In this document: piece by piece, positions 1 through 64,000 of the stretch
Layout: each line of letters starts with the position of its first letter
Numbering within the stretch: position 1 is the first letter of the stretch
DNA from: Verrucomicrobia bacterium LP2A
Lineage (GTDB): Bacteria; Verrucomicrobiota; Verrucomicrobiia; Methylacidiphilales; Methylacidiphilaceae
DNA: 64,000 nt
Direction: 5' to 3'
NCBI GenBank assembly: GCA_000526255.1
Contig: JAFS01000002.1
Span: 806,001-870,000, forward strand
Position numbers and translations under genes: made by a program
The notes under the pieces: generated by a model
The model's database searches: none
Told to the model about the DNA's origin: nothing
The model's input: the letters and a program-made list of their open reading frames with translations, nothing else

Positions 1-376
1 CGATCTTGTCGACCAGGTGAACGGGTAGCCGAATCGTTTTGCTCTGGTTGGCGAGCGCTCGCTTGATCGACTGCTTGATCCACCAGGCCGCATAGGTGCT
101 CAGCTTCCCTCCTTTGGATGGATCGAAACGGTCGACTGCCTTCATCAAGCCGATGTTTCCTTCCGAGATCAAGTCGAGCAGAGGCAGGCCGCTGGTGGAG
201 TAATCGTGCGCAATTTTCACGACTAGGCGCAGATTGGCCTGAATCATCTTCTGACGGGCGGCCGCATCGCCTTTTTGAATGCGATGGGCCAGCTCCACCT
301 CTTCTTCTCGGCGCAAGAGGGGGATTTGGCTGATTTCCCGCAGATAGAGCTTGAGCGCTGAATCGTTATCGATCAT
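1..376 (-). CDS. RNA polymerase sigma-70 factor, N-terminal part (cut by window edge)
   Basis: Reading the minus strand from an ATG at 376 gives MIDNDSALKLYLREISQIPL, then a conserved sigma-70 region 1.2/2 with NLRLVVKIAHDY, DLISEGNIGLMKAVDRFDP and the region 2.3/2.4 segment STYAAWWIKQSIKRAL, ending at the window edge. It recruits core RNA polymerase and recognises the -10 element. There is no long region 1.1 before the first conserved helix, so this looks like a short RpoD-like (group 2 or similar) factor rather than a classical primary sigma with a large N-terminus. Regions 3 and 4 lie outside the window, so the subgroup cannot be fixed. Confidence 0.9.
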   Translation of the reverse strand, partial: MIDNDSALKLYLREISQIPLLRREEEVELAHRIQKGDAAARQKMIQANLRLVVKIAHDYSTSGLPLLDLISEGNIGLMKAVDRFDPSKGGKLSTYAAWWIKQSIKRALANQSKTIRLPVHLVDKI

Positions 377-547
377 GCCGAATCTTAGATACGCAAGGAG
401 CTGCCCAACCGTTTAGGATTGAGCCAGAGGGCGAACTTCGCAATCAAAAAGCGCGGCTCCACAAGGCTACCGAAGACGTAGTGGTGGGGGAATGAGCGGG
501 GCGGCGAACGCGACCCCAAGCCGGAGAAGCAATGGGGACGATCGCGG

Positions 548-1513
548 CTAAGGCGAACCCACGCGGCGCCGGGCGTCTTCGGCGAGTGCGGTGCTCAGAT
601 AGCGCTCCCCAGTGCTGGCGCCAACCGCGACGATCAGCTTTCCCCGATTTTCCGGCCTCTTTGCGACTTCGATTGCCGCGTGCACGGTCGCCCCGGTAGA
701 AATCCCTGCCAGGATCCCTTCTTCGTCAGCGAGGCGTCGCGCCATGATGAATGCATCGGCGTCGGCGACGGGAAAGGCCTCGTCGACCACCGAGAGGTTG
801 AGATTCTTGGGAACGAAGCCGGCTCCAATGCCTTGGATCTTGTGGGGACCCGGCTTAGGCGGCTCCCCACGCAACGTCTGCAAAATCACGGGCGACCCGG
901 CCGGCTCCACGGCGACAGTGCGAAACTGGGGCCTTCGCGCCTTGATCACCTCACCGACGCCGGAGATGGTACCTCCGGTACCGACGCCGGAGACAAAGAT
1001 GTCGATTGCTCCATCCGTATCCGTCCAAAGTTCTTCTGCAGTGGTGAGCCGGTGAATCTCAGGGTTGGCGGGATTTTCGAACTGCTGCGGAACCCACGCA
1101 TTGCCTCGCTTTTCTTTCAAGGCCATGGCTTGGCGGATGGCTCCGGCCATCCCCTCGGCTGCCGGGGTGAGCACCAGATGAGCGCCCAGGAGGGCGAGCA
1201 GGGTGCGGCGCTCCAGGCTCATGCTTTCCGGCATCGTCAAGGTCAGGTGATAACCCTTGGCTGCGGCGACGAAGGCGAGCGCGATACCCGTGTTGCCGGA
1301 GGTCGGTTCGATGATTTCGGTCTCCGGGCTGAGGAGACCGTCGTTTTCCGCAACCTCGATCATCGCGGCTCCGATCCGATCCTTGACGCTGCCGAGCGGG
1401 TTGAAGAACTCGGCCTTGAGTGCTACCGTGGCGTCAATCCCCTGCGCGACCCGGTTGAGCCGAATGAGGGGCGTCCGCCCGATCGTCGCGATGACGGAGG
1501 GAAAGATTGACAT
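548..1513 (-). CDS. cysK: cysteine synthase (O-acetylserine sulfhydrylase)
   Basis: PLP enzyme making cysteine from O-acetylserine and sulfide. The protein (about 321 aa, usual length) starts [20 protein letters not shown]. The PLP lysine lies in [12 protein letters not shown], the substrate loop is [12 protein letters not shown], the phosphate-binding loop is [12 protein letters not shown], and GISTGA follows near the C-terminus. The frame stays open upstream for 54 codons, but that stretch overlaps the divergent glycosyltransferase gene and a promoter-like sequence, so the ATG at 1513 is the likely start. It is divergently arranged with the GT9 gene. CysK and CysM are hard to separate by eye; the loop sequences favour CysK. 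Confidence 0.93.
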
Positions 1514-1521
1514 AATTGATT

Positions 1522-1549
1522 CTCTATAGAGTTCTGGAACATATGTCAA
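1522..1549 (-). promoter_or_regulatory. candidate cysK promoter with two overlapping palindromes
   Basis: On the minus strand TTGACA (1549-1544) is followed after 15 nt by TATAGA (1528-1523), ten bases before the cysK ATG. The spacer is shorter than the ideal 17. The 10-nt inverted repeat GTTCCAGAAC (1540-1531) and the perfect palindrome CTCTATAGAG (1531-1522) lie inside it, so a dimeric regulator could bind here. The binding protein is unknown. Confidence 0.4.
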
Positions 1550-1571
1550 GTGGAAGCCTCTGGCAAACGGG

Positions 1572-2597
1572 ATGAGTGGTCGGGTGGCCAACGCTCGGGT
1601 CGGACGGATCGGGGAGGACGAGCTCTCCCCGAAGAAGATCTTGATCCTCAAGTTCAGCTCGCTGGGAGATGTCATCCAAGCCCTGCCGGTAGCGCCCGGC
1701 TTGAAGCGCCGATGGCCATCGGTTGAAATCCATTGGATGGCCTTCGCTCCCTACCGGGAGCTACTGGCGGACCATCCGGCGATCGACCGGTTTGTGGAGT
1801 TCCCCCGTCGAAGAGCGACGCGGGGCGGGCTCTTTCGCGATCTTGCGCGCTGCCTTGCCTCCGTTCGAGGCGAGCAGTACGACCTGCTTCTCGACCTGCA
1901 AGGCCTCCTGCGCAGCGGCGTCTTCTGCCTTTTGAGTGGGGCAAAGCGTCGGATCGGCCCCTGGAATGGCCGGGAAGGCTCGATCCTGCTGTACCGCGAG
2001 CGGATCATGCCTCCCCCTCCGCCGGCCCAGGAGCGGTACCTCGCCTTTCTCCGCTACTTGGGAGTACCCGAGGGGCCTGCGGACTATGGGCTGGCGGCGG
2101 GACCGCTGGAGATGCCGGGGTTGCACAAGGGCATGTACGTGGTGCTGCATCCCTACGCTCGGTGGAGGACGAAGCTCTGGCCATGGCGGTACTACGGGGA
2201 GCTGGCACGCTCTCTTCCGGGTCTCGCCTTCGTGGTGATGGGGATGGGGCCATGGTTTCCGCTGGAGGCGAGGAATGTAGTGGATCTTCGTGGCACGCTT
2301 CCCATGCGGCAGATGATGGCGGTCCTGGGGAATGCGGCCGCAGTAGTCAGCCCTGATTCCGGCCCCGCTCACCTGGCGGCCGCTCTCGGGGTGCCGACGT
2401 TGATTCTTTTTGGTCCTACCGACTGGCGCGAATCCGCGGCGGTGGGTGAGAACGTGCGGGTGCTCTCCGCGCCGGCGAGCTGTGCGCCTTGCTGGAGGAC
2501 CCGGTGTCCGCAGAAGAGACCCGTTGCCTGCCTCTCGGAGATTCGGCCCGGCTTGGTCCGCGAGGAGCTGAAGGCAATCTGCGCAGAAGCTTTCTAA
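1572..2597 (+). CDS. glycosyltransferase family 9, ADP-heptose:LPS heptosyltransferase-like
   Basis: Inner-membrane-associated GT-B enzyme that adds heptose to the lipopolysaccharide core. The 341-aa protein has the N-terminal Rossmann start [19 protein letters not shown] (about residues 20-40), the middle segment [14 protein letters not shown], and the C-terminal nucleotide-sugar site [19 protein letters not shown] followed by LFGPTDW, all typical of WaaC/WaaF/WaaQ. A Cys cluster near the C-terminus ([10 protein letters not shown]) is common in this family. It is divergent from cysK, with about 58 bp between the two starts. The exact sugar acceptor cannot be told. It supports an LPS-bearing Gram-negative host. 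Confidence 0.88.
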
Positions 2598-2631
2598 ATG
2601 GCATGCGACGTGCTTCCATTAGGGAAGATAA

Positions 2632-2660
2632 TTGACAGCGATCGCAGCAAAGACTATTCT
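2632..2660 (+). promoter_or_regulatory. sigma-70 type promoter for the HEAR-repeat gene
   Basis: A perfect TTGACA (2632-2637), a 17-nt spacer and TATTCT (2655-2660) lie 17 nt before the ATG at 2678. The spacer starts with the palindrome GCGATCGC. It is the cleanest consensus promoter I saw in the window. Confidence 0.6.
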
Positions 2661-2677
2661 CTTGGATTAAGACAACT

Positions 2678-3508
2678 ATGAAAACGACCGAAGCTCCGGC
2701 TGAGAGCGGAAATCGGGAGTGGAGCGAAGAGATACTCCTGCGAGAGATCCGTGCATGGCGTCGCCAAGGGAGGCCGCTCTACTCGCATTACATGCGTCAG
2801 CATTATCAGGAACTTCTCGCCGCGGGAATCCGCTACTTCGGTAGCTGGGAGAAAGCCGTGGAAACGGCGGGAATTTCGTATGCGGAGGTGCGGCGCTACC
2901 AACGATGGTCCAAGGAGGGCATCGTCGAGAAGATTCGTGCGCTCTACGCGCAGGGAGCGGATCTCTCCTTCCGGGCCTTGATGCTGAGCCCCTATGCTCC
3001 CATGGTGTATGCCGCAATTCGTCCGGTCTACTTCGGGAGCTGGAAAAACGCTCTTCTGGCCGCTGGGCTTGCCCCTGCCGATATCTACCGATACCGGTCC
3101 TGGAAGGATGCGGATATCCTGCGGGAGATCCGTCGTCTCCACGCCGAAGGTGCCGACTTGAGTTCCAAGCATATGGATGAGCAGGCCAACTCCTTGATCG
3201 CCACCGCGAGGCGGCGGTTCGGATGCTGGGGCGCCGCCGTGGAGCGCGCCGGGCTCGATTATGCGAAGATTCGGAAGCGGAAGCGCTGGAGCGAAGCCGA
3301 AATCATCGAGCAGATCCGCGCACTCGAGGCACAGGGAGTGCGCCTGACGAGCACGGAGGTGCGTAATCGGGAGCCTTCCCTCTTTGCGGCAGCGTGCAAG
3401 CGGCGCTTTTTTGGAAGCTGGCGGCAGGCGGTCCAATTGGCCCTGGCCCCCGGCAAAGCGGAGAGAGCTGGCCATTGCGATACGGCTGGCCTTGGGTGTA
3501 ACAGCTAG
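2678..3508 (+). CDS. protein of four homing-endonuclease-associated (HEAR/HNH_repeat-like) repeats
   Basis: 276 aa composed almost entirely of four roughly 55-60 residue repeats. Each begins with a W-S/K-x-E/D-x-I-L/V-x-x-I-R-x-L motif (REWSEEILLREIR, RWSKEGIVEKIRALYAQGA, SWKDADILREIRRLHAEGA, RWSEAEIIEQIRALEAQGV) and ends with F-G-S/C-W-x-x-A-V/L-x-x-A-G. This matches the repeat seen next to HNH homing endonucleases and in DNA-binding proteins. No HNH or other catalytic motif is visible, so a stand-alone DNA-binding protein is the best guess. It has its own consensus promoter. The last ~20 residues are unlike a repeat and may be a worn tail. The following channel gene starts 61 bp downstream on the same strand. 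Confidence 0.7.
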   Translation: MKTTEAPAESGNREWSEEILLREIRAWRRQGRPLYSHYMRQHYQELLAAGIRYFGSWEKAVETAGISYAEVRRYQRWSKEGIVEKIRALYAQGADLSFRALMLSPYAPMVYAAIRPVYFGSWKNALLAAGLAPADIYRYRSWKDADILREIRRLHAEGADLSSKHMDEQANSLIATARRRFGCWGAAVERAGLDYAKIRKRKRWSEAEIIEQIRALEAQGVRLTSTEVRNREPSLFAAACKRRFFGSWRQAVQLALAPGKAERAGHCDTAGLGCNS

Positions 3509-3569
3509 GGCGGCAGAACTCGATCGATCGGCTAGTCGTGCCTGCCGGTGGAAAGGCTTAGCGCGCTGC

Positions 3570-4697
3570 ATGACGCGCGGTCGCGGACAAGAAGGGTTTC
3601 GCTATCGGCGACGAGTCTCTCCCGGGGTCGGCGCAGCAGCGATCCTCGGATGGGTTCTCCTTTCGTCGGCAATAGCCGCAACGGGACCCTCCACGGTCTC
3701 CAAGCCAGCCGCAGTGCTGCGCGTCGGAGTCAGCGAGGAACCTCCGTTTGCCCTCCGCGATTCTTTGGGAGAATGGCGAGGCTATGCGATCGACTTGTGG
3801 CGGGAGATTGCGGGCGATCTGGGCTTGGCCTATCGCTTCGTCGATGTACCGGGCGACTCCCAAGCGATGCTCCGGGCGCTGAAGGGAGGCCGAGTGGACG
3901 TCGTGGCTCTGGGGGTCGCCGTGACGCCGGAGCAGGCTCGCGAGGTTTCCTACAGCTACCCCTACTATCCATCCGCTTTAGCCTTGGCTTTTCGCTCGGA
4001 GCGATCGAGCACCGCATGGGCGGTGCTCCACTTTCTTCTCAGCCGCGAGTTCGCCTATGTCATGGGCGGCCTCCTCCTTGCCACCTTTCTTGCGGGAATC
4101 TTGATCTGGGCTGTCGAGCGCAAGGAGAATCCGGATCATTTCGGGGGCAAGACCCTTCATGGCATTGGCAGCGCCTTCTGGTGGGCAGCCGTGACGATGA
4201 CGACGATCGGGTACGGGGACAAGGTGCCGCGAACGCCGAAAGGGAGGGCGATCGCTCTGGTCTGGATGTTTGTGGGTGTGGTCTTGGTCTCCTTTTTCAC
4301 CGCTTGGGTGACGGCGGCCGTCGCCGTAGAAAAGGTAAGCAACCGGTCGCTACAGCACCGGAGCCTGGAGGAGCTGCGCTTGGGGTGTGTCCGGGCTGGC
4401 ATGGGCGAGAAGTTCCTGGCGGCGGAAAAAATCCACGCGCTCTCCTTTCCCACGGCGCCCGACTGCTTGGCGGCGCTGGTCGCCGGAAAGATCGATGCGG
4501 CCGTTTTGCGTGAGCCTGAGCTGCGCTACTTGGTCCGAACCGCGTACGCCGGAGAGATCGACATCGTGCCGCGGTCCCTGGAACGGATCGACTATGCCTT
4601 TGCCTTCCCGCGGGGCAGCCCCTTACAAGAACCGGTCAACGAGGAGATCATCCGCCGGATCGGCCAGTTGAGCTACCGGGTGCGCCATGGGCTTTGA
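3570..4697 (+). CDS. GluR0-like ionotropic receptor: periplasmic ligand-binding domain split by a potassium channel pore
   Basis: About 375 aa from the ATG at 3570; upstream in-frame codons overlap the previous gene and are left out. The order is: signal-like N-terminus, solute-binding lobe 1 (LRVGVSEEPPFALRDSLGEW, then IDLWREIAGDLGL), a transmembrane segment (about residues 160-180), a pore loop with the potassium selectivity filter TMTTIGYGDKVP, a second membrane segment (WMFVGVVLVSFFTAWVTAAV), then solute-binding lobe 2 (VRAGMGEKFLAAEKI to YAFAFPRGSPL). This interrupted layout is that of prokaryotic glutamate-receptor channels (GluR0), in which an amino acid or other small ligand gates potassium flow. 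The ligand cannot be predicted. A kdpFABC potassium pump is elsewhere in the window. Confidence 0.88.
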   Translation: MTRGRGQEGFRYRRRVSPGVGAAAILGWVLLSSAIAATGPSTVSKPAAVLRVGVSEEPPFALRDSLGEWRGYAIDLWREIAGDLGLAYRFVDVPGDSQAMLRALKGGRVDVVALGVAVTPEQAREVSYSYPYYPSALALAFRSERSSTAWAVLHFLLSREFAYVMGGLLLATFLAGILIWAVERKENPDHFGGKTLHGIGSAFWWAAVTMTTIGYGDKVPRTPKGRAIALVWMFVGVVLVSFFTAWVTAAVAVEKVSNRSLQHRSLEELRLGCVRAGMGEKFLAAEKIHALSFPTAPDCLAALVAGKIDAAVLREPELRYLVRTAYAGEIDIVPRSLERIDYAFAFPRGSPLQEPVNEEIIRRIGQLSYRVRHGL

Positions 4698-4719
4698 AAC
4701 CGGAGGCGGCCGGAGGCCG

Positions 4720-5046
4720 TCAAAAAAGAGGGATAAAAGCCAAGACAACCAGCGCGAGGAGCGCGTTGACGGCAACTCCGATCGAAGGGGTAACTTTCGA
4801 GGTCTTTCCCTGGCTCAAGGCAAGGCCACCGACCAGGACCCCGGATGCGTTGAGCATGAAGCCCGTCACGGCGCATAATCCGAGGAATTCGGAAGTGAGC
4901 TCCGTCTGGCTGTCGGTGGAGCGAAGGATCAGGTTGAGAAAGCCTACGGCGATCCAGAAGAAAATCCCACCGATTGCGAGAGTGAGGGAAAGGCGACCCC
5001 CGATCGGACTCAGCTTCTCTGCGGCTTCCGGCAACTGGATTCCCAT
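4720..5046 (-). CDS. small membrane protein of unknown function
   Basis: 108 aa from the ATG at 5046; a longer in-frame start at 5175 would add a non-membrane Arg/Cys-rich stretch unlike the rest. Three hydrophobic segments are visible: LSLTLAIGGIFFWIAVGFLN, the middle stretch FLGLCAVTGFMLNASGVLVG, and the C-terminal VAVNALLALVVLAFIPLF. The layout resembles small DUF4190-like or tetraspanin-like membrane proteins, but I do not recognise the family. It is convergent with the channel gene (22 bp between stops) and divergent from the RND pump. Confidence 0.6.
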   Translation of the reverse strand: MGIQLPEAAEKLSPIGGRLSLTLAIGGIFFWIAVGFLNLILRSTDSQTELTSEFLGLCAVTGFMLNASGVLVGGLALSQGKTSKVTPSIGVAVNALLALVVLAFIPLF

Positions 5047-5255
5047 AGCGAAGAGAGGATAGCAAATGCGCTTCTGTGCCAAAAGAGAAAAAGAAGCAAA
5101 GGCTCTGAAAATTTGCCCTGGGGCGCACGGCCGGCGGCTTGACAAAGGGAGATGGCGGTCGCATGAATCCATCAATTAACGCGTTCTTAAACGAGCATCG
5201 GTATTCCTTCGCCGCTTAGCTTGGTTCCCTCCAAGCGACAAAGAGCATTTTCACT

Positions 5256-8200
5256 ATGATGGCGCTTGTTCGATTGGCGTTGCGGAAACCTTATACCGTT
5301 GCGGTGATGGCCGCGCTGATCTTCGTGCTCGGTCTGCTGACCATCACCACGACACCCACGGACATCTTCCCCGAGATCGACATCCCCGTCGTCAACGTCG
5401 TCTGGTTCTACCAGGGTATGACGCCGGAGGACATGACCAATTACATCACGACCTTCAGCGAGTTCACGTTGACCCAGTACGTCGACAACGTTCAGAGGGT
5501 GGAATCCCGGACCCTGTACGGACTCAACGTCATTCGCATGTACTTTCAGCCGGGGACCAGTATCGACATGGCACTTGCGGAGACCGCCGGGATCTGCCAG
5601 ACCGTTATCAAGCGGATGCCCTTGGGGACGACCCCCCCCTATGTGCTCCGCTACTCCGCTTCCGAAGTTCCCGTGATCCAGGTGGCCGTGAGCGGAAAGA
5701 CCAAGTCGGCCGCAGAGCTTTTCGACTACTCCTGGTACGGGCTCCGTAGGGATCTGGCCACCATTCGCGGATCGACCTGGCCTCCCCCGTGGGGAGGCAC
5801 GCCGCGGTTCATCATGGTCGATACGGACCCCAATCAGCTCTTGGCCCGAGGGATGACGGCGGACGGCGTCATGACCGCTTTGAGCGATCAAAACCTCGAC
5901 CTGCCCTCAGGAGACATCAAGATCGGCGACTACGACTACCTGGTCAGCGTCAACAACATCCCAAAGAAAGTCGTCCAGCTCAACGACTTTCCCCTGCAGA
6001 AGGTCAACGATCAGATCGTCTATCTCCACGACATCGGCCACGCGCGCGACGGGGGTGCCGTCCAGTGGAATGTTGCCCACGTCGATGGGGTCCCGGCGGT
6101 CGTTCTGCCGATGCTCAAGAACGGCATGGCTTCGACCCTCCAGCTGGTCGCGGACCTTCGAAAGCTTCTTCCCAAGGCGATGGCGGCTGCGCCCGAGGGA
6201 ACCGACATCCGGCCGATCTTCGACCAGTCGGTCTTCGTTCGGGCCTCGATCGAAGGGGTGGTGAAAGAAGGGCTGATCGCGGCGGGACTGACCGGAATCA
6301 TGATCCTGGTTTTCCTGGGGAGCTGGCGGAGCACCCTCATCGTTCTTGCCTCAATCCCGCTCTGCATCCTGGTCGCCCTCTTTCTCATGAGCCGGATGGG
6401 CTATACCATCAACATCATGACCTTGGGCGGACTGGCGCTCGCGGTCGGGGTGCTGGTGGACGATGCGACCGTGGAGGTGGAAAACATCCACCGGAACCAT
6501 GGGATGGGGAAGCCCCTGATTCAGGCGATCCTCGACGGTGCCGCGCAGATCGCGAACGCCGCATTGATGGCAACTCTCGCCATCTGCATCGTCTTCACCT
6601 CCGTGATCTTTCTCGAAGGGCCACCCAAGTTCCTCTTTACCCCAATGGCGCTGGGCGTCGTCTTTGCGGTGCTCTTCTCCTACTTTCTCTCCCGGACCCT
6701 CGTGCCGACGATGGCGGATATGCTCATCGGCGCGGAGGAGGAGGAAAAGGAGCGCCGGCTGGCGGAGGGGAAGCCGCCGAGTTGGTTCGAGCGTTTCCAC
6801 CATCGGTTCGAAGAGGGGTTCGAGGCCTTTCGCGACCGTTTTGGTGGCATGCTGCGCCTAGCCCTCGACCACCGTTCGGCGGTCTTCATTCTGCTCGCCG
6901 TTCTGATCGCCGTGAGCGCTCTCGTCGTCCCGGTGGTTGGGAGGGATTTCTTCCCATCGGTGGATGCAGGGAAGTTCCGGCTCCACGTCTTCACTCCGCC
7001 GGGCACCCGGATCGAGAGGACCCAGCGGATCTTCAGCGAGATCGAGCGCTACATTCGAAGGATGATCCCGGAGGAGGAGATCGATTCGATCGTCGACAAC
7101 ATGGGCATCCCGTTCTTCTATCCGGCGGCCCTTGCCTACAGCGATACGATCAACGAAGGAACCTTCGATGGGGAGATCCTCGTTTCGCTCAAGGAGGACC
7201 ACCGTCCGACACCCTACTACATGAAGAAATTGCGGGTAGAGTTGCCGCGGCACTTTCCCGGTTGCCGCTTCTTCTTCCAGGCCGCAGACATGGTCAACCA
7301 GATCCTCAACTTCGGATCGGCCGCCCCGATCGACATCCAGATCGCAGGGAAGGACGAGAAGCTCCTGAGCGGCGTAGCCATAGAGATGCAGAAGCGCATC
7401 CGGAAAATTCCCGGGGCGGTGGACGCGATCGTCTATCAGATGAAGCAACCCTATCTCCACATGGAGGTCGACCGGATCCGGGCGCTCGACTTGGGAATGA
7501 CCCAGAAGCAGGTCGCTGACAACGTCTTGAACCATTTGAGCTCGAGCTACGTGGTTGCTCCCAACTATTGGGCGGATCCGGAGACGACGATCAACTATCC
7601 GCTCGTCGTGCAGAGTCCGCAATTCAAGCTCGACTCCCGAAACTGGTTGATGAATCTCAACGCCGGCTATCCCTCGAACGAGATCTATTCGCGGCTCCTG
7701 ACCACGCATCTCGAGCCACAACTCATCAGCAACCTGATGGAGATTCACCGGACGAAGAAAACGGCCGTGATCAGCCACTACAACATGAAGCCGCTCAAGA
7801 ACATCTTCGTGAACATCCAAGGCCGTGACCTTGGCGGTGTCGCCGGCGACGTGGAAAAGGTGGTCAGCGAGTTTCAAAAGAAGCTGCCGCCCGGCAACGA
7901 GATCCACGTCCGGGGCCAGGCTCAAAGCATGAACAGCGCCTTCCTCCGGCTGGGCTTGGGCACGGTCTTCGCGATCATGATGGTCTATTTCCTGCTCGTC
8001 GTGAACTTCCAGGGATGGCTCGACCCGTTCATCATCCTGACCGCACTTCCCGTCGGCGGCTGTGGGATCGTCTGGATGCTCTACCTGACCGGAACGACCT
8101 TCAACGTCCCCTCGCTCATGGGAACGATCATGACGGTCGGAGTGGCGACCTCGAACAGCATTCTGCTGATCACCTTCGCCAACGAAGCGATGCGGAACGG

Positions 8201-8444
8201 GAATGACGCCACCACGGCGGCGTGGCTGGCTGGGAAGATTCGCTTGCGGCCGGTGGTGATGACGGCAGGGGCCATGATCTTGGGAATGTTGCCCATGTCC
8301 CTGGGATTGGGCGAGGGCGGAGAGCAGAATGCGCCCTTGGGAAGGGCGGTCATTGGCGGGTTGCTTTTCGCCACGGTGGGCACCCTCTTCCTAGTGCCGG
8401 TGATCTACTCGCTCATTCGAGGACGGACGAAGGGAGGGGAATGA
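5256..8444 (+). CDS. RND-family efflux transporter (AcrB/MdtB-like inner-membrane pump)
   Basis: 1062 aa, the usual size of an HAE1/RND permease that exports drugs or other small molecules by proton antiport. It has the N-terminal TM1, a large periplasmic porter domain, TM4 with the proton-relay pair in LAVGVLVDDATVEVENIHRN, the second half starting near LALDHRSAVFILLAVLIA, and the C-terminal TM10-12 block with TVGVATSNSILLI and MILGMLPMSLGLGEGGEQNA. A second ATG follows the first directly. The adaptor gene overlaps its stop by 4 bp (ATGA), so the pump gene precedes the adaptor, the reverse of acrAB. No outer-membrane channel gene follows. Confidence 0.93.
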   Translation: MMALVRLALRKPYTVAVMAALIFVLGLLTITTTPTDIFPEIDIPVVNVVWFYQGMTPEDMTNYITTFSEFTLTQYVDNVQRVESRTLYGLNVIRMYFQPGTSIDMALAETAGICQTVIKRMPLGTTPPYVLRYSASEVPVIQVAVSGKTKSAAELFDYSWYGLRRDLATIRGSTWPPPWGGTPRFIMVDTDPNQLLARGMTADGVMTALSDQNLDLPSGDIKIGDYDYLVSVNNIPKKVVQLNDFPLQKVNDQIVYLHDIGHARDGGAVQWNVAHVDGVPAVVLPMLKNGMASTLQLVADLRKLLPKAMAAAPEGTDIRPIFDQSVFVRASIEGVVKEGLIAAGLTGIMILVFLGSWRSTLIVLASIPLCILVALFLMSRMGYTINIMTLGGLALAVGVLVDDATVEVENIHRNHGMGKPLIQAILDGAAQIANAALMATLAICIVFTSVIFLEGPPKFLFTPMALGVVFAVLFSYFLSRTLVPTMADMLIGAEEEEKERRLAEGKPPSWFERFHHRFEEGFEAFRDRFGGMLRLALDHRSAVFILLAVLIAVSALVVPVVGRDFFPSVDAGKFRLHVFTPPGTRIERTQRIFSEIERYIRRMIPEEEIDSIVDNMGIPFFYPAALAYSDTINEGTFDGEILVSLKEDHRPTPYYMKKLRVELPRHFPGCRFFFQAADMVNQILNFGSAAPIDIQIAGKDEKLLSGVAIEMQKRIRKIPGAVDAIVYQMKQPYLHMEVDRIRALDLGMTQKQVADNVLNHLSSSYVVAPNYWADPETTINYPLVVQSPQFKLDSRNWLMNLNAGYPSNEIYSRLLTTHLEPQLISNLMEIHRTKKTAVISHYNMKPLKNIFVNIQGRDLGGVAGDVEKVVSEFQKKLPPGNEIHVRGQAQSMNSAFLRLGLGTVFAIMMVYFLLVVNFQGWLDPFIILTALPVGGCGIVWMLYLTGTTFNVPSLMGTIMTVGVATSNSILLITFANEAMRNGNDATTAAWLAGKIRLRPVVMTAGAMILGMLPMSLGLGEGGEQNAPLGRAVIGGLLFATVGTLFLVPVIYSLIRGRTKGGE

Positions 8445-9838
8445 GCTCGCCCGAAGGCTTGGATGGAATCGGAGACGGGAGCGAGCTGCCGAACAAGGAG
8501 AGGCCGATGCTGGAAGATGCCGTGAAGCGTAGGAGCCTGGCTCACCATGGGGAAGACGAGGTCGTCGAAACGCGGGAGCCGGGCATGAACTCGGATTCGC
8601 CCGGGGAAGTGGATTTCGCCGGGGGAGCAAATGGAGCGCCTTCGAAGGGAAGGGGAGTCCGCCGCTTCGCGGTCCTCTTTGGAGGCGCCTTGCTCCTTCT
8701 CTTCCTGATCGGGCTGATTCCCCGCTTCTTCAACCAGATCTCCCTCCGGCGGGCGGTGGTGGCAAGCGAGAAGACCCCTGTTTCCGTGATCCTGCCCGAA
8801 AAGCCCAAGCCCGAGAGCGACCTCCTCCTGCCTGGGACCGCGCGGGGCTACTACGAGACGCCGCTCTGGGCCCGGGTCAACGGCTATATCAAGAACTGGT
8901 GGGTCGATATCGGCGAGCGGGTCCAGGAAGGGCAACTGATGGCGGAGATCGATGCCCCCGACATCGACAAGTCGGTTGAAGCCTACGAGGGGGCTCTTCA
9001 CCAATCGGAAGCAAACCTCGTGATCGCTCGGATCACGCTCGACCGGTGGAAGGGGCTCATCCTGACGCGGGCAGTCTCCCAACAGGCGCTCGACGAAAAG
9101 CAGGCGATGTACGACGCCGCTCTTGCCCGAGTGAATGCGGCCCGAGGGCAATTGCAGCATTACGAGGAGCTCCAGAGCTTTAAGAAGATCGTTGCCCCCT
9201 TCTCGGGGATCGTTACCGCGCGCAACATCGACATTGGGACCTTGGTTTCGCTCGGAAGCGATAAGGCGGTTCACGAGCTCTACCGGGTCTCGGTCAATGA
9301 CCTGATGCGGGTCTACGTCGCCGTTCCTCAGAACTATGTTCCGCAAATCCAGTTGGGAACTTGGGCCGATGTGACCGCCACCGAGCTTCCGGGCGTGATC
9401 TACCATGGGCTCGTCGTCCGGACGGCCCAAGCCGTGGATCCCCTCTCGCGGACCCTGCTTACTGAGGTGGACGTCGGCAATCCGGACGGAAAGATCGTCG
9501 TCAACATGTATGTCGACGTCATTTTCCATCTTCCGACCGCGAGCACGCTCCTGCTCGTGCCGGTCAATGCGGTTGTCTACCGGTCCGACGGGACCTTTCT
9601 GATCACCGTGGACAAGCATTCCAAGATCCATTACGGGAAGGTCGAACTCGGGCACGACCTCGGGAACCAGATGGAGATCGCTTCGGGCCTCCGCCCCGAC
9701 GAGAGGGTGATTTTAAATCCACCGGAGTCGCTCGAGGAGGGAGAGGAAGTACTCGTGGCAGCCGATCTCAGTAAATCTAAATCAAAAAGCGAAAAAGCGG
9801 AAACGGGGGAGGGGAAGAAACACCATGCCAGCCGGTGA
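8441..9838 (+). CDS. RND efflux periplasmic adaptor (membrane fusion protein)
   Basis: 465 aa from the ATG at 8441, which overlaps the pump stop codon (ATGA). A hydrophilic N-terminus of about 75 residues precedes one membrane anchor (VLFGGALLLLFLIGLIPRFF). Then come a lipoyl half (YYETPLWARVNGYIKNWWVD, EGQLMAEIDAPDI), an alpha-helical hairpin, the second lipoyl half (KIVAPFSGIVTARNIDIGTL), beta-barrel and membrane-proximal domains. It bridges the pump to an outer-membrane channel. The long cytoplasmic N-terminus before the anchor is unusual for the family; a later start is possible. The C-terminus is a Lys/Ser/Glu-rich tail. Confidence 0.9.
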   Translation: MSSPEGLDGIGDGSELPNKERPMLEDAVKRRSLAHHGEDEVVETREPGMNSDSPGEVDFAGGANGAPSKGRGVRRFAVLFGGALLLLFLIGLIPRFFNQISLRRAVVASEKTPVSVILPEKPKPESDLLLPGTARGYYETPLWARVNGYIKNWWVDIGERVQEGQLMAEIDAPDIDKSVEAYEGALHQSEANLVIARITLDRWKGLILTRAVSQQALDEKQAMYDAALARVNAARGQLQHYEELQSFKKIVAPFSGIVTARNIDIGTLVSLGSDKAVHELYRVSVNDLMRVYVAVPQNYVPQIQLGTWADVTATELPGVIYHGLVVRTAQAVDPLSRTLLTEVDVGNPDGKIVVNMYVDVIFHLPTASTLLLVPVNAVVYRSDGTFLITVDKHSKIHYGKVELGHDLGNQMEIASGLRPDERVILNPPESLEEGEEVLVAADLSKSKSKSEKAETGEGKKHHASR

Positions 9839-10166
9839 AGCGATGAGCTATGGAGCAGGGGCAGCCAAGGAGGGCGGGGGCATTCGGCAAGCGGAAGAGA
9901 GAGTCGCCTTCTTCAGCATGGAATCCCCGGGAAGGAGCTGGGTCTTTCCCTACAGCCGGGTCCTCTTCGCCCATGCAGACACCGAGGGGCACCGCTTCTT
10001 CATGCGCACCATGAGCCATGACCTCTGGGTGACCGGCAAGAAACTCGGAAGCTTGATCCTGCTCTTCCAGCGGGAGCAGGTCGCGGAGATTCGTACGGGA
10101 AGTAACGAATGGGGAACGGTCGAGGAGATCGAGATCAGCGAGAACCCGGCGGGAATGTTCCAATAA
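9825..10166 (+). CDS. hypothetical small protein coupled to the RND operon
   Basis: 113 aa whose start overlaps the adaptor's last 14 bases, so translation is probably coupled. There is no signal peptide or membrane segment. The middle reads VAFFSMESPGRSWVFPYSRV and the end QVAEIRTGSNEWGTVEEIEI, a compact mixed alpha/beta pattern. I do not recognise the family. Its place as third gene of the efflux operon suggests a cytosolic accessory or a passenger. Confidence 0.6.
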   Translation: MPAGEAMSYGAGAAKEGGGIRQAEERVAFFSMESPGRSWVFPYSRVLFAHADTEGHRFFMRTMSHDLWVTGKKLGSLILLFQREQVAEIRTGSNEWGTVEEIEISENPAGMFQ

Positions 10167-10203
10167 CGCCCGTTATCCTACGTCGGAGTAGGTCGAATCG
10201 GTC

Positions 10204-11143
10204 TTGTTCGTCGGTGTGAAGGTCGGCATCGTGGGATCGGGGGCGGTAGGCTCTTACTACGGGGCTCGGCTGGCCCGGTCGGGCTGCGATGTCGTCTTTC
10301 TCCTGCGCAGCGACTGGGAAGTCGTCATGCGCCGTGGATTCTCGATCGAGGAGCAGACCGAGGAGTCCTTTCAGATCTACCCGGTGCGGGGCTATCGTCG
10401 GACAGAGGAGATGGGGACCTGCGACCTGGTCATCATCGCCCTCAAAGCGACGTCGCGAGAGGCGCTGCGGCAGCTGTTGCCTCCGCTCCTCGGGCCGGAG
10501 ACGGCGGTCGTGGCCCTGCAAAACGGCCTAGGCAACGAGGAGTGGTTGGCCCGGGGGTTTCCCAATCGTGCGATTCTGGGCGGGATCGTCTTCGCCTGCC
10601 TGACGAGGACAGGACCCGGGAAGGTCAAGAACACGGGTTTCGGCAAGATCGAGCTCGGCTCTCATCGGGGTTCAGATACCGCCCTTCTACAGGATGTTGC
10701 TGCCCTTTTCGAGCGGGCGGAGGTGCCGTGCGCGGTCGTCGCAAGCCTCGAAGCCGCCCGTTGGCGCAAGCTCGCGTGGAACATCCCTTTCAACGGCATT
10801 TCGGTGGCCGCCGGCGGATGTGACGTCGGGGAGATTCTGCGCGATTCGGAATTGAGGCGGCTGACCGTCGGGCTCATGGAAGAAATCGCGGCGGTCGCCG
10901 CAAGGCACGAGCTTCCGCTGCCGGAGGGCTGGATCGAGCGGATGATGGCCGACACCGCGCGAATGGGGCCTTACCGGCCCTCTAGCCTCCTCGACTTTCT
11001 GGCAGGGAGAGCGATCGAGGTCGAGGCGATCTGGGGCGAACCGCTGCGGCGCGCCCAGAGGGCAGGGGTACTCACCCCTCGGTTGCAAACGATCTACGCC
11101 CTTCTCCGCGCTCTCGATCGGCGGGCGAATACCCCGCAGGGCA

Positions 11144-11157
<14 letters not shown>
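10204..11157 (+). CDS. panE: 2-dehydropantoate 2-reductase (ketopantoate reductase)
   Basis: NADPH-dependent reductase making pantoate for coenzyme A. The N-terminal Rossmann fingerprint is VKVGIVGSGAVGSYYGARLA. Further family marks are CDLVIIALKATSREALRQLL, the VALQNGLGNEEWL motif with its conserved asparagine, and the C-terminal KLAWNIPFNGISV block with the catalytic lysine. About 313-317 aa, normal length. The TTG at 10204 is one possible start; the GTG at 10216 giving MKVGIVG fits the family better. Its 3' end overlaps the clpC 3' end by 14 bp (convergent). Confidence 0.88.
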
Positions 11158-13654
<2,497 letters not shown>

Positions 13655-13669
13655 AGGTTTTCCTCTTTC

Positions 13670-14770
13670 TTAACTATGCAACGGCGGGGAGAGTTGTCCA
13701 GTTTCCGGAGGCGGCACATCCCGCAAGCGCGCCCGGAGAAAGTCCGCCCGAAGAGCGTCCCGCTCCTCCGTGGAAAGTTTCTTTTCTTGGGAAAGCTGCA
13801 AATGAGCCGGCTGCGTGTTGATCAGGCACTCCTCGTCCGCAACCATTCGGCAACGATCCGGGAAGAGCTGCATGTCGATTCCCAGGCGCAGCAGCGAAAG
13901 GAGGTTGAGGGCTTCCTTGGAAGAGATCGTGTAGGCATTGCTCAAGGCCCCGTAGGCCCGGCTCACCTGGTCGACGACGAGCCTCGGGCGCTCTTCCATC
14001 AGCTTCTGCCGGGCATTCTCCTCATGTTGGACGACCTGGCCGATCACCTTGTGCATCCGCTCGAGAATCTCCTCTTCGCTTTCCCCGAGCGTCATCTGGT
14101 TCGAGATTTGGAAGAGATTGCCCAGCGCCTCGGTCCCCTCTCCGTAGAGGCCGCGGACGGCGAGGCCGATCCGGTTGACCGCCTTGACGATCTGGCCGAT
14201 CTGCTCGCTCAAGACCAGTCCCGGAAGATGCATCATCGCAGACGCCCGCAAGCCCGTTCCCACGTTGGTCGGACAGGCGGTCAGGTAACCGAGCTTGGGG
14301 GAGAAGGCGAACTCGAGCTTCTCATCGAGCTCCGTGTCGGCTTTGTCCGCAATCCTCCAAGCGGCCTTCATCTGGAGGCCGCCCTTGAACGCCTGGATGC
14401 GAAAGTGATCTTCCTCGTTGATCATCAGGCTGATCGTTCGGGCCCGGTTGACCACGACCCCGCTCCCGGCGTTGCGGCCCGCATGCTCCCGGCTGATCAG
14501 GTGCTCCTCCACCAAGACCTGCTTCTCCACCGGGGTGAAATGGTCCATCGAGTCGGAAAGAACCGCTTCCTTCATGCCGGTCAATCCCACCGCCGTTGGC
14601 AGAGCCAAGGCTAAGACTTTCTCCCGTTCGGTTCTCCTCGCCCAGCCGGGGAAGGGAAAGCGGCTGAGATTCCGAGCAAGGCGGATGCGGCTCGAAAGAA
14701 CGATGCGGCTGTTCTGCTCTCCGGCATGGAGCCATTCGCAGGGAGACTGCAAAAGCGCCTGAATCTTCAA
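13670..14770 (-). CDS. mcsB: protein arginine kinase McsB
   Basis: 366-aa phosphagen-kinase-fold enzyme that phosphorylates arginine residues on damaged proteins and marks them for ClpC-ClpP. Visible features: nucleotide-binding SSRIRLARNL (26-35), the catalytic acidic INEEDHFRIQ (117-126), the essential cysteine in LTACPTNVGTG (Cys about 166, matching Bacillus numbering closely), and near the C-terminus RDALRA (337-342). The last matches the RDxxRA phosphoarginine-sensing motif that makes McsB allosteric and is absent from creatine/arginine kinases. It lies between hisD and clpC. No McsA zinc-finger activator or CtsR repressor gene is beside it. Confidence 0.93.
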   Translation of the reverse strand: MKIQALLQSPCEWLHAGEQNSRIVLSSRIRLARNLSRFPFPGWARRTEREKVLALALPTAVGLTGMKEAVLSDSMDHFTPVEKQVLVEEHLISREHAGRNAGSGVVVNRARTISLMINEEDHFRIQAFKGGLQMKAAWRIADKADTELDEKLEFAFSPKLGYLTACPTNVGTGLRASAMMHLPGLVLSEQIGQIVKAVNRIGLAVRGLYGEGTEALGNLFQISNQMTLGESEEEILERMHKVIGQVVQHEENARQKLMEERPRLVVDQVSRAYGALSNAYTISSKEALNLLSLLRLGIDMQLFPDRCRMVADEECLINTQPAHLQLSQEKKLSTEERDALRADFLRARLRDVPPPETGQLSPPLHS

Positions 14771-14818
14771 GTTACCTCACCTTATCCGAAGGAGGGCCCT
14801 CCCGCAAGGAAGCCCTGT

Positions 14819-16108
14819 TCATTTCCGCACGTTCCTCGGGTGGACGCGGACAGAGGCCGACCGGCCATGCGCCGCGAGCCCTTCGATCTCTGCGAATTGC
14901 GCGATCTTGGGCTCCACGCGCGCGAGCGCCGCCCGCGAATACTCGACGAGGCTCGTGCGCTGGAAGAAGTGCTCCATCCGCAGCCCGTCGAAAGCGCGCG
15001 CCGAACCACCCGTAGGCAAGGTGTGGCTCGGTCCCGCCAAGAAGTCACCGGCGGCAACGGGTGAATAGTCGCCCAGGTAGATCGCTCCGCAGTGGCGCAC
15101 CTCTTGGGCGGCCAACCGCGGCCGACGGACGGCAAGGCTCAGATGCTCGGGCGCAAACTCTCCCGCCAGATCCAATGCCTCCTCCAGGTTCCGGGTCAAG
15201 ACGAAGAGCGCATGCTCGGCCAAGACCGATTCGACCATGCTTCGGCGAGGCAGGGTCTGCACAGACTCCTCGATCTGCGTGAGCACCTCTTCCAAGACCT
15301 TTGGGCTCGGGGTCAACAGCAGGATACGGCTCGAGGAGCCATGCTCGGCTTGCGCCAGCAGGTCGGCAGCCACGAACTCCGCTCGCGCGCTCTCGTCGGC
15401 CACGACGGCAACCTCGCTGGGGCCTGGGAGCAGGTCTACGGCGACCAGCCCGAAAAGCTGCCGCTTGGCTTCCACGACGTAAGCATTGCCGGGTCCAAAA
15501 ATTTTATCGACCGGGCGAATGCTTTCGGTGCCATAGGCCAAGGCGGCGACGGCCTGGGCGCCCCCCACCGAGTAGACCTCGGTGGCTCCGGCGCTACGAA
15601 GAGCGTAGGAGAGAACGGGGTGGATCGGCGGAGGGCTCACCGCCACGATCTCCTTCACTCCCGCTTCCCGGGCAAAGGGGATCGTCATCAAGGCGGTGGA
15701 GATCAAGGGGGCGGTTCCGCCGGGGACATAGACGCCGACCCGGTCGAGGGGAAGAAAGCGTTCCCCGACCCAAGCGCCCTCCCGGTTGCGCATCCTCCAG
15801 TCCCGCGGACGGGATGCCCGGGCAAATCGGCGCACGTTGGAAAGCGACCAAGCCAGAGCCTTGCGGACCTCGGCCGAAGGGGCCTCGGCCAGCTCCTTGC
15901 GGCACAATTCCGACGGGGCGAGGGTTACCCGGTCGAGCTCCTGGGTGAGCTCGACCAGCGCCTTGTCCCCTTTGGCTGCAACGCGTTCCAGGATGCCGCG
16001 GACTCTCTCGGCAAGCTCAAGGCTGGGAAAGGCGCGTCGGCGAAGCTGCTTTCGGACCAGGCCCGGGTCTTCCCGGTCGCAGTAAAGAATCCGGTAACGG
16101 CTCGTCAT
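14819..16108 (-). CDS. hisD: histidinol dehydrogenase
   Basis: Zinc enzyme for the last two oxidation steps of histidine synthesis. About 429 aa from the ATG at 16108 (MTSRYRILYCDREDP), which matches the family length; 77 further open codons upstream look non-coding. Family marks: LDRVGVYVPGGTAPLISTAL, VYSVGGAQAVAALAYGT, KIFGPGNAYVVEAKRQ, LPGPSEVAVVAD, the zinc/base region QAEHGSSSRILL and the C-terminal GPSHTLPTGGSARAF. mcsB starts 48 bp downstream on the same strand, so they may share a transcript. Other his genes are not in the window. Confidence 0.95.
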   Translation of the reverse strand: MTSRYRILYCDREDPGLVRKQLRRRAFPSLELAERVRGILERVAAKGDKALVELTQELDRVTLAPSELCRKELAEAPSAEVRKALAWSLSNVRRFARASRPRDWRMRNREGAWVGERFLPLDRVGVYVPGGTAPLISTALMTIPFAREAGVKEIVAVSPPPIHPVLSYALRSAGATEVYSVGGAQAVAALAYGTESIRPVDKIFGPGNAYVVEAKRQLFGLVAVDLLPGPSEVAVVADESARAEFVAADLLAQAEHGSSSRILLLTPSPKVLEEVLTQIEESVQTLPRRSMVESVLAEHALFVLTRNLEEALDLAGEFAPEHLSLAVRRPRLAAQEVRHCGAIYLGDYSPVAAGDFLAGPSHTLPTGGSARAFDGLRMEHFFQRTSLVEYSRAALARVEPKIAQFAEIEGLAAHGRSASVRVHPRNVRK

Positions 16109-16408
16109 AACCGATTCATTGTAGCAGATCATGCGCCAATCTCCCGCGAAATTTCCCCGGCGTCGTCGTCCCTCGGACGTTCGCTTTCTCTCCGGAGCCT
16201 GCAGGCGCAGGTGGGCAAGGGAATCCTGGAAGCGGGGGAGTCCCACAGCCCCTTGCGGCGCCTCGACCAACGCTCTTGGTTTTGAGGGAGGGAAAAAAGA
16301 CTCGCTCTTCGTCCGGCGTTCTGATGTAATGTCAACCACTCAAACCCCTGGGAGAGGAAGGATGGGGCCCATGGCCTTCCGATTCTCCACAGGTTCCGGG
16401 AGAAAAAC
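16109..16408 (+). other. intergenic region, no gene seen
   Basis: This 300-bp gap lies between divergent hisD and the Met/Gly-rich gene. Short open frames here lack family signals. It probably carries both promoters, but I see no consensus -35/-10 pair. Confidence 0.4.
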
Positions 16409-16849
16409 ATGAAAAACACCGCGTTTGTCAGGAAATCGACCCTCCTATTGGGTGCGCTCGGTCTGCTGGGAGCCTTCTCCCTTTCTCCGCTCCACGCCCA
16501 GCACCAGCATCATGACGGAGCCAAGAAGGGCGATACGGAGCAGTCCGCCGAAGATCAGGACGAGCACGAAGGCCATCAGATGGAGGGAATGGAGCATGGC
16601 AAGAAGAGCAGCTGTATGGGTGGCATGGGAGGTATGGGTGGGATGGGTGGCATGAGCCACGGCATGGGCGGCATGGGCGGTATGGGCGGCGGAGGCGGGG
16701 AGAATTGGGATCAGATCATGCACGAGGTGGAAACCACGAAGAACCCCAAGGCCACGGCTCGCAAGCTCCGGATGAAAGCCGATCTCATGAAAGCCGACGC
16801 CGAAGTCCTGCAGAAATACGCCAAGGAGCTCGAAACCGGGAATCCCTGA
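16409..16849 (+). CDS. secreted Met/Gly/His-rich protein, candidate metal binder
   Basis: 146 aa. A signal peptide (KSTLLLGALGLLGAFSLSPL then HAQHQHH) is followed by an acidic His-containing stretch (DEHEGHQMEGMEHGKKSSC) and a low-complexity block of GGM repeats (about residues 69-97), ending in a charged helix-like tail (KATARKLRMKADLMKADAEV). Methionine- and histidine-rich secreted segments commonly bind Cu(I)/Cu(II) or other soft metals; that role here is inference. In a methanotroph copper handling would be relevant. The repeat DNA is low complexity and prone to length change. Confidence 0.7.
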   Translation: MKNTAFVRKSTLLLGALGLLGAFSLSPLHAQHQHHDGAKKGDTEQSAEDQDEHEGHQMEGMEHGKKSSCMGGMGGMGGMGGMSHGMGGMGGMGGGGGENWDQIMHEVETTKNPKATARKLRMKADLMKADAEVLQKYAKELETGNP

Positions 16850-17097
16850 CCCTCCCTCTGTTCTCAATCCCGCTCAATGGCAGCGGGGCGTGGAGAGGAG
16901 GCGTCATGGACATTCCGGTAGGCGTCGCCATTCGGCGGCGGCCGATGCCCCAAGGGACAGCGCGTAGTCGGGGGTATATCAATCGCCGCAGTCAAGGAGG
17001 ACGCCGCCGAGCGACCCAGATGCGTCTCGGTCTCTGGAAGCCTCTGGCCATTCTATAAAGGAAGCAGGGAGACGTTCAGTCTCTCAACTGTCTCTCT

Positions 17098-17120
17098 TTG
17101 GACTAGACCATTGAGTCCAA
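17098..17120. promoter_or_regulatory. candidate TetR operator
   Basis: Perfect 7-bp inverted repeat TTGGACT (17098-17104) and AGTCCAA (17114-17120) with a 9-nt spacer, centred about 30 bp before the TetR-family gene start. Spacing and base pattern suit a TetR dimer, so autoregulation is likely. The rest of the 289-bp gap (16850-17138) shows no gene. Confidence 0.55.
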
Positions 17121-17138
17121 TGGCGTCACGATCTCTCC

Positions 17139-17822
17139 ATGCCGAAGGAGACGGAGCCTGGACGTCGGCTCACCGCGCGCGGCGCTGCGATGCGCGGTCG
17201 CTTGATCGAGGTGGCGGCCGCGCTGATCTACGAAAAGGGAGCCAGCCGGACGAGCCTCGACGACGTCCTTGAGAAGAGCGGAGCGAGCAAGTCGCAGCTC
17301 TACCACTACTTCGCCGACAAGGACGCCCTCATCCTCGCGGTCATCCGTTGGCAGATCGAGCGGGTGCTTGCGCTGCAGCAGCCTCACTTGGCGCAGCTCG
17401 ACTCCCTTGAGGCGCTCTGGCGATGGCGGGATGCCGTTCTTGCCCTCGCAACAGCCGCACCCGGGTTGCGGGGTTGTCCGCTCGGCTCGCTTGCCAATGA
17501 ATTGGCCGGCCGGTTCGAGAATGCCCGATCGCTCTTGGCCGGCGGCTTCGACCGTTGGCGAGAGGCGCTCGAAGCGGGTCTGGGGGCGATGCGGGCCCGC
17601 GGGGAGCTCGCAGGCTCGGCGGACCCCCGCGCGCTGGCGCTGGCCATCCTCGCGGCACTGCAAGGCGGGCTGCTTCTTGCCAAGACGGCCCAGACGATTG
17701 AGCCACTCGAAGCCGCGCTCGAGGTGGCCCTCGAGCATGTCGCCCGCCACGCGACCAGGAAATCCGCTCGCAAAGGCGGAGCTGCGGCTGCGCGATCGAG
17801 CCCAGAACCCAGGAAACCTTGA
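17139..17822 (+). CDS. TetR/AcrR family transcriptional regulator
   Basis: 227 aa. The N-terminal helix-turn-helix is clear: GRLIEVAAALIYEKGASRTS, LDDVLEKSGASKSQLYHYFA, DKDALILAVIRWQIERVL. A ligand-binding helical domain follows with the CPLGSLANEL motif seen in the TetR subgroup with a C-terminal domain like PF16925. The C-terminus is Arg/Lys/Ala-rich. A palindromic operator lies just upstream. No target gene is next to it on the right, where island 1 begins; the target may have been separated by that insertion. Confidence 0.88.
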   Translation: MPKETEPGRRLTARGAAMRGRLIEVAAALIYEKGASRTSLDDVLEKSGASKSQLYHYFADKDALILAVIRWQIERVLALQQPHLAQLDSLEALWRWRDAVLALATAAPGLRGCPLGSLANELAGRFENARSLLAGGFDRWREALEAGLGAMRARGELAGSADPRALALAILAALQGGLLLAKTAQTIEPLEAALEVALEHVARHATRKSARKGGAAAARSSPEPRKP

Positions 17823-17925
17823 GCGATGGGCTGGCATTCTGCCTCGCGGTTCGGCTCGCCCAGCGGCTCCCAGGTCTGAAATGCAATGCGATGGTGCGGA
17901 TCTCGCGTGTCTTGCCCTTCCCGAT

Positions 17926-18078
17926 TCACTCGACCTCTCGCCCGTCCTCGAACAGGATGAAGCGGCATTTCACCGGCACAGCCTTGCCCTGCGGATTGAG
18001 ATTGAATCGGTCGCGCTCTTCGAGCGCGCTGAGCTCGCAGGCTTTCTTCGCGGGTTGGCCCTCGACGGGCCCATCTGT
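17926..18078 (-). pseudogene. short decayed coding remnant at the island edge
   Basis: Directly after the stop of the OLD-like ATPase gene, the same frame continues with no start codon as DGPVEGQPAKKACELSALEE and NLNPQGKAVPVKCRFILFED, stopping at TGA (17928-17926). The composition looks protein-like, but I do not recognise it and there is no start. It could be the end of a lost downstream gene. Confidence 0.25.
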
Positions 18079-19785
18079 TTATTGAGCCGGCGTGGCACGG
18101 TTGGCGACCTCGAGGATGGCATCGAGCATTTGGATGACCTCGGGGGCGATCTGTTCCAGTGGGATGACTTCGGCCAGCCGATGGTAATCGCGCTTGTAAG
18201 TCCGCTGGGGCGTGCCCAGCCGCTGGTAGAAGTTCTCGAACAGGGGATCGAGGAAGTCGTCAGTGACCTTGATGTCCGGTCCCCAGGGATCGGGGCGGTG
18301 CGCCACGGCCAGGGCCTGAGTCAGTTCGTCAATACAGTCCGCCATGATGGCTGTGCGGCGCTGGCACTCGGCCCGCTCGATCAGGTCGTCCTCTGACAAG
18401 TCAAGTTGAACGAAGGCGAGGAGGCTTTTGCGCGTCACGAGGTAGTTTTCGATCTCGCGGCGGGTCCACATACGCTCGGCAAGCTGCGATCCGGTGTGTA
18501 GCTCGCCTTCGAGTCGGTCAAAGACGGCGATGCCGACCAGGTCGGGCTTGGCCTCGCGCAAGCCTTGGAAATGGCTGCGGGCATCCTGGGGCTTGTTGCC
18601 ATCGGTATAGATGACAGGGACCGAGGCCGCAAGGACAGATTTGGAGGAGTGCTTCAGCCGCAGTGACAGGCTGCGCAGGACGGCCAAGTCGGTGGAGCCT
18701 TCAAGGTAGAGCATCCAGCCTTTCTGCTCGGCCAAGCAGTAATCGTCCATGCGGATACTTTCCAGAGCCTTTTTCACTTGGTTGCGCGAGTGGGTGTCGA
18801 TGCGGTGCGGTTTGCCCACAAAGGCCATGACGACATCACGCCGGGCGGCCTCCTGCAAGACGACCTCGGAATGGCTGGCAGCGACGATTTGGGAGCCGTT
18901 GGCCGCGGCGATGTCGGTGAGCAGGTTGTAGACGTCACGCTGGCGGAGGATTTCCAGGTGCGCATCGGGCTCGTCGAGCAGCAGCACGGCGCCCGGATTG
19001 GCTAGCATGAAGGAGAGAAGTAGCAGCACCTGCTGGCAACCGCGCCCAGATGAGGAGAGATCGAGCTCGATGCCGTTGCGTTGCTTGTAGCTCAAGGAAA
19101 GCTCGGCTCGTTCCTTGATGTAGAAGGGATCTTGCAGACGGATGTGGAATAGCGCCTCAATGCGCTCCACCAGCTGTTGCCAGGCAGCCTGATCTTCTCT
19201 GGAAAATATTTGCCAACAGAGATTGCGCAAGACTTGAGCGGTCTGACCTTCGCCGATCAGCACGCTGATTTCGCCCGGTTCCTTGCGGTGTTCGCGCGCG
19301 ACTAAGCCGGACATGGGCGGCAGGAAAACTACGCTGTGCTTGCGGGCACCCTCAGGGATCTGTCCGTCCTCCCCGCTCTTCAACCGACAATAGAAGGATT
19401 CCTCGTTGGCATAATAAAACTCCAGCGCGCAGGACCAAGGCTTGTCCGCATGCACACCTTCGGCTTCTAGGGTGATGTAGACCTTGGCCGTCTTTCCCGC
19501 TTTGTCCTGCGCATGGGTATGCAGATCATTCCAAAGCAGCTTGGAGCTCGGCACTGGAATGGCATACAAGTCGCGCCGGTTGATGGTGACGCCCTTGCGC
19601 TCGGCAGGCGAACTTTTGTCGCGCTTTTCCGCCCAGCGTTTCCAGCCGATGTCCCACAGGGCCAGTGCCTGCAAGGCTGTGGTCTTGCCGGAATCGTTCG
19701 GACCGATGAAAACGACGGAGTCGCCCAATTCCAGCTCGGCCGATTCCAGCCGCTTGAAATTGGCGATGCGGAAACGGGTAATCAT
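18079..19785 (-). CDS. OLD-like AAA ATPase with TOPRIM-type C-terminal domain
   Basis: 568 aa. The N-terminal ABC-type ATPase has FRIANFKRLESAELELGD, Walker A FIGPNDSGKTTAL (about 27-39), the signature LDLSSSGRGCQQVLLLLSFM and Walker B GAVLLLDEPDAHLEIL, then a switch-like VAASHSEVVLQEA. The C-terminal half has the TOPRIM-like acidic motif MLYLEGSTDLAVLRSL and a later AVFDRLEGE. This is the OLD/RecF-like layout found in anti-phage nucleases (OLD, Gabija GajA relatives). No helicase partner is adjacent; the left neighbour is a remnant and the right one an IS copy, so it may be an orphan of a larger system. It is the first intact gene of island 1. Confidence 0.75.
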   Translation of the reverse strand: MITRFRIANFKRLESAELELGDSVVFIGPNDSGKTTALQALALWDIGWKRWAEKRDKSSPAERKGVTINRRDLYAIPVPSSKLLWNDLHTHAQDKAGKTAKVYITLEAEGVHADKPWSCALEFYYANEESFYCRLKSGEDGQIPEGARKHSVVFLPPMSGLVAREHRKEPGEISVLIGEGQTAQVLRNLCWQIFSREDQAAWQQLVERIEALFHIRLQDPFYIKERAELSLSYKQRNGIELDLSSSGRGCQQVLLLLSFMLANPGAVLLLDEPDAHLEILRQRDVYNLLTDIAAANGSQIVAASHSEVVLQEAARRDVVMAFVGKPHRIDTHSRNQVKKALESIRMDDYCLAEQKGWMLYLEGSTDLAVLRSLSLRLKHSSKSVLAASVPVIYTDGNKPQDARSHFQGLREAKPDLVGIAVFDRLEGELHTGSQLAERMWTRREIENYLVTRKSLLAFVQLDLSEDDLIERAECQRRTAIMADCIDELTQALAVAHRPDPWGPDIKVTDDFLDPLFENFYQRLGTPQRTYKRDYHRLAEVIPLEQIAPEVIQMLDAILEVANRATPAQ

Positions 19786-19808
19786 TGGTTGGTACTCCTG
19801 AAGATTCG

Positions 19809-20549
19809 GCCTCTTCGCTATTTCAACCGGGGAGAGCCGGAAGATCGAGCCGCAACTTTCCGGCTTTGAGGAGCGCAGGAAGTCTTAGGTAGCGGAAGCT
19901 CCGAAAGCCTCTGGCCATCCTTGTGGCCGGTTGGATCAGCCCGTTGATCGCTTCGATGGGTCCGTTGGCGATCCAGCCCTGGAGAAAGGCGATGATTTCC
20001 CCCAGGTGTTCTTTGATGGTTTTGGAGAGCCTTCGGAAGCGGGAAGCTCGCTCCCCGCCCTGGCCCAAGGAACCTCCAGCAGCCGAACTTCATGCTCCGG
20101 GCAGTCGATTCGAGGAACCCGAGCGATCGACTCGGTCCGGTACTGCCAGCAGTTTATGTGCCGGTACCGCTTCTCCCCCGCGTTGTGTACGGGGGAAGGT
20201 CTTCGACATTCCGGACACGGGAACCGACGACCTTGCTCAAAACGTGAGCCAGATCTGTAGAGTATGTATGCTCTTTCGCGGAGAGCTCGCTCTGGCCCAT
20301 CTTCCCTTCCGAACCCAGTGGCAGTACCGGAGCGAAACTCTTCTTCGCGTCCGTCCCGCAAGCGTCAACCAGGCATCCTGGCCTGGCAGTCCACAGTTGA
20401 GGAGGATCGACAAAGGCGAAGTGCCCTTGACGGCTGTCCGGCCTCGTCCCTTCCCACAATCCGTTGAAGGCGGATGGCAAGAACCCCGCTTCTTGCCATC
20501 CCTTAACGGAAAATCCGCTCTCCTTACCCACTTCATTCAGCGAGGAACC
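19809..20549 (-). mobile_element. ISL3-like short element A (internally deleted, MITE-like)
   Basis: About 741 bp carrying both ends of an ISL3-family element. On the minus strand the zinc-finger N-terminus (FPCPECRRPSPV, YRTESIARVPRIDCPEHEV) runs to VPWARAGS and then jumps to the far C-terminus (RLSKTIKEHLGEIIAFLQGW, MARGFRSFRYLRL). The catalytic DDE region is missing and the two parts are out of frame. The terminal sequences GGCCTCTTCGCT and GGTTCCTCGCTGA are imperfect inverted repeats. Its right end supplies the stop of the AlbA_2 gene. The same deletion is seen in copy C (57874-58611). Confidence 0.75.
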
Positions 20550-21721
20550 GATTTTCGCGTCATCTCTCGCGCACTGGGCCGCACCACGATAGCCTTGAAG
20601 AGATTCCCGGTACGATCATCGATCAGTTCAATCTGAGGCCAGGCTCGCAGTGCCCGCAGCAGGCCGCTGCCCAAGCCACGGTAGGGAAGAAGCTTGGCGG
20701 CAAAGGAAGCCAGGATGGGATTGCGCATATTGGAGTTGCCGGCCTTGACGTTCTCGATGGTCAGGTTGTTAGGCAGGTGACCGGGGCTGATGATCTCGAC
20801 GCGATCCGCAAACACCAGGACGCGGACCGGGGCGCTGATGAAATAGTCGCGATGGATGAGAGCGTTGACGACCAGCTCTTCCCACACGATGCGTGGAATC
20901 TCGGGTTGACCCTGGGAGTTGAACCCCTGCTCTCCCTGCTCCGCGCGGGTGTTGGCGATGATGAAGCTCAACGTCTGATGGAACAGATCCGCCAGCTTGC
21001 CGGTGATGTCACGGCTGTCGATGTAGCATTCGTCCACAATCTGTGTGCCGACAAAGGCGACAGCCTTAACGATGAAGGCAGGCAGCGTGTAGTGCGGCGC
21101 TTTAGCGAAGAGCAGGCCGCCCGCCACATTGAGCTGCCCACGGCTCATCAGCTTCATGTTGGTGAGCAACTGCGGCAGTGGCTGGTTGTGCTGGGCAAGC
21201 GGCTCGCCGAATTGCTCCTTAAAGAACTCTTCGAAATAGGACATGTCCACATCGCCCGCGCCCAGGCCTGCCACCAGTGTTTCGTCGCCATGCACCAAGC
21301 CCGACTCCTGGAATAGGCGCTGAAGCTCTTCGCGCGAGGTTGCGCGGCGCTTGTCTGAGGCACTCTTCACCCAGAAAACACCGTTTTTATCCTGGTACGG
21401 CTTACTGATGCCTTCAGGAATGGAGACCACCATCACTGTGCCATCTGGGTGCGGCACAGTGTCGGTCAACAGATTGACAGCGGGCTTGACGTTCTGCGAG
21501 GCCGCGTTGGCGACAAGTTGATTGAGGCGAGCCAAGTCGGCAGCGGACAGACCGCGCACCGAGCCATCATCATTCACGCCGATGAAGATGCGTCCACCCG
21601 AGCTGTTGCTGAAGGCGACGATCTCGGCCGCTAGGGCATCGGGATTCTTCACGTCCGCCTTGAACTGCTGGCGGCTGTCCTCGCCCCGTGTGAGGAGGTC
21701 GATCAGCTCTGTGGCTTCCAT
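20537..21721 (-). CDS. AlbA_2 (Schlafen-type) domain ATP-binding regulator
   Basis: 394 aa. The N-terminal AlbA_2/Schlafen domain has EDSRQQFKADVKNPDALAAE and IVAFSNSSGGRIFIGVNDDG. The C-terminal half has the GHKL-ATPase-like block EIPRIVWEELVVNALIHRDY, VEIISPGHLPNNL and NPILASFAAKLLPYRGLGSG, typical of COG2865-type predicted transcriptional regulators. Its start overlaps the 3' end of the PHP-ATPase gene by 19 bp, so the two are one transcription unit. The last few residues and the TGA stop come from the inserted ISL3-like element, so the native C-terminus is slightly altered. The usual end of this family includes a winged helix, which may have been lost. Confidence 0.8.
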   Translation of the reverse strand: MEATELIDLLTRGEDSRQQFKADVKNPDALAAEIVAFSNSSGGRIFIGVNDDGSVRGLSAADLARLNQLVANAASQNVKPAVNLLTDTVPHPDGTVMVVSIPEGISKPYQDKNGVFWVKSASDKRRATSREELQRLFQESGLVHGDETLVAGLGAGDVDMSYFEEFFKEQFGEPLAQHNQPLPQLLTNMKLMSRGQLNVAGGLLFAKAPHYTLPAFIVKAVAFVGTQIVDECYIDSRDITGKLADLFHQTLSFIIANTRAEQGEQGFNSQGQPEIPRIVWEELVVNALIHRDYFISAPVRVLVFADRVEIISPGHLPNNLTIENVKAGNSNMRNPILASFAAKLLPYRGLGSGLLRALRAWPQIELIDDRTGNLFKAIVVRPSAREMTRKSVPR

Positions 21722-24372
21722 AGGTTATAAACCTCTTTGCGACGGTCGAACGCTTCCCGGCCTCCTTCCATGATGTTGATGATGGCTTCCTGCACCGGAC
21801 GGGCATCGATGCTGCCGCTTTGCACGGTGACTTTCTCGTCCTGGTAGCTGCAGGCGAGCACCTGTTCCGCGTCGCCCAGAACCGGGAAATTGGCGTTGTG
21901 GGTGGCAAAGATGAATTGAACGTGCGGTTTCATTTCGCGCAGCAGCTTGATCACATCGTCGTAGATGGTCTGGTTGTCCAGATCGTCTTCCGGTTGGTCG
22001 ATGATGATTACGTCATTCTGACGTTGGCTGAGCACGTAGAGCAGCAGCGCCGAAGCGCGCTGCCCGAGCGAGTGGTGCTTCAGCTCCTTGCCGCGATAGC
22101 GGATCTCGAAACGGTTCGGCACCTGCCAGGTGACGAACTCGACCAGGTTCTGCATGAAGGTCTTCTCGAAGATCTCGGGGCTGCTGCCGGCCTTGGTCAA
22201 AGCCCCTGACAGGTTACGCAGGAGGCCGCCGAAATCGGCATAGTCCTCCATGACCGCGTGCAGGGTGGTTTCTCGGATGTTGCTACCCTTGAAAAGCTGC
22301 TGCATGAAGCGGATGGCTGCTGCCTTGTCACCTTTGAAGTCGGCTTCGATCTGCAGGGATGTCTGACCCGCGTTCACGCGGTCCAGTTCCTGCTTGATGG
22401 TGTTGAACTCGTGCAGCCAAAGCTCGTTGAGCTTTTCGATCTCAGCAAACAGCAGATCACGGATGCTGATCTGCTGTGATTCCTGCTTGGTCAACGCCTG
22501 CAGCGTCTGTTCCGCCTTGATTTTGCGCTGCTGCTGGACCAGGAACTCATCCGGCTGGATGGCGGTCATGCCGGTCTGCTTGAGCTCCTGGGCAAGTTGC
22601 CGCTCGCGTTGTGCAAATTCCTCCTGAAGGCTCGTGCGTGCGCCTTCAAACTCGCCTTGTTTGGCGACGAGACGGCCAGCAATGGTGCGTGCCTCCCGCT
22701 CAATCTGCTTGAGCTGATCGACCTTGGCGATGAGGTCGGCAAAGTCGGCGTAGTAGGCTCTGAAGAAGTCCGGGTTCTGCTTGGATACGTAGCTCGTTGC
22801 GTTGCGCAGCTCGTCCTCGTGTTCGGCGATCAATTGCCCTAAGGCGAGGATGAAGTTGTCTGCCCGGTCTTTCATGCGCGCAAGCGCAGCGGCGTCCTGC
22901 TCGAAGCCGAGACGCTTTTGGAGCTTATCGGCGATACCGGACTCCTCGAACTTCTTCAGCCGGAAGTTGGCATCGGTGAGTTGCGCCTCGAAATCGCGCT
23001 TGCGTTCGGGGATGTTGCTGAGATTGAGCCATCTCCCTGCGGCTTCACGCACGCGCTGGCGTTGAGTCTCGATTTCCTCACGCAGCACCCGCAGCTTCTC
23101 GCCGACCAGCTTTTCCACCAAGTCGGTCTCGAAGCCTTCCCCGGTACTGGAAAGATCTTTCTGTCCGAAATAGATCGGGCGGCGCAGTACGGTTTCTCGG
23201 ATCGACACGCCGGGCTGCAACTCGCCACCCAAGTAGACGTTTGGCGCCTCGCGGAAGATGCGGGAGATGGTGAACTCCTGCCCGTACAGATCGCAGGCCG
23301 TCAGCGTCGCCTTGCCGCCGCTGCCTAAAGCATGGCGGATCAACTCGTCTTTGTACTTGGTATCCTGCGCCTTCTCGCCCCGTGGGATGTCGAGGGCATA
23401 GCGCACCACCTCCAGGATGGACGACTTGCCACTGCCCCGGATGCCGATGAGCGTGTTCAGTTCGGGGGAGAAATGCAGCGTCTGCCCGTCGAGGACGCCG
23501 CCCTCGAAGAGGATGCTGCGAATGTGCGATGCCTGATGTTTGGGTGGCTCCTTGGCTACCCGCGCAGCGGGTTCGCTCAAAGCGAACTTGACCGCCTCGA
23601 AGGAGAGCTCGCCCAGCTTCAGGTAGCCGGCTTTGCCCCGACCGATTTCCTCAATGCGCTTGGGGTCGCTGCCCTCCACTTCGGCGGGGTACCAGGGCTG
23701 CAGCCAGCTTTGAATCTTGGTGCGACAAGGCTTGTCTTTGCCTGCACCATCGCGCGTGCGAACCTTTTGGAAGCCAAGGGTTCTGCGCCGAAAGCGCTCG
23801 TCCTGCGCTAACTCAGCAAGTCGGCCGCCAGCCAGCTCCGCCCATAAGCCACTGGATGCTTCGACATGGGCGAAAACGAGGAAGAAATCGCGGTGCTGGT
23901 TTTCCAGCTTCGTGATTGTCTCCGAGAGAGAACAAGAAGTGCGGCCGTTCTCCTGCTCGTACTGCGCAGGCGTCTTGCCTTCGAATGCACTGGTCAGGAA
24001 AGGGTTGATATAGTCGTGTTCATTCAGCCATTCGTCTGAGAATACAACGAGCGTGTGGATGCCATGGGCCCCGTCGCTGACCGATAACTCGACGCCGGGA
24101 AGCAGCGCAATACCCTTCTTCAGAACGGATTTGCGTAGTGCTGTGAATTCATCGAAGTCGAATTTATTGTGGTTGGTGATGACGCCAAGACGGATGCCTG
24201 CTTTCTCCAACGCAGCCATGTAGTCGCTGTTGTAGACGTTGTTGGCGCCCGTGTACGTGAACTCGCGATCTGCACGGGTGTGTAGATGGAAGTCTGCGCG
24301 AATCCACTGTGCCCCTTCTGGAAAGACAACGGATCGAGTCCCTGACTGCTTTGGTGGCAGACTTTCCTTCAT
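21703..24372 (-). CDS. PHP-domain plus SMC-like AAA ATPase (TrlF/Ppl-type, predicted anti-phage)
   Basis: 889 aa. N-terminal PHP phosphoesterase: metal motif ADFHLHTRADREFTYTG (HLH at 29-31), GVITNHNKFDFDEF, LLPGVELSV and HGIHTLVVF. An SMC/ABC-like ATPase follows: Walker A LIGIRGSGKSSILEVVRYAL (about 310), a long coiled coil (about 440-700), signature LGQRASALLLYVL, Walker B DVIIIDQPEDDLDNQTIYDD and switch FIFATHNANFPVLGDAEQVL. This layout is that of TrlF-family proteins and of the PHP-ATPase called Ppl in anti-phage surveys. The molecular target (DNA, tRNA or nucleotide) is not known to me. It overlaps the downstream AlbA_2 gene, so the pair probably works together. Confidence 0.85.
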   Translation of the reverse strand: MKESLPPKQSGTRSVVFPEGAQWIRADFHLHTRADREFTYTGANNVYNSDYMAALEKAGIRLGVITNHNKFDFDEFTALRKSVLKKGIALLPGVELSVSDGAHGIHTLVVFSDEWLNEHDYINPFLTSAFEGKTPAQYEQENGRTSCSLSETITKLENQHRDFFLVFAHVEASSGLWAELAGGRLAELAQDERFRRRTLGFQKVRTRDGAGKDKPCRTKIQSWLQPWYPAEVEGSDPKRIEEIGRGKAGYLKLGELSFEAVKFALSEPAARVAKEPPKHQASHIRSILFEGGVLDGQTLHFSPELNTLIGIRGSGKSSILEVVRYALDIPRGEKAQDTKYKDELIRHALGSGGKATLTACDLYGQEFTISRIFREAPNVYLGGELQPGVSIRETVLRRPIYFGQKDLSSTGEGFETDLVEKLVGEKLRVLREEIETQRQRVREAAGRWLNLSNIPERKRDFEAQLTDANFRLKKFEESGIADKLQKRLGFEQDAAALARMKDRADNFILALGQLIAEHEDELRNATSYVSKQNPDFFRAYYADFADLIAKVDQLKQIEREARTIAGRLVAKQGEFEGARTSLQEEFAQRERQLAQELKQTGMTAIQPDEFLVQQQRKIKAEQTLQALTKQESQQISIRDLLFAEIEKLNELWLHEFNTIKQELDRVNAGQTSLQIEADFKGDKAAAIRFMQQLFKGSNIRETTLHAVMEDYADFGGLLRNLSGALTKAGSSPEIFEKTFMQNLVEFVTWQVPNRFEIRYRGKELKHHSLGQRASALLLYVLSQRQNDVIIIDQPEDDLDNQTIYDDVIKLLREMKPHVQFIFATHNANFPVLGDAEQVLACSYQDEKVTVQSGSIDARPVQEAIINIMEGGREAFDRRKEVYNLWKPQS

Positions 24373-24441
24373 CGCCCCTCCTCGTGCGCTGACCGTCCCG
24401 CGATCTTGGGCCGCTGCGAGCGCTTGTGCTTCATCGAAAAG

Positions 24442-25832
24442 ATTTGCTTTGCGCTATTTCAACTGGGTTGAGCCCGAAGATCGAGTCGCAACTTTTCGGC
24501 TTCGAAAAACGCGCCAATTCCCAGGTAACGGAAGCTTCGAAAGCCGCTGGCCATTCTTGGGCAAGCCGGATCGGCCCGTGGGTGGCTTCTTCGATGGTTC
24601 CGTTGGCAATCCTGCTCCGGGGAAAGGCGTCTGATTCCTCCCAGGCGTTCTTTGATTGTTTTGGAGGCTCTTTGGAAGGGCGCAACCCGACTGCGATCCC
24701 CTCACGGGCATCACCAGCGGGTCTCTTGGAAAGCCTTTGCAACCCAAAGGCTCTTCCCAATCGAGGATAGGCGGCGCAAAGGGAACTCCGCAGACCCTTC
24801 TGCTCCTCGCTTCGCGTCCATTCGTTGCCTCGGAGCGCCCAGAGGCTTCCTTTCGGCAGCAACCCTTGACGCCCGAACTCCTTGCGCACCTGGTCGACCG
24901 CCTCTCCCGCCATCTGCATGACATGGAAATGATCGAAAATCCTCTCCGCCTTCGGAAAAAACTCCCGGGCTCCAGAGATGTAGGAGGGGCTCATATCCAT
25001 GCAGACCGCTTCGATCTGCCCCGGATCGGCATTATGTTCCTCCATCTCCTTGGCGAAGGCTTCCAGAGCCTCCTTTCCTCTGCCCTCGGCAAGGAAGAGC
25101 AGCTTCCGGCTCTCCGCATCGGTAACGACCGTCACGTAACGGTGGCCCCGCTTGCTACTGGTCTCATCCACCAGGATCTTCTTGACCTCGCTCCAGTCCT
25201 CGCGTCGGTAGGCCTTTTCCACGTAGTGCCCCAAGACCCGCCAGAGCCGGGTATCTTGCTCCTTGAGCATCTCCGCCATCGCGGAAACCGACATCTCCCG
25301 GGAAAGCATCCAAATGACCGCCTCCATCATGAGAGTAAACCCGCTCCCCGCCCTGGCCCAAGGAACCTCCACCAGCCGAACTCCATGCTCCGGACAGTCG
25401 ATCCGAGGCACCCGAGCGATCCACTCGGTCCGGTACTGCCAGAAGTTCATGTGCCTCCACCGCTTCTCCACCGTGTCGTGTACGGGGGAAGCTCTTCGAC
25501 ATTCCGGACAGGGAAACCGATGACCTTGCTCACAACCCAAGCCAGATCTTCAGAGTGTGCTCCTTCGCAGAGAGCTCACTCCGGCTCACCTTCCCTTCCG
25601 AACCCAGTTGCAGCGCCGCAGCAAAAAGCTTGTTCGCGTCCCTTCCGCAAGCATCAACCAGGCAGCCCGGTCTGGCAATCCGCCGTCAAGGAGGATCGAC
25701 GAAGTCGAAGTGTCCTTGACGGCTTCCTCTCTCCCCAAAAATCCGTCGAAGACGGAGGGCAAGAACCCCGCTTCTTGCCATCCCTTAACCGAAATCCGCT
25801 CCCCCCTTACCCACTCAATTCAGCGAGGAGCC
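24442..25832 (-). mobile_element. ISL3-like element B (longest copy, decayed)
   Basis: About 1.39 kb. The right end reads GCTCCCCCCTTACCCACTCA then CAGCGAGGAGCC (ending 25832); the left end is near GCGCTATTTCAACTGGGTTG. These match the ends of copies A and C. It includes the central transposase region that A and C lack. The left boundary is uncertain by about 10 bp and I see no clear target duplication. It sits between the PHP-ATPase gene and fic. Confidence 0.7.
24459..25540 (-). pseudogene. ISL3-family transposase, frameshifted
   Basis: An intact N-terminal two-thirds: zinc-finger FPCPECRRASPV, AVIWMLSREMSVSAMAEMLK, DDE-type catalytic motifs ILVDETSSKRGHRYVTVV, AVCMDMSPSYISGAREFFP and RIFDHFHVMQMAGEAVDQV. 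Near the C-terminus the frame breaks at least twice: the conserved SKTIKERLGGI, IANGTIEEATHGPIRLA and SGFRSFRYLGI lie in different frames. The end that should read GFRSFRYLRIAAFLKAGKLR is out of frame. It is probably inactive, unless the breaks are sequencing errors. Confidence 0.75.
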
Positions 25833-25869
25833 ATATATTTCGACTGATAGTCAGTAATCATAGCCTGCA

Positions 25870-26964
25870 TCACCTTCCCCCCGACACGTCAAGGAATAGG
25901 CGCACAAGGTCCGTGTTGACGTAGTAGTTGCTCCGGCCCGAGCGATGCTTGGCGACGAAGCCGTTCTCCGCCAGCAGATCGAGATACTTGGCCGCCGTCT
26001 GACGGGAGACCTTGAGGTCTTTCACCACGAAGTCGATGCGTGTGTAAGGGTGGCGGAACAGGTTGTTCAGCAGGTCTTGCGAGTAAAGGTTCGGCAGATC
26101 GTCGCGCAGCCGCTTCTTCCCGCTGGCCATCTGGGTTCGTATGCCCTCGACCAGCGCGAGCGTGATTTGCGCCGTGTTGGCCACGGCCTCCAGCATATAA
26201 AGAATCCAGTCTTCCCATGCGCCTTTGGTGCGCACCGCCTGAATCAGGCGGTAGTAGTCCGCCTTCGTCCGCGTGATGTGGCGCGAGAGATAGAGGATCG
26301 GGGTTTCGAGAAGCCCGGCGCGCGTGAGATAAAGCACGTTTAGGATGCGCCCAATGCGTCCGTTCCCATCGGAAAACGGGTGGATGCTCTCGAACTGGTG
26401 GTGGATGAGCGCCATCTTGATAAGCGGATCGAGGGAAGAGCGTTCGTCCTCGTTGATGAAGCGCTCCAACGCCGACATTGCCGCTTCGATCTCGCGCGCA
26501 TCCTGCGGCGGGACATAGACTACCTCGCCGGTGGTGTCGTTCTTGAGCGCGGTTCCGGGCGTGACGCGAAACCCGTCGTCCCGGCGCTTGAGAAGGCGGA
26601 ATATCTCGATCAGCGTGCGGTTGGTGATGAGGCCGTCGGACGTAAGCAGCCGGTCATAGCCAAGCTTGAGGGCGTCGCGGTAAAGGGCGACTTCCTTGGC
26701 GGCTGGGGAAACTAGCCCCTCAAGCTGAAGGTCGGCCTGGAACAGTTCGTCCTGCGTGGTGACGATGTTTTCGATTTCGGAGGACGTCTTCGCCTCCTGA
26801 AGCGCGAGCGTGTCGATAAGGATGCCCTGATTGGGGATCGTCGCCGCGCGCCCTTTCAGTTCGGCCAGGGCGCGGTTTGCCTTGGCAAGCGCCTTGAGCA
26901 CCGGAACCGTTTCGAGGTTCACCGGCGGCGGCAGGGCGGGAATGGCATAGCTCGGCTTTAACAT
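25870..26964 (-). CDS. Fic-domain protein with N-terminal inhibitory helix and C-terminal winged helix
   Basis: 364 aa. Fic core motif HPFSDGNGRIGR (about 195-206) has all the catalytic and phosphate-binding residues, so AMP (or other NMP) transfer to a target hydroxyl is expected. The inhibitory motif SSEIEN (61-66) fits (S/T)xxxE(G/N) before the core, i.e. a class II self-inhibited Fic. The C-terminus RIDFVVKDLKVSRQTAAKYL, DLLAENGFVAKHRSGRSNYY is a winged helix-turn-helix. This Fic-wHTH layout is widespread, often autoregulated and sometimes counted among toxin-antitoxin or defence genes. Two inverted repeats lie just upstream. Confidence 0.92.
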   Translation of the reverse strand: MLKPSYAIPALPPPVNLETVPVLKALAKANRALAELKGRAATIPNQGILIDTLALQEAKTSSEIENIVTTQDELFQADLQLEGLVSPAAKEVALYRDALKLGYDRLLTSDGLITNRTLIEIFRLLKRRDDGFRVTPGTALKNDTTGEVVYVPPQDAREIEAAMSALERFINEDERSSLDPLIKMALIHHQFESIHPFSDGNGRIGRILNVLYLTRAGLLETPILYLSRHITRTKADYYRLIQAVRTKGAWEDWILYMLEAVANTAQITLALVEGIRTQMASGKKRLRDDLPNLYSQDLLNNLFRHPYTRIDFVVKDLKVSRQTAAKYLDLLAENGFVAKHRSGRSNYYVNTDLVRLFLDVSGGR

Positions 26965-26976
26965 GTCGGCCAGTAT

Positions 26977-27005
26977 GTGTTAAAAATATCATATATCCTT
27001 AACAC
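26977..27005. promoter_or_regulatory. inverted repeat over the fic promoter
   Basis: Perfect 7-bp arms GTGTTAA (26977-26983) and TTAACAC (26999-27005), 15 nt apart, enclose an AT-rich stretch with TATGAT on the fic strand. It is well placed to be an operator for autorepression by the Fic winged helix. Confidence 0.5.
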
Positions 27006-27013
27006 GTCAGAAG

Positions 27014-27040
27014 CGACAGGTATAGGGAAATTGCCTGTCG
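27014..27040. promoter_or_regulatory. second inverted repeat in the fic-abiE gap
   Basis: Perfect 7-bp arms CGACAGG (27014-27020) and CCTGTCG (27034-27040), 13-nt spacer. Either an operator for the divergent fic gene or a short hairpin; no T-run follows on either strand. Confidence 0.35.
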
Positions 27041-27084
27041 TTGACAGATCGCCAAAGCTTGGCCGTGACGCGCTACACTAGAGA

Positions 27085-27125
27085 AAGTGAACTTTCACGC
27101 ATGTCAGATGCAGGAAAGTTCACTT
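27085..27125. promoter_or_regulatory. long inverted repeat upstream of abiEi, candidate AbiEi operator
   Basis: Perfect 12-bp arms AAGTGAACTTTC (27085-27096) and GAAAGTTCACTT (27114-27125) with a 17-nt spacer, 140 bp before the abiEi start. AbiEi proteins are known to bind inverted repeats upstream of their own operon and repress it cooperatively; this fits in type and position. Confidence 0.5.
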
Positions 27126-27264
27126 CGCAGGGTGAGGAAGGCTCCCTTTGGGCCGGAACCGCCGCAGCATCGTATTAAAAAATGCGCCCTGAAAGCGGAT
27201 TTTCAAGAATGATCCGATTATAGAGTCATATTGCCCATTCCGCGCTAAGAGCGGATAATGAGAT

Positions 27265-28092
27265 ATGATCAGAGTTGAACGATCAGCCCTGTCCTCCTAC
27301 GCTTCCGGCCTGCTTGCCAGGGGCCGAGGGGTCTTTTCTGCGGACGAAGCGCAGAAGGAGATCGGCATTAGCCGGGGCGCATTCCTCGATGCCGCCGAGC
27401 GATTGCAGCGGCGCGGCCAGCTCATTCGGCCCAGGCGCGGCTTCTACGTGGTCGTGCCGCCACAGCACGCCACGACGGGAGCGCCACCGCCCGAGTGGTA
27501 CATCGACGCCCTGATGCGCCACGAAAAGCGGCCCTATTATGTGGGGCTGCTGGCGGCGGCGGCGGCCCACGGCGCTTCCCATCAGGCCGTCATGGAGTTT
27601 CAAGTCGTCACAGATAAACTCCTGCCCGACATCGAGGCCGGACGGACGCGGATCGTCTTTTCCTACCGCAAGGACATGGCGGCGGTGGCGGCGGGAATCG
27701 AGGATCGCAAGACGCAATCGGGCTATATGAAGCTGTCCTCGCCGGAACTCACGGCGCTCGATCTGGTGCGCTACCCGCAATCCGGCGCGGGCCTGGACAA
27801 CATTGCGACGGTGCTTTCCGAGCTTGCCGAACGGCTGCAACCGGAAAAGCTCGCCTCCCTGTCGGGCGCCTTCGAGAAAGCGGTCGTGCAACGCCTTGGG
27901 CATCTGCTCGGAAGGCTGAGGCATCCGCAGATTGCGGAGCCGATGTTCGTGGCGCTGTCGGCGCGCGGGCCGCTGCCGTGGGTCGAACTCGATCCCAAAC
28001 AGGCGGGCGATCCCGATTTGTCGCCGCCGCCATCCGAACGCGATGAACGCTGGCGCGTGATCGTTCGCCGACCGCCGGAGATTGACGAGTGA
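27265..28092 (+). CDS. abiEi: AbiEi-type antitoxin / transcriptional regulator
   Basis: 275 aa. An N-terminal winged helix (GVFSADEAQKEIGISRGAFL, LQRRGQLIRPRRGFYVVVPP) is followed by the AbiEi domain (YYVGLLAAAAAHGASHQAVM, then SSPELTALDLVRYPQSGAGL). It represses its operon and counters the AbiEii toxin in a type IV toxin-antitoxin system. The stop overlaps the abiEii start by 4 bp. A long inverted repeat upstream is the likely binding site. Slightly longer than many AbiEi proteins because of a Pro/Arg-rich C-terminal tail. Confidence 0.88.
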   Translation: MIRVERSALSSYASGLLARGRGVFSADEAQKEIGISRGAFLDAAERLQRRGQLIRPRRGFYVVVPPQHATTGAPPPEWYIDALMRHEKRPYYVGLLAAAAAHGASHQAVMEFQVVTDKLLPDIEAGRTRIVFSYRKDMAAVAAGIEDRKTQSGYMKLSSPELTALDLVRYPQSGAGLDNIATVLSELAERLQPEKLASLSGAFEKAVVQRLGHLLGRLRHPQIAEPMFVALSARGPLPWVELDPKQAGDPDLSPPPSERDERWRVIVRRPPEIDE

Positions 28093-28949
28093 TCCCGCAG
28101 GATTATATCACCGCCTGGAGCCGCGTCGCGCCGTGGGCAAGCCAGCGGCAGGTCGAGCAAGACCTCGTCATCAGTCGCGCGCTTGTCGCCATCTTCTCCG
28201 ATCCATTCCTGCGTGGCGAACTGCGCTTTCGTGGCGGCACGGCGCTCAACAAGCTGCACTTCCCGGCGCCGCTGCGTTATTCGGAGGACATCGACCTTGT
28301 GCGGACGACAGCCGGTCCCATCAGCCCGCTATTGGACCGCCTGCATGACGTTCTTGATCCGTGGCTGGGCAAGCCGCGCTTCGATCAAAGCCCCGTTGCG
28401 CCCAAGCTCAAATACACGGTCGAAGCCGAAGACAGAGATTCACCGAGCCCGATAAGGCTCAAGATCGAAATCAACACACGCGAACGGGAAGCCTACGATC
28501 CGCCCATCGAGATACCGTTCGGCGTCGAAAATCCGTGGTTCGCCGGCGAGACCGCCATCCCGACTTTCTCGCGGGAGGAAATGCTGGCGACTAAGTTGCG
28601 GGCTTTGCTTCAACGCAACAAGGGCCGTGATCTATTCGACTTCGATCACGCGCTCACTGTGTTCGAGGGGTTGAACACAGCCCGGATCGTCGAATGTTTC
28701 CGGCTCTATCTTGAAAAGGCGGAGGTGACGCTTTCCAGGGCCGAAGCGCAGCAGCGCATGTTCCAAAAACTCGCCAATCCGACCTTCTTCACCGATATGC
28801 GCCCGCTGCTTTCGACGGATCGCGCCAAGGCCCTGACCGACGAAACGCTCAAGGCCACGTTTGTCCGGGTGATGAAGGAACTGATTGACCGGATACCCGG
28901 CGACGAATGGGCAAAGGCCGGAGAAATGCGGGAGCGGTTTGGCGTCTAA
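28089..28949 (+). CDS. abiEii: AbiEii-type nucleotidyltransferase toxin
   Basis: 286 aa, GTG start overlapping the abiEi stop. The polymerase-beta-like nucleotidyltransferase motif is RFRGGTALNKLHF followed by RYSEDIDLV (metal-binding SEDID), then REEMLATKLRALLQRNKGRD with the KLRALLxRxKxRD block typical of AbiEii. Relatives such as MenT act by adding nucleotides to tRNA. All catalytic residues seem present. An IS1380-like element is inserted exactly at its stop codon, with TAA inside the duplicated CTAA target, so the protein is unaltered. Confidence 0.9.
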   Translation: MIPQDYITAWSRVAPWASQRQVEQDLVISRALVAIFSDPFLRGELRFRGGTALNKLHFPAPLRYSEDIDLVRTTAGPISPLLDRLHDVLDPWLGKPRFDQSPVAPKLKYTVEAEDRDSPSPIRLKIEINTREREAYDPPIEIPFGVENPWFAGETAIPTFSREEMLATKLRALLQRNKGRDLFDFDHALTVFEGLNTARIVECFRLYLEKAEVTLSRAEAQQRMFQKLANPTFFTDMRPLLSTDRAKALTDETLKATFVRVMKELIDRIPGDEWAKAGEMRERFGV

Positions 28950-30659
28950 CCGCCATTTCTCACGAAGGCCGACCAAAACGGGACGCAAAAAAGCCTGCAA
29001 AAGAGCATAGGAAAGGCCGCCTTTCCCTGGTATAAAGTGCGTGAACGAGACGTAATTATAACCAGGAGTAAAAACGGCCTTTCCTGACAGAGTGGATCCA
29101 AGAGACTTTTGGATTTACAGCCCATTTTTTGCGTCGGGTGGAAGCGGGATTTCCCTAGTTCGGGTTTCGAGCGATGGGGGTGCGATCCTCTTACGAGAAG
29201 CGGATCGGAAGATCGGTTTGTTAAGACGGCTGGAGAGTTGCTTCCGGGATCGACGCCGTCCGGGGCGCATTGTGCATCGGGTGCGGGAGATGCAGGTGCC
29301 GCGCATCTTCGGGATGGCGCTGGGCTACGAGGATCTCAATGACCACGAGCAGCTGCGTACCGATCCTTTGGTGGCTCTCCTAAGCGGTAAAAGGGATCGG
29401 GAAGCGGATCTGGCGGGCAAGAGTACGCTCAACCGTTTGGAGCTGGTAGGTCGAAGCGAACGCTACCACAAGATCGATTCCTCGGCCGAAGCCATCGACC
29501 GCCTGTTGGTCGATCTCTCCCTTGAATCGCATCCCCAGGCTCCCAAGGAGGTGGTGCTCGGGTCTGATGCGACCGACATCCCTCTTTACGGTCACCAGCC
29601 CGATCGCTTCTTCCTTGGGGTTTCCGATGCGTATTGTGATTTGCCGCTCTCCATCTTCGCCGAAGATCAGCTCCTCGGCGTGCGGCTTCGGCCATCGAAC
29701 CAGGATGCGGCGGAGAGATCCTTGACCGAGATCCTCCGGATCGTGGGACAACTTCGCACCCATTGGCCCGAGGTCAAGATCGTGCTCCGGGCCGACTCGG
29801 GCTTCTGCCGGGAAGAGATCATGGCCTGGTGCGAAGCCAATCCGGTCGACTTCCTCTTCGGCCTGATTCGCAACGAGCGCTTGTACCCCCCCATTGAGGC
29901 GTCGATGAAGCAAGCCCGTCGTCTGCACGGGTCAACGGGAAAACCGGCTCGCTTCTTTACCGAGTTTGCCTATCGCACCTTGAGCCGCTGGTCGAGGGAG
30001 CGCCCAAGTGCTCTCCAAAGCTGAGTACTTGGAGAAAGGAAAGAATCCGCGCTTTGTCGTCACCTCTCTCTCCACCGAGGAGTGGCCCGCCCAGGACCTC
30101 TACGAGAAGCTCTCCTTTGCTCGGGGAGAGAGGGAGAATCGGATCAAGGAACAGCTCCACCTCTTTGCGGACCGGCTCTCGACCGCGCAAATGGCCAGCA
30201 ATCCGCTTCGCCTCTCCTTCTCGGCTTTAGCCTATGCCCTGGTCGAAGCGCTGCGACGGCTGGCTCTGCAAGGAACGGAGTGGGCCAACGCCCAGGTCGA
30301 CACCCTCCGGCTCAAGCTCTTCAAGACCGGCACGCTGGTCCGTGTCAGCGTCCGACGCGTCCTCTTGTCGATGAGCAGCGCCTATCCTTGGAAGCACCTC
30401 TTCACCCATGTCTTCCGGATGCTGCGTTGCTGAGCATCCACAAAAACCAGAGCGCTTCCCCCTGCAGCAGAGCCTCCCATCGGGCGGAGCCTTGTTCCTA
30501 AAGCGGATTTTTGCCCTTTACAGAGCTCGCATTAAGCCAAATCGAGCAAAAATCTTGCTCCATCCCCGCTCACGAAGACCCTTTCCCGGCCGAACATCCT
30601 CGCAATCGACTCGGGCCTTCCTTTCTTGCGCGAAACCTCGCGTTGGTGAGAAATGGCGG
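28950..30659 (+). mobile_element. IS1380-like insertion sequence with CTAA target duplication
   Basis: 1710 bp bounded by perfect 14-bp inverted repeats CCGCCATTTCTCAC (28950-28963) and GTGAGAAATGGCGG (30646-30659). The flanking 4-bp direct repeats CTAA (28946-28949 and 30660-30663) are the target duplication, as expected for IS1380. It carries one frameshifted transposase gene. A fragment of the same right end occurs at 61845-61954. Confidence 0.9.
29092..30433 (+). pseudogene. IS1380-family transposase, frameshifted
   Basis: The first part (29092 to about 30000) has SSDGGAILLREADRKIGLLR, MALGYEDLNDHEQLRTDPLV, LAGKSTLNRLEL, LGSDATDIPLYG and LRADSGFCREEIMAWCE, all diagnostic of IS1380. The frame then breaks in GAGCGCCCAAGTG, and the C-terminal part continues in another frame from 30008 (LSKAEYLEKGKNPRFVVTSL). 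One extra C in the CCC run explains the break. The element is probably inactive, or this is a sequencing error. Confidence 0.85.
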
Positions 30660-30744
30660 CTAAATATCTATTGCGCAACAATAAATCATCGCTCTGTCTA
30701 GTCGCTGCAATCGTCAGAAACATCCGGCAGGAGGCAGCGCAACC

Positions 30745-31104
30745 ATGCTCGTAGCAGACCGTATCGTCCGCATGAAAACCGTTCTCGCCCGCACCGGCCT
30801 GTCCCGGTCCACCATCTACCGCAAGATCGCCGAGGGCACGTTCCCGCCTCGGATCAAGATCAGCATCAACGGCGCAGGATGGAAGGAATCCGACATCGAC
30901 CGCTGGATTACCGATCCCGCTGGCTGGCGGGCCACAATGACAACGACTGGCAGAATAGACGTGAGGCGCACGCAGTTCAGAGATCGTCGTCCAGTTCGTC
31001 GTCGTGGACCTCGGCGGCACGCTGCTTCGCGTCGGCGATCAGGTCTTTTGCGGATTCACCCTTTCCCCAAGCGTCGAGCATGTCAGCCCGGCACTGAAGC
31101 ATGA
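30745..31104 (+). CDS. AlpA-like DNA-binding regulator (prophage/island excisionase type), altered C-terminus
   Basis: The N-terminal ~60 residues are a typical AlpA/MerR-like helix-turn-helix: RIVRMKTVLARTGLSRSTIY, RKIAEGTFPPRIKI, GWKESDIDRWITDPAGWRA. AlpA proteins control integrase and excision genes of islands. The family is usually about 70 aa; here the frame runs on for 50 more Arg-rich residues antisense to the 3' end of the integrase, which look non-native. It probably lost its stop to a deletion that joined it to the integrase end. GC and codon use match the integrase. Confidence 0.65.
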   Translation: MLVADRIVRMKTVLARTGLSRSTIYRKIAEGTFPPRIKISINGAGWKESDIDRWITDPAGWRATMTTTGRIDVRRTQFRDRRPVRRRGPRRHAASRRRSGLLRIHPFPKRRACQPGTEA

Positions 31105-32241
31105 TCTTCCGCTCGGCGAGGTAGCGGTTCACGTTGTAGACAGCCGCGATCCGGTTCCGAGGCGCGTGAGCCAAGCTCATCTCGATCCAGCGATCATCGA
31201 ACTTGGCGCGGTTCAGGCCGGTCGAAAACGTGCGGCGCAGATCGTGAACACCGAAGCTCTGAAAGTCCGGGTCATTTTCGCGGATGCGCTCTACAACCGT
31301 GTCGATCACGCGGTTGAGCGTAGCGTTGCTGATAGGCACATCACCGTCGTACCGGCCGGGGTGCAGGTATCGGCTGAGGCCGAACATGGTGCGGAACGCC
31401 GTCAGAATGTCGAGCGCCTGATCGTTGAGCGGGACGACATGCGGCTTGCCGGCCTTCATGCGTTCGGCCGGGATCGTCCAGCGCGCGGCAGCGAAGTCGA
31501 TTTCCTTCCAGGTGGCGTCGATGAACTCCGACTTGCGGACGCCGGTCAGCAAGACAAACTTCACCGCTGAGCGCAGCGTGGGCGCGGCCGTCACATGATC
31601 CAGAGCCGCCAGGACCGCGCGGACCTCGGACGGCGACAGAGCGCGGTCGCGCGGCTCGAACATAGCGATGGCGCTGGTGCGGATCGACTCGGCCGGGTTG
31701 CTCACGTCCAACCCGCTTCCCTGGGCAGGGCGGAACACCAGCAACACGACCTCGCGGACATGCACGGCGACAGCCGGCCCGCGCTTCTCTTTACCCTCGT
31801 CGCACAGGCGTTTGAGACGCTGCGGCGTCACCTCCCCCAGCTTGAGCTTCGACATCTCGCCCGCGATGGCGCGATCGTAGACCGATCGGCGCATCGCCAA
31901 GGTATACTATCAGCCGGTCTCTCGGCTCCCGATTTGGGATCGGCTTTGTGCTTGAAATAGGCTTCCGCCCACCCGCCGAATGTCAGCGCCTCCGCTGACG
32001 CGGTGCGCTTCTGCACTTTGGCTTTCGACGGCGATTCGCCCCGCTCGACCTGACGCCTGGCGCGCGCCAGCAGCGTCCTGGCCTCCGCAAGCGACACGTC
32101 CATTCCGTATTCTAGCGCGTCGGGTGCGCGTATGACCCCGGTCGGCGTGACGGCCGCGTGCATCCCGTCGCGGTCCGTCATCTTGTAGAGCTTGGCTCTC
32201 GGCTTCAGAGTTTTCAGTTCTTTATCAGTGAGTTCTCTCAT
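30977..32241 (-). pseudogene. P4-type tyrosine integrase, frameshifted
   Basis: The N-terminal part starts MRELTDKELKTLKPRAKLYK at 32241 (DUF4102-like). The catalytic part follows from about 31900 in another frame: LLTGVRKSEFIDATWKEIDF (first Arg), SFGVHDLRRTFSTGLNRAKF (His/Arg), SLAHAPRNRIAAVYNVNRYL (His and Tyr). The break is at a TA duplication near 31906 (AGTATACC where AGTACC would read through). About 20 residues between TPTGVI and RAPDALEYG also seem missing from the N-terminal domain. It stands next to the 3' end of guaA and was presumably the integrase of island 1. Confidence 0.85.
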
Positions 32242-32460
32242 AAATCCGCATCCGGTCGGGGGGCGAACGGACACCATCAAGAGGAGCTGGTGGTATCGGA
32301 AGCCCGTTTTCCGACCAGCCTGCGCCATACCAACATCGGTACCAACGAAGTGGCTCGGCTGGCGTGACATGCAGCGATACGGGGTGGGAAAAATAATCCT
32401 TGTCAGTCAACGGGATCGTGCGATTTCCGGCACGGAGCGGGATGGTCTGAAACCACCCCA

Positions 32461-32478
32461 ATTCACTCCCACTCGATC
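32461..32478. other. candidate attachment site at the guaA 3' end
   Basis: The last codons of guaA and the bases after them (ATTCACTCCCACTCGATC) adjoin the integrase side of island 1. The guaA 3' end is a known target of P4-type integrases. I did not find a full second copy in the window; only the 8 bases ATTCACTC recur at 17924-17931, at the other edge of the island. Confidence 0.35.
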
Positions 32479-34079
32479 GTTGCAGGGGGCTTGGAGGAGA
32501 TGTCGTAGACGACCCGGTTGATCCCGCGCACTTCCTGGATGATCCGGTTGGAGATCCGGGAGAGCACCTCGGAAGGGAGCCGGGCCCAGTCGGCGGTCAT
32601 GCCGTCGACGCTCTGCACCGCGCGGACGGCGGCGGTGAGCTCGTAGGTGCGAGCATCCCCCATGACGCCCACGCTGCGGGCTGGGAGAAGGACGGCGAAG
32701 GCCTGCCAGACCTCCTCGTAGAGGCCGGCTCGCCGGATCTCCTCGACGACGATGGCATCGGCGGAGCGGAGCAGGGCGAGGTTCTCCGGGGTGATCGGGG
32801 CCAGGCAGCGGACGGCCAGGCCGGGGCCGGGAAAGGGGTGGCGGTAGAGGATCTCCCGGGGGAGGTCCAAAAGCGCGCCGAGCTCCCGGACTTCATCCTT
32901 GAAGAGGAGCCGCAAGGGCTCGACCAGCCGCATCTTCATCCGCTTGGGAAGGCCGCCCACGTTGTGGTGGCTCTTGATCACGGCCGACCTGCCGTGGCCC
33001 GCGGCAGCACTTTCGATGCAGTCGGGATAGAGGGTGCCCTGGGCGAGGTAGCGGACCGGCCCGAGTTTTTGGGCGGCTTCCTCGAAGACCTGGATAAACT
33101 CTCTCCCAATGATCTTCCGCTTCCGTTCGGGATCGGCGACTCCCCGGAGCTTGGCAAGAAAGCGCGGAGCCGCATCAATGACATGGAGCGCAAAGCCCAT
33201 CTCCTCGCCGAAGAGGTGGCGCACGGTCTCGGCCTCGCCCTGGCGCAAGAGCCCATTATCGACGAAGAGACAGTGGAGCCGGTCTCCGATGGCCCGATGG
33301 AGCAGGGCCGCGGTGACGCTCGAGTCGACTCCCCCGCTCAAGCCGAGGATCACCTGCTCGCTCCCCACCCGCGCCCGGATTTCGGCACAGCTTCGTTCCA
33401 GGAAAGACGAGAGCTTCCAGCTGGCCGGAGCATGGCAGACCCGGAAGAGAAAGTTGGCGAGAATCTCCTTCCCCAGATCGGTGTGGGTTACCTCCGGGTG
33501 GAACTGGAGCCCGTAGAGCCGCCGCTTCGGGTCGGCGATCGCCGCGTGGGGCTCCTCTTGGGTCCGGGCGAGCACGAGGAACCCCTCGGGCAGCCGGGAA
33601 ACCCGGTCCCCATGGCTATTCCAGACCGTCGAATGGTCGGGCAGCTCGGTTGAGAGGGGGGAAGGCTCCCGCCATTCGAGGATCGCCCGCCCGTACTCGC
33701 CGGATTTGGCCCGTTCGACCTCTCCGCCCAGGATCCGCGCCATGGCTTGGAGTCCGTAGCAGATGCCGAGCACCGGAACCCCCAGGTTGAAGATCGCCGG
33801 ATCGGGCAGGGGCGCTCCTTCCTGGGCGACGCTCGAAGGTCCCCCGGAGAGGACGAGTCCCCGCACATGGGCTCGAGCCAACTCTCCGGCGGGGGTCTCC
33901 GGGGAGACGATCTCCGAGAAGACCCCGAGCTCCCGGATGCGGCGTGCGATGAGCTGAGTGTACTGCGAGCCGAAGTCGAGAACGACGATCCGGCTTTCGG
34001 CCTCGCTCTCGCCTGTCCTGCGCATGCTCAGCTCTGCTTCTTCTGGCGTTCGGTGCCGATCGCTGGGCGGATGCGCCAT
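32463..34079 (-). CDS. guaA: GMP synthase (glutamine-hydrolysing)
   Basis: Converts XMP to GMP with glutamine as nitrogen donor. The N-terminal glutamine amidotransferase domain has [20 protein letters not shown], catalytic Cys in [16 protein letters not shown], and [13 protein letters not shown]. The ATP pyrophosphatase domain has the P-loop [17 protein letters not shown], and the C-terminal dimer domain ends [19 protein letters not shown]. 538 aa with the ATG at 34079; an alternative ATG at 34025 trims 18 residues outside the domain. It follows guaB3 by 4 bp and is the last gene of a long operon. Its 3' end borders island 1. Confidence 0.96.
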
Positions 34080-34083
34080 TGCC

Positions 34084-35262
34084 TTAGCGGCTGCCCATCC
34101 CCACCGACTGCACCATCTGAAAGAGCTTCCCTTCCGACTGGATGCTCGGTGCGATGATCACCTCGGTCTCTTGGAATTGCGCAACCGTGGCGGCTCCGAC
34201 ATTGCCCATCGAGGTCATGAGGGCGCCGACCAGGTTCTGCGAGCCATCGTCGACCGTTGCGGGCCCGAAGAGGATCTGCCGCAAGGGGCCGCTGATCCCC
34301 ATCTGAATGCGCGTGCCGCGGGGAAGGTTCGCATGGGGTGTGGCCATCCCCCAATGGCTTCCTTGACCCGGGGACTCTTCGGCCCGGGCGAAGGCCGATC
34401 CGATCATGACGGCATCCCCTCCGCAGGCGATCGCCTTGCAGAGATCTCCCCCGCGGCGCATGCCGCCGTCGGTAATAATCGGGACGTAGCGCCCGGTCTT
34501 CTTGTAATAGGTATCCCGTGCCGCCGCGCAGTCGACGGTCGCCGTGACTTGAGGTACCCCGAGCCCGAGCACCCCGCGCGAGGTGCAGGCGGCGCCCGGC
34601 CCGACTCCGATCAGGACGCCGCTGACCCCGCATTCCATCAGATCGAGGACGACGTCGTAGGTGACCGCATTTCCGATGATGACCGGAGCCTTCATCTGGC
34701 GGCAGAAGGCCGCAAGGTCGAGGGAAGCATAGTGACGGGAGACGTGCGTAGCGGTGCTGACCGTCGACTGAACGAGGAAGAGATCGACTCCCGCCTCCTG
34801 GGCGATGGCGCCGAAGGCCTGGGCCTTTTGCGGGATCGCCGACACGGCGGCCGGCACCCCTTGGGCTTTGATCTCCTCGATTCGCTTCCCGATCAGATGC
34901 TCCCGGATCGGAGCCGAGTAGATCTTCTGGAGGAGCTCGGTGACCTTGCTCTGGTCCGCCGAAATGATCTCTTGGATGACCGCGCTCGGGTCGTCGTAGC
35001 GGGTCTGCACCCCTTCGAGGTTGATGATGCCCAAGCCCCCTAGGCGGGCCATCTCGACGCAAAACGGTACGTCGGTTACGCCGTCCATGGCGCTGGCCAG
35101 GATCGGGATCTTGAGCTGGATCGGCTCGCCCGAGGGGTTGGGGATCGTAAAGCTCGTATCCACCTCATCGGGATTGATCGTGATTCTTCCCGGGACGAGC
35201 GAAATCTCGTCAAAGCCATAGCACACCCGTGCCTTTCGATTCTTTCCAATCCACATTCCCAT
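34084..35262 (-). CDS. guaB3: GuaB3-type IMP dehydrogenase-related protein
   Basis: 392 aa, short because there are no CBS domains. TIM-barrel marks: [38 protein letters not shown], the Cys loop [40 protein letters not shown] and [18 protein letters not shown]. The AACTSR loop and missing CBS pair match the GuaB3 family of actinobacteria and cyanobacteria rather than classical GuaB. IMP oxidation to XMP fits its position directly before guaA, but whether it is the cell's only IMP dehydrogenase cannot be seen here. Confidence 0.88.
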
Positions 35263-35264
35263 GA

Positions 35265-35510
35265 TCAGATTGCCCCTTTCTCCTCATTGGCGATCACTCG
35301 TTGCTCCGCCGAGCAGGACGGGCAACGAAACTCCTGGCGATTCGGCGGAATCGTGATCCTCTCCCCGCAGAACCGGCAAACGACCCTTATTCTGGCCGAA
35401 CGCCGCCAAGCGCCTCTCCTTGCGCTAAAAGACAACCATACCCAAAGAAGGACCGCAAGAGGAACGGCGACGTAGAGGAGAAAGGCCTCCGGCATCGTGA
35501 TTCGCATCAT
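35265..35510 (-). CDS. small membrane-anchored zinc-ribbon protein
   Basis: 81 aa from the ATG at 35510, which overlaps the TonB-like stop (ATGA). An N-terminal membrane segment (FLLYVAVPLAVLLWVWLSFS) is followed by an Arg-rich linker and a CxxC...CxxC zinc ribbon (RVVCRFCGERITIPPN, then FRCPSCSAEQRV). It ends 2 bp before the guaB3 start. Function unknown; such ribbons often scaffold small protein contacts. Longer in-frame starts up to 35753 would lie inside the TonB-like gene. Confidence 0.72.
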   Translation of the reverse strand: MMRITMPEAFLLYVAVPLAVLLWVWLSFSARRGAWRRSARIRVVCRFCGERITIPPNRQEFRCPSCSAEQRVIANEEKGAI

Positions 35511-36310
35511 GGCGCGCCCTGCTCCCGAAAATGCCAAAACACCTTGGCGCGGCCCCAGGTCAGGGGTGCGTCGGAATCGGGCAGGAACCGGAGCCGCTGG
35601 ATCTCCCGAAGAGCGATCTCGTCGACCTTCCGCTCCCCACAGCTTTCCTGGAGCAGGACAACGCAGGGAGACCCTTGCCCATCGACTGCCAGGCGAACGA
35701 CGGTGGGGCCCGTCTCCGAAAGCAGTCGGACGGAGACGGTTGGGGGTTTCCACGGGCTGCGGAGACGACGGGAGAGCGCCTCGTCGAACTCCGCGACGCT
35801 TTCGGATGGCACCGTGGCCTGCAGGTCCGTAGTTGCCGGGGAGGGGACAGGGGGGAGCGGGAGCCAGAGCGCGCTCCGGCTCTCTGCGGATCCCACGGGG
35901 AAGAGTTGCGGATCGCTTGGAGTGGCTGTCGGCTCATCCACCCTCTCCCGATCGGCAGGGAGCGGGTTCAAAGGAACCGGCTTCGGAGCGGCGAGGAGCG
36001 CCTGGCGGGGTCGGATCAGACGGCTCGGATCGGCCAGATTGAGCCAGAGGGTGACGTTACGGGCGAAGGTCGGATTCGGGTCCGAGGGCGAAAAGAGATA
36101 GACGTGGCTGGTCGGAGGGAGTTCCAGGAGAGGGGGCACGTAGGTGACATCGCAATAGATCAGGACAAAGAGATGGACAATGGCAGCGGCCGCGCAGGTC
36201 AAGACCAACCGCAGCCGGAGCTCTCCGACGGTGGGCTGGCTTCTCACCGCCGAGGTCACGGCCCTCCTGGGTGTTCGCCCTCGGGCTGAGTTGCTAATAA
36301 AACCGACCAA
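35507..36310 (-). CDS. TonB-like energy-transducing protein
   Basis: 267 aa with one N-terminal membrane segment (LRLVLTCAAAAIVHLFVLIY), a Pro-rich periplasmic linker and a C-terminal domain with the TonB-like arrangement: VRLLSETGPTVVRLAVDGQG, then VDEIALREIQRLRFLPDSDA. Placed directly after exbB and exbD, it should link the proton-driven ExbBD motor to outer-membrane receptors such as the one at 52546-55203. The C-terminal domain is diverged, so TolA-like or other envelope roles remain possible. Confidence 0.7.
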   Translation of the reverse strand: MVGFISNSARGRTPRRAVTSAVRSQPTVGELRLRLVLTCAAAAIVHLFVLIYCDVTYVPPLLELPPTSHVYLFSPSDPNPTFARNVTLWLNLADPSRLIRPRQALLAAPKPVPLNPLPADRERVDEPTATPSDPQLFPVGSAESRSALWLPLPPVPSPATTDLQATVPSESVAEFDEALSRRLRSPWKPPTVSVRLLSETGPTVVRLAVDGQGSPCVVLLQESCGERKVDEIALREIQRLRFLPDSDAPLTWGRAKVFWHFREQGAP

Positions 36311-36765
36311 TTTTGAGCGAGGGCGACGTTCATGATCTCCACCAGAAGCCCTGCTGGAGCCTCTTTGTCGGCACGAATCACCAGGGTTTGCGGAGGGCGG
36401 CCGCGGCCCGCTTCCTCGAGCAGCTTGCGGAAGCCGGGCAGGTCGAGGAGCTCATCGTGGCAGAAGATCAGCGGCTTTCGGCCGCCGTTTCCCTTCGTCT
36501 CGGGAGTCAAGGTGACCGAGACGATCCAGCCCTCGGAAGGCAGCCGCACCCCGAGGGAGCTTTTGGGGAGTTCGACCACGAACCCCGGCTGGGTAACAAA
36601 CGAGGAGCCGAGGAGGAAGAAGAGCAGCAGGAGGAAGAGGACGGTGACCAGGGGAACGAGGTCAGTCGTCCCGCGCAGAAGAGCCAAGCGAGGCTGCAAT
36701 CTCGTCGGGGAAGGGGGCGTCACGGTTGGATCTCTTGCCGTCGGCGAGGGCGTGCAAGACCTCAA
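36256..36765 (-). CDS. exbD: biopolymer transport protein ExbD/TolR-like
   Basis: Up to 169 aa. The single membrane helix begins with the functional aspartate (RGTTDLVPLVTVLFLLLLFF), followed by a periplasmic domain (FVVELPKSSLGVRLPSEGWI to TLVIRADKEAPAGLLVEIMN, VALAQNWSVLLATQPEGEHP). It pairs with ExbB to use the proton motive force. The ATG at 36765 overlaps exbB by 104 bp; the GTG at 36723 is a plausible shorter start. The next gene, TonB-like, overlaps its 3' end by 55 bp. Confidence 0.85.
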   Translation of the reverse strand: MRSCTPSPTARDPTVTPPSPTRLQPRLALLRGTTDLVPLVTVLFLLLLFFLLGSSFVTQPGFVVELPKSSLGVRLPSEGWIVSVTLTPETKGNGGRKPLIFCHDELLDLPGFRKLLEEAGRGRPPQTLVIRADKEAPAGLLVEIMNVALAQNWSVLLATQPEGEHPGGP

Positions 36766-37411
36766 TGGCTACTCGATCGATGTCCTGCGCGATCGCCGTA
36801 AGGCGCGTTAAAAGATAATTGTAGGCGATCGAGGTGGGAATGGCTACCGCGATTCCCGCCGCGGCGCTGACCAGGGCCACCCAGATGCCCGAGGCCAAGT
36901 CGCTCACGGAAACTGAGCCCGAAGCTCGATTCATGGCCAGAAATGCTTCGATCATGCCGGTGATCGTCCCCAAGAGCCCAAGAAGAGGGGTGATGTAGCT
37001 GATCGTGGCCAGGATGGGCAGGTGGGCCTCGAGCGGGGGCAGGGCGAGCTGGGCCGCCTCCCGCGTCATCTCTCGCAGCTCCGTGGGCGGATAGTCCCGC
37101 CGGAGGATTGCCTGCCGGGCGATCTCGGCTGCTGGCGCGGGCGTTTCCTGGCATCGGAGCAGAGCTTCCTCATATCTCCCCTTGCGCAGCAGGTTGCCGA
37201 GACCCGTCAGGAAAGAGTCCACGTTGCACTCCGCCTTTCGGTAGAAGAGCATCCGTTCCAGGAAGACTCCAGCGGCAAGAACGCTGCAGAGGAGAATCGG
37301 CCACATCACCAGGCCTCCTCGGTGGACGATCTCGAAGAGGCTGATCGCTTCCGGGACGACGCGAGGATTAGCCTGGGCGGTCACCGAAAAGAAAAGAGCG
37401 TAGGAAAACAT
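36662..37411 (-). CDS. exbB: ExbB/TolQ/MotA-type proton channel protein
   Basis: 249 aa with three membrane segments: GGLVMWPILLCSVLAAGVFL, ISYITPLLGLLGTITGMIEA and the GIWVALVSAAAGIAVAIPTS helix with the conserved small residues lining the channel. An N-terminal segment before the first helix may be a signal-like extension. It forms the motor with ExbD. It starts 3 bp after the secreted protein gene stops, which indicates one operon. Confidence 0.9.
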   Translation of the reverse strand: MFSYALFFSVTAQANPRVVPEAISLFEIVHRGGLVMWPILLCSVLAAGVFLERMLFYRKAECNVDSFLTGLGNLLRKGRYEEALLRCQETPAPAAEIARQAILRRDYPPTELREMTREAAQLALPPLEAHLPILATISYITPLLGLLGTITGMIEAFLAMNRASGSVSVSDLASGIWVALVSAAAGIAVAIPTSIAYNYLLTRLTAIAQDIDRVAIEVLHALADGKRSNRDAPFPDEIAASLGSSARDD

Positions 37412-37414
37412 GGA

Positions 37415-37936
37415 TTACCAGATAAAGGACTTGGCTTGGGCGAGAATCCGGTTTCCGTCAACTAGCGTAAAGCGCCATGCGTAGATCCGCCCATGCTGCA
37501 TGAAGTCGTCCCCGGTGACCATGAAGACCGACCGGATGGTGCCGTGGGCCCCTCGGGCGAAGTCGACCTGCGACCAGACGGCCTCGCGCGTTCGCGTCTG
37601 GCGATACTCGAATCGGGCGAGTAGATCCCGGCTCTTCCCCCCGTTCTTCCAGTTGAAGATGTAGATCTCCCCCTGTCGCACGGCCATCTCCTCAGGGGTG
37701 ATGGCGCCCCAATTCCAATAGGTCCTCTCGAAGACCATGCTCTGGTTGCCGAGCTGCTTTCCCTTCTTGGCGGGAGCGTTGAGGAAGTTCCAGATCTTCC
37801 CCACCTTGACTCGAGGGTCGGGCGCGAGATATTCCCCACCCGGCTGCATCTCGTAGGCTCGGCGCACCTCCCCGGCAACCCCGGACGCCGGGAGCCCGAG
37901 CAGCCCAAGCCAGAGAAGAAGCCAGAACTTCGGCAC
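37415..37936 (-). CDS. secreted hypothetical protein of the exb operon
   Basis: 173 aa with a signal peptide (FWLLLWLGLLGLPASGVAGE). The mature part has a Trp/Tyr-rich beta pattern: FERTYWNWGAITPEEMAVRQ, EIYIFNWKNGGKSRDLLARF, VFMVTGDDFMQHGRIYAWRF. I do not recognise the family. It lies 12 bp after rsmI and 3 bp before exbB, so it may be an envelope partner of the ExbBD-TonB set. Confidence 0.7.
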   Translation of the reverse strand: MPKFWLLLWLGLLGLPASGVAGEVRRAYEMQPGGEYLAPDPRVKVGKIWNFLNAPAKKGKQLGNQSMVFERTYWNWGAITPEEMAVRQGEIYIFNWKNGGKSRDLLARFEYRQTRTREAVWSQVDFARGAHGTIRSVFMVTGDDFMQHGRIYAWRFTLVDGNRILAQAKSFIW

Positions 37937-37948
37937 CGTTCCTTCCTT

Positions 37949-38800
37949 CTACACTACCTGGGTCGGCCTGAAAAGAGCGGGATCAGAGGAACCGCTCGTC
38001 CTCCCGCGGCAGGCCGCCTCGTCCGAGCCTTCCACTACGACGCAGAACTCCCCCCTCGGTTCCCGACGCTGGAACCCCAGGAGAAGAGCTTGAGCACTCC
38101 CCCGGAGCACCTCTTCAAACTTCTTGGTCAGTTCCCGGGCCAGGCAGATTCTCCGGTCTCCTAGAGCCGCCGCGTCCTCGAGGGAGCGGCGGAGCCGGTG
38201 AGGGGACTCGAAGTAGACGGAGGTGCAAGCGCGAGCCTGCACCGCCTCCCACTCTCTCTTCCTCGCTCCCCCTTTGACCGGGAAAAACCCTCCGAAGTAA
38301 AACGGAGTGGTCGAAAATCCCGAAGCCAACAGGGCGGTCAACACCGAGGAGGGTCCCGGGACTACCTCCACCCGGATTCCCTCTTCCGCGCACCTCCGGA
38401 GAAGCCGCTCTCCCGGATCGGAGATGCCCGGCATCCCCGCGTCGCTGACGAGCGCCACTTTCTTTCCTTCCCGCAGGGCCGTCATGAGTCCCGCGAGCCG
38501 CTGGGCTTCGTTGAACCGGTGGCAGCTCACGAGCGGCTTGTGGAGCTCGTAGTGGCGCAAGAGCTGGTTCGTCCTCCGGGTGTCCTCGGCCGCGACCAGG
38601 TCGGCTTCCCGCAGGATGCGCAACGCGCGCAGGGTGATGTCCTCGAGGTTCCCGATCGGGGTCCCAACGACCCAGAGCCGGGGCTCCTGCCCGGTTGCGG
38701 AAGCTGGGGAGGCGGTCTCTTCCCCTGCGTCTTCCCGGCCGGGCGCATGCTTGCCGGCCTTCTCTCCCTTTCGTTCGCGCGATGGGTTGGCTCTCCTCAC
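37949..38800 (-). CDS. rsmI: 16S rRNA (cytidine1402-2'-O)-methyltransferase
   Basis: SAM-dependent tetrapyrrole-methylase-fold enzyme that methylates C1402 of 16S rRNA. Marks: LWVVGTPIGNLEDITLRALR, the LVAAEDTRRTNQLLRHYEL motif, VALVSDAGMPGISDPG, VEVVPGPSSVLTALLASGFS and FYFGGFFPVKG. 283 aa. The first ~40 residues are low-complexity and basic, so translation may start later. It heads the minus-strand operon running to guaA and is divergent from tRNA-Leu. Confidence 0.93.
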   Translation of the reverse strand: MRRANPSRERKGEKAGKHAPGREDAGEETASPASATGQEPRLWVVGTPIGNLEDITLRALRILREADLVAAEDTRRTNQLLRHYELHKPLVSCHRFNEAQRLAGLMTALREGKKVALVSDAGMPGISDPGERLLRRCAEEGIRVEVVPGPSSVLTALLASGFSTTPFYFGGFFPVKGGARKREWEAVQARACTSVYFESPHRLRRSLEDAAALGDRRICLARELTKKFEEVLRGSAQALLLGFQRREPRGEFCVVVEGSDEAACRGRTSGSSDPALFRPTQVV

Positions 38801-38891
38801 GATCCTTTTCTCATTATTACCCGAGAACGGTTGCTCCGGCGAGCCTCGCCTCGACAGGGGGGTACGGGCACGCTACGCTCGCTGTGACCCT

Positions 38892-38972
38892 GGGCTCGTG
38901 GCGAAACGGTAGACGCGCTAGACTTAGGATCTAGTGGGGCAACCCATCCGGGTTCGAGTCCCGGCGAGCCCA
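38892..38972 (+). tRNA. tRNA-Leu (anticodon UAG)
   Basis: Acceptor arms GGGCTCG (38892-38898) and CGAGCCC (38965-38971) pair fully, followed by discriminator A. The anticodon stem-loop is CTAGA-CTTAGGA-TCTAG with anticodon TAG (reads CUA). The long variable arm TGGGGCAACCCA is typical of leucine tRNA. The T arm has GGTTCGAGTC. CCA is not encoded. Confidence 0.95.
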
Positions 38973-39062
38973 CTGGCGGACAATCGGCGAGGCGGGAATG
39001 CGGACGGACGCGGTCCTATCCCCGACAAAGGCGGTCCCTCGCAAAGGCTCTAGTGGACCGGA

Positions 39063-39929
39063 GTGGATTGGAGGATATACTTGACTACTCTGTCCACGCC
39101 CAGCGGAGCTTTTTCCAGCCGATCGGTTGCCGCGCTCGGCCACGCGACCAACCTCGTGGGAATTCCTTCGGCCCTGCTGGCAAGCCCCGCCTTCAACGAG
39201 CGCCCGATCCGGATCTCGATTCACGGCGTGCGCGAAATGAACCCGGGACTTTTTGGGAAGCTCGGGGAAGCACGAGATGCGGCGGAAGCGGCGCAATTCT
39301 TCGAGGACTACATGGATGTCCTCTTTGGGCTCAACGAGGAGCAGCGGGTGCGCTGCGACTCGGGCGGTCGGCGACGATACCGGGCGAGCTACCAGCGACT
39401 TCTCGGAGGTTGGGCTTTTGATTCGAATGGCCCGGAAGGTGCTGTGCTCAAAGGGTGGGTGGAAAGCCGCTTCGGCCTCTTTCCGACGTTCCACAAGAGC
39501 CTGATCGAGCGGTTCTCCTCGCCTGCGTGGATCCGCTACGTGGAGGAAAAGATGTCGAGCCGCTTTCACAACAATGCAATCCAGATGCAGCTCGACCTCC
39601 TCTACGAGTTTGCCCAGTGGTCGCTCGATCGGTCGGAGGCGAGCAGGGAGCGCTACCGGACCCTCTATCGGGGCGTCGAGGGATTCGAGGAGAACCAGAT
39701 CTTGGAGCGCTATGGAAAAGGACGTGCCCTGGTCCTCCTCAACAACCTCGTTTCCTTTACGGACGAGCGGGGGGTGGCTGAGCAGTTTGGGGGCTGGATT
39801 CTTACCGCGCGGGTGCCGTTGGTCAAATTACTCTTCTTTCGGGAGCTTCTTCCTCATCATGTCCTGCAGAGCGAGGCGGAGCATCTGGTCATCGGAGGAG
39901 CCTTCGTGGTCGAGATCGAGCGGCCATGA
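39063..39929 (+). CDS. draT: NAD+-dinitrogen-reductase ADP-D-ribosyltransferase
   Basis: Switches off nitrogenase by ADP-ribosylating an arginine of NifH when ammonium or darkness/energy stress is sensed. The 288-aa protein shows the DraT signature stretches: GHATNLVGIPSALLASPAFN, RISIHGVREMNPGLFGKLGE, FFEDYMDVLFGLNEEQR, FHNNAIQMQLDLLYEFAQWS and NLVSFTDERGVAEQFGGWIL. GTG start. draG overlaps its stop by 4 bp. It implies the organism fixes nitrogen; the nif genes are not in the window. Confidence 0.93.
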   Translation: MDWRIYLTTLSTPSGAFSSRSVAALGHATNLVGIPSALLASPAFNERPIRISIHGVREMNPGLFGKLGEARDAAEAAQFFEDYMDVLFGLNEEQRVRCDSGGRRRYRASYQRLLGGWAFDSNGPEGAVLKGWVESRFGLFPTFHKSLIERFSSPAWIRYVEEKMSSRFHNNAIQMQLDLLYEFAQWSLDRSEASRERYRTLYRGVEGFEENQILERYGKGRALVLLNNLVSFTDERGVAEQFGGWILTARVPLVKLLFFRELLPHHVLQSEAEHLVIGGAFVVEIERP

Positions 39930-40885
39930 CTGGGGTTTCGCGCCAGGAGCGGAGAGCGCGGGCGCTCGGAGCCTATCTCGGGTTTGCGGTCGGCGATGCC
40001 CTGGGTGCGACGGTCGAGTTTCTCTCGGCGCAGGAGATCGCGGAGCGGTACGGAACCCACCGGAGGATGATCGGCGGCGGGTGGCTCGGGCTCAAGCCGG
40101 GACAGATCACCGACGACACGGAGATGTGCCTGGCCTTGGGCCGGGCGATTCTCCGGTGCGAGGGTTTCGCTCTTCCCGCGATGGCGGAGGAGCTCGTCCG
40201 CTGGTATCGTTCCCGACCTGTCGACATAGGTGCCACCTGCCTGCGGGGCATTCGTCGCTATCTGAGCTGCGGATCTCTGGCGGCGGAGCGAAGCCGCTGG
40301 GATGGGGGCAACGGCGCTTGCCTGCGGAATCTTCCCGTCGTTCTGGCGACGCTGGGGGACGAGGAATCATTTCGGCGCTGGACGGTCGACCAGTGCCATT
40401 TCACGCACAACCACCCCTTTTCGGATGCGGGAACCGTTACCCTCGGGGAGATGGTTCGGAGCCTTCTTGCCGGAGGCGGGATTTCCGAGGCGCGAGCGGC
40501 GGCCGGGCGCCTGATCGCCCTCCATCCGGTCTTCGCTTTCGACCCGTATCCCGTCAGCGCCTCGGGCTATGTGGTCGATACGCTGCAAACGGTCTTCTTC
40601 ACCTTCTTTGGGACCGATTCTTTCTCCTCTTGCCTGATTGCGACAGTCAACCGCGGAGGAGACGCGGACTCGACGGGTGCCCTTGCGGGGATGTTGGCCG
40701 GAGCGCATTACGCCATCGAGGGGATCCCGAAGGGATGGCTCCGGAAGCTCAATCCCAAAGTAGCCGCGGAGATCGAGTCCCAGGTGGATGGTCTGCTCAC
40801 CCTCGCCGACTCGCGGATGGGGAGAGGTGCGACGGGGGGAGGAAGGGCGGGAGTGGGGGAAAAGGGGTTACCAACAGTTGACTAA
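39926..40885 (+). CDS. draG: ADP-ribosyl-[dinitrogen reductase] hydrolase
   Basis: Removes ADP-ribose from NifH and so reactivates nitrogenase, opposing DraT. Dinuclear-manganese ADP-ribosylglycohydrolase marks: GAYLGFAVGDALGATVEFLS, GQITDDTEMCLALG, THNHPFSDAGTVTLGEMV and IATVNRGGDADSTGALAGML. The true body ends near VAAEIESQVDGLLTLADSRM. The last residues (GLPTVD) and the stop lie in the left end of the IS607 element, so the native C-terminus has been replaced; the catalytic core is complete. Confidence 0.93.
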   Translation: MTGVSRQERRARALGAYLGFAVGDALGATVEFLSAQEIAERYGTHRRMIGGGWLGLKPGQITDDTEMCLALGRAILRCEGFALPAMAEELVRWYRSRPVDIGATCLRGIRRYLSCGSLAAERSRWDGGNGACLRNLPVVLATLGDEESFRRWTVDQCHFTHNHPFSDAGTVTLGEMVRSLLAGGGISEARAAAGRLIALHPVFAFDPYPVSASGYVVDTLQTVFFTFFGTDSFSSCLIATVNRGGDADSTGALAGMLAGAHYAIEGIPKGWLRKLNPKVAAEIESQVDGLLTLADSRMGRGATGGGRAGVGEKGLPTVD

Positions 40886-40924
40886 TCAATAGACATAACT
40901 CACGTTGCATGGCATTCTTTTCCC

Positions 40925-41326
40925 ATGAAGCTGAGCGTCTGGGCAAGGCGGCAGGGGATTGGCTCCAAGACGGCTTGGCGGATGGGGAAGGACGGGAAGA
41001 TGCCGGCGCCGGCCGAGCAGTTGCCGACCGGGACGGTGATCGTGCATGCGGAGGAGAGGCAGCCCGGCGGAGTTGCCCTCTATGCGCGCGTCTCCAGCGC
41101 CGACCAGAAGGCCGATCTGGACAGGCAGCTGGCGCGGCTGACGGAGTTGGCGCTCGCCAAGCGGTTGCCGATCGTCGATGCGGTCAAGGAGGTTGGCTCT
41201 GGGATGAACGGACCTCGCAAGGGGCTCTTGCGGCTCTTGCGCGATCCGAAGGTCGGCGTCATTCTGGTCGAGCATCGGGACCGGCTGATGCGGGCGAAAA
41301 AGTCGCTGGAGGCTCTCCATGAGTGA
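40925..41326 (+). pseudogene. tnpA: IS607 serine recombinase (TnpA) with internal deletion
   Basis: 133 aa. An N-terminal MerR-like helix-turn-helix (MKLSVWARRQGIGSKTAWRM) and the start of the serine-resolvase domain with the catalytic motif VALYARVSSADQKADLDRQL are present. After VEHRDRLMR it jumps to AKKSLEALHE: about 53 residues that copy 2 has (LGFEHVEAALAAHGRSLLVV onward) are gone, in frame. The deletion removes part of the catalytic core, so the protein is probably inactive. Confidence 0.82.
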
Positions 41327-42950
41327 TCGTCCGGTCTTCACCTATCAGACGCGCTTGAGGCTGGCGGCAGAGCAGGTCGCGGCTCTGGACGGCTATGCGG
41401 ATCTCTACGGGCAAGCCCAAGCGGACACTCTTTGCCAGGATGCGGGCGGGGATTCCGATGAACGATCTGAAGTGCGAGTTCCTGCGGCGCTTTGGGATCA
41501 CCGCCCAGCAGTTCAACGCGATTCACGTGGGCCTCGAGGGCAAGATCGCTTCGATCCGGGAGCGGCTTCCGGAGTGGATCGCCGAGGCCGAGTCCCGCAT
41601 CCAGAGAGCCGAAAGGGTAATCCGCATCCTCTCGGCGAGGGAGCCAGGCTCGGAGAAGCTTCATCAGAAGAAGCGGCGGCTTGGGAGCCTTCGCGCCAGG
41701 CTCGCGGCACGGATCGTCGACCGGGACTCGGGGCGCGTCCGCCTCTGCTTCGGCTCCCGCCGCCTGTTCCGCAAGCAGTTTCACCTCAAGGAGAACGGCT
41801 ACGCCAGCCATGCAGACTGGAAAAAGGAGTGGCGGGCGGCGCGGAGCGGTCAGTTCTTCGTGATCGGATCGAAGGACGAGACCGCGGGCAACCAGTCCTG
41901 CCGGGCTTCGGTCGAGGACGACGGCAGTGTCACGCTGCGTCTGCGCCTTCCGGATGCGCTAGCCTCGGATGGCAAGCTTCTGGTCATTCCCGGGGTGCGG
42001 TTCGCCTATGGCCAGGAAGAGATTCTTCAGGCGCTTGCCGCGAGCCGGGTTGTCTTCTCGCAAACCAAGACGGGCAAGCCTGTCCGGAGGCGGGAGGGGG
42101 TGGCTGTGAGCTACCGCTTTCTGAGGGACTGGAAGGGCTGGCGGGTCTTCGCGAGCGTCCCGGCCAGGCCGGTTCCCATTGCGACAAGCCATCTGGCGGG
42201 AGCGGTTGGGATCGACATCAACCACGACCATCTGGCCGTGGCGGAGACGGACCGGTTCGGCAACCTGCGGCGGGCCCTTCGGGTGGATCTCAACCTCTAC
42301 GGCAAGACCGAAGATCAAGCCAAGGCGATCATCGGCGACGCGGCGAGGATGATCGTGGAGATGGCCCGGGAGCGTGGGCTTCCCCTGGTCCTTGAGCGGC
42401 TGGATCTGAAGAAGAGGAAGGCGGAGCTTGAGGTGGCGAGTCCATCCGCCGCCAGGAAGATCTCGTCGTTTGGCTACTCCAAGACCATTTCCCTGCTCAA
42501 GGTGGGGTGTTTTCGAGCCGGAGTCGAGGGGATCGAAGTCGATCCGGCCTATACTTCCGTGATCGGCGCGGTGAATCATGCGCGTCGTCACGGCATCAGC
42601 TCTCACCAGGGCGCGGCCTATGCCGTGGCCAGGAGAGGCTTGGGCTTCTCCCAAGCGTCCGACCGTGCGGGAGGCCGCCCGCGCCAGCCCGCAATGGCGG
42701 CCACCTCACCTTTGCCCTACCCGCGAGGAATCGGGCGAAGCCTGTATGGTCGTTCTGGTCGGAGGTTCGGAGGAGGCTCAAAGCGGCGCATGCAGCGCAT
42801 GCCCGGTCGGGAGGCTTGCGAGAGCCGCCCGCGCCTTTGCTCCCGGAAACGCGGGCATTGGGCGCAACCTGGGCATTGCCGGCGGAATCCCGGCACGCGA
42901 ACCGTCGGCAGAACTGTTCGGCCGACGTCATCGACGACCTTCCCTGGTAG
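41319..42950 (+). pseudogene. tnpB: TnpB-like RNA-guided nuclease gene, frameshifted
   Basis: The natural start ATG (41319) overlaps the tnpA stop and gives MSDRPVFTYQTRLRLAAEQV; the frame then shifts near 41412, and the body continues as RTLFARMRAGIPMNDLKCEF. RuvC-like motifs are AGAVGIDINHDHLAVAETD and PLVLERLDLKKRKAEL. The C-terminal part VDPAYTSVIGAVNHARRHG, HQGAAYAVARRGLGF has no CxxC zinc ribbon. A second shift near 42670 puts the end (APARNGGHLTFALPARNRAK) in another frame. Copy 2 shares the first frame break. Confidence 0.75.
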
Positions 42951-43087
42951 TGGGATGGTGGTCTATGGTTTGAGGAACGGTTGACTCAGGACCCGCGGGG
43001 CCGGGCCGTTTATGGTTTTTTGATCCCTGGCCGAGTCCTTTTGAGTCTACAGGACCGCCGGGCTGGGGTAGCGTTGGGAAAGCAGCG

Positions 43088-43171
43088 ATGGCGGACTTGT
43101 TTTACATAGCCGGAACCCTCATCTTCTTCGCGCTGGCGATGGCCTACGGGGAGTGGTGCGACCGAATCTAG
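43088..43171 (+). CDS. small single-pass membrane peptide upstream of kdpF
   Basis: 27 aa, MADLFYIAGTLIFFALAMAY then GEWCDRI. One membrane helix with a charged end. It precedes kdpF by 10 bp in the kdp operon. Similar tiny reading frames before kdpF occur in other kdp operons; the role is unknown. Confidence 0.5.
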   Translation: MADLFYIAGTLIFFALAMAYGEWCDRI

Positions 43172-43181
43172 CGAGGAAGGG

Positions 43182-43262
43182 ATGCTAGCGTTTCTGGGCG
43201 TCGTCTGCGTGGGGCTTCTGGCCTATCTTTTCGTGGCCATGATCTGGCCCGAGAAGTTCTAA
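43182..43262 (+). CDS. kdpF: potassium-transporting ATPase subunit KdpF
   Basis: 26 aa, MLAFLGVVCVGLLAYLFVAM then IWPEKF. It matches KdpF in size, single helix and the (L/M)xxPExF ending. It stabilises the KdpABC complex. kdpA begins 12 bp downstream. Confidence 0.8.
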   Translation: MLAFLGVVCVGLLAYLFVAMIWPEKF

Positions 43263-43274
43263 AGTCTTTCGGAA

Positions 43275-45026
43275 ATGACAACCTCCTTTTGGCTGACCGT
43301 CGGGCTGTTTTTTGTGCTCCTGGCGCTCGTCAGCTGGGCTTTGGCCCTCTATCTGCGAGCGGTGCTCGATCCGAACGGCAAGACCTGGCTCGACCCGGTC
43401 TTGAGGCCGCTCGAGCGGTGGACCTACCGGCTTTGCGGGGTCGATCCCCGGAAGGAGGAGAACTGGAAGGGCTACCTCGCCTCCCTTCTGGTCTTCAACC
43501 TGGTGGGTCTCTTGCTCACCTACCTCATCCTGCGGATCCAGCAGTGGCTCCCCCTCAATCCCAAGGGATTCGGCCCACTTTCGCCCGACCTGGCCTTCAA
43601 TACGGCGGTGAGCTTTGCCACCAACACCAACTGGCAGAACTATGCCGGGGAATCGACCGTCTCCTATTTCTCCCAGATGGTGGGGCTTGCCTCGCATAAC
43701 TTCACCTCCGCAGCCACAGGGATCGCCATTGCCGCGGCGTTCCTTCGGGCGCTCGCCCGGACCAGGGCAAAGACGATCGGCAACTTCTGGGTCGATCTGG
43801 TCCGGATCACCTACTATCTGCTTCTCCCTCTTGCCTTCGGGATGGCGATCGTTCTCGTTTCCCAAGGGGTTCCGCAGAACTTTGCGCCCTATTCTCGGGC
43901 GCAGCTCGTGGAGCCGGTCTCGACCACGGGCGGCGATGGGAAGGAGCGCCGGATCGAGGTGCAGGAGATCGTTCAGGGGCCGATCGCCTCCCAGGAAGCG
44001 ATCAAGCAGTTGGGCACCAATGGGGGAGGATACACGAATGCTAACTCGGCGCATCCCTTCGAAAACCCGACTCCCCTTTCGAACTTGCTCGAAATTCTAG
44101 CCGTGCTCTGCATTCCCGGGGCTCTCGCGGTCTACCTTGGGCTCGCTGTAGGCCGTCGGTCCCACGGATGGGCAGTCTGGGGGGTGATGGCGATCCTCCT
44201 GCTCGGAGGCATTCTGGTTTGCTGGCATGCGGAAGCGGAAGGCAATCCGCTTCTGGTGGAGCTCGGGCTCTCTCCCTCCGAAGGCAACCGCGAAGGAAAG
44301 GAGAGCCGCTTCGGGATCCTCGATTCGGCACTTTTTGCGGTCACGACGACGGCGACCTCCTGCGGAGCGGTCAACTCGCTGCACGACTCCTATATGCCCC
44401 TGGGTGGCCTGATCCCCCTGTTCAACATGGAATTGGGCGAGGTCGTCTTTGGCGGAGTCGGATCGGGGCTCTATGGGATGCTCGTCTTTGTGGTCCTCGG
44501 AGTCTTTCTCTTCGGGCTCATGATCGGGCGGACTCCGGAGTATTTGGGGAAGAAGATTGGAGCGAGCGAGGTCAAGATGGCCGCCCTGAGCATTCTCGCG
44601 CTGACCCTCTCGATCCTCGGGTTGAGCGCCTGGGCGATCGCAAGCCCCTGGGGCTTGGCGGGAATCGCCAATGCGGGCCCCCACGGATTGAGCGAGGTCC
44701 TCTACGCGTTCAGCTCGACCACGGGAAACAACGGGAGCGCCTTTGCGGGCCTTTCGGGGAATACCCCATGGTACAATACGACCCTCGGGATCGCCATGCT
44801 CGCCGGGCGCTACCTGATGCTCGTGCCGGTCCTGGGGCTGGCGGGACTTCTGGCCGCCCAAAAGACCGTGGCGGCGAGCCAAGCGGCCTTTCCGGTCTCC
44901 GGGGGGCTCTTCATCGTCCTGCTGCTGGCCACGGTCTTCATCGTGGGGGCGCTCAACTTCTTCCCCGTCCTTGCGCTGGGGCCGATCCTCGAGCACTTCC
45001 TGCTCCATGCGGGCCAGACGTTTTAA
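43275..45026 (+). CDS. kdpA: potassium-transporting ATPase subunit KdpA
   Basis: 583-aa potassium-binding channel-like subunit of the KdpFABC pump. It has the four selectivity-loop regions of the SKT superfamily: [60 protein letters not shown] and [20 protein letters not shown]. Multiple membrane segments throughout. It takes up potassium with very high affinity when external potassium is low. kdpB follows by 11 bp. Confidence 0.96.
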
Positions 45027-45037
45027 GGGAAAAGACG

Positions 45038-47077
45038 ATGAAACCCAAGCAGTTCAGCTTTGCCGATCCCCAGCTCTTGGCCTTTTCGCTACGAGGGGCG
45101 ATCCTAAAGGCCAACCCTTTCGTTCTCTGGCGCAACCCGGTCATCTTCGTCACCGAGATTGGGGCGATGGTGAGCACTCTTGAAATCTTCCTTTCCCCTG
45201 AGTCGAAGTTCTTCACCGTGCAGATCTCCCTCTGGCTCTGGTTCACGGTCCTCTTTGCCACCTTTGCCGAGGCGATTGCGGAGAGCCGGGGGAAAGCCCA
45301 AGCGGACAGCCTTCGGCAAGCGAGGACCGTCACGATGGCCCGGAGACAGCGGGAAGGCAGGGAAGAGAGCGTCTCGGCGAGCGAGCTGCGGAAGGGAGAC
45401 CTGGTGATTTGCGTCGCCGGCGATCTCGTCCCCGCCGATGGCGAGGTGATCGAAGGCGCGGCGACGGTCGACGAATCGGCCGTCACGGGAGAGTCGGCGC
45501 CTGTCGTCCGGGAGAGCGGCGGCGATCGGAGTGCCGTGACGGGCGGGACGAAGGTAATCAGCGACCGGATCGTGGTGCGGATCACGAGCGACCCTGGGCA
45601 GACCTTCTTGGATCGGATGATTCAGCTCGTCGAAGGAGCCAAGCGGCAAAAGACGCCCAACGAGATCGCCCTGGGCATCCTTCTCGCGGCGCTCACCTTC
45701 ATCTTCCTCTTGGTCATTCTCACTCTGGTCCCGTTCTTGCTCTACCTCCATGCTCCCGTTTCGATCCCGACACTGGCCGCTCTGGTCGTCTGCCTGATCC
45801 CGACGACAATCGGGGGCCTCCTGAGCGCCATCGGGATCGCGGGAATCGATCGGCTGGTGCAGCACAACGTGATGGCGACCAGCGGCCGCGCAGTCGAGGC
45901 GGCCGGGGACATCGACGTGCTTCTTCTCGACAAGACCGGGACGATCACGCTCGGAAACCGGATGGCAACCGAATTCGTTCCGGCGGCGGGAGTCGATCTG
46001 CTGCGGCTTGTCGACGCAGCGCAGCTCGCTTCCCTCGCCGACGAGACGCCCGAAGGCCGCTCGATTGTGATCCTGGCCAAGCAGCAGCACGGGCTTCGGG
46101 GCCGGGAGGTGTTGGAAAACCAAGCCCGGTTCGTTCCGTTTTCGGCGCAGACCCGGATGAGCGGAGTCGACTTTCCCGAGAGTGACGGCGCTCCGGCTCG
46201 GATGATCCGCAAGGGATCAGGTGATGCGATCGAGGCCTTTCTGCGCAAACAGGGGGGAGAGCTGCCCGAGTCGGTCCAGCAAGCGGTCGATCGGATCGCT
46301 CGGGATGGCGGGACGCCCCTGGTGGTCGCCGAGGGGAAGGAGGCGTTAGGCGTCATCCATCTCAAGGACGTAGTCAAAGGGGGGATCAAGCAGCGGTTCG
46401 CGCGGCTGCGCCAGATGGGCATCCGGACGATCATGATCACGGGCGACAATCCCCAGACCGCTGCGGCGATTGCGATGGAGGCGGGGGTCGACGATTTCCT
46501 GGCGCAGGCGACGCCTGAGGCGAAGCTCGCCCGCATTCGGCGTGAGCAGGAGGGTGGGCACCTGGTAGCGATGACCGGGGACGGCACCAACGACGCGCCG
46601 GCACTCGCCCAGGCCGACGTGGGGGTGGCCATGAACACGGGAACGCAGGCCGCCCGGGAGGCGGGCAACATGGTCGACCTCGACAGCAATCCCACCAAGC
46701 TCATCGAAGTGGTCGAGATCGGCAAGCAGCTCCTGGTCACCCGCGGAGCGCTGACGACTTTTAGCATCGCCAATGACGTTGCGAAATACTTTGCGATCAT
46801 TCCGGCGATGCTGATGGGAACCTTTCCGGTAATCGCGCCCCTGAACATCATGAAGCTGCGGAGCCCGGAAAGCGCGATCATCAGTGCGGTGATCTTCAAC
46901 GCCCTAGTCATCGTGGCGCTGATCCCGCTCGCGCTGAGGGGCATTCGCCTCCGCGGCCTGACGGCCCAGGTTCTGCTCGTGCGCAACGCGTTGATTTATG
47001 GGTTCGGCGGTCTGGCGGCCCCCTTTGTCGGGATCAAGGGGATCGATCTGCTGCTGAGTCTCTTGCCTTGGAAATAA
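45038..47077 (+). CDS. kdpB: potassium-transporting P-type ATPase subunit KdpB
   Basis: 679 aa from the ATG at 45038 ([20 protein letters not shown]); the upstream open frame lies inside kdpA and is not used. P-type marks: the [20 protein letters not shown] actuator TGES, the phosphorylation motif [49 protein letters not shown] and [20 protein letters not shown]. It hydrolyses ATP to drive potassium uptake with KdpA. Confidence 0.96.
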
Positions 47078-47088
47078 GGAGGCTACCG

Positions 47089-47685
47089 ATGAAGGGTCTT
47101 TTGTCACGCATCCGGGTCTCTCTCGCCCTCACGGGCGTGCTCTTGGTGGCCTTGTGCGGGATCTACCCCCTGGCCGTCTATTGGGTCGGCCAGTTCCTCT
47201 TCCCTTTTCAGGCGAACGGGAGCCTCGTTCGATCTTCTGATGGGACCGTCTTGGGTTCCGCGCTGCTGGGGCAGAACTTCCGAGGCCCGCAGTATTTCCA
47301 TCCCCGCCCCTCGGCGGCGGGCGCGGCGGGCTACGATGCTACCGCTTCCGGCGGGCGCAACTTGGGGCCGACCTCGAAAGGGCTTGTCGATGCGGTATCT
47401 CGGAGCGGCGCGGATTACCGGAAGGAAAACCTTCTCTCCCCGGACCAGAGGATTCCCGCGGATGCGGTCACCGCTTCCGCGAGCGGCCTCGATCCGCACA
47501 TCAGCATCGCCAACGCGCTTCTCCAGCTCCCCCGGGTCGCCCGAGAGAGGAAAAAATCGCACGAAGAACTGCTGCAGATCCTGGCTCGGTATACGAGCAA
47601 GCCCTGGCTGGGACTCTTTGGTGATCCGGTAGTCAACGTAGCGATGGTCAACTGGGCACTCGATGGAAAGCTGGGCGGCCGGTGA
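47089..47685 (+). CDS. kdpC: potassium-transporting ATPase subunit KdpC
   Basis: 198 aa from the ATG at 47089, preceded by an AAGGAGG ribosome site. One N-terminal membrane segment (VSLALTGVLLVALCGIYPLA), then FRGPQYFHPRPSAAGAAGYD, GGRNLGPTSKGLVDAV and DAVTASASGLDPHISIANAL, all KdpC marks. It completes kdpFABC. The KdpDE sensor pair does not follow; regulation lies elsewhere. Confidence 0.94.
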   Translation: MKGLLSRIRVSLALTGVLLVALCGIYPLAVYWVGQFLFPFQANGSLVRSSDGTVLGSALLGQNFRGPQYFHPRPSAAGAAGYDATASGGRNLGPTSKGLVDAVSRSGADYRKENLLSPDQRIPADAVTASASGLDPHISIANALLQLPRVARERKKSHEELLQILARYTSKPWLGLFGDPVVNVAMVNWALDGKLGGR

Positions 47686-47715
47686 AAATGGAGGAATGGG
47701 ACTTCCGACCGAACC

Positions 47716-48582
47716 TCATCCCTCTTCCCGGTCAAAGCCGTTGCGATACCGCGCGTAGACGACACCTCTCCTTTCCGCTTCCCGCCTGGCGGCTTCGGAA
47801 ATTCTCTTGCCGACGACCAGAGCAACGGATTTGCTGGGAGGGACGGGAAAAGTCTCCCGGAATTTCGAGGGTTTGGAGGCTACGGCGCTCTGTAGGGCCT
47901 TGAGCAAGAGCTTCGCTCGGCGGTGGGCTCTCTCCACATCGCTCACGTCGACCGTTCGCGAAACCTCCACTGCAGCACACGCTGCCTCCCCCGTTTCTGG
48001 ATCCTCCCCGGCCGCCAAGACGTCGGCATTACCGATCTCTTCCCCCTCCTTCTCACTGATGGTCCCCTCCATCAAGGCGATGTCGATCGCCCGATTCTGG
48101 ATCTTGTCCGAAATCACCTCGACCATCCGAACATATTTGCGGAGGTAGTTGCCAAGCTTCCTTTCCGCGTCGAGTTCGATCCTCTTTCCATCCAGCTCGT
48201 TCATTTGGATGCCTATTCCTCTCAACTCCTGCTCGATCGCGACGAATCTCCTCTCCGAGGCGTCTTTGAACTCCTCCATCGAGCGGCGGAACTCCTCCAT
48301 CGAGCGGCGGAACTCCTCCATCGAGCGGCGGAACTCCTCCATCGAGTGCTGGAACGCTCGCGTCGACTCCATAAAGGATTGGAGGGTAGCCTCGGTCCGG
48401 CGCTGACTCTCCGCCAGGGCGCGGACGGTAGCCGGTAGCTCCAGAAGTTCTTCGGTCAGGAGTTCGCGGCGGACCTCATTCTTCCACGCCGGATGCGCGC
48501 GGAGCGCTTCCAGGATGTCAGCGGTGGAGCGGATGGGCAGGCTCACTAAAGCAACGATAGCTCGGCGAGGAGTGGCTGGCAA
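47716..48582 (-). CDS. coiled-coil protein with predicted restriction-nuclease-like C-terminus
   Basis: 288 aa. The N-terminal ADILEALRAHPAWKNEVRRE, LLTEELLELPATVRALAESQ is a common opening of a large family of coiled-coil proteins in thermophiles and Chloroflexi. A tandem heptad repeat (FRRSMEE, about residues 77-105) follows, then ELRGIGIQMNELDGKRIELD. The C-terminal domain has NADVLAAGEDPETGEAACAA, VEVSRTVDVSDVERAHRRAK, a pattern like PD-(D/E)XK nucleases. The biological role is unknown. A GTG at about residue 13 could be the true start. Confidence 0.6.
   Translation of the reverse strand: MPATPRRAIVALVSLPIRSTADILEALRAHPAWKNEVRRELLTEELLELPATVRALAESQRRTEATLQSFMESTRAFQHSMEEFRRSMEEFRRSMEEFRRSMEEFKDASERRFVAIEQELRGIGIQMNELDGKRIELDAERKLGNYLRKYVRMVEVISDKIQNRAIDIALMEGTISEKEGEEIGNADVLAAGEDPETGEAACAAVEVSRTVDVSDVERAHRRAKLLLKALQSAVASKPSKFRETFPVPPSKSVALVVGKRISEAARREAERRGVVYARYRNGFDREEG
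48271..48354. repeat. four tandem 21-bp repeats inside the coiled-coil gene
   Basis: Units at 48271, 48292, 48313 and 48334; the first three are identical and the fourth differs at two bases or so. Each unit encodes seven residues (FRRSMEE phase), one heptad of a coiled coil, so gain or loss of a unit keeps frame and changes coil length. Confidence 0.9.
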
Positions 48583-48665
48583 CGTGGGAGCGGGACAGGA
48601 ATCTTCCCCGAACGCGGGGTTGTCAAGAGCCGGGCTTTTCTTCTAAGGTCCTTCGATTCATCGCC

Positions 48666-50615
48666 ATGCGCTCTCTTTCCTCTTTTGGCCTTTCTCTTGT
48701 CCTGCTCGGTGTCGGGCTTTCCCAGGTCCCGGCGCTGCTTTTGTCCGCCCCATCCGACCGAAAGGCTGCCCCCCTCATCCCCCTTCGGGTGCTTTTCGAG
48801 GAGCCGAAGTGGGCCTCGCCGCGTCTCTCTCCCGACGGCGGAAAGCTAGCTTATCTTGCTCCGCACAAAGGTGTATTAAATATCTGGGTCCGCTCCTTGG
48901 GATCCAAGGACGATCATCCGATCACGGCGGAAAAGGGACGGGGCATCCGCTCCTTTTTCTGGTCCCCGGATAGCCGAACGATCTTCTATCTCCAAGATCA
49001 GGGCGGAAACGAGAACAACCACCTCTTCCGTGTCGATCTCGCCAAAGGCTCGGCGAGCGACCTGACCCCGTTCAAGGACGTCAAGGTTCATCTCCAGGCG
49101 GACGATCCCGCCCATCCCCGATCCCTTCTCCTCGCGTTGAATCGGCGGGATCCCAAGGTTTTCGACATCTACCGCCTTGCCCTCTCCGACAATCGGCTCA
49201 ACCTGCTCGCGGAGAATCCCGGGAACGTGATCGAATGGGAAGAGGATCATCAGTATGCCATTCGCGCCCGGCTTTTGATGGTGCCGGGTGCGCGGCAGGA
49301 AGTGAGTGCGCGGGCGTCAATCGAAGCTCCCTGGAAGGCGTTGGCATCCTGGGGGCCAGACGAATCAGGGGGTCTGGCGGGATTCACCCCGGATGACCGC
49401 TCGCTCTGGATCCTTTCGACCGTCGGAGCGAATGCCGAGCGGCTTTTAGAAATCGATCCCGCGAGCGGAAAGCAGGTGGTCGTGGCGGAGGACCCCCATT
49501 ACGACGTAGCGGCCATCCTGACCCATCCCAGGACCTATCGGCTCGAGGCGGTTGCCTTCGAGCGGGAGAAGCTCGAGTGGCAGTTCTTCGACGATCGCAT
49601 CCGAGAGGCATTCGACTATCTCCAGAGACAGCATCCCGGCGAGGTGATGATTTCCAGCCGCGATTTCGCGGACAAGTCTTGGGCAGTCGCCTACTCCTCC
49701 GACGTTGACCCCACGAGCTTTTATCTCTTCTCGCCTCACGAGAAGAAACTCGAGTTTCTCTTCTCTTCCCGACCCGAGCTTGCTTCCTATCGCCTCGCTC
49801 CCATGGAGCCGATCACCTTCCCGGCGCGGGACGGGCTTCTCCTCCATGGCTACCTCACCTTGCCACTTGGGGCGACGGGCAAGGTGCCCTTTGTCCTTCT
49901 GGTCCATGGGGGCCCCTGGGCGCGCGACAGTTGGGGTTTTAGCCCTCTGGTTCAGCTCCTGGCCAACCGGGGTTACGGTGTCCTGCAGGTCAACTTCCGC
50001 GGCTCAACAGGCTATGGGAAGGAGTTCGTGAATGCGGGTGACCGGGAATGGGGCGGAAAGATGCAGACCGACCTGATCGATGCAAAGCACTGGGCGGTCG
50101 CGCATGGGTACGCCGATCCGAATCGGTTCGCCATCATGGGGATGAGCTACGGCGGCTATGCGACGCTGGCAGCCCTGGCTTTTGTTCCCGGGGAGTTCAC
50201 CTGCGGGGTCGAAGCGATGGGCCCGTCCAACCTGCTCACTATGTGCCGCTCGATTCCGCCCTATTGGGAGCCGATGCGGGCTCTCTTTGAAAAGCGCCTC
50301 GGGAGCCCGGAGAAGGACGAGGCGTTCTTGCATGAGCGATCCCCCCTCTTCGCCGCGGACCGGATCCGGACGCCTCTCCTGATCGCCCAGGGAGCCAACG
50401 ACGTCCGGGTCAAGCAGGCCGAGAGTGATCAGCTCGTCGAGGCGATGCGCAAGCAAGGGCTTCCCGTCGAGTATCTGCTCTTTCCGGACGAGGGCCATGG
50501 GTTTATCCGTCCGGAGGATCGTCTCCAGTTCTTTCGGGCGACCGAACGGTTCCTGGCGAAGCATCTCGGCGGACGGTCCGAGGAAGGTGCGGAGGCCAAA
50601 GAGGTGGTCCGCTGA
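48666..50615 (+). CDS. S9 family prolyl oligopeptidase-like peptidase, exported
   Basis: 649 aa with a signal peptide (SSFGLSLVLLGVGLSQVPAL). The N-terminal beta-propeller region (SPRLSPDGGKLAYLAPHKGV, FFWSPDSRTIFYLQDQGG) is followed by an alpha/beta-hydrolase domain with the catalytic Ser in FAIMGMSYGGYATLAALAFV, Asp in IAQGANDVRVKQAES and His in FPDEGHGF. The oxyanion region is LLVHGGPWARDSWGF. It probably cleaves short peptides in the periplasm. It is convergent with the outer-membrane protein gene (10 bp between ends). Confidence 0.92.
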   Translation: MRSLSSFGLSLVLLGVGLSQVPALLLSAPSDRKAAPLIPLRVLFEEPKWASPRLSPDGGKLAYLAPHKGVLNIWVRSLGSKDDHPITAEKGRGIRSFFWSPDSRTIFYLQDQGGNENNHLFRVDLAKGSASDLTPFKDVKVHLQADDPAHPRSLLLALNRRDPKVFDIYRLALSDNRLNLLAENPGNVIEWEEDHQYAIRARLLMVPGARQEVSARASIEAPWKALASWGPDESGGLAGFTPDDRSLWILSTVGANAERLLEIDPASGKQVVVAEDPHYDVAAILTHPRTYRLEAVAFEREKLEWQFFDDRIREAFDYLQRQHPGEVMISSRDFADKSWAVAYSSDVDPTSFYLFSPHEKKLEFLFSSRPELASYRLAPMEPITFPARDGLLLHGYLTLPLGATGKVPFVLLVHGGPWARDSWGFSPLVQLLANRGYGVLQVNFRGSTGYGKEFVNAGDREWGGKMQTDLIDAKHWAVAHGYADPNRFAIMGMSYGGYATLAALAFVPGEFTCGVEAMGPSNLLTMCRSIPPYWEPMRALFEKRLGSPEKDEAFLHERSPLFAADRIRTPLLIAQGANDVRVKQAESDQLVEAMRKQGLPVEYLLFPDEGHGFIRPEDRLQFFRATERFLAKHLGGRSEEGAEAKEVVR

Positions 50616-50625
50616 GGCTATGGGA

Positions 50626-52077
50626 TCAATACCACCACTGCCAGGAGACGGTGGTCATCCAGCTCATTCCGTACTGGACACCATTCCAGGATTGATAGCA
50701 GGGCACCACGATCTGGGCGGTGAGAAAGTTCCCCTGAAGGGCGCTTTGGGGTGAGGTCGCAATCTTTTGAAACCCATCGCTCGCAAAGCCCGGCATCCGC
50801 ACGTTGACCCCTAGGCCGACCCCGGCCCACTCTCCTCCCGTCCAGGCCGCCACGATGTCGGGCATGGCGATGAAGGGAGCGGTCCGGACGGAGAGCTGGT
50901 CGACCGCGTTCGATCCGTGGATGCCCCCTTGGTAGTTGCCGAGCCCGCTGAAATTGAGGGAGATCGCTTCGGTGAAGTTGTAGCTGAGCCACCCGGTGCC
51001 GGTGAAGCTATTTCCCCAGGCGTACCCTTGGGAGTTTCGTCCCACGGGGATCGTGGCATAGCCCTGGACCCCCCAACCCCAGTGGCGATCCTCGCTCTGC
51101 CCGAGGTAGGTGGCTGCCGTGATGAAGGCGGGCACGCCCAGGCCAAGCTGCATGTCGTAGGGATAGACATGGTGTCCAGCCATGTCGGGCATGGTCTCGT
51201 CGATCGAGCCCGTCGGAACCGAGAATCCGTAGTTCATCTGGAGACGGTTCCGGTGAAAGTCCAGGACCTTCCAGATCGCCTGGAAGTTGACATCGCCAAG
51301 TCCCAGCGCCGTCATCCCCATCTCCGCTCCGGGAGGCATCATTTGCAGGGGAAGGCCGTTCTTTCCCATCGCATGGCCCATCCCCATCCCGTGGTGCATG
51401 TAGCCGCCCATGGGCAGCCCGACCATGGTCATCTGCTTGTCCCAAATCGGGAACATCGCCATGAGCGTGAGGTTATCGGTGATCCCCATCATGAGCATCG
51501 GCATGTACTGGGCCATGAACATGTTGACATTGCCCATGGCGACGGGCTTCCCGCCATACTGGACCGCGCCGAGGCCGTTGAGATTCATGGCATTAGAGCC
51601 CTGGTAGTAATCGGGGCCCATGTTCATGTTCATCCACCAGAACCCGATCATCGGCTGGTACTTCCGGTGCATGTGCCCGGTTCCCATGAGGTTGGCCGGG
51701 GTGTCGCTCGCAGCGAGCTTGTCGCTCCAGATCTCCGGAGAATCGAGGCTCCATTTCGAGTTTTCCCAGGGTGCCAGCGGCGTGGGTTCTTCGCCGTAGA
51801 CGACCGTCTCCGCGGCGTTCGACGTCGGAAGGTTCTGGGAGAGGAGGGGCTTCCTTAGGGATTGGCCTTGGGATGGGGGTTGCCCCGATGGGGTGGACGC
51901 TTCCTCGCCGGGAGAGATCTCCGAGGGGATGCTGGGGGGCAAAGCCGCATAGGCTTGGCTCCCCGGCAGCGGCGAGAGGGCCAGCAGCGGGAGAAGGAGG
52001 AGAATACGGGGGACCGGGCGACCCCTTCTGCAAAGAAGAAGTCGCCCGCCGACGGAATGAGTGTGCGTGGTTGTCAT
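50626..52077 (-). CDS. Met/His-rich outer-membrane beta-barrel protein
   Basis: 483 aa. A signal peptide (RILLLLPLLALSPLPGSQAY) is followed by a Pro/Ser-rich linker and then a barrel with alternating aromatic strands (YQPMIGFWWMNMNMGPDYY, FMAQYMPMLMMGITDNLTLM, LGLGVNVRMPGF) ending in an aromatic W-Q-W-W-Y, the usual OMP C-terminus. It resembles the MetA-pathway phenol-degradation/transporter OMP group. A segment rich in Met/His/Gly (MGGYMHHGMGMGHAMGKNGL) could bind copper. The structured leader overlaps its ribosome site. It lies downstream of the TonB-dependent receptor on the same strand. Confidence 0.75.
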   Translation of the reverse strand: MTTTHTHSVGGRLLLCRRGRPVPRILLLLPLLALSPLPGSQAYAALPPSIPSEISPGEEASTPSGQPPSQGQSLRKPLLSQNLPTSNAAETVVYGEEPTPLAPWENSKWSLDSPEIWSDKLAASDTPANLMGTGHMHRKYQPMIGFWWMNMNMGPDYYQGSNAMNLNGLGAVQYGGKPVAMGNVNMFMAQYMPMLMMGITDNLTLMAMFPIWDKQMTMVGLPMGGYMHHGMGMGHAMGKNGLPLQMMPPGAEMGMTALGLGDVNFQAIWKVLDFHRNRLQMNYGFSVPTGSIDETMPDMAGHHVYPYDMQLGLGVPAFITAATYLGQSEDRHWGWGVQGYATIPVGRNSQGYAWGNSFTGTGWLSYNFTEAISLNFSGLGNYQGGIHGSNAVDQLSVRTAPFIAMPDIVAAWTGGEWAGVGLGVNVRMPGFASDGFQKIATSPQSALQGNFLTAQIVVPCYQSWNGVQYGMSWMTTVSWQWWY

Positions 52078-52081
52078 GATG

Positions 52082-52161
52082 CCTTTCGAGCTTTGCCTGA
52101 AAGGTTAGCCGGGAGCAGAAAAGTCGGCTACCGACAGGCACACCGTCTGCTTACGGGTGTG
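52082..52161 (-). promoter_or_regulatory. structured 5' leader of the outer-membrane protein gene, with RBS-sequestering hairpin
   Basis: Three perfect stem-loops in the transcript direction: CACACC/GGTGTG (52161-52156 with 52144-52139), GTCGG/CCGAC (52135-52131 with 52127-52123), and CCTTTC/GAAAGG (52104-52099 with 52087-52082). The last arm GAAAGG is the likely ribosome-binding site, 4 nt before the ATG at 52077. This suggests translational control, e.g. by a riboswitch, thermosensor or protein. I see no known riboswitch consensus. Confidence 0.45.
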
Positions 52162-52240
52162 ATGGAAAATCGCCCTAATCCAGGGATCGGGGTAACCCCT
52201 AGTGAGGGTGGGGAAGGGCGCACTTTTGGCCCGTTGCGAT

Positions 52241-52274
52241 GGGCGAGCCGCTCAACGCCGGGAGAGGCTCGCCC
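52241..52274. other. 9-bp inverted repeat in the receptor-OMP gap
   Basis: GGGCGAGCC (52241-52249) and GGCTCGCCC (52266-52274), perfect arms with a 16-nt loop, without a T-run. It could end or attenuate transcription from the receptor into the OMP gene. The rest of the 468-bp gap (52078-52545) holds no gene that I can support. Confidence 0.4.
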
Positions 52275-52545
52275 TGCTCAGATCAGAATTGCCGATGGGC
52301 GCAAGCAAATGACTTCGTACTACAAAGACCAAGCCGGCAGACCTGTTGCCGGGCTCCCTCCCCGACACGACACCCCCAGCCTCCTGTCGCAGCGCTTGGC
52401 CATCCAGAAGAGGACGAAGAGGGTTATGCCCGTCCGGGTGGAAATTCCGATTTTCGTGGCCTTCCGGAAACCAAGGGAGCTCAATCTCATCCAACGGCTT
52501 TTGATCCCGCTTTGTGGGCAGAAACGGGCCTACGGAAGAACCAAG

Positions 52546-55203
52546 TTAGAATTTCCATATTGCGGTTCCCTCGATCCAGAAAGGCCATCCCGCCACGATA
52601 TTGGTTTCGTCGAATGTCCGCGTCCCGCTGCTGCCGACGCCGAATGGCAGCCAATAATTTTGATTGGTCATGTTATACATGTAAAGCCGAAGCTCCCAAC
52701 GCGGCTGCGTGTAGAAGACTTGCAGGTTCATCAAAAACTGCGCCGGTATGTAGGTATCGTAAAAGTAGTCCAGATATTGCCGACTCATGGCGATCCCTTG
52801 CACGGTCACGCCAACCCCGGCATCCGAAGTATACGTGATTGTGCCGCTGGCGTACTGGTCGGGAAACCCGATCATGTTGTACATGCCCGAAGGAAACACG
52901 GAGCTCGTGTTCAGCGCTAAGCTCTGCTGTAAGGCCATGGCAGTTGAGTAATTCTGCGCCATGGACGGACCGTGAGGTAGGGAGCTCCAGTTTTCGACTC
53001 CGTGCATATAGATGTAGCCGAGACGTGCCCACCAGTTGCGATTCGGCTGGTAGGCGATGTTGACCTCGTATCCGTTGATCTGTGCGAGGGTGGCCGGAAG
53101 GCTGATGTTATTGAGCGCCTGGTTTTGGCTGAATCCGGCGGTGGTGATGAAGAGCTTGTCATCGAGCAGGCTGAACTTCATTCCGCCTTCGATCAGCTGG
53201 TTGAGGAGGCGAAAGGAGGCGGCGTCGAACGTTGGGGCAGCGCCTCCGAAGGCGGCCGCATTCGTGACATAGGACCAATTATAGGTGAAGTAGGTCGTCA
53301 TCCAGGGAAAGGGCTTGTAGACGGGGCTGATCTCCAGGAGCGGGTTGAGGGAGCTTTGGTTGAGGCTGGCGTAGGTGAGGTTGGGGATTTGCGGCATTCC
53401 GGCCGGACCTGGTGGGGTGGAATAGTCCCAGAAATAGCCTGTGGCTCTCACGCCAAAATAGAGGCTCAGCTTGTCCGTGATATCCAGGTTGTTTTGAAAG
53501 AAGGGGGCGATGGACCAGTAGTGGCCGAAAGTGGTGCCGCCGGCGCCATTGAGCGGCTCGTAGTAGTAACCCGCGGGCGCGCCGGGGATCCGCCATTCTC
53601 CTCCTCCGGATGCGTGCGGGTTGTTGATGTAGCTTCCAAACTGCTTGGTCGAGGCGAGATTGAAGAGGGCGGGATTGGTTAAGCCTGGGGCCGTGGGATT
53701 GGCGATGCTCCAGGCATTGCTGTAGTTCATAAAGTTCTGGGAAAGATAGTCATCGTTGTATTGGTAGTGCCATTCCAGGCCAGTATCGATGACGTTATGG
53801 AGGCGGAGCTTGCCGAAGGCGGTTTCCAGGAGGTCTGTTTCGTGGCGCTTGCTCCGGCGCTCGGATTGTCCCGCGAGGGGATCGTAGCTCCAGCGGACCT
53901 CGGTACGGTTGTCGATTTCGTAATCCCCGGGAACATACTCGGAGTAGTAGACCTGGGGCTCCACAAACTGGGCGCCGGAATACCAAAACATCGTGTTGTT
54001 GACGATGGCGAGGTCCTCGGTGACGGTTAGACGCTGAATGAGCTGGGCCAGGCCGGTCGTTCCCTGTCCTCCGCCATTGGGAGACCAGAGGGTGGCGCGG
54101 CGATTGATGGGGACGACGGGACCCGCATAGGTAGAGTACGCGGGATTCATGGCGGAGCCGGTGATCGGGCCTCCTTGAGCGACGGTAGCCGGGAACCCAG
54201 GCACGACGCCGGTGTTATACAGGCCGTCGCGAATGAGGGCGTTGGTCGGACGGTTCATCATGTCGACGAATTGCGGATAGAAGTCGTAGCTGCCGTAGTC
54301 TCCGTAGAAATCGATCTTGTAGTTGTCGTAAGGCTTGGCGCCCACAGCGACGTAGAAGTTTTCCTGCCGGTTGTACATATATTGATAGTAGCTGCCTTGC
54401 TCCTGGCCCATGTAGGAAAAGCGCCAAGCGACCTTGTCATTGACCGGACCTCCCGCATCAGCGCCCCAGAGATACTGCTGATACATACCGGTCGTATCCC
54501 AGACGCGCCCGCGAAACTGATCGAAGTAGGGTTGCTTGGTGATATAGTTGACGCTTCCGGTGGAGGCCTGGGTCGCCCCGAAGACCGCGTTTGCCGGCCC
54601 TTCCTGGATGTCCATCGACTCGACCATGTTCCAGCTCCAGGGAACCATGGCCTGGGCGTTATTTTGCAGAGTGACTTCGATACCATTGATATAGGGGAGG
54701 GCCTGGCGTCCGCGGATCGTGATCGAGTCGTTCGTCCCTCCGTTAATCTGGGTATATGCAGTAGGGAGAATGGAGGAGAGGGAGATCGGATCGATATAGC
54801 CCTGATACAGAGTGCCGGCGGCCTTGAGCAGTGTCTGGTTCACGGGAGTGATCTGGCGGGGCGTATCCATCACGTCGGTGGGAACGCCATAGGTAGAGAT
54901 GACGGGCGCGGCGGTGGGCAGGATCGGGGCGTTGGGTTCGCCCGAAGTTAGCTCCGGGGAGGTCCATTCGGTGGTGGCGCTGACATTGACGGTCGGCAGG
55001 GTGACGGATGGGGCTCCCGAAGACGCGGCGGTTCCCGGAGAGAGAGCGGGGGGCTTGGTCTTCTGAGAGGCGGAAGGGAGCGGGTCGTCCTCGGTCGAAA
55101 GACTCGGATCGGTTGCCGAGTGGGCGGCGTGGCTTAAGAGGAGCCAAGAGAGAATTGCGATGCAAATCAAGGGAGAACGCCAAGGAGAGCAAACGTTTGT
55201 CAT
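52546..55203 (-). CDS. TonB-dependent outer-membrane receptor
   Basis: About 885 aa from the ATG at 55203; 17 further residues are possible from 55254. Signal peptide LICIAILSWLLLSHAAHSAT, plug domain (TLPTVNVSATTEW, DTPRQITPVNQTLLKAAG, DSITIRGRQALPYINGIEVT, MDIQEGPANAVFGATQASTG) and a 22-strand-type barrel ending in GWPFWIEGTAIWKF with terminal Phe. It imports a chelated metal or other ligand using TonB-ExbBD. It is closest in feel to siderophore-type receptors, but the ligand is unknown. The neighbouring sufU/sufS genes on the same strand suggest iron or sulfur supply. Confidence 0.88.
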   Translation of the reverse strand: MTNVCSPWRSPLICIAILSWLLLSHAAHSATDPSLSTEDDPLPSASQKTKPPALSPGTAASSGAPSVTLPTVNVSATTEWTSPELTSGEPNAPILPTAAPVISTYGVPTDVMDTPRQITPVNQTLLKAAGTLYQGYIDPISLSSILPTAYTQINGGTNDSITIRGRQALPYINGIEVTLQNNAQAMVPWSWNMVESMDIQEGPANAVFGATQASTGSVNYITKQPYFDQFRGRVWDTTGMYQQYLWGADAGGPVNDKVAWRFSYMGQEQGSYYQYMYNRQENFYVAVGAKPYDNYKIDFYGDYGSYDFYPQFVDMMNRPTNALIRDGLYNTGVVPGFPATVAQGGPITGSAMNPAYSTYAGPVVPINRRATLWSPNGGGQGTTGLAQLIQRLTVTEDLAIVNNTMFWYSGAQFVEPQVYYSEYVPGDYEIDNRTEVRWSYDPLAGQSERRSKRHETDLLETAFGKLRLHNVIDTGLEWHYQYNDDYLSQNFMNYSNAWSIANPTAPGLTNPALFNLASTKQFGSYINNPHASGGGEWRIPGAPAGYYYEPLNGAGGTTFGHYWSIAPFFQNNLDITDKLSLYFGVRATGYFWDYSTPPGPAGMPQIPNLTYASLNQSSLNPLLEISPVYKPFPWMTTYFTYNWSYVTNAAAFGGAAPTFDAASFRLLNQLIEGGMKFSLLDDKLFITTAGFSQNQALNNISLPATLAQINGYEVNIAYQPNRNWWARLGYIYMHGVENWSSLPHGPSMAQNYSTAMALQQSLALNTSSVFPSGMYNMIGFPDQYASGTITYTSDAGVGVTVQGIAMSRQYLDYFYDTYIPAQFLMNLQVFYTQPRWELRLYMYNMTNQNYWLPFGVGSSGTRTFDETNIVAGWPFWIEGTAIWKF

Positions 55204-55276
55204 AGCTTCCGTACGTAAGGTTGGAATTACGTAGGAAAGCAAAAAGCATTCCACGCTTGCCGTTCAATCAGAAATT

Positions 55277-55717
55277 TCAGGCTGAATTCGTTTCGCCCGT
55301 TCGGAGCGCGTCTTCGAGGGCGTGCCAGGAGAGCATCGCGCAGCTCACCCGCTGCGGGAAGCGCCGGACCCCCGCGAGGGCGGCGAGGTCTCCCGAAAGC
55401 TTGTCTTGGGGGGCGGAAGCGCCGGTGAGCAGCCGCTGGACGCTTTCAACAAGCTGCAGGGCCTCCTCCACGCTCTTCCCTCGAACAGCCAGGGTCAGGA
55501 GGGAAGCCGAGGCGGTGGAGATGGCGCAGCCCGACCCGCAGAAACGGATCTCCTCGATCCTGTTCTCGCGGGAAATCCGGAGAGAGAGTCGGACCGCATC
55601 TCCGCAGCTCACGTTCTTGGCGGCAGCCGATCGGTCGCATCCTTCGAGATCGCCGAAGTTGCGCGGGTGTCGAGCGTGATCGAGGATCGCCTCCCGGTAG
55701 AGTTCGTCGAGTTCCAT
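55277..55717 (-). CDS. sufU: SufU-type sulfurtransferase / Fe-S scaffold-like protein
   Basis: 146 aa. Opening LDELYREAILDHARHPRNFG is the SufU/IscU mark. The conserved zinc/sulfur residues are visible: Cys38 and Asp40 in NVSCGDAVRL, Cys64 in FCGSGCAISTASAS and Cys126 in RRFPQRVSCAMLSWHALEDAL (the 18-21-residue GXXX insertion typical of SufU precedes it). It takes sulfur from SufS for iron-sulfur cluster assembly. It lies 31 bp after sufS. Confidence 0.92.
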   Translation of the reverse strand: MELDELYREAILDHARHPRNFGDLEGCDRSAAAKNVSCGDAVRLSLRISRENRIEEIRFCGSGCAISTASASLLTLAVRGKSVEEALQLVESVQRLLTGASAPQDKLSGDLAALAGVRRFPQRVSCAMLSWHALEDALRTGETNSA

Positions 55718-55748
55718 CGCTGCCGTGCGTCCTACTATGCGCTCCCGG

Positions 55749-56972
55749 CTATCCCGCGAAATAGCGGCGCGTCTTTTCGACGGCTTCGACCAGCCGGTCG
55801 ACCTCTTCTCGAAGATTGTAGAGGTAGAAGCTCGCGCGGGCCGTGGCGGCGAGCCCGAACTTGCGGAGCAGCGGCTGGTTGCAGTGGTCTCCCGCGCGCA
55901 GTGCCAAGCCTTCCTGATCGAGGAAGGCCACTAGATCGTGCGCATGCACTCCTTCGAGGACGAAGCTGACGATTCCGGCCCGATGGTCGCGGGGACCGAG
56001 AATCCGGATGCCAGGAATCGAGGCAAGGCCGGAGGCCGCGTAGGCGGCCAGGGAGGATGTGTGCTTCTCCACCATGTCGAGCCCGACGGTCTGGAGGTAG
56101 TCGATCGCTGCTCGGAGGCCGATGGCTCCGCCGATGTTGGGCGTGCCCGCTTCGAAACGGTGCGGGGGAGCCTTCCAGCTGCTCTGGTCGAGCCGGACCT
56201 CGGCGATCATCTCCCCACCGGTTTGATAGGGGGGAAGGGAGGACAAGAGCTCCTGCCGGCCGTAGAGAATACCGATTCCGGTCGGAGCGCACATCTTATG
56301 GCCGGAAAACGCGAGAAAGTCGCAGCCGATCTCCCGAACGCTCAGGCGCTGGTGGCCCGCGCTCTGCGCGGCATCGACAAGCGTCAAGAGGCCGAGCGAC
56401 CGCGCCCGGGCGCAGATCTCCGCGGCGGGATTGACCTTGCCCAGGGAGTTGGAGACATGGGTGAAGGCGAGCAGCCGAACGCGGTGTTTTTTGGCGATTT
56501 CCTCGATCCGGTTCCAGTCGATGGTCCCCTGCTCGTCCTCGACGGGGAGGAAAGAGAGGCGAATCCCCAAGGAGCCGAGCATCTGCCAGGGGACGAGATT
56601 GGCGTGGTGCTCCATTTCGGTGAGGAGCACCCCATCCCCGCGCTGGAGCAGGGAACGGCTGGCCGTGGCGGCGAGGAGGTTGATCGCCTCGGTCGTTCCT
56701 CGGGTGAAGACGATCTCTTCGGGCGAGGCCGCTCCGATGAAATCCGCGACCCGGCGCCGGGAGGACTCGAACGCTTCGGTCGCCCGGACGCTCAGGTCGT
56801 AAAGACCCCGGTGGACGTTCGCGCAATCCTTCTCGTAAAAGCTACGTACCGTGTCGAGAACGGCTTTGGGCTTCTGAGTCGTCGCGGCGTTGTCGAGATA
56901 GGCGAGCGGATGGCCGTGCGCGGTCTGGGAAAGGGCGGGGAAGTCGGTGCGAAGCTCTTCTGCCGGGCGCAT
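55749..56972 (-). CDS. sufS: cysteine desulfurase SufS (class II)
   Basis: 407 aa from the ATG at 56972 (MRPAEELRTDFPALSQTAHG). PLP marks: YLDNAATTQKPKAVLD, FTRGTTEAINLLA, MEHHANLVPW, the PLP lysine in DFLAFSGHKMCAPTGIGILY, and RFEAGTPNIGGAIGL. The sulfur-carrying Cys is in ALRAGDHCNQPLL (usual motif RAGHHC; here one His is Asp). It gives sulfur to SufU. SufBCD are not adjacent, so cluster assembly is encoded in at least two places. Confidence 0.93.
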   Translation of the reverse strand: MRPAEELRTDFPALSQTAHGHPLAYLDNAATTQKPKAVLDTVRSFYEKDCANVHRGLYDLSVRATEAFESSRRRVADFIGAASPEEIVFTRGTTEAINLLAATASRSLLQRGDGVLLTEMEHHANLVPWQMLGSLGIRLSFLPVEDEQGTIDWNRIEEIAKKHRVRLLAFTHVSNSLGKVNPAAEICARARSLGLLTLVDAAQSAGHQRLSVREIGCDFLAFSGHKMCAPTGIGILYGRQELLSSLPPYQTGGEMIAEVRLDQSSWKAPPHRFEAGTPNIGGAIGLRAAIDYLQTVGLDMVEKHTSSLAAYAASGLASIPGIRILGPRDHRAGIVSFVLEGVHAHDLVAFLDQEGLALRAGDHCNQPLLRKFGLAATARASFYLYNLREEVDRLVEAVEKTRRYFAG

Positions 56973-57207
56973 GCCGTGGGAAGATACGGCGAAGCGCTCT
57001 CCCACACAAGGGGAAGGAAGCAGCGTCTCCCTCAAGGCGCTTGGGCTTCGTGGAGCGGCGACAGATCTCCTCCCTTAGCTCCGCTGGCTCCCTGGGAGAG
57101 GGCAGGGGCCGCCTACCCGATGCGGATCGAGCCTATCGTCGAAGGTCCATGCATCGGATGCCATTACGAGCATTGACATCGAGGAAAACCCGAGGTAGCC
57201 ATTCCGC

Positions 57208-57789
57208 ATGGCTTCAACACTAGAAACAATCCTGGACGCAAATCGGCGATATGCGGAAGGCTTTGGGGAAAAACGCAATCTCGCGATGCCTCCGTCACGT
57301 CGCTTTGCGATCCTGACCTGCATGGATGCGCGGCTGGACCCGGCAAAGTTTGCGGGCTTGGAAGAGGGGGATGCCCATGTGGTCCGCAATGCTGGGGGAC
57401 GGGCGAGTGACGACGCAATCCGCTCCCTTGTCATCTCGTATAAGCTCCTGGGAACCCGGGAATGGTTCGTCATCCACCATAGCGATTGCGGAATGGAGAC
57501 TTTTTCCGATGAGATCATGCGCGGATTGCTCGCGAAGAGCCTCGATCACGCGGTGCTGGAAGCCGATGGATGGCATGACCGAGGATCGGGCCCAGGCACT
57601 TCGGAAGGGCAGTATATCGACTGGCTGACGATTCGAAACCAGGAGGAGAGCGTCCTGGAGGATGTCCGGCGCCTCCGGGGGCATCCGCTGGTCCCCCCGT
57701 GGATTCCCATTCATGGCTTTATCTATGATGTACGCTCCGGCGCCTTGCGCCCGGTTGCGGCGGCGAGCTCGGTTGGCAGCGCCAAATAA
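57208..57789 (+). CDS. beta-class carbonic anhydrase
   Basis: 193 aa. Zinc and active-site residues are Cys38-Asp40-Arg42 in [16 protein letters not shown] and His91-Cys94 in [11 protein letters not shown]. The sequence type (short, with [20 protein letters not shown]) resembles the small beta-carbonic anhydrases of Actinobacteria (Rv1284-like). It interconverts CO2 and bicarbonate, useful for a CO2-fixing cell. Divergent from sufS; island 2 begins 85 bp downstream. Confidence 0.9.
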
Positions 57790-57873
57790 TAGCCTCTGGC
57801 GGGGCGCGCCTGGACGACTGGCCAGCGGATCGTGCGAAGCATGCTCCTTCTCGCTGGCCGGTTTGATTTTTGC

Positions 57874-58611
57874 GCCTCTTCGCTGTTTGAGGTGGGTAGA
57901 GCCGGAAGATCGAGCCGCAACTTTCCGGCTTTGAGGAACGCGGCAATTCTCAGGGAGCGGAAGCTCCGAAAGCCTCTGGCCATCATTTTGGCCAGTTGGA
58001 TCAGCCCGTTGATCGCTTCGATGGTTTCGTTGGCCATCCGGCTCTGGAGAAAGGCGATGATTCCACCCAGGTGTTCTTTGATTGTTTTGGAGAGTCTTCG
58101 GAAGGGGCTAACATGCTCCCCGCTCTGGCCCAAGGAACCTCCACCAGCCGAACTCCATGCTCCGAACAGTCGATCCGAGGAACCCGAGCGATCCACTCGG
58201 TCCGGTACTGCCAGAAGTTCATCTGCCTCCACCGCTTCTCCACGGTGTCGTGTGCGGGAGAAGGTCTTCGACATTCCGGACAGGAGAACCGATGACCTTG
58301 CTGGAAACCTTAGCCAGATCTTCAGAGCATGCTCCTTCGCGGAGAAGCTCACTCCGGCTCACCTTCCCTTCCGAACCCAGTGGCAGCGGCGCAGCGAAAA
58401 GCTTGTTTGCGTCCATCCCGCAAGCATCAACCGGGCAGCCCGGCCTGGAAATCCGCAGTCAAGGAGGATCGACGAAGTAGAAGTGTCCTTAACGGCTTCC
58501 GGCCTCCTCTCTTCCCGAAAATCCGTCGAAGACGGATGGCAAAAACCCCGCTTCTTGCCATCCATCATCCGAAAATCCGCTCCCCTTACCCACCCAATTC
58601 AGCGGGGAGCC
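57874..58611 (-). mobile_element. ISL3-like short element C (same internal deletion as copy A)
   Basis: About 738 bp. The left end GCCTCTTCGCTG matches copy A, and the right end CAGCGGGGAGCC (58600-58611) matches B and D. The minus strand carries the zinc-finger N-terminal DNA, then the same jump at VPWARAGS to RLSKTIKEHLGGIIAFLQSR, IEAINGLIQLAKMMARGF and RIAAFLKAGKLRLDLPALP. The joint is at the same place and has the same length as in copy A. It truncates the repA remnant. Confidence 0.8.
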
Positions 58612-58794
58612 AAAAGCGGACACTACCACCTCCCGCATGCCCGAGTCGCGGCTTGTCCTCGCGATCTTCACCGACATGCCACGCAATCTGTCCAGCGCCG
58701 CCTCAATTGAGGCCGCCTGGTTGTCGCCGTCTCCTTGCTGGCAGAACTTGAGGATTTCCGGCACCTGAGGACGCCGGGTGCGGCCTAGCATCGG

Positions 58795-59660
58795 CCGTTC
58801 CTAAAACAATAGACAACCATTCCTCTACCAGGGAAGGATCGTCGACGACGTCGGCCGAACAGTACTGCCGACGGTTCGCGTGCCGGGATTCCGCCGGCAA
58901 TGCCCAGTTGGCGCCCAGTGCCCGCGTTTCCGGGAACAAAGGCGCGGGCGGCTCTCGCAAGCCTCCCGACCGGGCATGCGCTGCATGCGCCCGAAGGATC
59001 TCCTCATGGCGATAGGCGAACCGCACCCCGGGAATGACGAGAAGCTTGCTATCCGAGGCCAGCGCGTCGGGAAGACGCAGACGCAGCGTGACACTGCCGT
59101 CGTCCTCGACCGCGGCCCGGCAGGACTGGTTGCCCGATGCCTCGTCCTTCGAGCCGATCACGAAGAACTGGCCGCTCCGCGCCGCCCGCCACTCCTCCTT
59201 CCACTCCGCATGGCTGGTATAACCGTTCTCCTCCAGGGCAAACTGCTTGTGGAAAAGGCGGCGGGAGCCGAAGCAGAGGCGGACGCGACCCGAGTCCCGG
59301 TCGGCGATCCGTGCCGCAAGCCTGGCGCGAAGGCTCCCAAGCCGCCGCTTCTTCTGATGAAGCTTCTCCGAGCCTGGCTCCCTCGCCTCGAGGATGCGGA
59401 TGACCCTTTCGGCTCTCTGGATGCGGGACTCGGCCTCGGCGATCAACTCCGGACGCCGCTCCCGGATCGAGGCGATCTTGCCCTCGAGACCCACGCGAAT
59501 CGCGTTGAACTGCCGGGCGGTGATCCCAAAGCGCCGCAGGAACTCGCACTTGAGATCGCCCATCGGAATCCCCACCCGCATCCTGGCAAAGAGGACCCGC
59601 TTGGGCTTGCCCGTAGAGATCCGCATAGCCGTCAAGAACCGCGGCCTGCTCTGCCGCCAG
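58795..59660 (-). pseudogene. tnpB: TnpB-like gene with the RuvC domain deleted
   Basis: The N-terminal half reads RVLFARMRVGIPMGDLKCEF to GVRFAYRHEEILRAHAAHAR, where an in-frame deletion of about 230-250 residues (relative to copy 1) joins it to the conserved end SGGLREPPAPLFPETRALGA. The D/E nuclease motifs are lost. The N-terminus has the same frame break as copy 1 (LYGQAQA versus GKPKRVLFARM) plus a small insertion near the start. The 3' DNA, which may also encode the guide RNA, is kept. Confidence 0.75.
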
Positions 59661-59696
59661 CCTCAAGCGCGTCTGGCAGGTGAAGAGACCGGACGA

Positions 59697-60248
59697 TCAC
59701 CCATCGAGAGCCTCCAACACCTTCTTCGCCCGATTCGTAGCGGATCGCTTGTCGTAGAGCCTCGCGCACATCGACTCGATGACCTCGTGCAGATCGCGGA
59801 CGATGTCGTCGGTCCTCTCCTCGGGATCGACAACCAGCAGGGACCTCCCATGCGCAGCCAAGGCCGCCTCCACATGCTCGAATCCCAAGCGCATCAGCCG
59901 GTCCCGATGCTCGACCAGAATGACGCCGACCTTCGGATCGAGCAAGAGCCCCTTGCGAGGTCCGTTCATCCCGGAGCCAACCTCCTTGATCGCATCGACA
60001 ATCGGCAACCGCTTGGCAAGCGCCCACTCCGTCAGCCGCGCCAGCTGCCGATCGAGATCGGCCTCCTGGTCAGCGCTGGAGACTCGCGCGTAGAGAGCAA
60101 CTCCGCCGGGCTGCCTCTCCTCCGCATGCACGATCACCGTCCCAGTCGGCAGCTGCTCGGCCGGAACGGGCAACTTTCCGTCCTTCCCCATCCGCCATGC
60201 CGTCTTGTAGCAAAGACCCTGCCGCCTCGCCCAGACGCTGAGCTTCAT
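59697..60248 (-). CDS. tnpA: IS607 serine recombinase TnpA
   Basis: 183 aa from the ATG at 60248. MerR-like helix-turn-helix (SVWARRQGLCYKTAWRMGKD) then serine-recombinase domain: VALYARVSSADQEADLDRQL with the catalytic Ser, VGSGMNGPRKGLL, VEHRDRLMRLGFEHVEAAL, RSLLVVDPEERTDDIVRDLH and the C-terminal helix LYDKRSATNRAKKVLEAL. A few residues (RLLR before DPKV) are absent relative to copy 1. Probably the more functional of the two recombinases; it could act on copy 1 ends in trans. Confidence 0.85.
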   Translation of the reverse strand: MKLSVWARRQGLCYKTAWRMGKDGKLPVPAEQLPTGTVIVHAEERQPGGVALYARVSSADQEADLDRQLARLTEWALAKRLPIVDAIKEVGSGMNGPRKGLLLDPKVGVILVEHRDRLMRLGFEHVEAALAAHGRSLLVVDPEERTDDIVRDLHEVIESMCARLYDKRSATNRAKKVLEALDG

Positions 60249-60614
60249 GGGAAGGGAAAGCCATAGGCAGTGATGAGTGGCTATGGAGTAGTCAACTGGT
60301 GGCAACCCGCGACCTCCCCGGAATCGGTGCATCGCCTCCTTGAGGTGCGAGATCATCATGATCACGATGTCGCAATCCCAGGTCGTCGCCATGCCGACAG
60401 GACCCGATTGGACCTCGACGTATCCGTCGGACAAGTTGTGCCGAATCACCTGCCCAGCCATTCTGGAGCTCCTGCGAATGGGAAAAACGGCCGCATCCGC
60501 AATGGATTGCCCGTCTGTTGCGCTGGTAAGATCTTGGTTCGGCGCTTCCGCGTCAGGAAGGCATCGACTCCGCGATTCCTGACTTCTCTAAACCTCTCCG
60601 CTACTTCCCTGCAC

Positions 60615-60893
60615 CTACACCAGCTCGATCGTGACGCGGCGGCCCACGATCGCCGCCGCCCGCTGCAGGCTCGACAGGGTAATGTCGTCCTTCGCATTCA
60701 GAAGCCGGTCCACCTGCGTCCGGCTCGTTTTGAGAAGCGTCGCCATTCTGTTCTTCGAGATCTTCTTTTTCTTCATAGCCTCCGCGAGCTGCCAGGCGAC
60801 GACCTCCTTGACGGCCTGCGCTTGCGCCTCTTCGAAAATCCCCTCCTCTTTGAGGAAGTGGTCGATGCTCGAACCCATGTGTTGCTTGCTCAT
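60615..60893 (-). CDS. higA: HigA-type XRE antitoxin
   Basis: 92 aa helix-turn-helix protein (MKKKKISKNRMATLLKTSRT, QVDRLLNAKDDITLSSLQRA) with an N-terminal extension. It is the second gene of a toxin-antitoxin pair; the start overlaps the toxin stop by 4 bp. It should neutralise the toxin and bind the operator before it. Confidence 0.85.
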   Translation of the reverse strand: MSKQHMGSSIDHFLKEEGIFEEAQAQAVKEVVAWQLAEAMKKKKISKNRMATLLKTSRTQVDRLLNAKDDITLSSLQRAAAIVGRRVTIELV

Positions 60894-61252
60894 TCCTCCA
60901 ACTCCTTCTTGCGTCTTCGCGCCAACGCCAAATCCTCATCTGGCGTTGTGCGCGTTTTCTTGATAAACCCGTGCAGCGCTACCAGGTGCTTGCGGTAAAG
61001 GCAGAGCAGCACGCGCGCCGTCCTTTTCGTCGGCAGGTCCGTCCGGACCTCCCACAACCCGCTTCCCATCGGCCGACACAGCGGCATGCCCACCGGCCAA
61101 TGCCATTGCGCCCGCAACAGGTCCTTCCCTATTGCCTGGCGCTCCGCTTCGGGCAATTCCTTCAGCCACTCCCGCACAGGCTCGCTTCCCGCACGCGTGC
61201 GGAAAAAGATCAGGGGGATTTTCTGCGGCTGTGGATCATCCTCGGCCACCAT
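60890..61252 (-). CDS. higB: HigB/RelE-superfamily toxin (phage Gp49-like)
   Basis: 120 aa. FFRTRAGSEPVREWLKELPE, MPLCRPMGSGLWEVRTDLPT and RVLLCLYRKHLVALHGFIKK, TRTTPDEDLALARRRKKELE are the marks of the Gp49-like HigB family of mRNA interferases. The toxin comes first, the antitoxin second, the usual order for HigBA. A palindrome covers its start. Confidence 0.87.
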   Translation of the reverse strand: MVAEDDPQPQKIPLIFFRTRAGSEPVREWLKELPEAERQAIGKDLLRAQWHWPVGMPLCRPMGSGLWEVRTDLPTKRTARVLLCLYRKHLVALHGFIKKTRTTPDEDLALARRRKKELEE

Positions 61253-61288
61253 GCACCTTATGCAGTGTAATGTACCTTAAAAGGTGCA
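61252..61288. promoter_or_regulatory. higBA operator
   Basis: Perfect 8-bp inverted repeat TGCACCTT (61252-61259) and AAGGTGCA (61281-61288), 21 nt apart, touching the toxin start codon. Typical position for an autoregulating HigA site. Confidence 0.55.
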
Positions 61289-61335
61289 ATCCGACAAGGC
61301 TTATTTCTCAGCGAACAAACGGCTGGTCCAGAGAA

Positions 61336-61396
61336 GCGAACAAGCTTTCCGCTGCGGCGCCGCAACTGGATTCGGAAGGGAAGGTGATCTTCCGGC
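61336..61396 (-). mobile_element. fragment of the ISL3-like element
   Basis: GAACAAGCTTTCCGCTGCGG to CGGAAGGGAAGGTGA matches the inverse of copy C around 58360-58410, so a piece of an ISL3-like element lies here in the opposite orientation to the copy-D end. Confidence 0.6.
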
Positions 61397-61442
61397 TCCA
61401 CCCGCTTGAACAGCTGCCCGCGCATTCCCCCTGCTAGGCTGA

Positions 61443-61802
61443 GCCAGGAGGGGGTCTAGCGGACGCGCACTCGGCTCCTCGCTCGAGAAACATGGCGTCC
61501 ACGTCAGTGACGGCGGTGGGCACGACACTACGCTCGACATCTTGGAAGCCCTGGCAGCGGGCGGCTTGCGCTTCGGGGGATTCGCGGACGACGAAGGCAA
61601 ATATCTCACGCGCTGGGCGAACCTGAACACGAAGCTTGGCGACCTGCTTTTCCGGTGGCCGTCGCGCTGCATTGAAGAAAACATCATCGCCGTTGTGCCC
61701 GACAACAAGCTGGAAGAGTTCATCACCTATCCCAGCGGCGAAAAAACTGGCGGCCGATTGCGTATCTTGGCCGATCGCCTGGAAATCGCCGATAAGGACT
61801 GA
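61443..61802 (+). pseudogene. fragment of an OLD-family ATP-dependent endonuclease (TOPRIM part)
   Basis: The frame reads LEKHGVHVSDGGGHDTTLDI, LEALAAGGLRFGGFADDEGK, LLFRWPSRCIEENIIAVVPD, NKLEEFITYPSGEKTGGRLR, which is the C-terminal TOPRIM region of OLD-type nucleases. There is no start or ATPase part. Its TGA stop (about 61800) abuts an ISL3-like end. It is not a copy of the OLD-like gene at 18079. Confidence 0.6.
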
Positions 61803-61841
61803 AAATCCGCTCCCCTTACCCACTCAATTCAGCGGGGAGCC
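61803..61841 (-). mobile_element. solo right end of the ISL3-like element (copy D)
   Basis: AAATCCGCTCCCCTTACCCA to CAGCGGGGAGCC matches the right ends of copies B and C almost base for base. The rest of the element is absent here. It is fused to an IS1380 end. Confidence 0.8.
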
Positions 61842-61844
61842 CAG

Positions 61845-61954
61845 AAATCTTGCTCCATCTCCGTTCACGAAGACCCTTTCCCTGTCGAACATCCTCTCAA
61901 GCGACTCGGGCTTTCCTCGCGCGCGCGAAACCTCGCGATGGTGAGAAATGGCGG
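61845..61954 (+). mobile_element. solo right end of the IS1380-like element
   Basis: About 110 bp matching 30549-30659 (AATCTTGCTCCAT..., TTCACGAAGACCCTTTCCC; end GTGAGAAATGGCGG). It stops exactly at the ackA stop codon; the next bases are TTAG, i.e. CTAA on the ackA strand, the same 4-bp target used at abiEii. Confidence 0.85.
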
Positions 61955-63181
61955 TTAGGGCTGGAGGGGGCTTTCGGGCTCGAGTGAGGCGCGGCCAGAA
62001 CGGATGAGGGCTCGGGTCTGTCGGGCGATCATCAGCTCCTCGTCGGTGGGGACGACTCGAATCTCGACGGGGCTTGCTTCGGAAGAGATGACCGGCTCGT
62101 TCTTCCGGTTCCTCTCGGGATCGAGCTTGAGGCCAAGGAAACCGAGCGGGGAGCAGATCCGCTCGCGGATCTCGGGCGCATGTTCGCCGATTCCGCCCGA
62201 GAAGACCAGGAGGTCGAGTCCTCCCAGTGCGGCGGCCAAGGAGCCGAGGAACTTGCGAGCCTGATAACAAAAGATTTCGACCGCGGCGGCCGCCTTCTCG
62301 TCGTTTGCTTCGGCGGAGAGGAGGTCGCGCATCTCGCCCGAGGACTCGGAGAGGGCGAGGAGTCCCGACTCTTCGGAAAGCAGCCGCGCGACCGTGGTCA
62401 GGCGAAGGCCCCGCTCGCGCAGCAGGTAGAGGACGATCCCCGGGTCTAGATCGCCGCAGCGGGTGCCCATCACGAGTCCCGACGTTGGCGTGAAGCCCAT
62501 CGTGGTGTCGACGCTCTTTCCTTCGCGCACAGCGGTCATGCTCGCTCCTCCGCCGAGATGGGCGAGCACGATGCGGCCTCGCGCCCGCTCCGGCGGCAGG
62601 ATCGTTTGGAGGACGGAGAGGAGATATTCGCAGGAGATCCCGTGGAAGCCGTAACGCACTAGACCCTCCTGCCGAAGAGAGAGGGGTAGGGCGTAGGTGC
62701 GCGCCCAAGGAGGCATCGACCGGTGGAAGGCCGTGTCGAAGCAGCCGACCTGGGGAAGGTCCGGTTTGAGCTTCCGAATGGAACGGACCGCCTCGAGCTC
62801 GTGCGGAAGATGTTCGGGGGCTAACCCAGAGAGATCCTGAAGGCTCTGCAGGACGGGGGAGGTGAGAAGGCGGGGAGCGCCGAAAGCGGGGCCGCCGTGG
62901 ACGAGCCGGTGGCCGACGGAGTCGAGGCCGCCCGTCGGAGAGACCGATTCGAGCCAGGAAAAGAAGCGGGCGAGCCCAGCCCGGTGATCGGGGAGAGGAA
63001 TGCGTTCCTGCCAGACCGCGGTTCCTTCCGCATCCTTGGCTTCGCAGAGCCCCTCACCGGCTCCAATGTGTTCGAGCTTCCCGGAAAAAAGTCGCCTCTC
63101 CAAGAAAGCCATCTGGAAAAGAGCGAACTTGAGGCTCGTCGACCCGCTGTTGATCGTGAGGATCTTGTCAGGATCAGCCAT
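61955..63181 (-). CDS. ackA: acetate kinase
   Basis: 408 aa. ATP + acetate to acetyl phosphate, with the actin-like ASKHA fold. Marks: ILTINSGSTSLKFALFQM, SVGHRLVHGGPAF, VGCFDTAFHRSMPPWA, YGFHGISCEYLLSVL, VLAHLGGGASMTAVREGKSV, GFTPTSGLVMGTRCGDLDPG and LLVFSGGIGEHAPEIRERIC. An IS1380 end abuts the stop codon, leaving the protein whole. No pta gene is adjacent. The M50 protease gene lies 34 bp upstream on the same strand. Confidence 0.95.
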   Translation of the reverse strand: MADPDKILTINSGSTSLKFALFQMAFLERRLFSGKLEHIGAGEGLCEAKDAEGTAVWQERIPLPDHRAGLARFFSWLESVSPTGGLDSVGHRLVHGGPAFGAPRLLTSPVLQSLQDLSGLAPEHLPHELEAVRSIRKLKPDLPQVGCFDTAFHRSMPPWARTYALPLSLRQEGLVRYGFHGISCEYLLSVLQTILPPERARGRIVLAHLGGGASMTAVREGKSVDTTMGFTPTSGLVMGTRCGDLDPGIVLYLLRERGLRLTTVARLLSEESGLLALSESSGEMRDLLSAEANDEKAAAAVEIFCYQARKFLGSLAAALGGLDLLVFSGGIGEHAPEIRERICSPLGFLGLKLDPERNRKNEPVISSEASPVEIRVVPTDEELMIARQTRALIRSGRASLEPESPLQP

Positions 63182-63215
63182 CGCACTTCCTTCGACACCC
63201 GCCGCGGCTGCGGCG

Positions 63216-64000
63216 TTACGGACCCTGGAAAATGGTCCGGCCTCTCCGCTTGCGCTGATCGAGGGCCCCGTGGATCAGCAGAAACTCTCCGATGTTCTCC
63301 AAGGAGAGGAGGCCCGCGAGCTCCCCGTTGCGCATGACGACCGCTGAGCGTTGCCCCTGCTGCTGGAGGCGGGCGATCGCCACATCCGCCATTTCCGCTG
63401 CGTCCACCGTGAGGAAGTCTCGATTCATGACCCCTTCTACGGAAGACTCTTCGCCGAAGCGGGAGAGCCCTTCCACGAGATTGTTTCGGGTGAGGATGCC
63501 GACGACGGTGCGGTCGGAGACTACGGGGAAGTCGAGGTGGTAGCCGGCCAGGAGGTGATGGACGGCCGTCCGGAGGGGGTCATCGGGCCCGAGCGTATGA
63601 AACTCGGTCATCATCAGGTGGCTGACCGAAATGGCACCGAGGACCGATTTTACCTGGACGAGGCTCGCTTCCTGGGCGGCTCCCATCCAGACGAATAGGG
63701 CGATGAAGAGCAGGAAAGGATTATGGCCGAAGAAGCCGTAGATGCCGAAAAAGAGAGCCATTCCCTGCCCGACCGTTGCGGCGATCTGGGTCGCTCGAAC
63801 GGCGTCCATCCGGGAAGCGAGCAGGGCTCGCAGCACGCGGCCGCCGTCCATCGGGAACGCGGGCAGAAGGTTGAATCCGGCCAGGACAACGTTGATCCAA
63901 AAGAGGTTGAGCAAAAGGTTTCCGCTCATCCAGCGGAGGTCGGTCCACGATTCGACGTGTCCACCGAGGAGCAGGATCGCATAGAGGAGAATGGCAAGGA
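63216..64000 (-). CDS. M50 family site-2-type metalloprotease with CBS domains (5' end outside window)
   Basis: Visible part about 261 aa. The membrane segment has the second zinc motif LAGFNLLPAFPMDGGRVLRA (the NxxPxxxxDG motif of rhomboid-unlike site-2 proteases); the HExxH half lies beyond the window edge. Two CBS repeats follow: VSHLMMTEFHTLGPDDPLRT, FPVVSDRTVVGILTRNNLVE and GVMNRDFLTVDAAEMADVAI. The CBS pair probably senses adenine nucleotides. It cleaves membrane-bound regulators; the target is unknown. The frame is open to base 64000. Confidence 0.88.
   Translation of the reverse strand, partial: LAILLYAILLLGGHVESWTDLRWMSGNLLLNLFWINVVLAGFNLLPAFPMDGGRVLRALLASRMDAVRATQIAATVGQGMALFFGIYGFFGHNPFLLFIALFVWMGAAQEASLVQVKSVLGAISVSHLMMTEFHTLGPDDPLRTAVHHLLAGYHLDFPVVSDRTVVGILTRNNLVEGLSRFGEESSVEGVMNRDFLTVDAAEMADVAIARLQQQGQRSAVVMRNGELAGLLSLENIGEFLLIHGALDQRKRRGRTIFQGP

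Follow-up and report, generated by a model that had tools for sequence, protein, structure and literature searches.

The closest published counterpart of the gene pair described here is the Temperature Restriction Locus (TRL) of Photorhabdus laumondii, which is formed by trlR-trlF-trlG (Hapeshi et al., 2020; PMC7554251). In that work TrlF was annotated as a histidinol phosphatase, the three-gene set was reported from few genomes, and the growth arrest of Photorhabdus at 36 °C was found to require an intact trlG. Growth at 36 °C was restored by 16 different changes in trlG, comprising 12 missense mutations, 2 nonsense mutations and 2 IS insertions (repeats of one change counted once), the corresponding number for trlF being zero, and complementation with the operon brought the arrest back (PMC7554251). 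Schlafen RNases with a minimal histidine kinase have furthermore been described near BREX systems in at least 1017 taxa (PMC12839542); the main text of that paper contains neither 'PHP' nor 'Trl'. In PARIS (AriA-AriB), an SMC-like ATPase is combined with a putative translation-targeting effector. Ppl is known as a single-gene system.

The trlF-trlG pair of the window

The window (the whole stretch of 64,000 nucleotides that was analysed) contains the two open reading frames from which the original prediction started, and their overlap of 19 nt was re-found. The features of the pair are as follows:

21703..24372, minus strand: trlF, 889 aa, PHP phosphoesterase/nuclease-like domain and SMC/Rad50-like ABC ATPase with coiled coil (NCBIfam NF045780; AlphaFold2 model and Foldseek)
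23548..24327, minus strand: TrlF PHP domain, approximately residues 16-275, ligands H29, H31, D35, H68, E95, H106, H169 and D236 (conservation in 73 TrlFs; Foldseek to 7ug9 and 3o0f)
23173..23535, minus strand: TrlF ATPase N-lobe, Walker A GIRGSGKS at residues 310-317
22369..23133, minus strand: TrlF coiled coil, residues 414-668 (helices in the model)
21718..22125, minus strand: TrlF ATPase C-lobe, signature SLGQRASAL, Walker B IIIDQPEDDLDN, H-loop ATHN
21703..21721, minus strand: trlF/trlG overlap, 19 nt, putative translational coupling (from the sequence; the same in 45 of 72 relatives)
20537..21721, minus strand: trlG, 394 aa, AlbA_2/Schlafen domain and GHKL ATPase (Pfam; Foldseek)
21341..21682, minus strand: TrlG AlbA_2 domain, residues 14-127, motif GEDSxxQFK (Pfam)
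20639..20884, minus strand: TrlG GHKL/HATPase_c_4 domain, approximately residues 280-361, N-box EELVVNALIHRDY (Pfam)

The pair is a fresh copy of the known trlF-trlG (TRL) pair. TrlF reaches 573.5 bits against the NCBIfam family TrlF_fam_ATP (NF045780; cut-off 350) over residues 20-883, and trlG, with its AlbA_2 and HATPase_c_4 domains, lies directly downstream of it. The two genes had originally been taken for a system without a name; they belong, however, to the TRL operon published in 2020 (PMC7554251), and NCBIfam holds a TrlF family, the definition of which does not extend to trlR. The two proteins, the gene order and the domain boundaries are as in P. laumondii, AlbA_2 and HATPase_c_4 spanning residues 14-127 and 297-361 in the TrlG of the window (Pfam) and 14-128 and 298-365 in the published protein (PMC7554251). 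Whereas the Photorhabdus locus includes trlR and is situated at polA-dsbA, the pair of the window has an IS copy upstream instead of trlR and is part of a guaA-linked defence island of a verrucomicrobium. Upstream of position 24372 there are only 66 nt of trl-like DNA, followed by ISL3 from 24447, and trlR is absent from this region.

Of the proposed assignment to TrlF/Ppl-type proteins only the TrlF part holds. Ppl resembles TrlF in its PHP N-terminus and ATPase, and the PADLOC profile for Ppl yielded a match of 1e-35 with its best stretch at TrlF residues 20-333. Yet the Ppl_antiphage family (NF042955) scored 151.6 bits versus a cut-off of 1000, for which reason TrlF was rejected as a Ppl. 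TrlF also differs from Ppl in being partnered by TrlG.

The predicted architecture of TrlF, a PHP N-terminus with a coiled coil and an ABC ATPase, was borne out by Pfam, NCBIfam and the structural model. Pfam returned matches to AAA_21/SMC_N; the PHP N-terminus stayed under the Pfam threshold, yet it is covered by the TrlF_fam_ATP match, and the PHP domain is real despite its low Pfam score. The AlphaFold2 model (pLDDT 82.8) matched the PHP domain of RNase AM (7ug9) and the PHP phosphoesterase 3o0f, the heads of SMC, MukB, Wadjet JetC and Rad50 with their coiled coil, and AriA (8ux9_B) (all Foldseek). Among 73 aligned TrlFs the metal-ligand positions H29, H31, D35, H68, E95 and H106 are invariant and H169 and D236 are kept in 72; no variation occurs at the ATPase motifs (Walker A, signature, Walker B and H-loop) either, except for a single row with a gap at Walker A. 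All PHP metal ligands and ATPase motifs are intact in the TrlF of the window.

For TrlG, Pfam identified SLFN_AlbA_2 (1.5e-20) and HATPase_c_4 (3.6e-13). Its model (pLDDT 79.8) has an AlbA_2/Schlafen fold: SLFN5, SLFN11, SLFN13, SLFN14 and the tRNase domain of SAMD9 were matched over shorter stretches, and 3lmm, a bacterial protein, along its length (Foldseek). The second glutamate of the ExxxxExK motif is catalytic in mammalian Schlafens. In TrlG this position is not acidic, as Gln19 (GEDSxxQFK) was found in all 75 TrlGs in which the column is filled, and AlbA_2 paralogues other than TrlG from the loci of relatives (L010, L014, L081 and L082) carry Glu there. Since TrlG has Gln at the Schlafen-motif glutamate and AlbA_2 paralogues from the same loci have Glu, RNase activity of TrlG is uncertain, and a standard Schlafen RNase activity appears doubtful from its sequence. 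TrlG is similar to the bacterial Schlafen/AlbA_2 effectors in its combination of AlbA_2 with a minimal histidine-kinase-like ATPase and in its residence in BREX loci (PMC12839542 and the preprint cited there); unlike them, it has Gln in place of the second motif Glu (75 of 75) and is partnered by TrlF.

The guaA-side island and the ISL3 copies

The pair is located in an island (window positions 16000-35300) beside guaA. The neighbouring features are:

18079..19785, minus strand: OLD/AriA-like AAA ATPase
19811..20549: left copy of the ISL3-family element, with an internal deletion
20522..20549: end of this left copy (repeat D10), from which trlG takes its final codons and stop
24447..25832: right copy of the ISL3-family element, with a disrupted transposase
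25870..26964, minus strand: SoFic-type Fic protein
27265..28949, plus strand: AbiEi and AbiEii, type IV toxin-antitoxin/abortive infection
30977..32370, minus strand: frameshifted tyrosine integrase, adjoining the 3' end of guaA (guaA at 32463-34079)

Starting from guaA-guaB (32463-35262), the broken integrase is followed by an AlpA-like HTH protein, an IS1380 transposase, AbiEi-AbiEii, SoFic, ISL3, TrlF-TrlG, ISL3 and the OLD/AriA-like ATPase. No protein of the window matched any R-M or BREX query protein, and no attachment-site repeat of more than 12 nt corresponding to the 3' end of guaA was found within the window. The GC content of this part of the window is approximately 60%.

Homology to other trl loci covers 20550-24438, that to L031 ending at 20550, and the ISL3 copies abut the trl homology on either side (20549 and 24447). 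The last approximately four codons of trlG and its stop come from the left copy, by which the C-terminus of TrlG has been rewritten. A composite transposon made from the two ISL3 copies is unsupported, given the abundance of the element in the genome (57 matches, about nine of them near full length) and the decay of both copies. The arrangement is one of insertion by a resident IS, and a composite transposon is not proven.

Pairing, spread and genomic context among relatives

Conservation of the pair was checked by scanning a single genome from each species, which yielded 425 TrlF relatives, 80 of which were kept for analysis. trlG directly follows trlF in 72 of these 80 loci and in 72 of the 74 that are assessable; among the eight without a visible trlG, six run into a contig end and only L053 and L065 truly lack the gene. 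The strong coupling that had been predicted from the overlap is kept in relatives, the overlap being exactly 19 nt in 45 of the 72 and 13-31 nt in another 26, with a gap in one; it is therefore not due to chance. TrlF and TrlG co-evolve: distances among TrlFs and among TrlGs are correlated with r = 0.946 (maximum in 2000 permutations: 0.37), the correlation within the close clade alone being 0.51. Two overlapping ORFs take the place of a single trlG in L002 and L078 (Cephaloticoccus primus), next to an intact trlF. Within the phylum of the window any TrlF match occurs in only 20 of 289 genomes, with a near full-length TrlF in five, and trl copies were also found on plasmids; this sparse distribution together with the plasmid copies points to horizontal spread of trlFG.

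The lesser-known part is the repeated nesting of the pair inside R-M and BREX operons. Flanks of 4 kb or more on each side are available for 39 loci, 24 of which have genes of the type I, MmeI, BREX or type III-like kinds by profile; counting L066, which has an Eco57I match (Pfam), raises the R-M/BREX-type loci to 25 of 39 (approximately 64%), and after removal of near-copies 18 of 28 loci have such a context. Given the small number of R-M loci in each genome, this proximity would be far above chance. The TrlF tree requires at least 19 context switches. About a third of the loci stand alone among housekeeping genes, some of them beside guaA, so that the pair does not generally depend on an R-M partner. 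TrlFG near guaA was also observed in L029, L031, L032, L037, L049, L062 and L071.

Two layouts were found in type I operons. In the first, HTH-HsdR-TrlF-TrlG-HsdS-AAA-HsdM, the pair is present on IncC and IncA plasmids (e.g., IncC pNDM-1_Dok01); the second is HsdM-HsdS-TrlF-TrlG-HsdR. TrlFG is also located beside MmeI-type and Eco57I-type enzymes and with SNF2 helicase/methylase/ResIII sets, and in BREX loci it lies between PglX and BrxH. A repeated set in L025, L026, L028, L051, L068 and L095 comprises an MmeI-type enzyme, a 684-aa protein without any Pfam or PADLOC match, a GIY-YIG protein (MUG113/T5orf172) and then TrlF-TrlG. In L110 trlFG is flanked by an SNF2 helicase and N6 methylase on one side and a ResIII protein on the other, a type III-like set. 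L022 has a 371-aa AAA ATPase (13026-14141) between hsdS and hsdM, as in TrlFG-bearing type I operons. Yersinia ruckeri pYR3 (L113), the TRL of which is one of the few three-gene matches of the TRL paper (PMC7554251), has trlR and trlF separated by an hsdM remnant (listed at 5983-6369) of 431 nt with 74% identity to L109, and because of this remnant its TRL resembles a type I locus in decay. TrlR was also considered as the HTH regulator of type I operons, which was rejected as TrlR of pYR3 has no similarity to that HTH protein.

Growth arrest and possible function

The size of trlF is over twice that of trlG, and by gene size alone it is very improbable that all Photorhabdus suppressors would fall in trlG and none in trlF (p = 5.6e-9). 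Since recessive loss-of-function alleles of trlG relieve the arrest and operon complementation restores it (PMC7554251), TrlG promotes growth arrest, and the repressor role that had been considered for the AlbA_2 partner is unlikely. TrlF is either dispensable for the arrest or a restraint on TrlG. The Photorhabdus locus itself was not recognised among the 395 sampled Enterobacterales, and the alleles were therefore mapped by the numbering of the paper with an offset of +1. Nine of 11 suppressor residues (S16, V35, A36, A74, R125, P317, S330, N334 and G353) fall on TrlG columns that are 92-100% conserved; of the other two, the Arg80 column holds Arg in 65 of 76 TrlGs and Lys in the copy of the window, and the Ala193 column is variable. 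As the affected residues lie on conserved columns in AlbA_2 and GHKL alike, TrlG needs both domains.

The pair travels as a unit, often inside R-M or BREX operons, and is therefore probably a mobile defence module which halts the growth of its own cell. The two-gene defence module of the original prediction thus stands as a conserved, coupled unit in a defence-type neighbourhood, but not as an unnamed, Ppl-type or repressor-controlled one. We favour, with some caution, the view of trlFG as a mobile, self-contained growth-arrest unit that provides second-line defence against phages and other mobile genetic elements, with TrlF gating TrlG. TrlF, by its SMC/Rad50-like ATPase and PHP metallo-phosphoesterase, would most likely monitor DNA, be it DNA ends, aberrant or invading DNA, or a restriction or BREX partner that has been disabled. 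It would thereby gate TrlG, which with its Schlafen-fold AlbA_2 domain and GHKL ATPase would carry out the arrest, and the pair would act as a second line behind modification-based defence. RNA or tRNA would be the target of TrlG in this putative division of labour, and phage defence a probable role of the pair. The published phenotype, a heat-induced growth arrest without any phage (PMC7554251), counts against this explanation, as do Gln19 of TrlG and the loci that stand alone, and the literature searched held no phage assay or phage-resistance work on TrlF or TrlG.

Alternatively, TRL may be a temperature or stress regulator, as was originally proposed, which senses heat and arrests replication in order to synchronise life cycles or limit transposition, phage defence being incidental. 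The Photorhabdus genetics and the heat induction of the TRL operon (PMC7554251) speak for such a regulator; its patchy spread on plasmids and islands, its repeated residence in R-M and BREX operons and the lack of a conserved neighbour such as polA among the relatives examined do not fit, and we consider it quite improbable. A pair directed at DNA, with TrlF as the effector, a fused SbcCD-like nuclease degrading foreign DNA, and TrlG as an ATP-dependent adaptor or loader instead of a toxin, would agree with the complete PHP metal site and SMC/Wadjet/Rad50-like ATPase of TrlF as well as with the missing second Schlafen-motif Glu of TrlG. However, the restriction of the suppressors to the smaller gene makes this arrangement unlikely.

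A toxin-antitoxin-like mode of action is a special form of the favoured explanation. By analogy with AriA-AriB of PARIS, TrlF might restrain a toxic TrlG, which would be released upon loss of the R-M partner or inhibition of TrlF by a phage. The lack of trlF suppressors, the match of the TrlF model to AriA (8ux9_B) and the nesting of trlFG in R-M operons are consistent with this, whereas the presence of trlF without trlG in L053 and L065 is not, and such a mode appears possible but doubtful. The likeness to PARIS is one of analogy only, as its effector AriB is a Toprim protein, whereas TrlG consists of AlbA_2 and HATPase_c_4 only, and as TrlF additionally carries a PHP domain.

Extending the favoured growth-arrest unit further, TrlFG might be a general plug-in guard, which entered type I, MmeI/Eco57I-type, type III-like and BREX operons on separate occasions and halts growth once the system that hosts it is blocked or overwhelmed. 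The temperature restriction of Photorhabdus would then be a misfiring (autoimmunity) on heat-damaged DNA or proteins. We put this forward tentatively, as an idea that may well prove wrong. With the present assignment, the growth ban of Photorhabdus above 34-36 °C is tied to a widespread module nested in R-M and BREX operons, including those of IncC resistance plasmids, and TRL is predicted to be an immune effector with TrlG as its growth-stopping part. This suggests that modification-based defences have one interchangeable backup unit in common.
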